Shown piece after piece: positions 1-64,000 of a stretch of DNA of 64,000 nt (positions within the stretch are counted from its first letter, which is position 1; each line of letters starts with the position of its first letter). Location: assembly GCA_949358305.1 (NCBI GenBank), contig OX442318.1, positions 12,940,517 through 13,004,516 on the forward strand. The letters run 5' to 3'. This stretch comes from Strigamia acuminata. Lineage: Eukaryota > Arthropoda > Chilopoda > Geophilomorpha > Linotaeniidae. The notes under the pieces are model-generated. The model was not told where the DNA came from and did not search any database. It saw only the letters and a list, made by a program, of their open reading frames with translations. A program made the position numbers and the translations under genes.

Positions 1-3000
1 CAGCAATTCGCAGATGGCCAAAATCTCGCTTTCTGTCGATGACATCGCGACTAATCGTTGTTTTTTGGTTTTCCACGTTATTGTTGTTGATCCAATTTTT
101 ACTATCATCACTGTATGTGATTTTGCATCTTGGGTGACGTTCCAGCTTGCGTCCGCAAATCCTTGTAATTTCCCCTCCTCATTTGAGAAAAACAATCGCA
201 TCTCAATCGTCTTCTTCAGATATCGCATCACTCGTTTGACCGCTCTGAAGTGTAATTGGCGCGGATCTCTTGAATATGCTGACAACGCACTTATTGCGAA
301 TGATATGTCCGGTCGTGATATTATCATCACGTGCATCAGCGATCCTATCATTTGCTGATAAAGTTGTTGGTCAACTCTTTTTGATTTCTCAAAATCATCT
401 AAGTCTTGTCCAGTAGCCATTGGTGTGTTTGCAGTGACTCCGTCCATCAGCTCGTATCTCTTCAAAACATCGTTTATGTATTTTTGTTGACCAATTAGAA
501 TTCCGTTGTCCATTATCGAAATTTCCATTCCCAAAAGAAAATGTACTTCTCCCAAATCAACAATTTCAAAAACTCTTTTTATCTTCTTTAGAATCCGGTC
601 CAATATCTTTTGACTAGTAAACGCTGCCAAAATGTCATCTACGTACACCCCCAGAATAATAAAGTCATTTTTTCTCTTGTAAATATACACACACCTGTCG
701 TTGATTAGTGGTGTCAGGCCAATTTTCTGCAATTCCGTGTCCAGTCTCTCGTTCCAACATCTCCCTGATTGTCTCAGGCCATAAAGGCTTCGTTCAAGTC
801 TGCAAATCAAGTCCTTCTGTTCATATCCCTCCGGCTGCTCCATGAAAATCGTTTCATCAATCAGGCCGTACAGGTAAGCTGTTTTTATGTCAAATTGACG
901 CGTCATCAATTTGTGTTTGGCCACCATGGATAAAATGATGCGGAGTGATTCGACTCTTACAACTGGCGAGAAAGTTTCCGTGTAATCAATGCCTGCTCTC
1001 TGGGAATACCCCACTGCCACCAATCTTGCCTTGTATTTATTTACACTCCTGTCCACGTTGAGTTTTATCCGATAAATCCATTTGCTCTTTATCGTAGTCA
1101 TTTGTTTTTCCTTCTTCACCAATGTCCAAACATTGTTCACGTGCAATGAGTCTATTTCACTATCCATCGCCGTTTTCCATTTTTCTTTTTCGTCGCAATT
1201 TATTGCTTGCTCGTATGTTTCCGGTGTAAATAAGTCGTCAACGCCTTCGAATGCTGCATTCGCTGCCTCAACCGCTGCGTTCACTGCTTCATGTTGTGCT
1301 GCGATGCGCTGTGATCGTCGTACACCTTCTTGTTGCAATTGTTGCTCACGCTGCTCCATTTGTTCCGCGTGTCGCTGCTCGAGCACGGCTTGTGTTGATC
1401 CCCGAGGTCTGCCAATCTGCGCTGGTTGATCTCGTTGCAGCTCTTGTTGTTCATCTTCAACAATCACTGCAGGCTGTTGAGCATTGTTGTCATCGTTAGC
1501 ATTTGTTTCTCCAATTGCCTCGTCTTCGAATTCTTGACAAAAACGCCTATTCTCGTCCGGTTTTGTCAAATTAAAGATGTCCGCCCCTCGAATTTCTTCA
1601 TTAAATTCCACCGTTCTACCTTCTTGTATTTTCTTTTCTGCTGGGACGTAAATCCTAAACGCCTTTCTTTCCGTCGAATATCCCACGAATATTCCGCGTT
1701 TTGCTTTTTGATCAAGCTTTTGCCTCTTCTCTGCTGGGATGTGCAGGAAAGCCTCACAACCAAAAACTCGAAGATGTTTTATTGATTGCTTGCGCTTCAT
1801 CCACATTTCTTCTGGAACTAAATCCCCATTTGGTTTCGTCAAAGTTCGATTTTTCACGTGTATTGACGTTGAAAATGCTTCGGCCCAAAATATTTGCGGT
1901 AGGCCCGATTCCAAAAGTAATGTCCGTGTCGCCTCTATGAGCGTTCGATTCGTACGCTCCGCAATGCCGTTGCTGGCTGCATTAAATGGCACTGTGAGCT
2001 CGTGCAATATGCCTTCATCGTTGCATAAACGTTTAAAATTCTCGTTGACAAACTCGCCTCCGTTGTCGCTTCTAATACGCTTTAATTTGTTCCCCGTTTG
2101 CTTTTCCGCCATTGCTTTAAATGACTTGAAGAAATCAAATGTTTGAGATTTCTCGCTCATGAAATAAGCAAACTTCTTGCGCGTGAAGTCTTCAGTAATT
2201 ACAAAAGCGTACCTGCTTCCTCCCATTGATGGTGTCTTGAATGGTCCAATCAAATCCATGTGTATTAGTTGCAAAACATCATCCGACTGCTTTTCGTTTA
2301 TTCGTTTGTACGGGCTCTTCGTCATTTTTCCGAGTATGCACGCGGTGCATTTCTCCAATGGTGCATTGTTGTATTCCAACCCGTAAACCAATTCCTTGTT
2401 GGTCATCTTGTCGATTGTTCGTTCGTTTGCATGACACAATCGTTTATGCCATATTTCCTTGGTTTGTTTAGTTGTCGTGGCAACCGCATTCGCTTGCTCT
2501 TCTTTTTTCAGTTGCAATAAATACATGGTGCCACACTTCGCTCCCTTTCCAATCGTCTCTCCAATTGGACTATTAATGTCCGCCCAGTTTCCTCTGAATT
2601 GAACGGTGTAGTTCTTTGCCGTCAAGCGCGGAATTGAGAGCAAATTTCCTTTTAGCTCTGGAACAAAGAGCACATCTTGCAGCAAAATCTTCATTGTTGC
2701 TGCTCCGTCGAGTTGACAATCCAAAATTATGCTTCCTTTTCCAGTTGCTAGAAGCTTCACACCTTTCTTGGCTGTGGTTATTGTTGTCTCCATCTCAACA
2801 AACGTTTTAAACAGCTCGCGCTTGCTCGACATATGCACAGAAGCTCCTGAATCTAAAATCCAGTCGTCAAGGTGATCGCTCGATTCCAATTCAACCACTA
2901 GCGCGTGTTGTATTGTTGCAAATTCTACTTCAGCCTGCGCCATTTTTGCCGCCTCCTTTGGTCGTTGCGCCATTTTCGCGGGGCGCTTCTCTGGATGGCG

Positions 3001-3753
3001 CTGCCAACAGTCTTTGGCAATATGGCCACTTTTGCCACACTCATAACAAACAAATTTTGTCCCACCTTTTGTTTTCCTGCCTCCCGAATTTTTTCCGACT
3101 TGTGCCTTGAACGCCACTGTCCCGCTTTCCGTCGCTGCTCCTTTCAAATTAAACGCTGACCATTGGTCCTCCATTTTGAGTTCACGTCGTAATTCTTCAA
3201 TTGTTGCGGCTGCATTCGATCGAAAATTCCTCGCAATGTGGGAAAATCTTGTCACGAGACCACGCGTCACGTACATCATCAATTCGCGATCTTTTATGTC
3301 ACGTCCGACTGCCTTGGCTCTCGATTGAATTGACTTTGCCCTGTTTAAGTAGCTGTCCACTGCTTCGTCGTGTCTCATACGTAATTCGCACAATTCTGCC
3401 GCCGCGTCGATTTGACGTTCCTCCGTCGTTCCGGCGTACAGCGCTTTTAACGCATCCCAAACTTCTTTTGCACTGGTTTTCCCCATGCAATTCGTCGCTT
3501 CCTCGTTCGAAACGGTCAAAATAATGATGCCGAGTGCCTCGTTGTTGTTTTTCACCCAAGTGTTATATTTTATGAGATTATCTGCGTAACCCGGAGCGCC
3601 CACCACCGGTTCTGCCACTGCTGGATCCGTTATCATATTTTTCAAACTCTTAGCTGCTAATAAAGTTCCAACCTTAAACTGCCAGATGAAATAGTTCTCC
3701 GGTGTAAGAAGATCAATCCGATTCAACGAACCGCCCGAAATCGCATCCGCCAT
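1..3753 (-). CDS. Ty1/copia gag-pol polyprotein, partial (runs off the left edge)
   Basis: The minus-strand frame from ATG 3753 down to base 1 has 1251 codons. I checked it triplet by triplet and found no stop, and an in-frame TGA lies just upstream. In order it reads: a copia-type gag; a CCHC knuckle (CYECGKSGHIAKDC, about 3050-3010); an aspartic protease (WILDSGAS, about 2865); an integrase with HHCC and the catalytic blocks HMDLIGPF, RSDNGGEF and NGIAERTNRT (about 2260-1960); a reverse transcriptase with an intact YVDD (634-645); and the start of RNase H ending near MSSTESEI at the edge. Gag and pol are in one frame, as is usual for copia. Every catalytic block inside the window is present, so the copy could be functional. 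The RNase H end and the 3' LTR are outside the window. Confidence 0.92.
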   Translation of the reverse strand, partial: MADAISGGSLNRIDLLTPENYFIWQFKVGTLLAAKSLKNMITDPAVAEPVVGAPGYADNLIKYNTWVKNNNEALGIIILTVSNEEATNCMGKTSAKEVWDALKALYAGTTEERQIDAAAELCELRMRHDEAVDSYLNRAKSIQSRAKAVGRDIKDRELMMYVTRGLVTRFSHIARNFRSNAAATIEELRRELKMEDQWSAFNLKGAATESGTVAFKAQVGKNSGGRKTKGGTKFVCYECGKSGHIAKDCWQRHPEKRPAKMAQRPKEAAKMAQAEVEFATIQHALVVELESSDHLDDWILDSGASVHMSSKRELFKTFVEMETTITTAKKGVKLLATGKGSIILDCQLDGAATMKILLQDVLFVPELKGNLLSIPRLTAKNYTVQFRGNWADINSPIGETIGKGAKCGTMYLLQLKKEEQANAVATTTKQTKEIWHKRLCHANERTIDKMTNKELVYGLEYNNAPLEKCTACILGKMTKSPYKRINEKQSDDVLQLIHMDLIGPFKTPSMGGSRYAFVITEDFTRKKFAYFMSEKSQTFDFFKSFKAMAEKQTGNKLKRIRSDNGGEFVNENFKRLCNDEGILHELTVPFNAASNGIAERTNRTLIEATRTLLLESGLPQIFWAEAFSTSIHVKNRTLTKPNGDLVPEEMWMKRKQSIKHLRVFGCEAFLHIPAEKRQKLDQKAKRGIFVGYSTERKAFRIYVPAEKKIQEGRTVEFNEEIRGADIFNLTKPDENRRFCQEFEDEAIGETNANDDNNAQQPAVIVEDEQQELQRDQPAQIGRPRGSTQAVLEQRHAEQMEQREQQLQQEGVRRSQRIAAQHEAVNAAVEAANAAFEGVDDLFTPETYEQAINCDEKEKWKTAMDSEIDSLHVNNVWTLVKKEKQMTTIKSKWIYRIKLNVDRSVNKYKARLVAVGYSQRAGIDYTETFSPVVRVESLRIILSMVAKHKLMTRQFDIKTAYLYGLIDETIFMEQPEGYEQKDLICRLERSLYGLRQSGRCWNERLDTELQKIGLTPLINDRCVYIYKRKNDFIILGVYVDDILAAFTSQKILDRILKKIKRVFEIVDLGEVHFLLGMEISIMDNGILIGQQKYINDVLKRYELMDGVTANTPMATGQDLDDFEKSKRVDQQLYQQMIGSLMHVMIISRPDISFAISALSAYSRDPRQLHFRAVKRVMRYLKKTIEMRLFFSNEEGKLQGFADASWNVTQDAKSHTVMIVKIGSTTITWKTKKQRLVAMSSTESEILAICELL

Positions 3754-3880
3754 TTTTCACGACGTTCGATTTTCGAATTCCGTCACGTGCGCACTTCGTT
3801 CTCACTCGAATCTTCGAAAAATGTCGTCTGAGTGCCGTGGATACTTCTTTTCGAAGAAAAACCGGCCTTCTGCTACCACT

Positions 3881-4068
3881 TGTTGGTTCCTATTCGGTTC
3901 CACAAAGATTTCGAATGTCCAAGTAATGAAAACACACGTTGTAACGGGAACATAAAATAACACGTCTTTACTTTACGGTAAATTTTACAACAAATCAATT
4001 GCACGTGCATTACGTGCGTGCAACGTTCACACATTTGATAACGTTAAAACTATTGACAATTTGTAACA
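3881..4068 (-). repeat. 5' LTR of the left-edge copia element
   Basis: On the minus strand this segment begins TGTTACAAAT and ends GGAACCAACA, so the ends are TG and CA with TGTT/AACA symmetry. It is followed directly by AGTGGTAGCAGAAGG (3866-3880), which resembles the half-tRNA-iMet primer site used by many copia elements. The left partner is outside the window, so the LTR is inferred from its ends, the primer site and the abrupt break in the gypsy frame at 4068/4069. Confidence 0.65.
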
Positions 4069-6076
4069 ATAGATTAAATCTAACAAGATCGACCGCCTCT
4101 CTTCGGGCGTATGGAACCGGTCTTGGTCGATAAAACACTGGCACTGCGTCTGGTTTAATGTGTAAATCGACCGGAGGACCTGTATAGGTTCCTTGACCCA
4201 TTTCAAAGACTGACCGATATGTGGTCAGTATAAAATCACGGACTTTGTCCGGAGTCAAAGGTCCATTTAAAGATGGACCCAGGGTTTCAATCATGGACAT
4301 GGTCCTTGAACCAGGTATTGCATTAGCTGCAAGGGTTTGTGACTGGTGTCGTGGGTGTATGAGAGAATAACCACAGCCTTGACCATCTGCAGTATGGTCA
4401 AAGCCGGGTAGGATAGCAAAGCGCGCTATCCCCTCCCTGCCCAGTATCAATGGGCCTTCTTGAGTTGTAACTAGAATTGGGGTTTGTAAGGAAACCATAT
4501 TAATGGTCATCATGACCAATATGACACCTAACAAGGGAACTAATCTATGGGGATATGCAAATAATTGAATGTTAGGTGGGTGCACCTTGATGGAAGATGA
4601 GCACTTATTATTTAACACATGAAACTTATCCTCTCCCATGACATTGTATTCAGACCCAGTGTCCACTTGGAATGTCATGGGAATTTGGTTGACCTGGGCC
4701 TGCACAGTCATGGGAGGGAATTTACAATCACTTGACTCTAGAAAGAATAGAGAATTGTCATAATTTACATTTGCATTTTTCTTATTTTCTAGCTTATGAT
4801 AATTGAAGCCAGAATTGATGTATTGGTCTTCTGAAGGCAGAGAAAAAGCTCCATTTGAACTTAAACTGGCACTTGGTAATGTTTGGTTATTATTATTATT
4901 ATTCACAACACTAAAGTTATTTTCCCTTTGCTGCATAGCTGAACTCCATGGCCCTTGACTTGCCATTTGTGCATCAATGTAGTTCATTGGGGCCACACGT
5001 TGCCTAAATCTAGGCTGAGATGTCCCTGGAATCTGAGCTGGCTGGCTTGAAAAGGAAGGTTGATTTCTTGATTGTGTGCCATTTGCAAACCGATTAGGAC
5101 TATTTTGAGTTTGTGTGGCCATTCTAGACACTCTGGCCAGATGTCCAACCTTGCCACAATAGCTGCAAATCGCCTCTCGATGGGGACACACGGCTCTGGC
5201 ATGTTGTTGCCCACAGCCATTGCATGCATAATTAATGTTACCTTGTTTGTTTGTCAATGCAGAAGTCCACGATGGCGGTTGCATTCCATTTGGAAACGTG
5301 CGGCCATCTTGAAACTGCCTTCTTGCACCGCTCTTCTCGTTTCTTTTAGGCCCCATGAAATCTTGACCGCCTCTCCTGCTTGCTTGGAGTTGGAAAACGG
5401 CCGTTTCCGGTGCCGTTTCTGCCGTGGTGACGTTTGACGATGCTGCGCCTGCTTTGAAAACTGCGCTGCCAGTTGAGCCAGCCTGGAAACCAACAGCAAT
5501 GGCGGTGGCTCGTTCGAGAGTGAGTTTGTCCTCTCCCAGCAATTTTTGACGGAGTGGGGCAATTTCGACGCCCCGTACTAGTTGGTCCAGTACGAGCTGT
5601 TCCACTTCCGCTGTGGCGACGGCGCCGCATCTCTCGGCCATTCCACGCAACGTAGCAATATAGGCAGGAATGGATTCTCCTTCTTTCCGAAGCCGGGAAC
5701 CCAACTTGTACCGCTGGACGATGGGCGACGGTGCAGGGGCGTAATGAGAACGAAGAGCGCTCGAAATGGCATCATATGTTTGGTCTTTTACCTTTTTCGG
5801 GTAAAACAAATTGTGCACTAATCCATAGGCCGCCGATCCGATGACGGAGAGGAGGAAAGAGCGCTTTGACGCGTCGGGAATTTGGTTCAGCGACACCAAT
5901 TCCAAGAACTGTTCCTCATACAAATCCCATTCCTCGGCAGAAGAGCCAAGGAACGGGGACGGCGTACCGACGATGGACGATGCCGTGAGAGGAACGGCAG
6001 GCGCCTGTTGCGGTCCTGGAGGAGTTACGCCTGTTTTGACTGGAAGATTGATTACGGATCCGTCCGGGGACGTCAT
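4069..6076 (-). pseudogene. Ty3/gypsy gag-protease, cut off at the start of reverse transcriptase
   Basis: The frame from ATG 6076 encodes a gypsy capsid-type gag (AEEWDLYEEQFLEL near residue 50; RLRKEGESIPAYI near 130), two zinc knuckles (CNGCGQQHARAVC and a second that ends in S instead of the last C), a polyN/Q stretch, and a retroviral-type protease with VDTGSEYNVM. It ends at YRPRPVPYARREAVDL, the first conserved block of the RT domain. At 4068 the copia 5' LTR interrupts it, and the last residues of the open frame are read from the LTR. The rest of pol would lie beyond the left edge, past the copia insertion. The element is therefore older than the copia copy and cannot make its full polyprotein. 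Confidence 0.82.
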
Positions 6077-6231
6077 TCCAACGAAAACCGCAATTGATTG
6101 GCGACCAAACGAACGAAAGTCGCAAAAATCTCAAATTTACTTGCCCAAATGATTGGCGGGGCTCATCCCGAATCTACACACAGGTGAGCAGTGACTTTTC
6201 AAAAAAAAAAATCGCCAGTTCACGACGCCAT

Positions 6232-6507
6232 TGTAGAATCTAACCGTGTTCTACTAAACTTGGCCTAATATTCTTGAGTATGTCTCAACCCTAGCTAGGG
6301 TTGAGGACATGTGAAAGGAGAACCAAATAAAGGTGACTATACTTGTGGGTTTTGAGAGTCGACTGATTTAATGTGTTCAAACAATAAGAGATGTTGCCAA
6401 GGAATTCCCTTGGCAACTTACAATAGTATTGTTGCCAAAGCAACAATGGTGTAAAAGTAAGTACATTGATTATTTGAATTTCGACAGTTAAAATGGCGGA
6501 CACAACA
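6232..6507 (-). repeat. Probable 5' LTR of the gypsy element
   Basis: On the minus strand the segment starts TGTTGTGTCCGCC and ends AGATTCTACA. It is followed at once by TGGCGTCGTGAACTGGC (about 6215-6231), a plausible gypsy primer-binding site. The gag start lies 156 bases further on. Inside are two short palindromes built on TTGCCAAGG and GTTGCTTTGGCAAC. No second LTR copy is visible, so the limits are inferred. Confidence 0.5.
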
Positions 6508-6589
6508 ACTTTGTATAATTTTTTATATAATTTTATATAATTTTGCTTAAAAATTTACAAAAGTTTGCAAAATAAGCTTGTATTCTTTA

Positions 6590-6681
6590 GGCATGTATGA
6601 TGGGTGCACCCCACCAATAATCAGCTCGCGCCCCATCGGTGAGGCACCAGTGAGGCGTGCCTCACCGTTTGGGAAACCCTG
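6590..6681. repeat. Partial end of a hAT-type MITE
   Basis: The stretch ending GTGAGGCGTGCCTCACC then GTTTGGGAAACCCTG matches the right end of the complete hAT-like MITE at 30329-30780. Only this end is recognisable. The remainder of 6508-6870 is AT-rich, with no gene signal apart from the likely minus-strand polyadenylation signal of the NLR gene (AATAAA, near 6798-6803). Confidence 0.55.
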
Positions 6682-6872
6682 TGACTACATTCGAAAAGTC
6701 AGTTTCAAATTCCAGTTAAACATGTCGCTGTTTGAAATATTGCGCATGCCCAGAATATTCCCTCAATGCATGAAATCTAAAAGTGATGACCCTTATTTTA
6801 TTATTAATTTATAATAGGAAGAGTTTATACAGTATTGTTAAGTGATTTTTCAACGTTACATATATTATTTTG

Positions 6873-9813
6873 TTATTTTCTTGTTATAGAAAAAAATTCA
6901 CGAAAATTACACTCAAAAAAATAAAAATGATCATCAATATCCGTTTCATTTTCTACAATTTCAGCGGACAAACTGTGATGCGATATATTATAATTGGAGA
7001 TGATATGGTCAATTTTAATTAATGAAAAACCATATGAAATTAAATGGACCTGATCCCAATATTTGCATTCGAGTCCAGTCATTAAGTCACATATTTCTGA
7101 CTCAGTTGTTTGAGCAAAAGCAAACTCTATTGTTTTTAAATGTGAATACGTTTCCTCCATCCAGCAATCGTTCATGTATTGGAATAGGTTCGACTGACAA
7201 TCAACAACATAAACTCTTTGAAGGATTAGTTTAACAATTGGAAGGTGATGGATGCACTTTGCCATTAATTCCTCATCTTGTATTCGGTTATCTAACTTGA
7301 TGCACAATATTTGCAGGTTCTTGAAAACTGAACTGTTTATCGTTTTCAATTCGATAGCACTTTGCATGCCGAATGAAAAGTGGTGAACATTGTCAAAACC
7401 AGGCCAATCAGGATAATTGTTTATCAAATGATCTATGTCGTTGAAGTGACAACCGAATGAAGACATTGCTCCGTTATCGAATGAATTTTTATCGTTGAAA
7501 GTTAAACTGCAATTTTTTAGAAACAGGTAATCGTAATGCTTAGTTCCACCATTAGTAAGCTCATTTAAGTCAATGGTCATATAGACGAGTTCTAAGCGAG
7601 TCAGATAAGTTGATTGAGCAGCAGCCGAAATAAATTCACTCATGTCCAACTCTTTGTTTCCGAAAAGATGCAGATATTGGACTTGATTATTTTCTACGAG
7701 TTTTGTAACAACTTGCTTTTCACTATCGTTTGTTGTTATAATTCGTAAATAACGATATTTGATACTCTTAAATGCTTCTTCCTTCACTGCCAATTGAAGA
7801 AATTCTTGTGCATCTGGGGAATATGAACACGATAGACGACAAGATCCGAATTGTGGCGATGCCACAAAGTGCAAACACTCACTCAACGTTCCATCGAATG
7901 GAATTTTGCCAGAAAGATATTCTTGCAATTTGCAAGATACATTTGACCATGCGGTAATCGAATGTTTTTGAATAATTACTTCCAAACGAGTAACAATTTC
8001 ACTTGTGAATAATTCTGACGGCACATTTTCTCTAATTTCGATTGTTTTAATTGTGCCGGATTTGATTCCACATTCTACTATTTCTTTAAATACACTTGGA
8101 CTAATGTTACATGTCTTATTACACAGTTCGAAGTTTGGTGGAATAAAATCTTTGAAATATTCACTTTTAGATATTGTGTACACTGAACATTCCGAGAAGA
8201 AGCATACTGTACACTCAATAGAACATTGAAACCAGTGCCTAAATGAATAGATTAGGCACAACAACCGGTCCAAATCATTTGCGACCAAGTTTGCGCTAAA
8301 AGGCATAATTAAAGATGTTCCTTTTGTTTCTAGGAAATGACTGACAATTGGTGTAAAATTGATTTCCATGACTGTAGACTCTCGCAGTTTGAAGACCACC
8401 CAAACAGCAAATGCTGCGGCAAATTCTAAAATTGACAGGTGGAATGGTTCGTAATAACTCGTTGATGTGAAACATGTCATTTGTCTGTGGTATTGTAGAA
8501 AGCCAAGGTTATACATTTCGGTGGTCAAATCATCGCTTTCAAACTCCAAATCATTTTCGGCTATTTTTATAAATGAGAACGCTCCAAAGTCTCGAAGAAG
8601 ATTCTGAAATTCGTTGAGTGATGAGTTGAAACTAAAAAGGTCGAAATCACTGTCGATATCTTCTCCTTGTTTCGCACAGCTGTGCTTCAAAACACAATTG
8701 AACAGGTTTTTATAAAGTTCTGTTTTCGTTGAGAATTGTGCCATGTTTCTGTCGTGTTCAAATATTACTGGTATCACCATTAGAAGTAATGGTGAATCAA
8801 AGATTGTGAGTTTCGATGATATTACCTTATCAATTTGATCGACTTTTTCTGGTGGAATAAATTTGCATAGAAATTTGCGTTTATCATCCTCACTTTGTAT
8901 GCCTAATATTCTGATTTGTTTATCACCGAAGTTTTGGCGCATGGGTTTTGATCCGAACAATTCAGTTTGCTCTTCCTTAGTTAACTCGAATAACCCCGTT
9001 CTGCAAGTCACCACTACGGTAACCTCAGTGAACAGCTGCCGAAACAGTATTTTCATTATTTCTCCTCTTTCTTCCAGCGAGAGTTCATCTAAGCCGTCCA
9101 GAATGAACAGTGTTTCTTTTTCGTGACGATTTATCATTTGAATAACATCGCTGCTACCATTATAACCGCAGGTGATTGCCGTGTCCACAATTACATCTTC
9201 GATGCTTCGTTGTTGAATCTCTCGTAACGGTATAAAGAAAGCTAATTTGAAATTGACGTATTCTTTGTTTGTCGCCCAATCGAATGCTAGCTTGGTTGCC
9301 AGGGTTGTTTTTCCGTACCCGGGCTGCCCTTCGATCAGTATTCGGAGAGGACTTTCATTATCCTTCGGCTTGAAGATTTCTTCCAATTCTATTAATTCGT
9401 TTGACTCCGTGAGTTGTAGTCTTGCATAATGTTCAACCAACGAGAAATCTTGTCCTGTGTTCATCCAGGCAACTTTGGGTAGAGCTAAAGAAGCAGCGTA
9501 GTATCGTTTCAGCTTTTTCTTGAGAGCATCGCACTGTTCTTCGTTGTCAACCATTCGGCAACATGGAGTGATATTTGCTTCGTGCTTGCTCGTATTTGCT
9601 GTAAAATTTGTAAATTTTAGCTTTTATTTTTAATGCTAATGTAGTTTGTCAAGATGATTGAAAACAGTACTAACCTCCTCCGTCTGCTGTGGAAGTAGAT
9701 GGCTTGCTCACGTGTGTTTTAACTTTAACTGTAACATTTTTTGCGTCGTGAATTTGTATAGGAACGTTTCCACTGCCAACGTGCTTTTCATTATTACTGG
9801 TTCTGTTTCCCAT
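6873..9813 (-). CDS. NACHT-domain NLR-like protein, two coding exons
   Basis: Exon 1 (9813-9675) encodes MGNRTS and about 40 polar residues. A 76-bp GT/AG intron (9674-9599) follows, then exon 2 (9598-6873). The phases agree (139 + 2726 bases = 955 codons with stop). A NACHT NTPase follows a helical region: Walker A GQPGYGKTT at about 137-145 and Walker B LFILDGLDEL at about 210-219. The C-terminal 300-400 residues contain irregular leucine-rich stretches (LTRLELVYMTIDL, YDYLFLKNCSLTF, LQILCIKLDNRI). No CARD, PYD, death or TIR domain is seen. The start MGNRTS has Gly2 and Ser6, as in N-myristoylation sites, which suggests membrane attachment. A 3' splice site at 9831-9832, just upstream of the ATG, suggests a further 5'-UTR exon. 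NACHT NLRs are ATP-dependent oligomerising sensors; the ligand and output here are unknown. Confidence 0.85.
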
Positions 9814-9894
9814 CGTTAGAAGTTGAATGTCTGCAAAATAATAATGTATTCTTGCGTGATTGATGAGTATTAGGAATGATAAATATGCACTGGG

Positions 9895-11275
9895 ATGGGA
9901 TACTTGGGTCGAAATGAATAAGGTCGAAACCGGATTTCGACCTTAGTCATTTCGACCTTAGTCATTTCTGTATATGTAATTTCGACCTTATTCATGAATA
10001 AGATCAAAACAGGATTTCGACCTTAGTCATTTCGACCTTATTCATGAATGAGATCGAAATAGGATTTCGACCTTAGTCATTTCGACCCTAGTCATTTCAG
10101 CATATGTAATTTCGACCTTATTCATGAATAAGGTCAAAACTCTAAATTTTTATATGAATAAAGTCAAAAGTCAAAAACTCAAAAACATGATAATTTCCCC
10201 TGAGAATCTCGTGTCTTCTCTCTTTATCTAATCACAATCTAAGAAATGTTTTTTATCACATGTTTTATATTTCAGGAAACCAGAGCTTCTGGAAGAAACT
10301 ATTTCTTATTTTTCTCATTTATTTTGTAAATAAGTAATAAAGTAACCTCATTTTCACCTAAATAAAGTTCTTTTTATTGTGGTATTAATTTAATTTTTTT
10401 TTGAATGTTAATTGGCATTATAAAGTGTGTACACACTGGCCTGATCAAACAATGCAAAAAACACCGCCCAAAACACCGTGTCTGTTAAAAAATGCGCGCC
10501 GGCAGGCTGCTTAGTGCTTAGCGCATTTACCCGGTGCTTCACTGCAGCACACCGACGCTATTTTTTGTTCGGTTTTTCACCTCGTTTTAACTCGTTTTTA
10601 TCATTTTTTTTATTATTTCTTAAGGTTTTTTTCATTTTTAAACCGTTTTTTAAGGTTTTTAATGTTTTTTTCCCATTTTTTTCCGGTTTTTTGATGATTT
10701 TTCAGGTTTTTTTCAAGTTTTAATCAGTTTTTCATGGTTTTTATTATTTTTTTTCGGTTTTAACCGGTGTTTTATCATCTTTTACGTGTTTTTCCAGTTT
10801 TAATAGAGTTTCTTACTATTTTTTACGCTTGTTTTCAGTTTTAATCGTGTTTTCTCGCATTTTCACGCAATCGCCAATTTGACCCATTGCCAAAACGTTC
10901 ATTAGACATTTTCGTATGTTAGAAACGAACACTTGGCGTCATGGAAAAAGAGAGAAGACACGAGATTCTCAGGGGAAATTATCATGTTTTTGAGTTTTTG
11001 AATTTTTGAGTTTCGACTTTATTCATATAAAAATTTAGAGTTTCGACCTTATTCATGAATAAGATCGAAACAGGATTTCGACCTTAGTCATTTCGACCTT
11101 ATTCATGAATAAGGTAGAAACAGCATTTCGACCTTAGTCATTTCGACCCTAGTCATTTCGGTGTACGTAAATTCGACTTTAATCATTTCGTCCAAAGATG
11201 GGATACTTGGGTAGAAATGAATAAGGTCGAAATCCCGTTTCGACCTTATTCATTTCGACCTTAGTATGAAATCCC
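9895..11275. mobile_element. Foldback element with repeated TTTCGACCTTA motif
   Basis: Two arms are reverse complements: about 10020-10225 pairs with about 10950-11170, including the block read as GATAATTTCCCCTGAGAATC on the left. The outer parts are made of the short motif ATTTCGACCTTAGTCATTTC and its complement, and GGGATACTTGGGT occurs near both ends in the same orientation. The loop (about 10380-10900) is T-rich with degenerate GGTTTTTT repeats. There is no coding potential. It lies between the 5' side of the NLR gene and the broken start of the BEL/Pao element. Confidence 0.7.
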
Positions 11276-14200
11276 GATAGAAGCGATACGAACGAAAAGA
11301 AGGACACTCCAGCTGTCAAGAAACAAGAAGAGGTATACAAGAAGTTCACAAATAAATCTAATCCGAATGGTTCCGCTTCAGCATTATCAGCGATTGTGTA
11401 CAAGTGCACATTTTGCAACAAGACCGAGCATTCAAGTCCTGATTGCCCGCTTACCATCGAGGAACGAAAGGAAGCTTGCAAGAAAGCGAGGAGGTGCTAC
11501 CGATGCCTCAAAGAAAACCACATCTCGAGAATGTGCAAATCAAAATTTAAATGCAAGAAGTGCGACCGCAACCATCACACATACATATGCGATACGGAGG
11601 TCGTGAAGGAACCGGAAATCACCAAAACATCAGCTGTCGCCAACCAGGAGGTTCAAGAGTCAACTTTAATGTTACAGATCCTCGTAGTAGAAGCTTGTGG
11701 GGCAACAAAAAAACGAAAAGTGCAGTGTTTTCTCGATGGCGGGTCGCAGAAGAGCTTTATCACCGAACGATTGTCGCGAGAATTGGGTTTGGAGCAGATT
11801 GGAGAACAGAACATTGCATTGTTAACGTTTGGGGAGACTGAACCCACTATTACGAACAGAAAGCGTGTGAAATTTACCCTTAACAATTGCTTTAACTCTA
11901 ATTACAGTTTAGAACTCGAAGCAATGGAATCACCGTGGATTATGGAGTCGGTGAGGGGGAGAACTGATCCGAGAATCATACACGAATTGGAAAAAAGAAA
12001 TATTACTTTGGCCACCGATAAAAACATTCAATTTGATGATGGAATTTCAATTTTAATCGGTTGTGATAATTTTTGGAAGGTGACAACTGGCCGACAAGAG
12101 CGAATCGAAGAGAAGTTGATGGCAATCGAGACTGTATTTGGATGGACACTACATGGAGCCACGAAAGGAGCAGAGAAAACCGTGTCCACTCTGGTTAGAG
12201 TAAATAAGGTTGTAGTTACTGACCATTTAAATGAACTTCTAGAACGCTTTTGGAGTCTCGAGTCTGTCGGCATCAAGCACGAAACGGTGGAACAGGGCGT
12301 GGACGACTTAAACACGATGGAACAATTCGGCAAGAGTATCAAATGGGTGAACGATCACTACGAGGTCGGGTTACCATGGAAACTCAACAGGAAAGAACTC
12401 GACGACAACCGCGAAGTAGCCAAAAAGCGATTTTGGAGCTTGGTGAATCGTTTTCGAAAAAACCCGAAGTTGTACCTGGAATATAAGAAGGTGATCGATG
12501 AACAACTGCTAACTGGTATTGTTGAGAAGGTTCCAAGCGTGAGTGCATCAAATACGATTTATTATATTCCACATTGACCTGTGATTGATGAGACGCGCAC
12601 GACGACAAAACTGCGTATTGTTTATGACGCGTCTTCACACGCGAAAGGGAGTTTTTCCCTCAACGATTGCCTCGAAACAGGGCCGAATATGTTACCAAAA
12701 CTTACTAATGTGCTTTTAAAATTTCGAACGGGCAAATACGGGACGATTGCGGACATTGAAAAGGCGTTTCACCGGATTCATCTGAAGGAGGACGAGCGAG
12801 ACGTTACGCGGTTCCTCTGGCTAGAAGAAGACTGGAATGGAGAAGACTCAGTGGAGTTAATCGAATTGCGTCAGACTCGAGTGCTCTTTGGCGCAAAACC
12901 AAGTCCGTTCTTGCTCAACGCCACGGTGAAGCAACACGTGGAAAAGCACGAAGAAGAATTTCCGGACACGTGCGAACGTTTGAAAGAAGATTTGTACGTC
13001 GACGACTTTGTTAACAATACGAACACACACCAAGAATCCGCTCGAGTTTATCGTGAAAGTATTGAAGTTATGAAGAGGGGTAATATGAAATTGACAAAGT
13101 GGCGATCGAGCGACCCCGAATTAAGAAAATTGATTATTCACGACGATCCGAAGTCAGAAGAACTGGTTTTAAAGAAAGAGGCCAAAGTGCTTGGTATAAC
13201 TTGGGATACTGAAACCGATCAATTGGGTTTAGAAACTAACGATTTGTTAAGGGAATTGGAACTTGTTAAATTTACAAAAAGGTCGGTTATCAGGTTTACA
13301 GCAATGATCTTTGATCCGCTTGGATTTGCAAACCCATTTGTGGTCACTGCAAAGATTTATTTCCAACAATTGTGGAAATTAAATTTGGGTTGGGATACAG
13401 AAATCCCAGAAAATGTGAGGAAAATCTGGTCGGACTGGTACATTCAAGTGCCAGAAATTAAATGTTTGTCTTTTCCAAGGCAATTATTTAATTGGGGAGA
13501 TGATTTAGAAGAGCGACAGATTCACATTTTCTGCGATGCGAGTCCTCGTGCGTATGGCGTGGTCGCCTACACTCGAGTGACAAATAAAGAAACAAAAACT
13601 ATTAATTGTCAATTTGTCATTTCTAGATGTCGCGTGGCCCCATTGAAAGAACTAACACTGCCGAAATTGGAGTTAATGGGTGCCCTAATTGCAGCTCGCT
13701 TGGTGCCAACGTTACAGTCAACACTCGGATCCAGTCGCATTACATTGTGGACAGATTCGAAAATTGTTTTGCATTGGTTGAGAGAAACCAAAAACAGACC
13801 AGTCACCTTCGTTTTCAACCGAGTGAAAGAGATCGGCGAAACAACTGACAAGGATTGCTGGCGCCATTGTCCTGGCAAAGAAAACCCAGCGGATCTGGTG
13901 ACTCGTGGTGTAACAATGCAAGAACTAACTAATAATGTTTTTTGGCAAGAGGGACCTGAGTGGTTGAGTAAAGACGAATCCGAGTGGCCAGTCGAGAGCG
14001 ATATTGCGGTGGAAATGGACAAAAACGAAGAAATAATTGTGAATGCTGTGAACGAGAAAGTCCAAGTGATTGACTGCACGAGATTTAGTCGGTGGACAAG
14101 ACTGAAAAGAGCAACGGCATGGGTATTTCGATTTATTACGAATTTGAGAACTAATGATAAAATTAAAGGCGAGCTGACTGGAAACGAGATAATTAAAGGC

Positions 14201-15583
14201 GAGCAGTACTGGATTGGACATTTGCAAGAATTGAATTTTGCTCAAGAGTTAAAGTGCCTACACGAGAAGAAAATGATTGAAAAATCATCGGTGCTTGCGC
14301 AAATGGCGCCAATCCTGGACGAAGACGGGTTAATGCGAGCTACACATCGATGGACACTGGCAGATGTCGAACGAGATGTGCGGGAACCATACGTCTTACC
14401 AAGTAATAATTATGTCACGAAATTAATAGTCAAGGATGAACACGAGCGTGCCATGCATGGAGGACTCACCGACACACTGTGCAACTTTCGAGAGAGATTT
14501 TGGATGACGCGAGCGAGGAAAACGATAAAAGCAGTATTGTGTCGATGCGTGCGCTGCCGGAAAATACAAGGGCGTTTGGCCAAGGAGCGATGGGGATTGT
14601 TGCCACTCGACCGAGTAACACCAAGTGCGCCGTTCGAAACGTGTGGTGTAGATTTTGCCGGTCCACTTTACTCCGATTGCGGTGAGAAACTTTATATTGC
14701 TTTATTTACGTGCGCGGTCACGAGAGCCGTGCATCTTGAATTGTTATCGAATTTGTCTGCTGATCGTTTTGTGGATGCACTTAAAAGATTTATTGGGAGA
14801 CGTGGAATTCCTGCTACGATTTATTCAGATAATGCGAAGACTTTTAAGAGAACGGATAAGGAATTACGTGTATTTTTTGAGAATGTATTGCCAGAACAGC
14901 TTCAACAATTTTTGAGTTCAAGAAAAATAGTTTGGAAATTTATTGTTGAGATTGCGCCGTGGTGGGGTGGCTTCTGGGAGCGCATGGTGCGTTCCGTTAA
15001 AGCGGCATTAAAAAAAACAATTGGTCGCACCTCATTGAATTACGAGGGGCTGACGACTGTATTGATCGAGGTGGAAGCAGTGATTAATTCGAGACCGCTC
15101 ACTTATGTTTACGACGGTCCCACAGAACAACCACCTTTGACACCGGCACATTTTCTCGTGGGGAAACGATTAATTAGTTTACCAGATGTTCCAACCACGG
15201 CAAATAAACCTGAAGTTCAAGCGAGTATCTTGCGTGTTTGGAAGCGACGACAACTAATTATTGATCATTTTTGGAGGAGATGGACGAAGGAATATTTGGT
15301 GGAGTTGCGCCAACAGAGAGGAAATTCAAGCGATACGAAATTTCGAGTCGGCGATCTTGTCCTAATCGAGGATCAGCATCAACCAAGACTAACCTGGAAA
15401 ATGGGAAGAATCACCGACGTGAAAGTCGGTCGCGATGGGTTAATACGATCTTGTGAGTTGCAGCTTCCGAATCGCACAAAGCTTCGTCGACCGATTCAAC
15501 GACTGTGCAACTTAGAAGTCGAATTCGAGTTAGAACGTCCCCGGGAGGGGGGGACTGTAAAAACTGCCGTTTTAAATGTATAA
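11270..15583 (+). pseudogene. BEL/Pao polyprotein, 5'-truncated and with one in-frame TGA
   Basis: The frame is open from 11270 but has no ATG before the zinc knuckles, so the gag N-terminus is missing; the foldback element ends where it should begin. In order: CCHC knuckles (CTFCNKTEHSSPDCP, CYRCLKENHISRMC); protease with FLDGGSQKSF; the Pao block FGWTLHG; RT with DIEKAFHRI and YVDD at 12995-13006; RNase H (FCDASPRAYG); integrase zinc region (HGG...CVRCRKIQ, about 14455-14570); the core blocks CGVDFAGPL and YSDNAKTF; and a C-terminal chromatin-like tail. A TGA at 12575-12577 splits the frame just before RT, in a segment where relatives read straight through, and the same frame continues on both sides. 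The copy is probably dead because its 5' end is gone. Confidence 0.88.
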
Positions 15584-15830
15584 ATTGGAGGTGGCGCCAT
15601 GTTTGGTCACCAGGGGTCACTTCTGTGGCCCCGTTTTGTAAAACGGGTTGTTCTATTTTATTGTATTAAGGGGGGAACGATTGATATTTGCATATCCTGT
15701 TAAGAATAAAAATTTAGTGTTCAATGTAACTTTGTTGCGTACGCGTGTTTCTTCTTGAATCCAAAACCATCAGTTTAAATCCATTTACATCCAACTTTAA
15801 AAACTCGTACAAACTGTTCCAACTACAAAT
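15556..15830 (+). repeat. 3' LTR of the BEL/Pao element (right end uncertain)
   Basis: A polypurine tract (GGGAGGGGGGGAC, about 15543-15555) is followed by TGTAAAAACTGCCG, a typical LTR start. The BEL stop codon falls inside it. A polyadenylation signal lies near 15705. No 5' LTR is present in the window, so the right limit is a guess. Confidence 0.5.
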
Positions 15831-16338
15831 TCGAATTGCTAGTCGCAATACATTACTACGGCAACGAGAATTCATAACTTGTCACGATGTTTTGTTGCTT
15901 TACTAGTATTTATTAGGGTCGGAATTTGGTCACAATTGGTCACAATTGATTACAATTTGTCACAAACATATCATACAATCATTTATAAATTTCTTTATCA
16001 TTTTTAAACCAGTGAAAATGTAAAACATAATCAAATCTGATATATGTTTATTGAAACTTCTAGAATATATTTTTTTTTGCAAAGAATTTTCAATTCATCT
16101 CCCTTGAGCCGGCTTCTCAGCTCAGCTCACAATTTTCTGCATCAAAAACTGTGATATTCCCACACTTTAAAGCCATTTTCAAGCTATTTTCAAGGGTGAA
16201 TGTAGGTCGGAATGCACTCGAACGGTGTTCCGGTATAAAATGACCCTTCTACCAAAAAATCGGCGATCTTCGTAACGTCGCAATCTCGAATCTTTATCAC
16301 GACCGACCGTACACAAACAAAAGTTTGTCATTTTAAAG
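15831..16338. other. Intergenic, nothing recognised
   Basis: AT-rich sequence with a short run of the repeat GGTCACAATT near 15930. I see no coding, RNA or structural feature. Confidence 0.4.
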
Positions 16339-16704
16339 ATGAACGAAAGATTTTGCACAGAAATCAACTGTTTAGGCACAAAACTCGACGTTTATAGCCC
16401 AAAAATAAACTTTTTATCGGCCAATAATCATCGAACACGTTTGCCGAAAGTTGTCAATACGAGATCGACGCGCGAACAATTAAAGAATGAAATTGATAAA
16501 ATCACATTAGGAGTTCAATGTGATTTCATTTTCTGTGTTGTCTGTTCCGCCCCAATTGGTGCAAGTGGTAAACCACCACAGAAGTCTTCTAAAATTTTAA
16601 AATTTACATATGCCCCTATCACCAGTTGCGATGTTGAACGGTTTTTTCCCAATTTAAGTCTGTGCTTACTGACAAGCGACACGGTTTTACCACACAGCAC
16701 TTAG
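16339..16704 (+). pseudogene. hAT-like transposase relic
   Basis: A 121-codon frame ends with KFTYAPITSCDVERFF. The block P-x-T-S-C-D-V-E-R-x-F is typical of the C-terminal dimerisation region of some hAT-derived proteins. The following residues do not continue the family pattern and the upstream part is not recognisable. It is best read as a degraded fragment; the family call rests on one block. Confidence 0.4.
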
Positions 16705-17304
16705 AAATGGCACTGATTTGTTATTGCAACAAATGATTTGACTGAAATAATTTTTTTTATTTTGCATATTTCAATTTTTTATTTCGTATAAAATGGGATT
16801 TTTAGTGCATATTTTATGTGCATAAAACGAAATTTATTTCACATATATATCCGGGGTCTAGTTATGAATATTATAGCTTTATTTGTTTTTATTTGTATTA
16901 CATAAATACAATCATAAAATGACTTGTGTCTACCAAATATTTGGTTCACATTCGGATATTAATAAAAAAAACTGAATATTGTGTATTCAGCTTGTGACGA
17001 TGGCGGACTATACTCTTGTCCGACTCAAAAGGGACACCTTCTCCTATTGGCCGAGCCGTATCACTAGTGTAGTGATCCAAAAATATAGACCCAAACACCA
17101 GAATTGCATTACAATGTACAGTCATTGTAATCGATTGCCTAGGTAACGGCCAAAATTTCAAAATTTTAATTTAATCCTAAATTTATAAATCAGACACCTT
17201 AACAAGAAGCTTGGCTGTAATTATACAATTCTATTTTCTTAATTCTAATTACATGGATATCGGATCCGATATTTCTTGGCGTGGCCGATACGATATTGCC
17301 ACGT

Positions 17305-17540
17305 TTCTAAAACGTATCGTTTTGGACGAAGACGAGTACGTTTTGGACGGGAACGAATACGTTTTAGACGAAAACGGGTGCGTTTTAGACGGAAACGATA
17401 CGTTTTGGAAACGTCTTTGAACGCAATTTTAATTTTTTTTTCGGGGGCTGGGGGCAGGAGGTCGGACAATATCGGCGCAGGTATCGGTATCGGCCGATAT
17501 TCGGTTGCCGATTATCGGTATCGGCGATACTACAAAATAC
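17305..17540. repeat. Short tandem repeat, TACGTTTTGGACG units then ATCGG units
   Basis: About five degenerate 24-base copies of TACGTTTTGGACGAAAACG run from about 17305 to 17415. They are followed by interspersed TATCGG/CCGATA motifs to 17540. No gene is supported here, although frames are open on both strands through the repeat. Confidence 0.6.
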
Positions 17541-18070
17541 TGGTATCGGTCAAAGTCTAGTTTTTTACCATTCTATACAAGCCAATTAAATGCACTATCA
17601 CATTAAACAGTTTAAACTAACAAAGACAAACAAGAAAGTTCCATTTGACCAATTCTTATGTTTGAATCTCAATTTAAACAGAAGAAGAACATCAGCCATG
17701 CCTTTACCAGGCCGACATGAGTCCTTTCGAAAGAAATGGCAGAGAACATCTCAGTTCTGAGCCCAGGAGTGAACTGACTTATTTGAGCAGTTTACATTAA
17801 TAGGAAATCTCCTATTACCTCATATTAAGTCTAATTGATCAACCGACGATGATGTGGTCAGCAGCACCATCTTTTGTTAGAATTTAGCAAACTAATTAAT
17901 CGAATCATCGCGTTATGGATTGGCCGATTAACCTTAAAATACATAAAACATTGGTATTCATGTATTTAGTCAACGAGATTAAATTTGCCGCTATGTTGAT
18001 AACAACGCCATCTAGGGACAAAATTAGTTTTTTATCCGAATAGGGTTCATGACACGCTGTATATGTATAC

Positions 18071-18984
18071 TAGGCGCATTCAAAAAGTCATTAAAACGAG
18101 TGTAAACGTGTTTACACTCGTTTTCACACGACATTTACACGAATTAATTCGTGTAAATGTCGTGTAAACTGGTTAAACGGAAACGGCCTGTACGCCACGT
18201 TTACGTTTAAAATCTCCGTGCAACAAGTTTTCTCGTTCAAATCGGGTCTTGCTGGCAGCCATCTTGGATTTTTGTTAGATCGGTTGGAACGATTTCCATC
18301 GTAAGAACAATTTTGTACCAGTTATTAGCCGCATTCTTGCAATCGAATGCGGTCGATGTTCGACCGCATTTGTGCGATCGAATGCGGCCGGTGTTCGACT
18401 GCATTTGTGCGATCGAATGCGGCCGGTGTTCGACTGCATTTGTACGATCGAATGTGGCCGGTGTTCGACCGCATTTGTACGATTGAATGCGGCCGGTGTT
18501 CGACCGCATTTGTGCGATCGAATGCGGCCGGTGTTCGACCGCATTTGTGCGATCGAATGCGGCCGGTGTTCGACCGCATTTGTACGATCGAATGCGGCCG
18601 GTGTTCGACCGCATTTGTACGATCGAATGCGGCTGATGTTCTGCCGCATTTGTGCGATCGAATGCGGTAGAACACCGGGCGCATTTGTGCGATTGAGGCG
18701 GATGTTCAGTCAATTCACCGTTCTTAAGTAAATATTAATAATAAAAATAATTTAACTAAATTTACATTTTGTAATCATGTTCTTATAATCTTCTGTTCTT
18801 TTTAGAGTAAACAACAACAATAATGAGTATGGTTATTATTTGGGCTAATTTATTTACACATGAATTTAGACTGAAATTTACACACAAATTTATTTTTAAA
18901 CTCGAAAATTGGGTCGTTTAACGTGACATTTACACTATCAGTTGCACTGGTCGTTTAGTGCAAATTACTTTTCGAATGCACCTA
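18071..18984. mobile_element. Non-coding DNA element with TA target duplication
   Basis: The ends are inverted repeats: TA then GGCGCATTCAAAAAGT on the left, and ACTTTTCGAATGCACC then TA on the right (2 mismatches in 16). The duplicated copy near 32670 lacks it and reads straight from GTATAC to TGTTACG, giving an empty site. Just inside the left end are two near-perfect palindromes (about 18097-18123 and 18126-18166, each built on GTGTAAA). The centre holds a 35-bp minisatellite. There is no believable coding region. Confidence 0.72.
18341..18690. repeat. 35-bp minisatellite, about 10 units
   Basis: The unit reads GATCGAATGCGGCCGGTG then TTCGACCGCATTTGTGC with a few substitutions. Each unit contains AATGCGG and CCGCATT, so it can form a small hairpin. 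There are no spacers between units, so it is not a CRISPR array. Long open frames through it on both strands are a by-product of the repeat. Confidence 0.85.
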
Positions 18985-19199
18985 TTGTTACGTGGTTCAT
19001 AAGTTAATTCACACAACTGTTTTGAGACGATTAAGAATGTCTCTGCGTTTAAACTCAATGATCTTTATTAAATCGGAAATTTCTTAACAGCAATATATGC
19101 AAACAGTTTCAATGATTACAGGTTGACAAAAATCAGACAATTCTATCAATTATCTGTAATGATACAAAGTTTCAACCTTAAATCTACTTTACATGATGA

Positions 19200-19520
19200 T
19201 TTTTTAAAAATTAAAAACGTGTTTTTTAAAAATTAAAAACGTGTTTTTTCAAAATTAAAAACGTGTTTTTTTCAAAATTAAAAACGTGTTTTTTCAAAAT
19301 TAAAAACGTGTTTTTTCAAAATTAAAAACGTGTTTTTTCAAAATTAAAAACGTGTTTTTTCAAAATTAAAAACGTGTTTTTTAAAAATTAAAAACGAGTT
19401 TTTTAAAAATTAAAAACGTGTTTTTTAAAAATTAAAAACGTGTTTTTTAAAAATCAAAAACGTGTTTTTTAAAAATTAAAAACGTGTTTTTTCAAAATTA
19501 AAAACGTTTTTTTTCAAGAT
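19200..19520. repeat. 22-bp minisatellite (AAAACGTGTTTTTT core)
   Basis: About 14 tandem copies of ACGTGTTTTTTCAAAATTAA, with variants TTTAAAAATT for TTTCAAAATT. It sits 270 bases past the stop codon of DEG/ENaC gene 1. The equivalent place past gene 2 holds a different, 20-bp minisatellite with the same AAAACGTGTTTT core. Confidence 0.85.
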
Positions 19521-19774
19521 TTAAAACGTGTGTTGTCAATAATTACAACGTGTGCTTTCAAGTGTGAGCATTTGAATACTAGTGCTAGTGGTAAGTTCTT
19601 GCATTAATGTTCTTTGGTAGATATATGGTTCAAATTCAAAAAATAACCAAATGGAGTCCTTTTTAATCAATGAATTGATCCTCCCTGCCCAACCTAGGGT
19701 CAATTTTGACACACAAAAGTGTGACTATTCAAGATTGAGTGCATTGTTTTTTATATTAATAGACAAGTGAGTGA

Positions 19775-19781
19775 TTTTATT
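19775..19781 (-). terminator. Polyadenylation signal of gene 1
   Basis: Minus-strand AATAAA lies about 12 bases past the TGA stop (19794-19792). The paralogue has the same arrangement near 33744-33750, which implies a very short 3' UTR in both genes. Confidence 0.5.
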
Positions 19782-19791
19782 TACTTTTAAA

Positions 19792-22700
19792 TCAGAGGAA
19801 GTGTGTAAGAACAGAAAACAATGAAAGACCAGTCAGAATGCCAACAATAGATCCAATATTGCAGAGTAGTTTGATAATGGGCATTTTTTGATTTTCTTTA
19901 ATCACTTCTCGAATGTTGGTGTCAATATGGTAACCAAGAGCTGTGTGGAAATACGGCTGAGCTTGTTTCATTGATAGAATTAATAATGTTTCTTCACAGC
20001 GTAATGCGCATGAACAGTCTTTCTGTGGATTTGTCTTGAATTGAGCATCCAAATACATAATCTGTGTTTTTTTAGCTGCTTCTTGAGTCAAACAAAGCGG
20101 TAACTTGCTTTCTTCCATCAACGGCAATCTGGAGACACAAAAAAGATTTAAGATGCGCACTATTTGTCAGTGGCCAATGATGTGTTTTAAATGATAAGAG
20201 GGTCGTATGATTCATTACTAATTTATCAGAATATTATTGTCAATTTGCTTATTTAATTGCGAAGAATTGGTAAAAACTTACTTGCAATTGAAGGGTTGTT
20301 GCGCTAGTATTGTAGCATAACATTTCTTTTCGCATTGGACAACTTCATCACTGGTTTGGCATGGACTTTTCCAAGTATGTAATCGAACAAACTAGACAGA
20401 TTGCAGTGTAAACCACAGCATTCTTTCATGACTTTATAGAAATTACCGTCTGACGCAATATGTTTATATCCGTGTCACACTTAGTGGGAACGCTATATTG
20501 ATGTTTGGGGTGTAAAACCTGATCTTGTGGTAGAACAAAGTGCTAGAATGCAAAATTCAAATGATTTGAGGATTCAATCTGAATAGGCAAAAGATCTCAC
20601 GGTTTGGTGTCTGTTACAAGTATATCTTTGGTCTGCTTCGTGAATCATCAATTCGTTTAGCTTTATAGAAAACTCCATGTCATCTATAAAATGTAATAAA
20701 TATTATTAGTTTAAAGGAAAAAATTCATTTCACGCTTTATTTTTTGTTTTGTTTGTTACTCTTCCTGAATTCCGTGCACATTCCAAATACTGTTTGCACA
20801 ACAGATACGTTGGCATACATCGTATCAAAAGCTTTTTTTTCTCCCTGCAAATGAAATAGAAATCTCTAAACAATAATGGAACCTGAAACAATTTACTTGA
20901 ATAAATGAATACTTTCCTTGAACCATTTTAAGACTTCTTTCCCAAAATCCACATAATGTTTGAAATTTGAAGAGGCGTTCCATAAGGCCATTGTTTTGTT
21001 GGCAAATGGCGACGATCGATGGAGTAAATCCAAAAGTTGGTAATTGGAACAAGTAGTCTCCAGTCGTCTGGCTAAATTTGTTTTCGCCTCTAATATTTCA
21101 TTACTCTCACCACATATGATTACGAGTGGAAATTCAATCTTCTCATCGTCGATAAGCTCGATGGTTTGAAATGTGGGATAATCGAAAAAAGAATCAATCA
21201 ACATGTAAAGCTGATACACTGACACAAACAGTAGTGCTAGTGCGACCATGATTTTCAATTTGTTCCGGCGCACTGGCAATCTCTCTATTCTTTCTTTTCT
21301 GTCTTGAATTGATCGAATTTTGTCTTTCAACTTGGAATTTGCTTTTTTTGATTTTCCGAACTTTCTGCATACCATTTTGCAGCTATAAACAAATATTTCG
21401 ACGAGTGTTAAACATGACATGCCGAAGTAGAGCCCGATGTTGCCACCAATGTCGCACAGCAAAAAGATTATATCGTATGAAAAACTTTCTGTCATCGTTC
21501 GAATGTAATTATTGTCAACGGCAACTTCTACGATAGTCTCATGATGGGGTATAGGATCCCATGCTATGGTGAGTATTGCTACATCACATTGTAGATTGCA
21601 GTTGCATTCTTTGATTATATTGTTTAAATATAAAGAAGCCATCAGATTGTCTTGTTGTTGTCTCAGATAACTGTCATTACACTTTGCAAATTCGTTTGCT
21701 TCGTAAAAAGGATATCTAAAAAAATTAATAAGTTGAATTATTGACGTTTAGTTCAGGTATTCTACATAATTTGAACTAATTTGAACGATCATACAATGTT
21801 CATTCTTGCAGTAATACAGAAAAATTGAAAACTTCTACTAAGTTAGTGTGCCAAAATAGGTATTTATTTTCTTTTTTAACTTTTTCCAAATTTGACTACA
21901 AATCTTTCCTGACATTTGACTTGTTTTGCAAAAAAAATCCATATAATTTTTGACAAATTTACTCAAATTTTTGGTGATTTTGACAAAATTTTGTCATGGA
22001 CCGCTTTTTTTAAAATGAAATTAAATGCATTTGAAGGACTCGAGGTTACAATTGCACAATGAGAGCCCGTTTTGAACACAGACCCGTCTGTGGCTTGGGT
22101 AGTGAAACTCCCAAGTGTTCGATCTATTGTCTGATCTATTGACTGATCTATTGTCTGATATATTGTCTGATATATTGTCTGATCTATTGTCTGATCTATT
22201 GTCTGATCTTTTTCTTTGTATCAAAACTGTGGTGGAAAATAGTAGCAAAGCCACAAACAGCAAGCCAATCAGGATTAGTGAATACAGTCAAACCTTGTTG
22301 CTGTGTTCGCTTCTCCTTCTTTCACGTCTTGTTATTTTATGACGCGGTCTTTTACAGCGTCCACTGTACCTTCTTAATAAAGAAACCCCACTCATTATTG
22401 AACTCAAACATGTCCGCATCGTGAGCTTTCTTCTCCCGATACAAACTACACTTTTAGTACGATACATACTACTTGTTATAAAGAATCGCGATATAATGAA
22501 TTTTTCATTATAACAAATACCTAACAATGGCATGGTTAGTTGGTTGGCAATAGAACATCATGTTAAAAAATTTTGAAATTGTCACGGGTTCAAACCATTC
22601 CGCTTATCGGTCGATCCGTTGTGCTCAAATTTGACTAATACAAAACACACTGTTATAAGGAACAGAGAAATCAGAAAAAATATGCTGGCAAAGAATATGC

Positions 22701-25700
22701 TTGATTTCGTTCTGAATTGGCGGATGACGGCAAGTCGCTTGGCCTGAGCGCTCGTCGGGGTTTTGGCCTGAACGTTGAAGTTAACACGGGCTTCGGTTTG
22801 TGTCACTGAGCTCGTTGCAGTGGCTGCCTCGGCGATCGGCGCGTTGGCGGGCTCGGGAACCTCTGCGATAACATCTAGTGGAATTCTCGCTCATGAGAAC
22901 GAGTTCGAACTCAATCGGAATTCTGATAAAATCAATCGGGAATTCCCGATCGATTTTATCCCGAGAAAATATTTTACGAATGAATTCGGCAACTTGTTTC
23001 TGCTTCCTTCCTTCGATTCGCGATAATTGCGTTTGCGAATGAGCGTTGACGCCGTGGCGGACTGGAAAGCACTGATCCTTTAGGGGTTAAGAGTTTAACC
23101 GTAAAAGTGGCTTAGAATACCGGGCTCGATATTCCAGGCGAGGAATCTCAGACTGGCAAGATACAGTACCTGAAATCAATACTAAATGTAAAATTGTTTA
23201 GCAGTGATTTTTGTCAAGTGTGTTCTGTTCAGATTCTGGAGTCATACTGGGTCAACGGTGAGGATTCTCCTCGTGCAGACAGGATACAGCATTTCCTGTA
23301 AATTCAGTTTCTTGCAATTCCCATGGAATGCATAGGGGCTGCATCCTGTCTTAATTTGTAATTATGATAACTCTTTGATTACTAAAATTATTTAATCACA
23401 AATTAACATTTTTAAGAATATTCCTTTTACTATGGTAATTTTGGGATTACCACAAGATTAATAGAAGGTAATAAGAACTGGGTTTGCAATCAGCGCCATC
23501 TATTGTTGAAATTTAACAACTAATTAATCGAATTTGAGCGTTACGGATCGGCCGATAAGTGGAACGGTCCGTACGCGTGGCAATATCACAAACCAATTTC
23601 TGGGATTTCTTGAGATTTTTTCGGGGCCCCTTTATCACAGTTATGCTTTCTACATGAAGCAACTTTTTTTTTTTTAGTACATTGTGTTGCGTCTCGGGGG
23701 CCCCCTGGAATTTGGGAGCCATGGGCTCAAGCCCAATTTGCCAAGAAATAATTCTTGTTATTTAAATAAATAAGAATGTGAATAAACTAACATTTACCTG
23801 CACGTAAACTTTTTTAGGAGGCAGTGGCGCAAACAATCGTGTAAATTGTTATCACAAGGATTTTTCTTTGTGTTGATGAGGGAATACTAAAACATGTTTA
23901 CATGCAATTAATGGATTGTCAGAAATGTCTGTTTTTGTTTGTTTCAGAATAAATCAATTTTTAGCTGTTGAACTACTTGCAGCAAGGATAAAGATGTGCT
24001 TCCTGTTCATGCTGGATTTGATAGAAGTTAGTACACATAGTGATTTAAATTACAAACATCACACATGTTCAACGGCTAAAGGATTTATAGTTAAATGTTG
24101 GCTACTATAATTCTTACTTTCTGCACAGTGGTTATAACTTTATGAATATGATTTGCAGGAAACCAATCCATGGCTTTATTTTTCACATGATACATAACTG
24201 GTGAAACATCGATATTTATCTATTTTTTTTTTACAAAATAAATATAATTAGTTTATCTAATTATATAGGGTGACCCAAGTAAAACCGAAACCGTGATATC
24301 ATGTTACTATAAATAGTTTTTCCAATGTATAGTTTTGTTGAATTGTTCTAGAAAGTTCAATAAGCGTGTTTGATTTTTGCACTTGCAGTCATTTGCAAGC
24401 AACTATGTATTGTTGTGAACCATGAGGTTCAGTTCCTGCATTAAAACGTTACTGTTCAGATGTTTGTTACAACTCGTCCCGAATCATCATTTCACCAACA
24501 CCATCGGATTTCCACAGAAACGAGAAGCGGAGGGTCAGTTTTATTTGGGCCACCCGATACGTAGTGAACTATAATATTTTTGGTTTTAGTGAAGTTGCTG
24601 CTGTTTACAGTATCGTATATTGATTTGCATTTCAAACAACTAGTTTGCCCAGACGGCCATTATGTAGCACAATTAAAGGAGTCAATATTTATAAATATTA
24701 TATATATATATATACCAATATATACCAATAATTAATTATTGGTGTCAATATAACTCAATCGAGTGGTTAGCTGTTGTTAGTATTAACTTTTTTCAAGCAG
24801 TGGCATAGCTAGATTTTTAAGTTAGGGGGAGTGAGCAAATAAAAATGCAGGCCTGATGCATAAAATTTAAAAAGGTACTATGATTAATTTTTGATAAATT
24901 TCCAACAAAATATGAGGATTTTTTTGTTATATTCATCAGCAAAAATTGACAATATTTTGATAAATTTCAATGAACATTATCAATTACCCACAGTGACGAT
25001 GTTGATTTGTAGTTGTGAAGATTTGTCACAACTATGTATGAGGGCCGGCAATGAGTGGAAAGCATGGTAAGCATTGCTAATGGGCACAAAAGATTAAGGG
25101 CACTGGTTAAGCCTGTATGATTCATTGTAGGCTGGGTTAAGAATTCCTTAAATAATGTGCAACAGGAACTGCTGATTATTGGGTACTTATGGATAATTTG
25201 AGCAAGAATTTGGATACTGTACAGCGTACACCAGACATCCAGGAAAATAATTTTGGCATACGTATTTGTTTGTTTATTATTTTTTTTAAATACACTGTAA
25301 AAATTAAAGGTGTCAGACAAATTTCTGCTGGGTGTTTTCTACTAGGTTCTACTTTAAGTACATAAAAGGTGTATAATTACTCCTCTATATTTTTGTGGAT
25401 GTAATATTAGCTGAAGATAACACCACGGTGTTTATTTTCAAATACAACACCCTGGTCTTATTTTCTGGGGAAGACAGGTAATGGTGTAATTGAGAAAGGT
25501 GCAAGAGTTGCTTTTATAGCACCACAATTCATCAGTGAAGCAGATAACTCTAGAGACTAACTTTCATTTGTCCGCATCCTCTTGGATATTTAAATTTAAT
25601 GACCATCTTGAAATTAGAATTTCCATTTTCACATTGAAATGCTAAGCAAAGTAAATTGTAAAACATGATGATTTGTTTGTTCTGAAAGTCGAATGGTCTT

Positions 25701-26296
25701 ACGACTAGAAATTTGTGCAATTGGCCAAGTAAGAGTTTCATAGTTTTTTATTGTCACGTTAATTTTGGATTTTTTCTGCAATATATAAATTATTTTATTA
25801 TGGAGTATTTTTTCAGGATTGATAGAGAGGAAAATGCATAAACACTTACCGCATTAACAAAAGCACCGGTTATGTAACTATGCGTTTTGAAATATTTTAT
25901 ATCATACTCATTACGATATGGAGCTGGTAAGAATGGTTCAAAAATAACTCTACAGTTTTCTGTATACTTTCTTCCAAGAAACTTGTTAAATTCTTCAGTA
26001 GTTTCTGGATAGACATAAACATAGGGAAAGGAACCGTAGGCTAGTTCCATCAAGTGCACGGAGACCATTGTTGGCTCGGACATGTAATAGAAAATTCGAT
26101 CTGTAGTTTGGTAAATGCACGTTGACAAATTTAAGCTGAGTATTATGAAATAGAGAATAGAGAAAATCTTTTTCTTTTTGTTAATGCTGTTCATTTGCTT
26201 GAAGAATGACGGTATTTCCATTTGTTCTCTGAAAACATCACGAGTAACACGTCGCAGTTTCCTTCTAAGTTGTCGATTTGATTTGTATATCTTCAT
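19792..26296 (-). CDS. Two-unit (tandemly fused) DEG/ENaC channel, gene 1
   Basis: Coding segments, all GT/AG and in phase: 26296-25850, 25775-25703, 25641-25562, 24219-24118, 23886-23798, 21715-20935, 20844-20760, 20683-20601, 20542-20447, 20391-20282, 20128-19792; about 760 codons. Unit 1: TM1 (IFSILYFIILSLNLS), a post-TM1 YxxxP-like stretch (YYMSEP), a Cys-rich ectodomain (NPCDNN, CNCNLQCD), and TM2 with GLYFGMSCLTLVEIF (GxS filter). Exon 6 then gives about 40 basic cytosolic residues and TM1 of unit 2 (LKIMVALALLFVSVYQ, FPLVIICGES). Unit 2 continues with FGMCTEF, SPCQTSDEVV and TM2 (GILTGLSLFSVL), stopping right after it. DEG/ENaC subunits normally have two TM segments and form trimeric Na+ channels; four TM segments in one chain is unusual. 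Neither unit has the usual HG gating motif before TM1. The least certain border is the donor at 20935. AATAAA follows the stop within 20 bases. Confidence 0.85.
22122..22212. repeat. 12-bp tandem repeat in intron 6 of gene 1
   Basis: About seven copies of GTCTGATCTATT. In gene 2 the same intron is broken exactly within this repeat: the left part stops at 37139 (GTTTGATCTATG) and the right part resumes at 54724 (GATTGTCTGATC). Confidence 0.85.
22299..23740. other. Intron 6 insert of gene 1: small TM frame and tRNA-like stretch
   Basis: Absent from the matching part of gene 2, so it is inserted sequence (it interrupts a Tigger-like MITE whose left end, CAGTCAAACCTTGTT, is at 22284). It holds a GC-richer minus-strand frame (about 22877-22582) with no ATG near its start and one predicted TM segment (SSIFFASIFFLISLFLITV). 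It also holds a stretch at 23049-23150 with weak resemblance to Pol III A and B boxes (TGGCGGACTGG; GGGCTCGATATTCC), possibly a tRNA-derived SINE. Neither is firmly supported as a gene. Confidence 0.35.
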
Positions 26297-26339
26297 GATG
26301 TGCTTAGTTCATCTCAAGTACACCTATACAGAAAGTTGA

Positions 26340-28380
26340 AAGTAGTTCAGATTAACCAAGGCCGGATTTACACACAAGCGAAACAAGCAGTTGTTTAGGG
26401 CTCCCATCCATCGGAAAAAATCCGCATTTCCTAAAAAAAATCCGAAAAAATCAACATTTCCGAAAAAAATTCAAAGAAAAACAACAAAATGTAACAACTG
26501 AATACACTGTATGCATGGTTAGCGCGTTTTTGGAGACAATTTTGTCTGTTTATATGAACCACAAACGGCCGGATTTACATACAAGTGAAACAAGCAGTTG
26601 CTTAGGGCTCCCAGAAAAAGATTCACATTTCTGAAATAAATCTAAAAAGAAGTCTAAACATTTCCAATGGCGAATGTGTGCAAATACGCCACTGGAAATG
26701 TCCAAACAGGTTTCCAAGAGCGAATTTGTGCACATTCGCCATTGGAAATGTATAAATGTTGCCTCTACGTTCATGGTAAACATGTTGGACAATGGTTTTT
26801 CCATAATGTCCAGAAACCCTTGCCCAAGCATCGCTATTAATGTTTTATGCTTGTAAATTATTATTATTGTATATTTTTATTACTATTTCCTTATTTCTGG
26901 CTCTCAGCACTTTGCTGTGGCCAGCTCTTGTGAATTTTTCCTTTGTTATTTCCATTTTTGTTCTTTTTGACTTCTTTCAGGGCCATATAAACCACCGAAT
27001 CAGTGGTGGGCTCATATATTGGCACTTCAGAGCTGTGCACAGGTTGTGTACGCCCTTGAAGTGCTTGCATGAGTTCGGGCCCAAGCAGGGCGAACTCACG
27101 TCATCACATCATCGCCAAGCTCGCGATGAAATTACATCACCGAATGTATGCACTGGCTGTGCATACATCCTAACACTTTTCAGATTGATTCACACCACCT
27201 TCACAAAACAGCGCACTGTCAGACGCAACTGAAGCTGTTGTCCCCGCAACTGTTGTGACCACAACAGTTGCTGTGTCGACTGCTGTTGTGCTCGCAACAG
27301 TTGCTGTGCCGACTGTTGTTGTGTCCGCAACAGTTGCTGTGCCGACTGTTGTTGTGCCTACACCAATTCCAAACACTTGAGCACAAGCTGCGCATGCGCT
27401 GGCAATTGCTACTGTCCCCGTCGTTGACCCGAGCGTTGTATGTCCAAATGAGCCCTTGGAATTTAGTCAACCTTTCCAATGGCGAATTATAAACAATCCT
27501 AGAAATTTGCCTTTGGAACGAAGTCAGCCTTCACAATTTGCCATTGGAAACGCATTGTAACGTTTCCAATAGCGAATTTTTTTTAAATTAGAAATTTACC
27601 CTGCCACACATAGAACGTTTCTGATGACGAATTTTAAGGCATTTGCCATTAGAAACGTAACAATTCGTTCCAAATGGCGAATTTCTTAAAATTCGCCATT
27701 TCCCACAGTCACAATGCGTTTCCAATAGCGAATTTTTAAAAATATCCCATTGGAAATGACAAATGGGTTTCCAATCGCTTTACGAACGGGTATGATGATG
27801 TTTGGAATGCAATGCAGCCCTACTCCTTGGTCTTCTAGGGCAGGGCTTCTCAACTTTATTAACCTGCGACCCCGGATATATAAAAGTAGAAAAACTACTG
27901 TTAAGCTGGAACCAAAGTTCGTCATTACGACGCTACGAAAATCAGCGGTTTTAGCCCCAAATCAATGGTTTAGCCCGAAAATTGACATTTTAGACGTTGC
28001 AATGACGATTATTGGCCTATCAAAAGTTGCTTTTTGGGCTAAAAACGTCGATTTATTTCCTTCCTAAAATTGTCAACTTTCATGCTAAATCTGTCGATTT
28101 TCTAAACCTCGCAATGACGAACTTTTGTCAGGGCCAGTGACGCCTTGAAAATCAACGGCTTTTTTGTTGGTATTGTGATTTTAATTAGTTACAGAGTAGT
28201 TACATTTTTAAAATTACCAGATTGCTCTGGCTGACTGGCTCACCCCGTATTAGAAAAATGCATTTTTAGCAGAGCAGCAACTTGGGTTTACGCCATTCAG
28301 CCTTGCCTGGACACAACACAATTTGACTTGTTTTTCATTTGATTTAATTTAGTTTCGGTTTGACATTAAATTTATTTCGG
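26340..28380. other. Intergenic region rich in small hairpins
   Basis: Two neighbouring copies (26364, 26570) of GCCGGATTTACA plus CAAGCAGTTG resemble a MITE end. From 26650 to 27775 the motif TTTCCAATGGCGAAT and its complement recur around a dozen times, mostly as facing pairs, forming a field of potential hairpins. A 33-bp tandem repeat lies inside. Near 27840 CAGGGCTTCTCAACTTT resembles a hAT end. No gene is supported. Confidence 0.5.
27255..27362. repeat. 33-bp tandem repeat, three units
   Basis: Three copies of CAACAGTTGCTGTGCCGACT followed by GTTGTTGTGTCCG, with substitutions. The repeat itself contains the near-palindrome CAACAGTTG. Confidence 0.75.
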
Positions 28381-28384
28381 CTTA

Positions 28385-28560
28385 CCTGATTTCTGGATTG
28401 CAATGACACTCTCACAAGCTGTAGCAAGACCTTGGCTGGGTTGCCTCCACGTGTGGTACAAACATGTGACACAAACGTGTGACTTTTTGACCTGTTTTTG
28501 CTTTGACATTGAAAAACAAATCGATTTGGGAAATTGCTAGTTCTTTAATTAGTACCTAGA
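28385..28560. repeat. Dispersed repeat, second copy at 31985-32130
   Basis: Both places read TTCTGGATTGCA, then CTCACAAG, AGCTGTAGCAAGACCTTG, CAAACGTGTGACTTT and ATCGATTTGGGAAATTGCTAG in the same order. The orientation is the same and the copies differ by small indels. This may be another trace of the local duplications around the DEG/ENaC genes. Confidence 0.7.
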
Positions 28561-30328
28561 GCGCAGAAGAAAAGCCTAGTGTGGACATTTGAGCTGGTAA
28601 ATGAATTTTTGATGAAGCAATTTGCCTGTGGTTTCTGTAATCAATATTGTAGCAAGGTTCATTTCTGATTCGGTGGAAGACAGCAAATAATATGAAAATG
28701 TTTCAAATTAAAAGTTGAAAAAATTAACAAATACATAAATACATAAATTAAAGATGGTTTTGAAACCGGTGGTTTTAGTGTTAATGGCCGATCATGAGTT
28801 TATTCAACTATTTGGTGAATTTGATTGGGTTTATCCCCGTAAGAATAATGCACATTAACGTTCCTTAAGTTAATTTTTAACAACCAGCTCCGTGGGAGCC
28901 ATCAACGGTGTGACATCAGAATTTACCAGTATAAAGCCAATGGCGATGTTTTGTAATACGTCACTATTAAAGTTCTAACATTCAAACGACATGGAAGCCC
29001 ACTTAAAGTTTTGCGTAGATGCAGGGCTGAATTGGAAACAAATTTATTGCTGGGAAATTTGGGTGTCCGGGCCACAATTAATGAAGTCGGGACAGGCCAC
29101 AGCGGCCAAGGGCCACCAGGAAACTCCCAATAGCCTGCCGGGGCAGTCCAGCACTGCGTAGATGTTAAAGGAAGCTGTGAATATATATTTTATATTTATT
29201 TCGATAAAAATTACCAAACTGCGCACGATGTGTGGTTGTAAACATAGACGAAAGCAACAACATGGTTTTTTAAAAACCACTATCGTCTAGTTAAATTCTC
29301 GGCATGGGCACTTATTATTTGAATAAATATTTATGAATTTGACGAAATTTGTGGATTTTTGTTCCCCGCGTAATAGATGGTACGAGATGAGTGCCAGCAT
29401 CGAGAACTTAGCGCAATCCTTATTGCCACACGTGTTCAGTTGAGTTGATCTCAATAAAATACAATCGCACTTTACAAATATATACATCAAAATTAGGTTA
29501 ACATGAAATAAACACTAAAATACATAAAACGTAGAAATTCTCATCCTGGCACTAACCCTAAAGCCTTGGCAACCAATCGGATGACAGGAACCGAAGGCTA
29601 CAGTAAAGAGATGTGACCGAAAGTTTCAATCAGCGCAAATGATCTGGCGACTAAAGTAATTATTTATTCACAAATATAATAAACGTTTTTGCTTCCAAAA
29701 CAAATCAAAAAATAACAAGCTTTATAAATCCTCTCACACCCAGGTTCGTCCAAAGCCAAGATGGCGCCGCCAACTCCTCTGAATCGCCGCGTCTGGCCTT
29801 CTTAACTCGTTTTGAAGGGTCATCGACTACAACTGCAGAAATTAATCGCCTGAATGATGCACCCGCACGAATCGTCAATGAAGCTGGTTTACGAACGAAA
29901 AACGAAGTGAAATTTCATTTTAAGTACGAAAAATATAAAAATTTAATTTTAATTAAAAAAAATAGGAAATGTTTCTATTTTTCCGTGCGATTTTTTTCTG
30001 CAGCCAATCACAGCTCATTTTCAGCAAACCCCGGATGCAACGCATCCGCCAGTATCCGCAAGTGTGAACCAAGCTTTATTCACATCTCTCTCATCACACC
30101 AATCAGCTCCCTCCTCCCCCAGACTGGGTCAGTCCACCCACAAGGGGGATGACCTTGGGGCTGTAAGGTAGTGTGTGGCAGTGACACAGGTTACCGTGGG
30201 TGGCCAAGCGGTCACAATATACAATACTGGTACAGTATGTCTTCTAACCTAATTACCTTTTCTGTGAACAAATCGGTTTTATGAATATTCATCTCCCTCG
30301 ATTACTTTGCACAATCGATGCTCTAGGA
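28561..30328. other. Intergenic, nothing recognised
   Basis: No coding region, repeat or RNA gene could be supported in this stretch. A CpG-richer patch near 29755-29800 (AAGATGGCGCCGCC) is the only compositional feature. Confidence 0.35.
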
Positions 30329-30780
30329 CAGGGGTTCCCAAACTTTTTAGCATCGCGCCCCATTTTTAAGCAAGGCGATCTTCCGCGCCCCACTTCATCT
30401 ATCGGTACATTAAATTTTTCAAAAATGAACTACTAAAAAGAAAAAAAAAAATTTTATATAATATTGCATACAATTTTATACAATTTTACATATAATTTTA
30501 TGAGTATGAAGGCTTATTTATTAGCCATTTATCCATAATAGAATTGAGCACACAGACTGCAATGGATTTGAATTTGGCAGTTGTGTATTGTCTAGATAGA
30601 ATAGACTCTTCTAGAGGACAAGACAAGTGCACTATTCTAGGGGGAGGGCATCATGTCTATAAGTTAGTTTGATTGTTAAAATTTTAAAAAAAAAAATTTT
30701 TTTGAGCGATGCGTCGCGCCTCACCAAAAATCAGCTCGTGCCTTACCAGTGAGGCGCGCCTCACCGTTTGGGAAACGCTG
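30329..30780. mobile_element. hAT-type MITE with 8-bp target duplication
   Basis: Left end CAGGGGTTCCCAAACTTTT, right end CGTTTGGGAAACGCTG. They are flanked by CTCTAGGA and CTCTAGAA (7 of 8 identical), as expected for hAT insertions. The interior is AT-rich and non-coding. A partial relative is at 6590-6681. Confidence 0.8.
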
Positions 30781-31144
30781 CTCTAGAAAAATAATTTGGG
30801 CGTAACAGTGGCATAGTAAAGGTGCAAGCAACGGTTTTATAGTGATTACCAGTGATTAAATATAGATGAAAATGTCAATAAATCATGCAAATTGTGATGA
30901 AATCAATGAAAACAAATTGTTGAATGTTATTTGTAAAAAATAAAATTTTAAAATTACACAATTGAAAATGTTTGTAAAGTTATTGTAAAAAAAAGTCATG
31001 GAAATGATCTCTTTCCTAGATTGTAAATATGCTGAGAAAAAGCTTATTTTTAATTGTTTGTAAATCTAATTTTTGTGATTAACCTGTGATTACCACAGGC
31101 AGATATTATTAAACTAAAAATTCATAACAGTGAAGGCTTACTTT

Positions 31145-31914
31145 TATGGTTTTGCATTTTTTGGGAAATTTAAATTTCATAACCATTTTATAATTAGAGT
31201 TTCCGCTCTCACATTGGAACGCTAAGGAAAATAAATGTTAAAAGTTATCCTGTTTTTATTTATCAGTTTTGAAATTTGACTTGTCTTACGACTTGAAATT
31301 TGGGCAATTGGCCAAATAGGAGATTCGTAGTTTTTAGTTGTCAGGTTGATTCTAGATTTTTTTCTGCAAGATATAATTATTTTGTGATTTTTAATTAACG
31401 ATTATTATATTAGTAGAAAGAGTAAGGTATAAACATTTACCGCATCAAGGAAAGCATCAGTTATATAACTATACGTATGGAAATATTTTAGGTCATACTC
31501 AATACGAAGTTGACTTTGTTTGTACACTCTTTATATATATATATACTCTTTATTGTCATATTTTTTTGCAAGATATTTGTTAAACTCTTCAGTACTTTCT
31601 GGAAAGATATAAACATACGCAAAAGAACCGTAGGCTATTTCCATCAAGTGCACAGAGACTATTGTTGGTTCGGACATGTAATGGAATATTCGATCTGCAG
31701 ATTGGTAGATGCATGTTGACAAATTCAAAATGTGTATTGCAAAACAGAAAGCGGACACAATCTTTTTCTTTTTGTTATTGTTTTTCATATGCACAAAGAA
31801 TGATGGTATTTCCATTTGTTCTTTAAAGACATCAAGAACAACACGTTGCAGTTTGCTTCTCATTTGTCGATTTGATTTGTATGCATTCAAGTACTGACTG
31901 CATACTTCCTCCAA
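31145..31914 (-). pseudogene. Broken copy of the first three DEG/ENaC exons
   Basis: The segment matches exons 1-3 of gene 1 in order: SNRQMRSKLQRV, TM1 and FHYMSEPTIVSVHLME, then the stretches at 31362-31285 and 31233-31150 that align with exons 2 and 3. It is disrupted. A (TA)n run at 31531-31550 replaces coding sequence and brings in a stop, and the exon-2 start has seven A instead of six, putting a TAG in frame. Splice donors are still recognisable. Nothing further of this copy follows before gene 1 starts, so it is an N-terminal remnant between the two complete genes. Confidence 0.78.
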
Positions 31915-32994
31915 AGATCATCATGGGTAAAAAGAATTCTTTTTCGTTTGGTTTTTAATTAAATATAGTTCTGATTACCGGAATTCTGGATTGCAGTGAT
32001 GCTCTCACAAGAGGAATTAACACCAGCTGTAGCAAGACCTTGAGTTGCCTACAAGTGTTGTACAAACGTGTGACTTTATGACCTACTTTTTCTTTGAAAT
32101 TGAAAATCGATTTGGGAAATTGCTAGTATGATTAACGTTACATTGATGTTTTTGGTATGGAAACCCCTAGAATTTACAATAATATTCATTATCCCAGAGT
32201 CTGTAGTTGCCTACCCTCCTTTGTCCTAACATATAACTTTAGTTTATGGGCCCAGCAAGCTTTCACTACGCGTAAAGAATTCCACACAAGCCAACGCCGT
32301 ATCTATCGTTTGCCAATCGTTAAAAACATCAGTCCTTTTGAAAGAAATGGCAGAGGACATCTCAGTTCTGAGCCCAGGAGTGAACTCATTTATTTGTCCA
32401 GTTTACATTAATAGGAAATCTCCTATTACCACATAATAAGTCTAATTGATCAACCGATGACGATGTGGTAAGCAGCACCATCTTTTGTTAGAATTTAGCA
32501 AACTAATTAATCGAATCATCGCGTTATGGATCGGCCGATTAACCTTAAAATACATAAAAGATTGGTATTCATGTATTTAGTCAACGAGATTAAATTTGCC
32601 GCTTTGTTGATAACACCGCCATCTAGGGACAATTAGTCCTTTATTCGAATAGGGTTCATGACACCCTGTATACTGTTACGTGGTTCATAAGTTAATTCAC
32701 ACAACTGTTTTCAAAGGATTAAGAATGACTCTGGGTTTAAACTCAATGATCTTTATTAAATCGGAAATTTCTCAACAGCAATATATGCAAACAGTTACAG
32801 ATTACAGGTTTACAAAAATCAGTCAATTCTAACAATTATCTGGAATAGTACAAAGTTTCAACCTTAAATCTACTTTACATGATTTAGATTCTATACAGAC
32901 TAAAGTTTGACAACTAAACAAATGCATAACAGTTATTGTTTTGTAGTGTTAAAACACTTATAAGTGCTAAAACGTTTCTTTCACGAAGACTTAA

Positions 32995-33440
32995 ACGTGT
33001 ATCGAGAGTTAAAACGTGTTTTAAAGAGTTAAAACGTGCTTTCATGAGTTAAAACGTGTTTTCAAGAGTTAAAACATGTTTTCAAGAGTTAAAACGTGTT
33101 TTTAAGAGTTGAAACGTGTTTTAAAGAGTTAAAACGTGTTTTCAAGAGTTAAAATGTGTTTTCAATAGTTAAAACGTGTTTTCAAGCATTAAAACGTGTT
33201 TTCAAGCGTTAAAACGTGTTTTCAAGAGTTAAAACGTATTTTCAAGATTTAAAACGTGTTTTCAAGAGTTAAAACGTGTACTCTAGAGTTTAAACGTGTG
33301 CTCAAAAACGTGTTCTCAAGAGTCAATACATGTTCTCAAGAGTTAAAACGTGTTTTCAAGTGTTAAAACATGTTGTTTCAAGTGTTAACACATGTTGTTT
33401 CAAGTGTTAAAACATGTTGTTTCAAGAGTTAAAACGTGTT
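32995..33440. repeat. 20-bp minisatellite (AAAACGTGTTTTCAAGAGTT)
   Basis: About 22 tandem copies with point changes; towards the end units grow to TGTTGTTTCAAGTGTTAA. It occupies the same place past gene 2 as the 22-bp repeat does past gene 1. Confidence 0.85.
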
Positions 33441-33758
33441 ATTTCAAAATTTAAGACGTGTGTTCTCAATAATTTAAGACGTGTGTTCTCAATAATTGCA
33501 TCCTGTGCTTTCTAGTGTGAAAATATGAACACTAGAGGTGGTAGTAAGTTGTTGCATTAATTTGGTAGATACAGTATATGGTAAATTGTTCAAATTCGAA
33601 AAAGAACAAAACAGAGTGCTTTTTAACAAATGACTAAACCATCCCTGCCCAAACCTAGAGTCAGTTTTTACACATAAAAATGTGACTATTCAAGATTAAG
33701 TGCACGTTTTATTTTTATTAATTAGACTGATAAGTGAGTGATTTTATTTACTTTTCAA

Positions 33759-35681
33759 TCAGAGAAAGTGTGTAAGAACAGAAAACAATGAGAGGCCAGT
33801 CAGAATGCCTACAATAGATCCAATATTGCAGAGTAGTTTGATAATGGGCATTTTTTGATTTTCTTTTATCACTTCTCGAATGTTGGTGTCAATATGGTAA
33901 CCAAGCGCTGTGAAGCCAAAACTTCGAGCATTTTTCATTGATAGAATAAAAAAATGTTCTTCACAGCGCAATGGGCATAAACAGTCTTTCTGAGGATTTG
34001 TCTTGAATTGAGCATCCAAATACACAATCTGTGTTTTTTTAGCTGTTTCTTGAGTCAAACAAAGAGGTAACTTACTCTCTTCCATGAACGGCAATCTGGA
34101 GACACAAAAAAGGGTTAATATGCACACTATTAGTCAGTGGCCAATGATGTGTTCAAAACGATAAGATTGTCGTATGATTCATTACAAATTTATCAGACTA
34201 TTATTGTCAATTTGCTTATTTAATTGCGAAGAATTGATAAAAACTAACTTGCAATTGAAGGATTGTTCCGCTAGTTTATCAGCATAACATTTCTTTTCAC
34301 ATTTGACAACTTCATCACTCGTTTGGCATGGACTTTTCCAAGTATTTAATCGAAAAAACTAGACAGATTGCAGTGTAAACCACAGCATTCTTATATGACT
34401 TTATGGAAATTACCGTCTGACGCAACATGTTAGTATCCGAGTCACACTTAGTGGGAACGTAATATAGATATTTGGGGTGTAAAACTTGATCTTGCGGTAG
34501 AACAAAGTGCTAGAATGCAAAATTCAAATGAACTTACGATTCAATCTGAATTGGCAAAAGATCTCACGGTTTGGTGTCTGTTACAAGTATATTTGTGGTC
34601 TGCTTCATGAATCATCAATTCGTTTTGCTTTATAGAAAACTCCATGTCAGCTATAAAATGCAATAAATACTTTTAGTTTAAAGAAAAGCATTAAGTTCAC
34701 GCTTCTTTTTTATTTTCGTTTTTACTTTTCTTGAATTCCGTGCACATTCCAAATACTGTTTCCACAACAGATATGTTGGCGTATAACCTATCAAATTTTT
34801 TTTTATTTCCCTATAAATCGAATAGAAATCTCTATACAATAATGGAACTCGAAAAAATTCAATTCAATAAATGAATACTTCCCTGGTGCCAACCTAAGAT
34901 TACTTTCCCAAAAGCCACATAACGTTTGAAATTCGAAGAGGCTTTCCATAAGTCCATTGTTTTGTTGGCAAATGGCGACGATTGATGGAGTAAATCCAAA
35001 AGTTGGTAATCCGAACAAGTAGTTTTCAGTCGTCTGGCTAAATATGTTTTCGTCTCTAATATTTTATTACTCTCCCCACACGTGATTACGAGTGGAAATT
35101 CAATTTTCTCATCATCGATTAGCTCAATGGTTTGAAATGTGGGATAATCGAAAAAAGAATCGATTAACATGTAAAGCTGATAGGCTGACACAACCAGTAG
35201 TACTAGTGCGACCGTAATCTTCAATTTGTTCCGACGGACTGGCAGACTCGCCATTCTTTGTTTTGCCTCTTTAATTGATCGAATTTTGTCTTTCAACTTG
35301 GAATTTGCTTTTTTTGTTTTACCAAACATTCTGAATACCATTTTGCAGCTATAAACAAATATTTCGACGAGTGTTAAACATGACATGCCGAAGTAGAGCC
35401 CGATGTTGCCACCAATGTCGCACAGCAAAAAGATTATATCGTATGCAAAACTTTCTGTCATCGTTCGAATGTAATTATTGTCAACGGCAACTTCTACGAT
35501 AGTCTCATGATGCGGTATAGGATCCCAAGCTATGGTGAGTATTGCTACATCACATTGCTGATTGCAGTTGCACTCTTTGAGTATATTGCTTAAATATAAA
35601 AAAGCCATCAGATTGTCTCGTTGTTGTCTCAGATAACTGTCATTACACTTTGCAAATTCGTTTGCTTCGTAAAAAGGATAT
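33759..35681 (-). CDS. Two-unit DEG/ENaC channel, gene 2, 3' exons
   Basis: Six coding segments match gene 1 in order, phase and almost exactly in size: 35681-34904 (778 versus 781 bases), 34810-34726 (85), 34650-34568 (83), 34509-34414 (96), 34358-34249 (110), 34095-33759 (337). All reading frames are open. The first segment again encodes the end of unit 1 (CNCNQQCD; GLYFGMSCLTLVEIF), a basic linker and the TM1 of unit 2 (LKITVALVLLVVSAYQ). The others give FGMCTEF, SPCQTSDEVV and a final TM2 with GILTGLSLFSVL. Keeping this structure and frame after many substitutions indicates that the fusion is maintained. The earlier exons are at 55040-55468 and beyond the right edge, because intron 6 has been expanded. 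Confidence 0.85.
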
Positions 35682-35733
35682 CTAAAAAAATGAATAAGTT
35701 GAATTATTGATGTTTAGTTCAGGTATTCTACAT

Positions 35734-36854
35734 GGTGTAGGACCACATTTGCGATCACCAAATTTGCGATCGTTAAAATTGGTTCTAAAATTGCGACGTA
35801 CCAAATTTGCGACGAATTAAAAATAAAATAAAATAATAAAATAATCTCAAATTTGCGATGCACATTATTATTAAATCCCTCCCAACAATGCGACCTCTCA
35901 AATTTGCGATGAAGACTGAAAATGATCGAAATTGAACAAAAAATGACTGAAAATGATCGGTATTGAACAAAAAACACCAAAAAGTGACCAAAAAACAACC
36001 AAAAATGACTAAAATCGTGGCAAAAACGACCTAAAATCACGCGGACGACGGCAAAAACGGTTGGAAACAATCACGCCGACGACGGCAAAGGCGAATGAAA
36101 CAATGATATCAATTGGTATTGTTGAACAGGTTAAATACGCCTTTGCCGTCGTCGGCGTGATTGTTTCCAACCGTTTTTGCAGTCGTCCGCGTGATTTTCT
36201 CCAATCGTTTTTGCCGTCGTCCGCGTATCTATTCTTAAAAGATGGCTTCTTCCTTAACACGAATTCCTTCCCACGTTAAAACCGATTCTCGGCAATGGTA
36301 CCGAAAATCACTGAAAATGATCAGAAATGAACAAAACCACCCCAAAATGACCACAAAACCATCCAAAAAAGACCGAAAACCACCAAATAATAACCAAAAA
36401 CTTGCCCATAACTTTAATCTTAATCATTAAAAAATTTCACACTTTATTTGCTGTTATTTTCTGTTATAATCGATACATTTACGGCCATTTTAGATCGTTT
36501 TTGCCACGATTTCAGTCATTTTTGGTTGTTTTTTGGTCACTTTTTGGTGTTTTTTGTTCAATACCGATCATTTTCAGTCATTTTTTGTTCAATTTCGATC
36601 ATTTTCAGTCTTCATCGCAAATTTGAGAGGTCGTATTGTTGGGAGGGATTTAATAATAATGTGCATCGCAAATTTGGGACGTCGCAAATTTGGGAAGTCG
36701 CAAATTTGAGACGTCGCAAATTTGGTCCATCGCAAATTTGGGATTATTTTATTATTTTATTTTATTTTTAATTCGTCGCAAATTTGGTACGTCGCAATTT
36801 TAGAACCAATTTTAACGATCTCAAATTTGGCGATCGCAAATGTGGTCCTACACC
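35734..36854. mobile_element. Foldback element in intron 6 of gene 2
   Basis: Both ends read GGTGTAGGACCACATTTGCG from outside inward, and the arms pair over several hundred bases (AAATTTGCGA motif repeated; the ATGATCGGTATTGAACAAAA side pairs with 36548-36570). An internal palindrome around 36100-36140 carries GCCGTCGTCGGCGTGATTG. Gene 1 has no element at this place. Open frames through the arms are not genes. Confidence 0.82.
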
Positions 36855-37139
36855 TGCTACAACAGGTTATTTATTTATTTTTTAGCTTTCTCCAAATTTG
36901 ACTACAAGTCTTTCCTGACATTTGACTTGTTTTGCAAAAAAATCCATGTAATTTTTGACAAATTTACTTAAATTATTTTTGACACAAATTGTTGTCATGA
37001 ACTGCTTTTTTAAGATGAAATTAAATGCGTTTGAAGGACTCGCGGTTACGATTGCACAAGGAGAGTCTGTCAAACACAGACCCGTTTGTGGACTTCCACC
37101 GGGGTTGGCTAGTAAAACTTCCAAGTGTTTGATCTATGC

Positions 37140-37216
37140 ACAAATATTTATTTTGCACCGGTTTCTTGGAGTTGTAAATGTCACCACTTCGCCACCAGCG
37201 TCACTTCGACACACAC
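37140..37216. other. Left junction of the 17.6-kb expansion of intron 6
   Basis: Homology to gene 1 stops at 37139 and returns at 54724 on the same strand. The 77 bases between the break and the LTR at 37217 are of unknown origin. Confidence 0.6.
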
Positions 37217-37521
37217 TAATGTGTTCTTTGGATTGATGAATACTTGGAAGTTGGAATAATGTGTAAGTTGGTTAAAAAGCAGCCATGTTGTACAGTGGAA
37301 TTAACATAAGTGATTTATTACAAGTTTTTACATAGGGGGCGCTGGTGATTGTACCAGCGTCATAATTTAACAAGCAAATTAGCATGGAGTTCGGACACTC
37401 CAGTATCCCCTTAATTGATAACCAATCGGGGGAGCAATTCACATAACTGAATATGAAATATTAAATTAACATGTAATTATCGAATAAAATGAAATGCATT
37501 GTTAAAGTTTAAACTGACTCA

Positions 37522-38196
37522 TTATTTCGATGGAAAACCATAAAATTTGGTTGGTTTCTTGGTGCGAACAGGCGGAGTACTGCGGACGGGATTCGGAGGC
37601 GGTCCAGGCTGTGACACAGGGGCAACAGGCGGCGGAGAAGGCAGCGGCGGTGTCGACAGTTTTGCAGGTGAGGTTGCAGTTACAGGTTGCAGTGTTGAAG
37701 TTACCGCTGGAGAAACTGGTTGAGCAAATGTTGGGGAAGCAATTGCACTCTGAGGGCTCACAAACGGACCAATGTGCCAATCATCCCCCTTAATTGGAAG
37801 TGGCGTTCCAATTGATAAATGTTTTTGCAATTGGTCAATGTGTTGTGACCAAATGACGGCGGAAGTCTTGCGAAACGAACGAAATGAGACCAAGAATTGG
37901 TCCACGGAATCTGCCAAAGAGAGTTGAAATTTCGTTAATTTCTCCATTTCGTCGTGGAAAAAGTTGCAATGCTGCAACAATAACGTGTGGAGCGTGTCGA
38001 GCGCGTCAGTGCTTGCCAAGCAGTTAGTGGAAGCCAGCGCCGTCGCTGCAGCAGCAACAATCAAGTTTGGAGTAGATTCGTTCGACGGGGAAGCTTCTAC
38101 ATCCAGTCTGGGGGGCGGTGAATTCAGCGGTCGTGCTTTTTGAAGGCTGAGTGCGCTTTCGGGCGGCGCGTTTGCGTGCGGACTTTGAGGTGGTCA
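37522..38196 (-). CDS. Second frame of the gag-protease element, unknown function
   Basis: This frame lies in the +1 frame relative to the gag frame and overlaps its end by about 170 bases. It is open from about 38196 but has no ATG until well inside (HDEMEKL), so if translated it probably depends on a +1 shift from gag. It contains an alanine-rich stretch, a helical middle (DALDTLHTLLLQHC, DEMEKLTKFQL) and a long Pro/Ser/Thr-rich tail ending PVRTKKPTKFYGF. The tail resembles the C-terminal end of some gypsy integrases, so it may be what remains after loss of the pol core. Function unknown. Confidence 0.5.
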
Positions 38197-39490
38197 TGGC
38201 GGTGGTCGAATTCACGACAGCACCCAACGAAATACCAGCAAGGGACAACAAACTGAAGGCGTCCAGCCAATTGCGACCCAACACTGGAACTGACCCAGTC
38301 GCAGCAACACAGAGCGGTAGGACGTATTTGCGGCGATCGTGCTGCACTGGCACGTGGCAAACTCCGTCCATCGGCAGGACGTGTCCGTCGTAAGTGGACA
38401 TCTGCGAATTGAGCGGCTGCAACTGAAATCGAGAAAAATTTTGATTATACATCTCGCGACTGATGGTTGTCGCTTCAGCGCCCGTGTCGATCTGCATGAG
38501 CAGCAATGTGTCCGCTACTCGCATTTCCCGAACCAACGGTTTGGTCGGTTTGATGCTGATCGAATTCATCGCTTTTCCGGCCTGTCGAGGTGTCGTACGA
38601 ATCGAATAGAAGGTGAGCTTCCGAGGCTCTGCAAATACAGCGTGGTGGGGAGCAGTTGCAGCGGTTGACATGCAGGCCGATTGTGTGTGCCCGACGAGGC
38701 CACAGCCCTGGCACTTGGCGCGACGATGTTCGCAATCGTCTCTGCGGTGGCCAGTCTGTCCGCACGATCTGCATTTCCCGTCGACATGACGTGGCTGGTG
38801 ACCGGTGCCGTTGCACAATTTGCACTTGGTGTTGTTGTGCTGTTGTGGTGGCTGGTCTTGTTGTTGATCGGTGGTGCCCGTCGGGGAGCGTTTTCCACCC
38901 TCGTGCGAGTTCGCATGCGATCGAGAAGAGTTTCCCGACTTCTGCAGCTGGTGAACGGATTGTTGCGCATCTACAAAGCTGGACACGTCGGCTCCGGCGA
39001 TTTCGGCGGAGGTAGCGGCCTCGAGAGCTATCGCAAAGGTGAGGTCCTTCTGCATATACAGCGTCTCTTGAACTTGCCGCATGTTCAAACCGATCACGAA
39101 CTGGTTCCGCATCTCGTCGTCTTGTGCAGCATCGAAGTCGCAATATTTCGTGAGAGAATGTAGAGCGGCCGCAAAATCGCTTACGGACTCGCCTTGGTTG
39201 CGCTTCCGAGCTCGAAAACGGACGATTTCACCTTGCTTGACCGGTCTAGGCTTTTGGTTTTTGATCATCAAGTCCGTCAGCTGTTTAAACGTCAACTCTG
39301 TTGGTTTCTTTGGTCGAGCGAGATCCACGAACTTGGCGAATGTCGCCATCCCCACGCAAGCCAAAAGCGTATTGACTTTTTCTGCGTCTGCGACGATTTT
39401 GTTGCAGGAAAACACACATTCTATCTGCATTAAATATGTCTCCCAGTCGTCGAGCGGGTTGTACTTCTCGGGTGCCGCAACCAAAGGCAT
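38024..39490 (-). CDS. Gypsy-type gag-protease
   Basis: The first ATG of the frame is at 39490 (MPLVAAPEK); the frame is open slightly further upstream from a TTG. It encodes a gag capsid region (DDWETYLMQIECVF; RARKRNQGESVSDF), two good CCHC knuckles (CRSCGQTGHRRDDC, CQGCGLVGHTQSAC) and an aspartic protease (MQIDTGAEATTIS, then VPVLGRNWLDAF). In related elements the RT follows the protease directly; here a basic tail (KSARKRAARKR) and a stop follow instead. Gag would form particles and the protease would mature them; reverse transcription must come from another element. Confidence 0.85.
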   Translation of the reverse strand: MPLVAAPEKYNPLDDWETYLMQIECVFSCNKIVADAEKVNTLLACVGMATFAKFVDLARPKKPTELTFKQLTDLMIKNQKPRPVKQGEIVRFRARKRNQGESVSDFAAALHSLTKYCDFDAAQDDEMRNQFVIGLNMRQVQETLYMQKDLTFAIALEAATSAEIAGADVSSFVDAQQSVHQLQKSGNSSRSHANSHEGGKRSPTGTTDQQQDQPPQQHNNTKCKLCNGTGHQPRHVDGKCRSCGQTGHRRDDCEHRRAKCQGCGLVGHTQSACMSTAATAPHHAVFAEPRKLTFYSIRTTPRQAGKAMNSISIKPTKPLVREMRVADTLLLMQIDTGAEATTISREMYNQNFSRFQLQPLNSQMSTYDGHVLPMDGVCHVPVQHDRRKYVLPLCVAATGSVPVLGRNWLDAFSLLSLAGISLGAVVNSTTAMTTSKSARKRAARKRTQPSKSTTAEFTAPQTGCRSFPVERIYSKLDCCCCSDGAGFH

Positions 39491-39915
39491 TTCAAAACGG
39501 TAAAGTTGACGAAAAACGAGCAAAAACTTACAAGCAAAAGTTCGGGCCTAACGGTCAACACGTGGTCAGGGACGCGTGGTCGGTGGCGAAAAGTTCATCA
39601 AAAGTTCCCAAAAAGAGCACAAAAGTTTGTAAAAGTTGCTGGATTCAGTCATATCCCATCCTCGTCGCCAATAATGTGTTCTTTGGATTGATGAATACTT
39701 GGAAGTTGGAATAATGTGTAAGTTGGTTAAAAAGCAGCCATGTTGTACAGTGGAATTAACATAAGTGATTTATTACAAGTTTTTACATAGGGGGCGCTGG
39801 TGATTGTACCAGCGTCATAATTTAACAAGCAAATTAGCATGGAGTTCGGACACTCCACACACCGCCCAATGGCCCTTAGGTCATCCCTCCTTGCGGAGTG
39901 GTATGACCTACAGTT

Positions 39916-40238
39916 CGTGCACGGTATATCTTGATGCTAAATTCGTACTGCGCATCCCATTCTGCGCAGACGATTTTCTAATTCCAGTTGTTATTTTGCA
40001 GTATTAAGCCTATTATTAGGCCTAATAATGTTTAAATAAAGTAAATAAACAACAACAAACTCTTCATTAAGAGTAATTTACGCAGTATGACCAAAATATT
40101 GTTGTTTATTTACTTTATTTTAGCATTATTAGGCCTAATAATAGGTTTAATACTCCAAAATAACAACTGGAATTAGAAAATCGTCTGCGCAGAATGGGAT
40201 GCGCAGTACGAATTTAGCATCAAGATACCGTGCGCAGA
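39916..40238. mobile_element. Inverted-repeat MITE
   Basis: Arms of about 135 bases pair: GCACGGTAT and CTTGATGCTAAATTCGTACT on the left, and their complement ending ATACCGTGCGCAGA on the right. The loop (40050-40098) is short. Target duplication was not clear. Confidence 0.75.
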
Positions 40239-40339
40239 CTATAGTATAGGGAAGGAGGGAGCTGAGTTATGTAGGGAGTAGAGAGAAGAGTGCTGGGTCT
40301 CAATCAAGACAGACATGTGAGAAGTAAGGTCCTGAAGCC

Positions 40340-40690
40340 AGCTCTCCACCCCATTCACCACTGCAATGCTCAGTAATGTGATGATGAATCTACTACAGCC
40401 TCCTTGAGTGGTTGCATGGGACCTACAGGTGAGTTTGACAGAATGGTTATGTTTAACCGGCCACTTCATACATGGGGTTCCTTCCCTGTGTATGACAGGT
40501 CAGTTGCCGATGTGGCGTGCCTTTGCGACACTGCCAACATGCGGGTAGATGGGAGTCTCCAAACCCTAGACAAAGGCCAACAATTCACCAATCTGGAGTT
40601 CCTTGTCTTATTTACGGTGAGGATGCATCCCACTCCATTGTAACCAGTTTTTAGGCTGCCATGGAGAAGACCATACCAGCCACAAGTGAG
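40340..40690 (+). repeat. Dispersed repeat R1, copy 1
   Basis: Shares with three other places in the window the ordered blocks CCATTCACCACTG, GCTCAGTA, GCCTCC, GGGACCTACAGGTGAGT, AGATGGGAGTCTCC, CCCTAGACAA, GTGAGGATGC and GAAGACCATACCAG. About 350 bases, non-coding. The orientation label is arbitrary. Confidence 0.7.
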
Positions 40691-40739
40691 GGTCCTGTTC
40701 TGGGATAATGAACTTGGAAATTTTTTTTGACCCGGCATT

Positions 40740-42268
40740 TTGTTTCAGACATGTTGTGAGGGTTGAATTGTTTTTTTTTCATTTGCATTAATCTTTTAGA
40801 TTGTGTTTTTTAGTTTTCTCAGTTGATGTATTTGAAGGGTATTTTTTATCTATCACTTTGGATTTCAGAGATCTAGTTGTGGAGACTTTCATTTGAAAAT
40901 TGTTGAACTGTATTTTTTCAAGTTCTGGTGTGGTTGAGGACTCTGAATTTATTTTAGACACACTACAACCAACCAAAGCACTTTGAGGTTTATTTCTGTG
41001 GGTGTGCTGAGGATGGGGTGGCGCTCCCCTCAGGCGGTTACAGGATGGCATCCTATTGTGTACTTTCTTTTGTGTTTTTCTCCCCCTTTGCACCAGGTTT
41101 AGACCTGCAGTATTTTTTATTTTTTATTTTTACTGTTTGCTCTATGTTTGGTGTTGGGTTGGAAAACACTTGTTTTCTTCTGTCTCATTCTCTCACTTAC
41201 TTGGGCTGGGTAATGCATAAGTGTAGTGAGGAATGTGCAATTTTATTTTTTCTTTTGTGTTGGTTTGGCTAGAGTTTGACTGAGGTATTTATTTATTGCA
41301 CGATAACATTGGCCAACTGACATAAAAGTCTAATTTTATTTTATTTTTATGTTTTATTTTCTGGTGAGCAACTGATGAGGAATCAACTAGTAACATTTGC
41401 TCAGAATTTATGGTTTGTAATGTTGCGAGTTTGATCAACTCCACTCTCTGAACACATACTGAAAGTGGGTGTGTAGGAGTTAGGTTAATTATTTAACCAA
41501 CAACGTGTTACCCATGACATTCTTGGGGTTATGCCTGACATAATGGCATCTTAGATCGATGCCACATCGAACAAATAGGTATAATTTGTTTTGTGATCAG
41601 ATTGTGTCAAAACGGTTTGGTCCACCCTGGATTCTGCTCAGAAAAGCTTCGCAGAACATTAAAATGTGAAGATTACACAAAGTTGCTTAAAGGTCGTGTG
41701 CAAACCTTCTGTAAGGCATGCGCGAAAGGGAGGGAGACTCCTCCCCCAATTTGCACCCAGCTTCGACCTGAAAAGATGTGCCCTACAGTCTGATTGGTTT
41801 AATCTGTTGCTAAGTAAAAACTTAGCCCAGAATATTATTTTGCCCAAATAATACTGTATTTTTCTTTTCTAGATAATTGGAAATATGGTAAACTTCTCAA
41901 ATAAATACATTTGAGGTTACCACAACTTTTGTAGATTACAAGAATGCAGACTCTCAACTGGGGTGCGGAGAACATGATGTGTCACTTTGTGACTACCTAC
42001 CCTATCTCGGGCACTGGTGGAAGTAGATTGGTGTGATTCTGGCTTTTTGTGTTTGTTATGGCCATTTATGGCACATTTTGTCAATTTCACTGCCTTACTG
42101 TGGAGATTGGATCTCGGAGAGCGGGGAGGGCGGCCTTAGTGGTGGGACTGCTTTGGTGGTGTGCCTAATGGTATTTGCTATTAAACTGCGCATAGGATGA
42201 TTTGCAAATACGAATTGGGTGGCTAACGGCTTTGAAACTTTTTTTATATTTTTCTTTTTCAGTGATAT
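40740..42268. other. Intergenic, nothing recognised
   Basis: No coding region, repeat or RNA gene is supported. Several T-rich runs and scattered short frames only. Confidence 0.4.
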
Positions 42269-42847
42269 TGTTACGCGGAGAAAGCATACCGAGTGATGGA
42301 CGGCTTTCTACGCGTCGATTCGGCTAAAATGCATTTATTAGTTGCCAAATTTTGTCATTAGATGGCGTTGAGTGATGACTTAATCATCACCTCGTCATCG
42401 GGGGAAAAGATTGGCAAAACGGGGGTAACAGGAGCTTTCCTGTTAAGCAAATGACCCGACTTAAAACACTTCTCTTCAGGAACTTGAAACGGTATGAGCT
42501 CTGATCCCTTGGCTCGAATAGGAAATCAATGTCAGCCCGATTGTGGCAAGGCAGCGAGGAACTATTGTCATTGCATGACAAATTGATTAATTGTTTCAGA
42601 TTATCATTACATGTTTTATTTGTTGAGAATTGTATTGTGTTGCATTTACTTTAATGAGATGTAAACCCAAATGTAAATTCACCCAAAGCCAATGAATAAT
42701 CGAACAATTACATTGTCCGGTTAAATAAAGAGAATTAGTTAAAGTTAAACCTAAATAAAAGTCTGCTCATTTCATTCCTCACACTTCAGACCCCAAATAG
42801 AGTTGTTGTGTGGTCACCGCTCTTAAAGGACAAAGAACCACGCAACA
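42269..42847. repeat. Solo LTR
   Basis: Starts TGTTACGCGGAG and ends CCACGCAACA (TGTTRCG/CGCAACA symmetry), 579 bases. It is flanked on both sides by ATAT and contains AATAAA-type signals near 42725 and 42753. No internal region is present, so it probably arose by LTR-LTR recombination. Confidence 0.6.
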
Positions 42848-43378
42848 ATATGTGTAGAACCCTTTTCCTAATTTGTGAAACACAACACGTTTTCCCAAGC
42901 TATTATCCTATCTCTACTCTATTTTCATACCCAAATTGAGTTGTACTTCAGTCTGACAGCACTCTGGCTTGAGCTGGATGACCTTCAGCAAGACTCTGCA
43001 TGACTTGGTTCAGGCTTATTCTGCCAATTTCCCTTCACCTTTAGTCTGTGGCAAATGAGTCAAATTAATTTTACCTCATCTTGATTATCGCAATCATGGT
43101 GGTGTTCAGGTGTGATGACGGTGCTTGTGCTAAGCAATACCGGGAAAGCCTGAACACGCGTTTCAGCGTTTTAGCAGTGGTTAAGACTGGTGTGATATCA
43201 GTCAAAAGGAAAACGTTTTGCTGTAACATTCGTAGCTGTGGGGCGTGAGGACAAAATTTCGTAAAATTTGATAAACGTTTTTTTATTACTTGTTTTAGAG
43301 TGTGAATAAATTCTAAAAGCGAAAGAAAGGACAGCCATTGTTTAAAGTTAAATTTTTTAGATGTTTGTTTGAAAGTAT

Positions 43379-44446
43379 TGTTGCGCGCCCGGACTACACT
43401 GAGAAGCAGCGAGTCTGATCGCTCTGAATTTGACTTAGAATAATTTTGATTTGTCTCTTGTCTAATCTTGATTTTCTCTTTCAGTTTATAATTTGAGTTT
43501 GAATTTATTATTTATGTTAGGTTTGATAATTTCATGTATTCAATCCCACTTGAATAAAATAATGATTTAAGGTTTAAAAGACATGTGTCTTCATTTCTCT
43601 CCTTACAAACCTCTCAGTTTCTTATCTAGTTAAAAAACTAAAGAATTGTTATACAGGGTGGTCAGAAAGTCTGGTTCTATGAAAATAATTCCCAAACTGT
43701 TCTAGATGTTGATTCAGCAAAATTATTGTAAGGGTAGTATGTCGGGGGAAATCCAATTATGACATCCAATTTGACCTCTGAGGTCATCTTCAAGGTTATC
43801 CATATTGTAACTCGAGAACCGTGACAGATAAAGCAAAAAGATGAATTAGAAAGTTGTAGAGCATCATCCAATTAGTCTAGAACCGTTCTTAAAAAAATTA
43901 TTTCTTACTGTAAAGTTTTGAGAAAAAAGGTCTGAAACATTAGTCTACTCAGCATTGTAACTCAGCTTTGTAACCTAAAAGTATCGAGGCAACCAAGCTA
44001 ATCCTCAATTAGGACACTTTATTTGGCCATACTTGTAAGTGGAAGAGAGGAAACACAAAAGAAAAGAAATAATTTATTTTGGAAATACATTCCAACATGA
44101 TTGTTTTAGGTTACAAAGCTGAGTAGACTAACATTTCAAACCTTTTTTTCTCAAAACTTTTCGGTAAGAAATAATTTTTTTAAGAACAGTTCTAGACTAA
44201 TTTGATGGTCCTCTACAACTTTCTAATTTACTTTTTCTCTCTATCTGTCACGGTTCTCGAGTTACAATATGGATGACCTTGAAGATGATCTCTGAGGTCA
44301 AGTTGGATGTCATAATTGGATTTTCCCCGACATACTACCCTAACAATAATTTTTCTGAATCAACATCTAAAACAGTTTGGGAATTATTTACATAGAACCA
44401 GACTTTCTGACCACCCTGTATATGGTGTCCCCTGCCACACGTAACA
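43379..44446. repeat. Solo LTR split by a MITE
   Basis: Starts TGTTGCGCGCCCGG and ends CTGCCACACGTAACA, flanked by GTAT on both sides (43375-43378, 44447-44450). Without the MITE at 43654-44418 it is about 300 bases long and carries an AATAAA signal near 43555. Confidence 0.6.
43654..44418. mobile_element. TA-flanked foldback MITE, Tc1/mariner-like ends
   Basis: Begins CAGGGTGGTCAGAAAGTC and ends GACTTTCTGACCACCCTG, flanked by TA on both sides. The arms pair over about 330 bases. No transposase frame. It inserted in the solo LTR at 43379-44446. Confidence 0.85.
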
Positions 44447-44529
44447 GTATCAAAGAACTTTGTCGCTTATTTTTTATTTTGGGGTGTGGATACATACTAA
44501 AATCTAGGGTTTACCGGTGCTGATCCTGC

Positions 44530-44621
44530 TTCTCTCACCATTCACCACTGTGACGCTCAGTAAGATGGCGATGTGCCAGTTGCAGCTTCCATGAGAGGCT
44601 ATATGGGTCGTACAGGGTAAG
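44530..44621 (+). repeat. Dispersed repeat R1, copy 2, left part
   Basis: Reads CTCACCATTCACCACTGTGA then GGGTCGTACAGGGTAAG, where the copia 3' LTR begins. Its right part is at 50500-50575. Confidence 0.65.
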
Positions 44622-44966
44622 TGTTGAGTTGTGCAGGAAACCACTTATAATTCCGTGGTTTTGCAGTGGAATTGGAAGAACTCTGGATGAGAAATAAAGA
44701 GACAACTTGGTTGCTGCTTAGAAGCTGAACACAGAGTGAAAGATTTATTCTTTTAGTCACATGACTGGCCACACGGTATACAGCGCCACCTTATGGCCAC
44801 AAATGCAAACACAATGTAAACAAAGCTGCTATTAGTCGTGCAGCTAAAAGTAAATACAAACGAAAGGTCATAACAATTAGAAAGCATTACTGCTTGACAA
44901 TATGACATAAACATAGATACATAAGCGGTCACATATTATATTTCAACAATCGGCCCCCTCATATTA

Positions 44967-47900
44967 TCAAGCGCTTAAAATAGTTAAGTCAACCAGGAAA
45001 CGATTACAGAATTGAACCAGGTCAGTTTTGTCGACTGACTTCGTAAATATATCTGCGTAGTTGGATTTCGTCCCCACATGCGTAATTTGAAGATTGTCCC
45101 TTCTCACAAGCTCTCGAATAAAATGATATCTAATATCAATATGCTTGGTCTTTCGATTCTCCACATTGGATTTGGTGAAGTCAACCGTCGAGATGTTGTC
45201 GCATAAAATATGGTGATTAAACCTATCAGCGAGTTCGGGGACGATTTCATGCAGAACTCTTACAATCCATATGTGGTCCTTTACTGTTTCAGTAAGGGCC
45301 ACATATTCGGCTTCCATGGTCGACAGCGTGACATTTCGCTGTTTAAATGTTCTCCAGTATATTGGTGAACTTCCTAGTGTTATGAGTGTTCCTCCAATGG
45401 AGATACGGTCATCCCTGTTGTTTGCGTAGTCAGAGTCACTATAGCCAATGACTTCTACTCGATCATTTGGGAACAGCATCAATCCAAAGCTCCTCGTCGT
45501 CCTCAGGTAACTGAGCAAGTCGAGCAATGCGATCCAATGGTCCCATCCGGGGTTGGACTGGAACTGGCTTAGGATATTAACAGCGTAGGTCATATCGGGT
45601 CTTGTCCTCGATGCGATAAACGCCAAACATCCCAGCAAGCTTCGATAAGGAATTCCCTCCATTATCTTGCAGTCTTCAATCGTACTTGGACAACTTTGCT
45701 TTGTAAGGATAGTTGCCTTTGTCATCGGTTGGGATCGGATTTTTACAAAGTCTAGATGGTTCTTGAACTTCAGTAGAACTTTGTTGATATATGATCTTTG
45801 ATGTAAGACCATGCGTTGATCATATGGGTAGAACTCAACTCCCAACAGTTTTCTCGTCTGTCCTAAGATGACTAAGTCGAATTGAGTTTTGACCATGTCG
45901 AGTACTTTCATTGCGTCTTCGTGTTGTTTTCCAAACACAACAATATCGTTGACGTAGACTATCAAATACGCGATGTTGCCATATTTGTAGACGCAATTGC
46001 ACCAATTTACATGTTGCAGTCCAAGCTTTAACAAAGTGTCCTCCAATTCGATGCCCCATTCTCGTCCCGACTGGTGTAGACCATAAATGGCTCGAAGGAG
46101 TCGACAAACATAATTTTCTTTGCCTTGACAAACAAAACCTTTTGGTTGTCGCATGTAAACGGTTTTATGTAGTTTTGCATAAAGATATGCACACTTCACA
46201 TCGGCCTGGATGTAGCTCCACTTCAGCATACAGACGAGTAATGTGAACATGAATCGAACAATCGAGAAGTCCACGACAGGTGAGAATGTCTCTTCATACG
46301 ATTCTCCGTACACTTGCGAGAAGCCCTGCGCCACGAGACTTGCCTTATAGCGTGCGATTTCCTGTTTGTCATTTAGCTTCACAGTGTAAATCCACTTGCA
46401 ACCGATGATCTTCGTATCAGGTGGTGGTGGAACCAGTTCCCACACATCTCGCTCATGCATCATATCAATCTCGTCGCACATCGCTTGATCCCATTTTTTC
46501 TTTTCAGGAAGGTCGGCTATCTGCTCAAATCGTGCAGGTACATAGACGTCGAGATGATTAGCCTCAAAATCGAGAGTTAATTCGTCTATGTCCGCGTCTG
46601 AATAGTCTGCCGTTGCATTCGACTCAGAAGGTTTCTTTCTTCTCTTGTCTTCGAATAGGTGTTCTGGAACACAAAGATTGTGATCCGCACAATAGCGTTT
46701 GACTTCAGGTATTGATCGTAATTTAGGCTTGTCGTATCCTTCAATTGTGTATTCGACATCCTTCTGTCCAGTTGGCCTAAACTTCTCTGTTTTCTTCCAC
46801 ACAAGATGTGGGACTGTCCGTACTGGATCTGGATCTTGTGCCCTCGCTTGTGGTATGATTGCTGGCGGTCTGGTTTGAAGCTTTTCTTCCGGCAATCTGA
46901 ATTTGAGTCTCAATTGAGGTAACTCTAGTTGTGGATCCTCTTTCCTTTTGATTGGCGCTGGCGGGGGTAGCGGCGGCCTCACATCTTCATCTGAATAATA
47001 CTGACGATCGTTGTTATCGTCCAAATTATCGTTCAAATTGTCAATAAATGTCGTGTATTTCTCAGGTAGGCCCAGCACGTCTTCAACTCCGCGCTTGCTT
47101 TCCACAAACTTAACGTCGCTAGTCTCGATGACTTTTGAAAAGTCCGGCAGCCATACTCGATATCCCTTTGTGATTCTAGAGTATCCAAGCATGATCCCGT
47201 GCAAAGCTTTATTGTCTATCTTTCCATCTCGCACTCTCTTTTGCACGAAGCATAGGCTTCCGAATTTTCTTAAATGTCGGAGTGATGGTTTGCGTCCATA
47301 ATACAACTCCATCGGGGTTTTGTCCGAATTTAACTTGGCTATTCTGTTTCTAAGGTAATTGAAAGTGAGGATGGCTTCTCCCCAAAATCTGTGCTCCAAT
47401 TTTGCATCATAAATAAGGGCTCGCATCCCATTGGCCAACGTTTGGTTTAATCTTTCCGACACGCCATTTTGGGCAGGTGTGTACGCGTTGGTCCTCTCGT
47501 GATTGATGCCAAGTCCCTCTAGGTATTCTCCAAACTTATTTGAACAAAATTCCATTCCATTGTCCGTCCGAATTGCCAAAACCGATTTTCCTAACAATCG
47601 TTCTATTCGTTTGACGTGTTTCTGGAAAATGTCAAATACCTCGTCCTTTCTCTTCATGAGGTACACTGTAGAATAGCGGGAGAAATCGTCTGTAATGGTG
47701 AGGAAATATCTATTTCCTGACAGCGTTGCTGTGTTAAACGCTCCGCATACATCCATGTGCAGAAGTTGTAATGGTTCCTTCGACCGAATTCCAGGCAGCG
47801 ATTTGTGAGAGACCGATTTCTTCTTCGCCAACGTGCAGACGTCGCACTGTGTAATTGGCACGTCGAGAATTGGCAGCCCAATTACTGCATTCCGCTTGCT

Positions 47901-49424
47901 CATCTCTTGCACGCTTGGGAAGTAGATGTGTCCAAGTCGCTCGTGCCACAACCTTGCTTCCTCTGGACTGGATGCCTTTTTAGTTGAACTAGTTGGTTCC
48001 TCGTTTTGTTGCTCGCCCGTATTCGCTTTGTTGTTTGCCTTCAATCTCAGTTTGTCAAAATCAGGCTTTTGATCACTCGTTTTGATGTAATAAAGTCTAT
48101 CCTTCTTCTCCGCTTGCATTAATTGTCTTTGCCACTGCGGATCGTAAACTTTAACAATTCCAGAGCCAATCGCGACTTTGCATCTTGCCTCGTCAATACA
48201 TGGCCCCGACATCAAATTTCGTCTCAAGTCTGGCGCATAATAAACCTTCTTTAAGGTTATCGGAATCGTTTCCTTTCCCACGACACACATCACGCAAACA
48301 TCACCAACTCCTTGTATTTGGATTAATGTTTTTTTATCTGCTTGGCTGATGGTTCCCGTGGCTTGTTTAAAATTGAAAAATTGGTCCTTTTCTTTGCAGA
48401 AATGTCCGGTTGCTCCTGTATCATAGATCCAGCAATTCCCGGATGCGCTGCACTGCAATGTTTCTTCTTTAGCCAATTCTGTCAAAAAGCCGACATCCAT
48501 CATGTTGGCATCCAATTCCTCAATTGTGTTCGTGTTCAAATTGTTGTTTGGTGCGAGTTGCACTGTGCAATCTCTCGCCCAATGTCTTGGTTGGTTACAT
48601 CGAAAACACGGCCCCCGTGGTGATGATCCGGTCGTATTCCCGCAAAAACTCCTTGAATTTTTGCCGCCTCGATAACTCGATTTGCCGCCCTTTTGTCCGC
48701 CTTGAAAACCACGATTGTTTTGGCTGTAATTTCCTTGTTGTTGGGATTTGGGCGTGTTATCACTGTTCTTTGTGTTTGAATTGTTCTGTCCCATGTTGAA
48801 AGCATCAATTATCTGCCCCTGGCCCGAATCTCTTCGCTGCTGTGCCAGCCTGCCTTCCTCGGCGACCAATTCTATTTCAACCTTTTCTAGTGTGAAATTT
48901 ATGTCCTCCCATCGGTATATGGTCTGGACGATGGATTGGTATTCTTGTGGCAAATACCGAATGAGTTGGAATGCCTGGTAAAGATCCTCTAGTTTGTGTT
49001 TAACGTTGGCGAGCTTCTTCGCCGCATTCCGTATTTTTGCCGCAAAAACTCCTATCGTTTCCGTCGCCGGGTCGTATTTCAGGCTAAAGAATTCGTCCAG
49101 TAGGCGTATTGTCCTTGCTCTCGACACTGGTTCGAAGTTGGCTTTGAGCGTGTCCCACGCTTTCTTGGCATTGTCAATTCCACTAAGCAACTCGTGATAT
49201 TGTTCTTCAATCGAATAATATATCAAGCTGAAAGCCCTTCCTTGTCGTAGCTTAAAATCCGATCGATCCCGCCAAGATGCTCCCGGTGCCAAAGCTTCTT
49301 CCGTCCCGTCGGTGAATGCCCAGCATCCGTGATGCATCAACAGCACCTTAATTTGCTGTTTCCAACTGTCGTAATTTGTACGGTTCAGTAGTGTGACTTT
49401 TCTGTCCAATTTGTCCGATTCCAT
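44967..49424 (-). CDS. Copia gag-pol, intact frame but RT active site YVND
   Basis: A single 1485-codon frame from ATG 49424. In order: gag (NYDSWKQQIKVLLM), CCHC knuckle CFRCNQPRHWARDC, protease WIYDTGATGHF, integrase zinc region (HERLGH...CDVC) and core blocks LHMDVCGAF, RTDNGMEFCS and GVSERLNQT, RT with QADVKCAYLYAKL, and RNase H ending in DIRYHFIRELV. The RT catalytic box reads YVND (45945-45956, residues about 1157-1160) instead of YVDD. The first Asp of this box binds a catalytic metal ion, so the encoded RT should be inactive. Gag, protease and integrase look normal. Confidence 0.92.
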   Translation of the reverse strand: MESDKLDRKVTLLNRTNYDSWKQQIKVLLMHHGCWAFTDGTEEALAPGASWRDRSDFKLRQGRAFSLIYYSIEEQYHELLSGIDNAKKAWDTLKANFEPVSRARTIRLLDEFFSLKYDPATETIGVFAAKIRNAAKKLANVKHKLEDLYQAFQLIRYLPQEYQSIVQTIYRWEDINFTLEKVEIELVAEEGRLAQQRRDSGQGQIIDAFNMGQNNSNTKNSDNTPKSQQQGNYSQNNRGFQGGQKGGKSSYRGGKNSRSFCGNTTGSSPRGPCFRCNQPRHWARDCTVQLAPNNNLNTNTIEELDANMMDVGFLTELAKEETLQCSASGNCWIYDTGATGHFCKEKDQFFNFKQATGTISQADKKTLIQIQGVGDVCVMCVVGKETIPITLKKVYYAPDLRRNLMSGPCIDEARCKVAIGSGIVKVYDPQWQRQLMQAEKKDRLYYIKTSDQKPDFDKLRLKANNKANTGEQQNEEPTSSTKKASSPEEARLWHERLGHIYFPSVQEMSKRNAVIGLPILDVPITQCDVCTLAKKKSVSHKSLPGIRSKEPLQLLHMDVCGAFNTATLSGNRYFLTITDDFSRYSTVYLMKRKDEVFDIFQKHVKRIERLLGKSVLAIRTDNGMEFCSNKFGEYLEGLGINHERTNAYTPAQNGVSERLNQTLANGMRALIYDAKLEHRFWGEAILTFNYLRNRIAKLNSDKTPMELYYGRKPSLRHLRKFGSLCFVQKRVRDGKIDNKALHGIMLGYSRITKGYRVWLPDFSKVIETSDVKFVESKRGVEDVLGLPEKYTTFIDNLNDNLDDNNDRQYYSDEDVRPPLPPPAPIKRKEDPQLELPQLRLKFRLPEEKLQTRPPAIIPQARAQDPDPVRTVPHLVWKKTEKFRPTGQKDVEYTIEGYDKPKLRSIPEVKRYCADHNLCVPEHLFEDKRRKKPSESNATADYSDADIDELTLDFEANHLDVYVPARFEQIADLPEKKKWDQAMCDEIDMMHERDVWELVPPPPDTKIIGCKWIYTVKLNDKQEIARYKASLVAQGFSQVYGESYEETFSPVVDFSIVRFMFTLLVCMLKWSYIQADVKCAYLYAKLHKTVYMRQPKGFVCQGKENYVCRLLRAIYGLHQSGREWGIELEDTLLKLGLQHVNWCNCVYKYGNIAYLIVYVNDIVVFGKQHEDAMKVLDMVKTQFDLVILGQTRKLLGVEFYPYDQRMVLHQRSYINKVLLKFKNHLDFVKIRSQPMTKATILTKQSCPSTIEDCKIMEGIPYRSLLGCLAFIASRTRPDMTYAVNILSQFQSNPGWDHWIALLDLLSYLRTTRSFGLMLFPNDRVEVIGYSDSDYANNRDDRISIGGTLITLGSSPIYWRTFKQRNVTLSTMEAEYVALTETVKDHIWIVRVLHEIVPELADRFNHHILCDNISTVDFTKSNVENRKTKHIDIRYHFIRELVRRDNLQITHVGTKSNYADIFTKSVDKTDLVQFCNRFLVDLTILSA

Positions 49425-50187
49425 TGTGATTCACGATTGTAAAAGACTCGAACTTGTTTTCCCACTTGATACGAACACTTATTTTCGAAAAAAAAAAACA
49501 CTTTCTCTACTGAATTTTCGCAACGTAGTGCAGTGTTGCGAGGTTAGTTCGCTCTTAAAGTAAGTTAGTATTTATCCTCACACAACTCTAAGCTAACAAT
49601 GCAATAATGTAATAATTTCGAAAATAAAACACGATAATTGTTCATAAATATGGTGTCTTCGAGATGCTTCCCTGCTTTGTCTCCCATTGTATCACACTTC
49701 ACGTGTATTTTCGAGCCCACTATTGTTCTTTCCCGTCGATTTTCGTCTCGTATGCACCTCGCAAACTTTTCGCCAATTGTCCGTCGTTTTTCAGCTCCTT
49801 GTTGCTTATTCCTGTCCAAAAATCTCGGTTCACACTTCACGTGTGGTTGCCGAGAATTATCGCACCGGTTGATTCGTTTGCCAACCGAAATATTCGTCCC
49901 GTTGACGATACGTATCGCCGCTTGCGATACGTGGGCAAAACGTCCGAAATTCGGAAAAAAGAAAAACGTATGAATAAAGATTTTATATTGTTCGAACCCA
50001 ACTAGTGTTTCCGTGTTGTTTGGTGATCCAAATCAGCTTCAAACTCTGCTAAGCACTGGTCCAAACACAAGTTGACAATCTTTATCATGGGCGCCGCCAT
50101 GTTGGATTTTCTCCAGATGACCTCCAAATGGATGAAAATTCTCCAAAACTTTTCCAAAAGTTTCCTGGGTTGATTGGCCCATAACCT

Positions 50188-50499
50188 TGTTGAGTTGTGC
50201 AGGAAACCACTTATAATTCCGTGGTTTTGCAGTGGAATTGGAAGAACTCTGGATGAGAAATAAAGAGACAACTTGGTTGCTGCTTAGAAGCTGAACACAG
50301 AGTGAAAGATTTATTCTTTTAGTCACATGACTGGCCACACGGTATACAGCGCCACCTTATGGCCACAAATGCAAACACAATGTAAACAAAGCTGCTATTA
50401 GTCGTGCAGCTAAAAGTAAATACAAACGAAAGGTCATAACAATTAGAAAACATTACTGCTTGACAATATGACATAAACATAGATACATAAGCGGTCACA
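50188..50499 (-). repeat. 5' LTR of the complete copia element
   Basis: 312 bases, one difference from the 3' LTR at 44622-44933. The leader between it and the gag ATG (50187-49425) is about 760 bases and has no conserved coding sequence. Confidence 0.9.
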
Positions 50500-50575
50500 T
50501 AAGCACGTCAGAATGTTCATAAGTGACCAACCACATCACCCATGGGGCTCAACACCCTGTGAATCTAGGTAGTTT
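50500..50575 (+). repeat. Dispersed repeat R1, copy 2, right part
   Basis: Continues the copy broken at 44621: GACCAACCACATCACCCATG and GGGCTCAACACCC match the block following GTGAGTACGACACG in copy 4. Confidence 0.6.
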
Positions 50576-50784
50576 TAGAAGCGTTTGAAAGACGCCGCGA
50601 AACAGTATGGCTCTAAAGGTCTGGTCTTCGTATCTGCCGAGCGATTAGAGTGCGCCAGAAATTGGTAGCTAACACCCTCCAGATACTGTGCACAACACTA
50701 ATTTTTATTTTGTTGCCGGGTATCCCGAGCTGTAAAATCGGAGACAGAATGTCCAGCAGTTGCGAGAATCAAAATTCCACGCGT

Positions 50785-50910
50785 AACTCGCAACGTATCG
50801 CGTAACCACACAAAGTTAAACGGGTACTGCTCGCAACGTATCGTGTATAACACGAAGTTAAACGAGAATTCCCCGCAACATATCGCAGGAAAACACGAAG
50901 TTAAACGAAT
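50785..50910. repeat. Short tandem repeat, about 50-bp period
   Basis: Three copies of CGCAACGTATCG followed by AACACGAAGTTAAACG with small differences. The rest of 50576-51464 shows nothing recognisable. Confidence 0.6.
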
Positions 50911-51464
50911 ATGCGCTTTGTCTCGACTCATAAACAACGCCAAACCGCCAAGTTTGGACAAGAATGGGTAATTTCCACGTGCTTATACTACGCACAGACC
51001 CAAACCCTATCACAAAACCTAACTAAACGCTTAATTAATGCTAAAGCCCTAACGTAAGGCGGCAAAACTAAGCTAAACGCGCGCGCAAGCGAAATAAAGA
51101 GACACAACTTCGAATTAATGGCCAACTAATCCTGTTAGGCCTCGGTAAACGCGTCACGGTGCTAAAAATGAACAAAAGAATAGGAAAGCAAACGGGAAAC
51201 GAGTGGTTTAAAACGGTGAATTCAATCACTGAAAGATGAGAACAACTATGGCCGTGTTGCAGTACCATAGAGCAAAGAGAATGCTGCAAAGTGAGCTCTC
51301 GAAGTGAATCAAGACTTAGCAATGAACACCGGCTAGCAATAGCACCTATGCGTTCGGCAGACTAAGCTCGACTGACTCGAGAAAAGGAAAAAAGGGGAAA
51401 AGGTAGACTTGAGCTGGAATAGACCAGTCCAAGCCCACCCAATCACAGAAGAGTCAAAACCCAA

Positions 51465-51655
51465 TCAGCTGGTGTAGCATGCCTAACAGCACTGCCATAC
51501 ATGGGTGGATGGGAGACTCCAACCCCTAGACAATGATTAAAGGCCAAAACCCAACAATCCGGAGTCCCTGACTCAATCATTTGCGTGAGTATGCGTCCCT
51601 CTCATTGTAGTCATTCCCCAGACTGTAGTGGGTAAGACCATACCAGTCACAATTT
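51465..51655 (+). repeat. Dispersed repeat R1, copy 3 (right half)
   Basis: Contains GGATGGGAGACTCC, CCCTAGACAATG, CGTGAGTATGCGTCC and AAGACCATACCAGTCACAA in the same order as the other copies. Confidence 0.65.
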
Positions 51656-51659
51656 ACCT

Positions 51660-52338
51660 TTACTTGTGCAGTCAGACTGTGGGCCACAGTTTACGAGTAA
51701 AGAGTATGTTGAATTTTTGGCAATGAATGGAGTCCGTCAGTTGCGCCCACCAGCATATCATCTGGTGATTAATGGAGCTGTGGAAGGTTTTGTCGGTATG
51801 AAAAAGTTAATGGCTCAGCATGGAAGCATTAAGCGTGCGTTGCGTCAGTTTTTGTCTTCTTATTGTACAACTCCTTATTGTACAACTTAGGTGACGCCAG
51901 ATGCATTATTCAGGGACAAGGACATGCGTACAAATTTACATCTATTGCGAGCTAGGCATCCACTCCCACAGCACTTTGGAAGTTTTCAATTGATAATTTG
52001 ATATATGCGAGATTCTACAGTAGCAGTAGACGATGGGTTGCGGAAAAATATTTAAGTTGTTGTCACCTGTAAGTTATTTAGTTCAACTACATAATGGGGT
52101 GTTTTGGAAGCATCATGCTGATCAATTGGGTGGACAAGTTATACAATCATTGAATGGTTCAAGTTCTGTTCAAGTTGAGGAGGACCGGGAACCTGGGAAT
52201 GAAAATAGCATTGTTGGTTCTGGTAATGGGAGTTCTGGGGTTGAACAGGATTCTGGAAATGATCCTGTAGTTGAACCTAGGCAGTCAACACGTGTTCGTC
52301 GTCCCCCAAACGATCTCAGAGTTTTTGTTAGGGATTAG
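51660..52338 (+). pseudogene. Ty3/gypsy integrase relic
   Basis: Fragments of a gypsy integrase in order: SDCGPQFTSKEYVEFL (core Asp block), GVRQLRPPAYH (the N-rich and Glu blocks are degraded), a middle resembling the region before the C-terminal domain, and LSPVSYLVQLHNG with HHADQL and RQSTRVRRPP at the end. Stops and frame changes separate them. RT and LTRs are not seen nearby. Confidence 0.7.
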
Positions 52339-52396
52339 TGTAATTGTCTAAAGGGGAAGAGTTGGAATGTACAGTATTGATTGTTACGCCATGTTA

Positions 52397-52762
52397 GGGG
52401 CTTTCTATAAATTACGTAACGCCTTAAGGAGGGGAGGGGGTTTCAAATTTTGTTACGACGGGGAAGGGGGGGGGTTGCAATAATGTTATATAACATTAGT
52501 TGAAATTTTAAACATTGAAAAAACAAAAGTTTGCCTTGGGAAGAAGTTGATTAAAAAGTCAAAAATACCTGTATTCATGAAAATTAAATGTTTAAAATGT
52601 CTTTTTTAAATTAAAATTACAATTACTGAATTTGTATCAGAGGGGAGTGGTCAGTTTTCTTACGTAATTTCCGAGGGGGGTATGCGGACTTTTTTTGACC
52701 TTGTTACAGGGGGGGGATCTAAAATCGCAAAAATTTGCGTTACATAATTTATGGACGGCCTC
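52397..52762. mobile_element. PIF/Harbinger-type MITE, TTA target site
   Basis: Ends GGGGCTTTCTATAAATTACG and ATAATTTATGGACGGCCTC are inverted repeats, flanked by TTA on both sides. The interior is non-coding with runs of G. The 3-bp TTA duplication is characteristic of Harbinger elements. Confidence 0.75.
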
Positions 52763-53079
52763 TTAATTGTACACATTTTATTATGTATCTGTGTCCAAGG
52801 CTATGTAAGAGTCCGAGATTAAAACTTCTTTTAGCACCGTAATGGCGTCTCGTGCCTCGTGATTTCGAGATATGACATTTGGCATTATAATTTATCATAC
52901 CAAACACAAAAGTAAATACACAGTAAGTACAATGCAATTAATTAACTTATTGCAATACTAGAAAATATATAAAACATATTTTGGGCATTCACGTACATAT
53001 AACATATGTAGTGAGGCCAACATTAGGGAACTCATATACGTACGATTGGTCAACAACAAACAGTGTAGACAAATACGTA

Positions 53080-53249
53080 CCGTACTGCCTCGATTTAACG
53101 CCGGGCGTATCTAAACGCCGGGCCTCGATTAAACGCCGGGGGCTAGGCGGCGTGTAGTGCACTAAATGTCGCCGAAAGCCGACCCGCCCGGGAGGGGGTC
53201 GGCTCGGAAAAATTAATAAACGCTCCGGCGTTAAATCGAGGCAGTACGG
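53080..53249. mobile_element. GC-rich TA-flanked MITE
   Basis: Terminal repeats CCGTACTGCCTCGATTTAAC and its complement, over 24 bases perfect, flanked by TA. The interior is strikingly GC-rich compared with its surroundings and repeats AAACGCCGGG. Confidence 0.8.
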
Positions 53250-53339
53250 TATGTAAACAACCCAGGTCACATGAAGTCATAAACATGTGATTTCAAGGTA
53301 AACTCAATGTGAACAGTTGCTCATCAAATACCAACAGAG

Positions 53340-54230
53340 GCTACTGAGCAGGTAGTTAGCGTCCATGTTAAAACCTGGGCTAGTCGGATGGAGCTGAGGC
53401 AGGATTTCGGTCCTGTCACACCCCAAACCGAGGTGACAGTGGACCTACAGCAGGCTAGCACTAGTGCTGTGCTGCTGGAGGTCCAGTGGCAACCAATACT
53501 CGACTGTAAGGCCAATGATTTGCAATTGGCGGGATGTGAAGGCTTGTCCCTAGAGCCCAACATCAGCAATGAACAAGGAGCTTGAAGAGATCCTGCTGGA
53601 GGCTGTCCAGGAGAGCGAGAGATCGGTAATGACTCCACCTCCACCTACGGAGTAGCCAGCAGAGGTGTTTCTACAGCTCGACCCCGGCCCCGAAATTTCA
53701 GAGGTTGCATGCACATCCGGATGTCGTGAAGCTCTGGACGGACGAAATTAAGCGGTGGAAGAACCAGCATTTGCAGTTTCTGGATGCCGCTGGGGATAAC
53801 CAACGGCTGGATGGCTGACAGTGATGCGTCAGAGGATGTAGATTGCCCTCAATGCCCCCACTAAGAAATCCAAAGATGTGAGAAATGCTAAGTTTGGTTG
53901 GAACCTCAATTGGTGTGGTGGCCAAATCGAGCAACGTGCTGTATTCATGCAAACAGTACCAAATAAAGAACAATTCTGCATTTTCAATCTTGTTTCAAAA
54001 ACGTTTGACCGCTTGGCCACCTGGGTGACCTGCGGCACTGCCACACACCACCATACGGCCCCAAAGGTCATACCCTCTGTGGGTGATTGACCCAGCCTGG
54101 GGGAGGAGGGAGTGGAGTGGTGTGGTGAGGAGAGGAGAGGAGCAAGAGAGTAGCACTGGACACAGACTGAGAAGGACGTGTGTGCAGTCGCTAAGGAGGA
54201 GAAGGTATTCATCAGAGGGACAGGACGTGT
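53340..54230. other. Unassigned GC-richer stretch
   Basis: Base composition differs from the AT-rich surroundings. A 65-codon plus-strand frame (53388-53585) and pieces such as KLWTDEIKRWKNQHLQFL are present, but stops interrupt them. It may be a degraded retroelement gag; no domain is recognised. Confidence 0.3.
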
Positions 54231-54239
54231 CCCGGGTTG

Positions 54240-54590
54240 GACTCTGTACTCCTCACCATTCACTACGTGGATACTCAGTGCTATGGCGGATTCCATAGCG
54301 CAGCCTCCATGAGCGAATACGCGGGTCGTAGGTGAGTACGACACGAATGTTTAGTCGAACCGACCACGTTACCCATTGGGCTCACGCCCAGTGGGTGACG
54401 GGTCGGTTGCCGGTGCAGCGTGCCTTCGTGGCACCCCCGCAACGGGTAACGGGATTCCGCATACCCCTAGGCAACACTAATAAAGACTAACCAACCAATA
54501 TTAGGGGAGTTTCTGTTATTTACGTGAGTATGCGTCCTAAACCAGTGTCTTCAGTCCCCTGATTGCCCTGGCGAAGACCATAGCAGTCAC
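54240..54590 (+). repeat. Dispersed repeat R1, copy 4
   Basis: The GC-richest and longest copy: CTCACCATTCACTACG, ACTCAGTGCTATGGCGG, GGGTCGTAGGTGAGTACG, CCCAGTGGGTGACGGGTCGG, CATACCCCTAGGCAACA, TTTACGTGAGTATGCGTCC, GCGAAGACCATAGCAGTCAC. Confidence 0.7.
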
Positions 54591-54825
54591 AGAACAATGT
54601 TAGAAAAGGGGCGTTTGTAACGGATCGTGACAATTTGATGTCACAATAAACCGCTTTCCCATCTCACAATTTGTCACGAAGTGTAGAATTAATGGATCCT
54701 GCCTAGCTTGTGCTTGCCTTATACGATTGTCTGATCTTTTTCTTTGTATCAAAACTGTAGTGGAAAATAGTAGCAAAGCCGTAAGCAGCTAGCCAATTAG
54801 GATAGTGAATACAGTCAAACCTTGT

Positions 54826-54986
54826 TATAACGAATTCCAATATAACGAATTTTTCATTCTAACGAATACTTAACAATGGCATGGTTAGTTGGTTGGCAAT
54901 ACAACACCATGTTAAAAAAAAGTTGATATAACCAACTGATATCTGGGATTCCTTGCGATTCGTTATAACGAGGCTTGACTGGACAA
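54826..54986. mobile_element. Tigger/pogo-like MITE in intron 6 of gene 2
   Basis: Ends CAGTCAAACCTTGTTATAAC and GTTATAACGAGGCTTGACTG are inverted repeats. The left flank is TA. The same insertion is in gene 1 (22284 on), where later sequence interrupts it, so it predates the gene duplication. Confidence 0.65.
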
Positions 54987-55039
54987 GAAATAATTCTAGT
55001 TGTTTAAATAAATAAGAATGCAAATAAATTAGCATTTAC

Positions 55040-55468
55040 CTGCAAGTAAAATTTTTTAGAAGGCACGGGCGCAGACAGTTGTTTAAATTATTATCACAAG
55101 GATTTCTCTTTGTGTTGATGACGGAATACTAAAACATGTTTACACACAATTAATGGATTACTGGTATCAGAAATGTCTGTCTTTGTCTATTTCAGAGTAA
55201 ATCAATTTTTAGCTGTTGAACTACTTGAAGCAAGGTAAAAAGATGTGCTTCCTGTTCTTGCTAGATTTGATAGACGTTATTACACATAGTCGTTTAAATT
55301 ACAAAGATTACGCATGTTCAGCGGCTAAAAGATTTATAATTAAATGTAGGCTACTATAATTCTTACTTTCTGCACAGTAGTTCGAACTTTATGAATATAA
55401 TTTGCATCAAACGTATCCAAGACTGTATTTTGCACATGATACATAACTGGTGACATATCAATATTCAT
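55040..55468 (-). CDS. Two-unit DEG/ENaC channel, gene 2, exons 4 and 5
   Basis: Two coding segments equal in size and phase to gene 1: 55468-55367 (102 bases, SPVMYHVQNTVLDTFDANYI) and 55128-55040 (89 bases, NPCDNN, with Cys residues in the same places). Both have GT/AG borders and no stops. They belong to the ectodomain of unit 1 and should splice to 35681, nearly 20 kb downstream. Upstream exons 1-3 are not in the window: the last bases (63989-64000) align with gene 1 near 25519-25530, so exon 3 should end about 30 bases beyond 64000. Confidence 0.78.
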
Positions 55469-55759
55469 CTATTTTTTACAAAATAAATACAATTAGTTTA
55501 TCTAGCTATACAACTCCTTGCCAAAAAAATGTCATATTCCTATTTTTGAAACTTTTAATATTTGAAATTTCTCAGAAACTATTTCTCATAAGAAAAAATG
55601 GTTTTAGGAGGATTTAAAGGATTGTTAGAGCTATCATTTCGTTGAAAGTTTTTTGAAAAAAATTGAATAGTTGAAGAGAAAAAAATTAAAAACTCCAAAA
55701 AGTGACTATTTACAATATTTCTCATAACTTGTGAACAGAATGAGATAAAATTAAAAACT

Positions 55760-55854
55760 TGTTGGAATGTTTTATACGTCATCTCGGCACGATGTTTTGT
55801 ATTGGACCACCCACTGGTCACTCCCTTTCCCCTTCACCCTTCACTTCCTGTTCA
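55760..55854 (+). repeat. 5' LTR of the right-hand copia, internally deleted
   Basis: Matches the first 95 bases of the 179-base 3' LTR (61053-61231) with one difference found, then passes directly to the primer site GGTTATGGGTCC (55856). The missing 84 bases lie between TCA repeats. Confidence 0.75.
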
Positions 55855-56888
55855 AGGTTATGGGTCCAACACCTGCATACACTACGCAACAGTGAGTTAC
55901 GAACATTTTTCCCGAAAAATCGCAAAAATACATCAAAAATCGAAAAGTCAAGCCGTGAACGAGCGACCACGTGCACACCCGAGCTGAGAAACGTACATCA
56001 AGCCTGATGACCACTGGTGGCTGCTGACCCGGTGTTGGGCAGTGGAAGCGGTGCCCAACTTGAAATCCTGGTGAAAATCACGAAATTCCGCAATTTCGAT
56101 TCTGACAGAAATCCACGTATACGTCGGCGGGAGCCGGGGCCTCGTCCTGGGCATGAAAAGTACGCGATTTGCGGTGCGAACAGAAATGTTCCGAAATTGC
56201 ACCAAAATTGCACCAAAATGTCCAAAAATCACTGGCAAATGTTGTGGCCGCACTTCTGTGCTTATAGTGCCAATAAACAAAGTAAATTATGATGAATTCA
56301 ACTTACTAACACCTGGTAAAATGAAAATGTTGAGCCATTTATTTGCAGCTTGATACAGGACTGGAGGCAGCCATTTTTGCACTCTCAAAACCAGATACAG
56401 AATATAATCTCAAAGCATAGGTTACAGGTATTATGTATAAATACAGGATAAATCATAACAGTCTGCATCATAAATAATGCTTTTACAATACAAAAAGCAT
56501 GGATCAATCACACACATATCTAAATGATTGTGATTGATCTTACAAATTCTAAAACATTAATTTTATATACATAAAAGGCAATTGTCATTTGAATCAAATA
56601 AATTATTACATTTATATGGGGCTTAAAAATAAATACAACAATTGCCCAAGCTTTAAGATCAAAATAAACAAAAACTTTCTTTAATCATATCAACAGCAAA
56701 TTAAATTATTTTCACACTGCACATAAGATACGACAATTAGACATAACAATGGTTATTTTTCACATTGTTTATGCACGACATTTCAACTAATGGATAACTC
56801 TTTATTTACAAAATGCTAACAAAGCCGTGTAACCACAAAACGCAATTCAGTGCCAGGCAAATATTTTTGAACTTTTGAAAAACGAAAA

Positions 56889-59800
56889 ATGGAATCTGTT
56901 CGAGGTTTTAAAGTAGAAAAACTCGGTGAGGATAACTATGAATCTTGGAAAACTGAGATGAAAAATGTATTAATTTGCAACAAACTTTGGGCGTACGCGT
57001 GCAAGCGTACAGTCAAACCGGAGGCCACGGCAGAAGTCCCCAACACCACAGCAGTGAACGAATGATTGGAGAAGGACGAGATCGCTCTCGCGATCATTGG
57101 TTTGGGCATAAATCGCATGCACCAAGGCGCCATCAGCTCAGCCACAACGTCCGCCGAGGCTTGGGACAAGTTGGAAGCATTCTTTCAACCGAAGGGCCCG
57201 CACCGAAAAATGTTTTTGTTCAAAAAGTTAATCAACATGCGAAAATCTGACGACGAGACGATGAACACGCACTTGAACAATTTTGATGAAACAGCACAGA
57301 ACTTAAAACAGACCGGTAGTACGCTCGACAATGATTTGTTGGTGATTTTACTAATGGACACGCTTCCCGACACGTTTGCATTGTTTCGCTCATCAATAAA
57401 AATGAGAGAAACGTTACCCCACCTCGCCGCAGTAAAAATTAAATTGCTGCAAGAAGACGAGGACTTACGTAAAAACGAAAAGGCGCCGCAAAATGCTTTG
57501 GCCGCCAAAACATTTGCCAAAAACAACAACCATCCATTTAAATTTAAAGGAAAATGTAATAAATGTGGTTTGGTGGGACATTTGGCGAAAGACTGCCGAA
57601 GGAAGAAGCCAGGCCACGCGGGCAAATCAACCAACAAGACACTCGACGCTGAAGCACTTACCGCGACCGTCGTATCGACGTATCAAATCGTAGACGGAAA
57701 AATGACGCCGACTGAACGTGACGTAACAATCGCAACAACAAACGCTCAACCCGAATTAGCAAATTATGCCGTCGCTTACCAAAGCAATCACGCACTGAAT
57801 AATGTCGAATGGTGCCTGGACAGTGGCGCATCGCGCCATATGTGCAAAAATCGTGAGATGTTCTCCAGCCTAAATGAAACAATGAAGGGACAAATTCGAA
57901 CCGCTTCCAAGACGTACGTACAGAGCGAGGGACTTGGAAAAATTCACCTCGATGTGGACGACTACGAAAAACCAATTGTTTTGGAGGACGTCATGTTTGC
58001 ACCCGACTTAAGCGGAAATTTGATGTCGGTACCACGCATCACAAGCCAGGGCGCTGAAGTAATTTTTACCGAAAACAACGCAACAATCAGCAAGAAGGGA
58101 AAAACAATCATGAAAGCTGAACGACGGGGCGACATGTTCATCGTACGAACAAAACCGCTGCAGATTGCAAACGTCGCCACCGGGAAAATTAGTTTAAACT
58201 CGAAAACTTGGCACCATCGTTTCGGACACCTCAACTTGGCCGCTTTACAGCAATTAAAGAAATACGAAATGGTAAATGGACTAAAATTCGATGTCACAAG
58301 CGAAACATTCGACTGCGAGACCTGTGCAAAGGGGAAAATACACCGAAGCTCACACCCACCGTCGTCAACACGCGCTGAAAACGTACTCGATTTGATCCAT
58401 TCCGACATTTGCGGACCAATGCCAATCACTTCGCTTGGAGGGGCCAAATATTTCGCCACGTTCATCGATGACAAATCCCGCTACACCGAAGTCGCAATTT
58501 TGAAAGAAAGAGGCGAAATTTTCCGAGCATTTCAAAACTTCAAGCGAAGAGTCGAACTCGAAACCGGACGAAAAATTAAGAAAATTCGCAGCGACAATGC
58601 CAAGGAATACGTCAGCGCCACGTTCACCAAATTCTTAGAAGATGAAGGGATTCGTCGCCAACTCTCGGTCGAGTACACACCAAAACAAAATGGCGTTTCT
58701 GAGCGCATGAACCGCACGCTGTGTGAAATGGCAAGATGCATGATGATAGAATCGAATTTGCCACAACACCTTTGGGCTGAAATTATAGACAGTGCTGTCT
58801 TCATCAGAAATCGTTGCCCAACCAAGTCATTGCAGAACCAAACACCATTTGAAGTATGGCACGGCAAAAAGCCATATATTGGTTTTCTGAGAAGACTGGG
58901 CAGCAAAGCCATCGTGTTGCAGCAGGGGCTGGGAAGAGGAAAATTTGAAGCAAAAGGAAATGAATTGACACTAATAGGCTATTCAGCTGAATCAAAAGCG
59001 TACAAACTTTATGATGCTGCCCGACGAAGAGTCGTGAAAAGCTGCCACATCAAAATTTTCGAGTCAACCGATGCCATCTCAAATAATGGCGAAAAATCAT
59101 TTGCTGATCCATTTTTTATTTTTCCTAGTTTTGACGAACCCGAAAGCCCGCTGCCTGACGCCATTACTGCGCGCAACAATGACAACGAAATTGAAACAGA
59201 AGTAGAAATCGATGTCGATGAAGCCGACGCGCAAATTCCGATTGCAAATCAACCTGCTGAAACCAAACGAGGCCCGGGACGTCCAAAACTCGTAAGGACC
59301 GGAAAACCAGGGCGCCCGTCGAAGCAATACAACTTAATTCGAACACACGACATTGAACCCGCCAACAAAAATCAAGAAACTGCATTTGACCCGAACGAGG
59401 ATCATGCAAATTTCGTTTGTGGCTCACTCCCGTCGGACCCCATCACCGTCAATGAAGCGATGTCCAGAGACGATCGAAACAAGTGGCGCGAAGCCATGCA
59501 AAACGAAATCGACGCACTGAAGGAGATGGGAACATGGATACTTGTAGACAAACCCAAAAATCGAAAAGTCATCTTCTCACGTTGGGTCTTCCGCATCAAA
59601 CGGGACAAACAAGGCAACATAGACCGTTACAAGGGACGATTGGTTGCCAAGGGCTTTATGCAGAAAGAAGGAGTTGACTTCAACGAGACCTACGCCCCTG
59701 TGGTCCGTTACAACTCCATCCGCACTCTCATCGCGTATGCAGTTGAGAAGGGATGGCTAATCGACCAAATGGACGTTGTTGCCGCTTACATTCAGGGCGA

Positions 59801-61004
59801 ACTGGATGAAGAAATATTCATGCGACAGCCAGATGGTTTCGTTGAAGAGGGACAAGAAGAAAAAGTTTGCCTACTAAAGAAATCATTGTACGGACTGAAA
59901 CAGGCCGGAAGAAACTGGCACAAGAAGCTAAGTCGCCACCTTCGCAAAAAGATGAAGTTAAATCGTAGCAACAAAGATCCGTGCGTCTTCTACAGATTGG
60001 AGGACGGAAAATCTGCCATAATTGCAGTCTACGTAGACGACCTGATCATTATAGCTGAAAACTCCGAAACAATGAACAAGATTAAGTCCGACTTGAGCGA
60101 TAAATTCAAGATGAAAGACATCGGATCGCTGAAATACTGCTTGGGGATCGAAATAAACCAAAATGAGGAAGAACACACCGTGCAAATCACTCAGACCAAA
60201 TATATAGATGAAATTTTGAAACGCTTCAACATGACAAACTGCAACACCGTCAGTACACCAATTGACCCTGCACTGAAGCTAACGAAAGAAATGTCACCCA
60301 AGACCAACGAAGAAAAGGAGAAAATGAAAAACGTGCCATATGGCGAATTAATAGGCGCATTAATTTACCTGTCGAATTCAACCCGCCCAGATTTGGCCTT
60401 CGTGGTGAGCAGCCTCAGTCGCTTTTGTGCAAATCCAGGTGAAACACACTGGAAAGCTGCGAAAAGAGTACTTTCATACTTAAAAGGGACGCGAAAATTA
60501 GGCATCACCTACGAGAAGACTGAAGAAAATTTGTACGGATTCGCCGACGCGGATTGGGGTGGCGACATCGACGACAGAAGATCGACCACAGGATATGTGT
60601 TCATTTTGGCCGGAAGCCCAATCTCGTGGGCATCCAAGAAGCAACATACCGTTGCACTTTCGACCATGGAAGCTGAGTACATGGCGGTATCGGAGGCAGC
60701 AAAGGAACTCCTGCACCTCAGAGGACTTCTAATTGAGTTGGGCTGCCAAACAATGCAACAGGAAGCAACCGACGTCTTTTGTGACAACCAGGCCGCCATT
60801 TGCTTCTCACAAGATCATTCGAGCTATCATAATAGCAAACACATCGATATGCGCTTTCACTTCGCCAAAGAAGTCGTAGAAGATAAGAAAATGAGTCTCC
60901 ACTACCTGCCAACCACTCAAATGGCAGCAGATGTCTTCACCAAAGGACTCTACCGACCGAAGCATGAAGATTGTTTAAAAATGTTAAACTTATTTTTGAG
61001 TTAA
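56889..61004 (+). pseudogene. Copia gag-pol with a single in-frame TGA near the start
   Basis: The frame begins with ATG 56889 (MESVRGFKVEKLGEDNY). A TGA at 57063-57065 interrupts it after 58 codons, and the same frame then runs open for 1312 codons to 61004. Domains: gag; CCHC knuckle CNKCGLVGHLAKDC; protease WCLDSGASRHM; integrase HHCC and core blocks (LIHSDICGPM, IRSDNAKEYV, GVSERMNRT); an AT-hook-like patch (KRGPGRPK); RT with YVDD at 60030-60041; RNase H (STMEAEYMAV; HIDMRFHF). Apart from the stop nothing looks damaged. With the stop and the shortened 5' LTR this copy is unlikely to be autonomous. Confidence 0.9.
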
Positions 61005-61052
61005 TTTTTTATTGTTTTTTATGTAACCAACATCATTTGTGATGAGAAGGAG

Positions 61053-61231
61053 TGTTGGAATGTTTTATACGTCATCTCGGCATGATGTTTTGTATTGGAC
61101 CACCCACTGGTCACTCCCTTTCCCCTTCACCCTTCACTTCCTGTTCAAGTAAAATAAACGTTGGTCGCAGCACAAGTTGCTCTGCGACTCAAACTAAACT
61201 TATCCACATAAATCTACCTCATCCACCATCA
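61053..61231 (+). repeat. 3' LTR of the right-hand copia
   Basis: 179 bases, TG...CA ends, preceded by the purine tract GATGAGAAGGAG. It includes an AATAAA-type signal at about 61150, in the part that is missing from the 5' copy. Confidence 0.8.
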
Positions 61232-62048
61232 AAACTAAACAGATTTGAGACCGTCTATATCTCAGGAAACTTTTCTAAATTGGATGTATGGGTCTCCAAA
61301 GCCCTCAAAAAAGGCGTAATGGAGCTATGTAAAGGAATAGACAACAACTATTTTTCGAAAAATCGTGGCGAGCAGAACTGTTGACGAATCGAAACGAAAC
61401 TTTAGCATTGAAGCATTATTGTGTCGTACTATAACATGTTATAGTTATGACTTGATTCGTCAACAGTTGTGCTCGCCACGATTTTTTGAAAAATAGTGGT
61501 TTTCTACCCCTTTACATAGTTCCATTGTGGCTTTTTTTGAGGGCCTTGGAGATCCATACATCCAAATTAGAAAAGTTTCCTGAGATATAGACGGTCTCAA
61601 ATCTGTTTAGTTTTTAATTTTATCTCATTCTGTTCACAAATTATGAGAAATATTGTAAATACTCACTTTTTGGAGTTTTTAATTTTTTTCTCTTCAACTA
61701 TTCACTTTTTTTCAAAAAACTTTTAACGAAATGATAGCTCTAACAATCCTTTAAATCCTCCTAAAACCATTTTTACTTGTGAGAAATAGTTTCTGAGAAA
61801 TTTCAAATATTAAAAGCTCCAAAAATAGGAATATGACATTTTTTTGCAAGGAGTAGTACAGTATAGTGTGGCCCAAATAAAACTGAACTGAGATGCGGAG
61901 GGTCAATTTTATTTAAGCCACCCAGTAGATAGTGAACTATAATATTTTGGGTTTTAGTGAAGATGCTGCTGTCTACAGTGTCAAATATTGATGCGCATTT
62001 AGAAACATGCCACCAAACAACAAGTTTGCCCAGACGGCCATTACGTAG

Positions 62049-63367
62049 GGCTCTGAACAAAACGCAGGGTACACCCAAAATGGGGTACCCAATTTGGGTA
62101 CCCAAGTGCAACGAAATGTATTTAGTTAAGAATAAAAACTTTCACTTTTCTTTAAAATTTGTAGTAATTTGCCTTTATTTAAGACATTTATATAGAAAAC
62201 AACATTGATTGTGAATTATTTTCCCCACAAATACAACTAATTCGTTTTGATAAGATAAATCATTCCTCCTTTTTGGTTTTACAAAACCAGGAGGAGTTGC
62301 TCAATCAACCAGGAAAAAATATCTCTGTTTGGATCGTAACAGGATGTCGCAAAAATAATGGTAAAGTTTTTCTTTCTCAACAAATAGGAATGTACTGACT
62401 GAAAACTGGTAATTCTAATTGTTAATGTTAATTTGTAGGCAAAATTCATTCACTTGACTTTGGAGTCCAGTGATGTAAGTAATAACTTTAAAAAATATGT
62501 CATATCTTGTGTTTACCATGTGATTTTTAGTTAAAACAAATCGATTTTGTTGATTTATTAGCTAAATTAAATCAATTTTGTGGATTTTTTAGCTAAATTA
62601 AATCGAATTTTATGATTTTTAGCTGATTTAAATCTAATTTTATGATTTTTAGCTAATTTAAATAGATTTTGTTGATTTTTTAGCTAATTTAAATCGATTT
62701 TGTGGATTTTTTAACTAATTTAAATCGATTTTGTGGATTTTTTAGCTAATTTAAAAAATGAGGCTTTGACATTTGATTTGTCACTTGGTGATGAACCAAG
62801 TGATAATTTGAAGGAGCTTTTATTTATTCGATTCAGTGTTGCTCTGTGATAATTTTAATAATTTGCTGTGATAATTTCCATAATTTTCTTTGATTATTTC
62901 CATAATTTTCTGTGATAATTTGAAAATTTTCTGTGATAATTTGAAAATTTTCTGTGATAATTTGAAAATTTTCTGTGATAATTTTAATTATAATTATGTT
63001 GAATTTCTATAATTTTATGTTGAATTTGATGATTTTTTGTTGATTTTTTGATAATTTTGTGTTTAATTTTGTCGATTTTATGTTTAATTTCGATGATTTT
63101 GTGTTTAATTTTAATAATTTTGTGTTTAATTTTGATGATTTGTTGTTATTAATTTTGATGATTTCTTGTTTTATTTTGATAATTTTATGTTTAAATTTAA
63201 TAATTTTGTGTTGAATTTTTATAATTTTCTTTAATTTTTAATAGAATAATGATACCGGTAATAAAAATTATATTCATTTCTGAAAATTTGATTAATTATT
63301 TCTGGAAATCTGGGGTACCCAAATTGGGTACCCAAATTTGGGTGTACCCTGCGTTTTGTTCAGAGCC
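62049..63367. mobile_element. 1.3-kb AT-rich element with 9-bp target duplication
   Basis: Ends are inverted repeats: GGCTCTGAACAAAACGCAGG at the left and its complement at the right, extending for over 50 bases with small differences. ATTACGTAG is duplicated on both sides (62040-62048, 63368-63376). Gene 1 shows the empty site (GGCCATTATGTAGCACA near 24655). The interior holds degenerate tandem repeats (AGCTAATTTAAATCGATTTT, 62530-62755; TCTGTGATAATTTGAAAATT, 62850-62985; TGTTTAATTTTGATGATTT, 63010-63230). There is no coding frame. A 9-bp duplication is typical of Mutator-like elements, but the end sequence is not one I recognise. Confidence 0.82.
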
Positions 63368-63376
63368 ATTACGTAG

Positions 63377-64000
63377 CGCATTTAATCGAGGCAATATTTA
63401 CTTGCGGTTATCAGTTGTTAGTATTAACTTTTTTCAAGCAGTGGCATTGCGAGATTTGCAAGTTCGGGGGAGCGAGCAAATAAAAATACAGGCCTGACGC
63501 GTACAATTTAAAAGTGTATCATGATTATTTTTTGATAAATTTTCAACAAAATATGAGGATTTTTTTGTCATATTTACCAGCAAAATATGACAATATTTTG
63601 ATAAATTTTAATAAAAATTATCAATTACCCACAGTGACGATGTCGATTTGTAGTTTTGAAGATTCCTTACAACTATCGTAGGTACGAGGGCCGACAATGA
63701 GCGCTCATTGTCGGCCCTCGTACCTGCGCAGAAAGAATGGTAAGCATTGCTAATAGGCACAAAAAAATAAAAGCAATGGTTAAGTTAAACCAGTATTATT
63801 CATTGGAAGCTGGGGTTCTAAGAATCCTTTAAATAATGTGCAACAGGAACTGCTGATTATTGGGTACTCTGGATAATTTGAGCACACCAGGAATTTGGGT
63901 ACCCTACACCAGACATACCAGGAAAATAATTTTGGCATACTACCGGTAGTGGTCTAATTGACAAAGGTGCAAGAATTGCTTTTACAGCACCACAATTCAC
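63377..64000. other. Intron 3 of DEG/ENaC gene 2, right-hand part
   Basis: Collinear with gene 1 intron at about 24665-25530 (TATCAATTACCCACAGTGAC, GTGCAACAGGAACTGCTGAT, CAGCACCACAATTCA). A small inverted pair GCTCATTGTCGGCCCTCG occurs at 63680-63725. No exon lies inside. Confidence 0.7.

Follow-up and report, generated by a model that had tools for sequence, protein, structure and literature searches.

A centipede gene family predicted to place two DEG/ENaC channel units in one polypeptide chain

The 64-kb stretch of Strigamia acuminata DNA analysed here, which we call the window, lies at 12940517-13004516 of scaffold C6 and carries on its minus strand a gene of the DEG/ENaC type in which two channel units follow each other. 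Its eleven exons, rebuilt from the sequence between 26296 and 19792, join in frame into 760 codons with no stop. The exons are listed in order of translation.

25850..26296, minus strand: exon 1, with the start codon, the N-terminus and TM1 of unit 1 (TM1 about 26167-26111)
25703..25775, minus strand: exon 2, 73 nt, phase 0 to 1
25562..25641, minus strand: exon 3, 80 nt, phase 1 to 0
24118..24219, minus strand: exon 4, 102 nt, phase 0 to 0, with a homologous exon in paralogs L029-L032
23798..23886, minus strand: exon 5, 89 nt, phase 0 to 2, cysteine-rich, with a homologous exon in paralog L029
20935..21715, minus strand: exon 6, 781 nt, its unit-1 part being the palm and TM2 of unit 1 (TM2 about 21438-21382, GMS motif)
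within exon 6, minus strand: linker about 21384-21256, then TM1 of unit 2 about 21252-21196, then the start of the second ectodomain
20760..20844, minus strand: exon 7, 85 nt, phase 0 to 1
20601..20683, minus strand: exon 8, 83 nt, phase 1 to 0
20447..20542, minus strand: exon 9, 96 nt, phase 0 to 0
20282..20391, minus strand: exon 10, 110 nt, phase 0 to 2, cysteine-rich
19792..20128, minus strand: exon 11, palm and TM2 of unit 2 (TM2 about 19863-19807, GLS motif), stop codon

All 10 introns are GT-AG. The internal exons measure 73, 80, 102 and 89 nt in unit 1 and 85, 83, 96 and 110 nt in unit 2, and the intron phases run 0,1,0,0,2 through unit 1 and then 0,1,0,0,2 again through unit 2. A first-pass annotation of this DNA had proposed the same sizes and phases, and one protein from eleven exons with TM1-ectodomain-TM2 twice; the rebuilt model of 760 aa is identical to it. 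The profile search suggested there for the spliced protein now gives Pfam ASC at 74.6 bits against a cut-off of 23.6, divided over three stretches, with exon 1 of unit 1 alone scoring 17.3 bits, under the cut-off. By itself, exon 6 encodes TM2 of unit 1, then a basic linker of 43 aa, then TM1 of unit 2, all in a single open frame, and because the three lie inside the one exon, the fusion is independent of splice predictions.

Hydropathy peaks are found at residues 44-62, 357-375, 419-437 and 738-756. The layout that defines DEG/ENaC subunits is two TM helices on either side of one large, cysteine-rich ectodomain per chain, from which this protein departs by having four peaks and two ectodomains, while each unit taken separately has the TM1-ectodomain-TM2 layout. 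The family name thus applies to the units, and the whole chain is a variant. TM2 of both units contains the G-x-S selectivity filter, as GMS at 362 and GLS at 749, and the same positions read GMS and GFS in paralog L030 and GMS and GLS in paralog L031. The linker is 43 residues long in the three complete models (the window gene, L030 and L031), has a net charge of +13 in the window gene, and by topology should lie in the cytoplasm. Its pattern k.n.kL..ki is kept across 19 copies, L027 being excluded from this and the other copy comparisons (donor, Ka/Ks, motifs) as the same match as L026.

A tool to ask how widely this architecture occurs is exon 6 itself, used as a query against the 237,517,015 bases and 157 contigs of the genome. 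The window-gene exon 6 finds at least 146 scored places, a lower bound because 146 of 1483 candidates were scored; all 146 matches cover TM2, linker and TM1, and the match is stop-free in 144 of them. With exon 6 of L030 as the query there are at least 147 scored places (147 of 1550 candidates), 146 of them reaching both helices, 142 stop-free and 5 with a stop. The union of the two queries is at least 166 loci with the fused exon, distributed over 8 scaffolds as 76 on C6, 60 on C1, 22 on C8 and 8 on five others, and 134 of the 166 have another fused locus within 200 kb. A stop falls in the match with at least one query at 5 of the 166, and the locus C1:52253701 falls short of TM2. Some loci are identical pairs, either recent duplicates or possibly unmerged haplotypes. 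These many clustered copies are what is seen in expanded families of the sensory-receptor type. Other ASC exon matches number at least 93 in this genome, and 0 of these 93 have a two-unit exon 6 within 25 kb.

The order of neighboring exons was read from 150 of 150 scored places for the unit-1 first exon (590 candidates) and 149 of 150 for the unit-2 last exon (1407 candidates). Among same-strand neighbors within 25 kb, exon 1 is followed by exon 6 in 118 cases, exon 6 by exon 11 in 134, and exon 11 by exon 1 in 46, with 39 other transitions. At 97 of the 166 exon-6 loci the nearest upstream match is exon 1 and the nearest downstream match is exon 11, the median distance from exon 6, where these are found, being 3.1 kb to exon 1 and 2.7 kb to exon 11. 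The order is incomplete at the other 69 loci, which may reflect unscored candidates, long introns or decayed copies.

Four distant paralogs, L029-L032, were fetched as stretches of 7.0-7.5 kb each. Homologous exons are found in order for all 11 exons in L030 and L031, for exons 1-9 in L029 and for exons 2-11 in L032, the remaining exons of L029 and L032 lying outside the fetched stretch or not being found. The weight of this evidence is in the scores and the order, since the exon finder demanded the same phases; the weakest exon accepted is exon 8 of L031, with a score of 19. L030 and L031 give complete models of 777 aa and 768 aa, both without internal stops. L030 has all 11 exons within 3.9 kb (1773-5638 of its fetched stretch), and only 90 bp separate exon 5 from exon 6 in L029. 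The first-pass annotation had named transcripts that split within 20935-21715, or exons before 23798 that are foreign to the gene, as what would overturn the model. Judged from the genome, both look unlikely because of the 90-bp gap in L029, the compactness of L030 and the exon-6 match that is stop-free in 144 of 146 places. The family very probably makes a two-unit protein.

How the fusion came about is a separate matter. The first-pass annotation argued from the repeated phases that one gene had duplicated in tandem and that its copies had fused. One gene with two units, joined through TM2-linker-TM1 in one exon, is indeed what is found. The duplication of one gene is not required by the phases, because the single-unit gene L008 (478 aa, in an array on scaffold C4) has five introns with the phases 0,1,0,0,2, as in the fused units, and so has its array neighbor L007 (465 aa), for which the finder demanded those phases. 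Both differ from the window gene in having one unit, six exons and a stop codon following TM2. Equal phases as proof of one gene duplicated and fused are thereby ruled out: since single-unit genes share the pattern, the agreement is expected from any two neighboring family members, and it shows family membership, not a recent internal duplication or that the two units are sisters.

An 11-row tree separates the four unit 1s (one clade, 100/100) from the five unit 2s (a second clade, 100/99), the two clades being about as distant from each other as from the single-unit genes. A 17-row tree built on the TM2 exon has weak branches between groups; eight of its rows are labelled single-unit, six of these (L001-L006) from the last exon alone. 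A topology with both units as one clade is neither supported nor rejected (AU p 0.45). The simplest reading of the tree, in which few copies are sampled, is one fusion before the expansion, and we have good confidence in it. In such a single origin, the last exon of one DEG/ENaC gene would have merged with the first exon of its downstream tandem neighbor, losing the stop codon and the intervening DNA to yield exon 6, and the fused gene would then have multiplied in the manner of sensory-receptor families. The C4 array, by its spacing, shows a setting for such a merger, because the neighboring DEG/ENaC genes there are 2.1-3.7 kb apart.

The two units are not equivalent. The motif FPxVxxC after TM1 is a DEG/ENaC feature, and by alignment unit 2 has it as FPLVIIC while unit 1 reads FPYVYVY, without the cysteine. 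The cysteine of FGMC is likewise kept in unit 2 and missing from unit 1; in ASIC it pairs with the one that follows TM1. The nonequivalence rests on these two cysteines found in unit 2 only and on the end of the chain, just 9 residues past the unit-2 GLS. A gating motif of DEG/ENaC channels is HG before TM1. HG is found nowhere in the window protein, and the HGs of L030 and L031 sit after TM1. In the single-unit L008 and L007, the region before TM1 is also without HG, both reading SIIGV. The missing HG is not decisive because these modelled single-unit relatives lack it before TM1. With HG absent from the window protein and two cysteines missing from unit 1, this unit may have a structural part and not conduct.

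To place the units among known channels, we compare them with solved structures. The closest for each unit is BRTNaC1, the broad-range thermal receptor 1 (PDB 8ymr-8ymx), with E = 4.6e-13 for unit 2 and E = 3e-07 for unit 1; it is DEG/ENaC by sequence and from the same animal class, and differs in having one unit in its 431-residue chain where there are two per chain here. PDPNaC1 (PDB 9jf7), a proton-gated DEG/ENaC channel of the centipede antenna, is a weaker match to unit 1 (E = 6.7e-05) and again has one unit, of 421 residues, against two. Published work describes BRTNaC1 as a centipede thermal receptor expressed in antennal neurons and PDPNaC1 as assembling into a homotrimer (PMC12714832). 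The nearest likeness to the whole chain is laboratory-made: engineered ASIC concatemers are also DEG/ENaC subunits in one functional chain, with three linked units instead of two, and conduct when covalently linked (PMC10329638).

The DEG/ENaC channels known so far are each built from three subunits of one unit, and a natural two-unit chain would break the match between chain and pore. Two-domain channel subunits are familiar from K2P and TPC, in which pore units are duplicated within a chain and the four-fold pore is split evenly. The likeness is in the duplicated pore units per chain; the difference is that two units cannot evenly divide a three-fold pore. In the arrangement that we put first, and to which we give an even chance, one chain would fill two of the three places round the cation pore, and the third would be taken by a single-unit subunit or by a unit of a second chain. 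Linkage would then fix the order and ratio of subunits, as in the engineered ASIC concatemers, and the protein would be a ready-made concatemer for asking how subunit order and ratio shape gating.

The main alternative is that three two-unit chains make two trimers per complex, with twin linked pores and no partner protein, one pore containing the unit 1s (or mixed units) and the other the unit 2s. It has the attraction that six units are two trimers with none left over, the units differ and each has its own clade, and the 43-residue linker of the complete models is judged able to reach a neighboring trimer. Unit 1, without the two cysteines kept by unit 2, may not gate alone, and the other ASC exon matches in the genome, at least 93, mean that partner subunits are available; on these grounds we hold the twin-pore complex to be fairly unlikely.

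For these channels, a use in chemical or thermal sensing can be proposed because of the family expansion and the kinship with the thermal receptor BRTNaC1, and we consider a sensory role somewhat probable. At least 166 loci in one centipede would point to a possible sensory system. The overall explanation, to which we give a little more than even confidence, is a DEG/ENaC-type gene for a natural tandem subunit that was fused once, multiplied, contributes two units to a pore completed by a third, and serves sensing. A bolder version, which is tentative and which we think probably overstates the case, has the at least 166 two-unit genes as a geophilomorph-specific receptor class and a main channel for taste, smell or heat, their diverse chains working either in pores of two linked units plus a third from one or a few single-unit partners (Orco-like) or in twin-pore complexes.

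Natural linked subunits, seemingly multiplied like sensory receptors in a soil centipede, find no counterpart in what we searched. The whole chain has no relative at E 0.01 (2763 candidates), and residues 300-500 none at E 10 (1138 candidates), among 5.77 billion proteins, in searches that reach only proteins of 0.55-1.75 times the query length sharing exact words, in a database that includes named animal proteins; among the 120 COX1 matches listed the best is the geophilomorph Mecistocephalus marmoratus (85%) and no Strigamia COX1 appears, and thus the result does not amount to absence from Strigamia maritima or other centipedes. Two-unit DEG/ENaC proteins are not found in the literature searched, at the level of titles and abstract openings; where two-ASC proteins were looked for, the 12 papers listed of 279 give ASC other meanings. 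The Strigamia maritima genome paper surveys GRs, IRs and other chemosensory genes, and its main text is without the words 'sodium channel', 'degenerin', 'pickpocket' and 'amiloride'.

The window has two further copies, both partial and on the minus strand, which bear on whether the window gene itself is intact.

33759..55468, minus strand: copy A, exons 4-11, a second copy within the window
55468-55367, 55128-55040, 35681-34904 and 34810-34726, minus strand: exons 4-7 of copy A
34650-34568, 34509-34414, 34358-34249 and 34095-33759, minus strand: exons 8-11 of copy A
31133..31890, minus strand: orphan copy B, exons 1-3, exon 1 interrupted by an in-frame stop

Intron 5 of copy A is 19.4 kb long and contains retroelement frames; its exons 1-3 are not found within the window, and no exons 4-5 are found downstream of orphan copy B. 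Between the window gene and copy A, Ka/Ks is 0.45 over 559 codons, divided as 0.52 in exons 4-5, 0.35 in exon 6 and 0.51 in exons 7-11, with fewer nonsynonymous changes per site than synonymous (Fisher p 4e-6, site fractions assumed). In 14 chosen exon-6 pairs, Ka/Ks is from 0.34 to 0.89, the 0.89 coming from one pair. By these ratios the compared copies are under purifying selection, relaxed in part. Some family copies may be decaying, because of the pair at 0.89 and the stop in the match at 5 of the 166 loci. As far as sequence can establish them, the two-unit architecture, its recurrence at no fewer than 166 loci and purifying selection on the compared copies are secure.

The least secure feature of the window gene is the donor after exon 6, GTCTTA, which is weak. 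Nineteen copies were read here, the window gene among them; 13 have an in-phase GTAAG near the end of exon 6, and the window gene lacks it. That place reads GAAAGT in the window gene (L009) and in L011-L013, GGAAGT in L010 (copy A), and ATAAGC in L025. At the usual donor place an in-phase GT is missing from L025 and from three of the four close C6 relatives read (L011, L012 and L013), and an in-phase GTGGAT or GTGGCT occurs earlier than the usual place in L009-L012. GAAAGT as a GA-AG intron start in this C6 subgroup is a possibility. Without use of any exon-6 donor, the window protein stops 13 codons later, inside unit 2, and splicing at exon 6 of this copy may be poor. The window copy could accordingly be read as decaying within a real family, its damaged donor leaving only unit 1 and TM1 of unit 2 to be made. 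GTCTTA, and GAAAGT where most copies have GTAAG, fit that reading, and the stop-bearing orphan copy B adjoins the gene; set against it, both window copies keep an open frame through exons 7-11, where their Ka/Ks is 0.51, and copy A has a better donor, GTAATC. We consider decay of the window copy unlikely, and it would concern this copy and not the family.

Much weaker is a reading in which alternative ends and an internal promoter give two single-unit products and the open frame of exon 6 is incidental. An internal start could use a methionine that closely follows TM2 in the window gene (CKM) and in 8 of 9 translated plus-strand copies, though L023 is without it; the linker is itself patterned over 19 copies, the exon 5-6 intron of L029 is just 90 bp, and a frame kept open in 144 of 146 places is hard to regard as incidental, leaving this reading very improbable. 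Gene predictions commonly merge neighboring genes, and an assembly or prediction artefact of that kind, with neighboring genes misread as one, has a negligible chance here, where the join lies within a single unbroken exon that recurs at 166 loci across 8 scaffolds.

The place of the exon-6 splice donor, at the end of the exon that carries TM2 of unit 1, the linker and TM1 of unit 2, holds an in-phase GTAAG in 13 of the 19 copies read. At the same place GAAAGT is found in four loci of the family (L009, L011, L012 and L013), GGAAGT in L010, which is copy A of the window, and ATAAGC in L025. These sites of L009-L013 and L025 may be either decayed donors or signs of unusual introns.

Besides the two-unit family, at least 93 further exon matches to ASC, the Pfam profile of DEG/ENaC channels, lie on several scaffolds of the whole genome assembly, and none of the 93 listed has a two-unit exon 6 within 25 kb. 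Judged by these matches, the remaining DEG/ENaC family of this genome is large as well.

The window also contains the following features.

6873-9623, minus, NACHT-domain open frame of 916 aa (Pfam, 79.4 bits)
12578-15583, plus, BEL/Pao-type retroelement, long open frame coding for Pao peptidase, integrase and reverse transcriptase domains
19112-19619, array of short repeats (~22 bp), AACGTGTTTT-like core, downstream of the first gene copy
32922-33409, array of short repeats (~20 bp), AACGTGTTTT-like core, downstream of copy A
37214-37402 and 39669-39857, direct repeat pair of 189 bp, 99% identical
38024-39547, gag-like frame between these repeats
44967-49430, minus, Copia-type element 1, long open frame, in intron 5 of copy A
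57066-61004, plus, Copia-type element 2, long open frame

The gag-like frame has no Pfam match; it and the repeats that enclose it may form a young LTR element within intron 5 of copy A. Arrays with the AACGTGTTTT-like core lie 3' of both gene copies of the window. The stretch 18237-18734 is repetitive DNA with several frames open on either strand. The NACHT frame lies in an arthropod genome; NACHT/NLR proteins are rare in arthropods.
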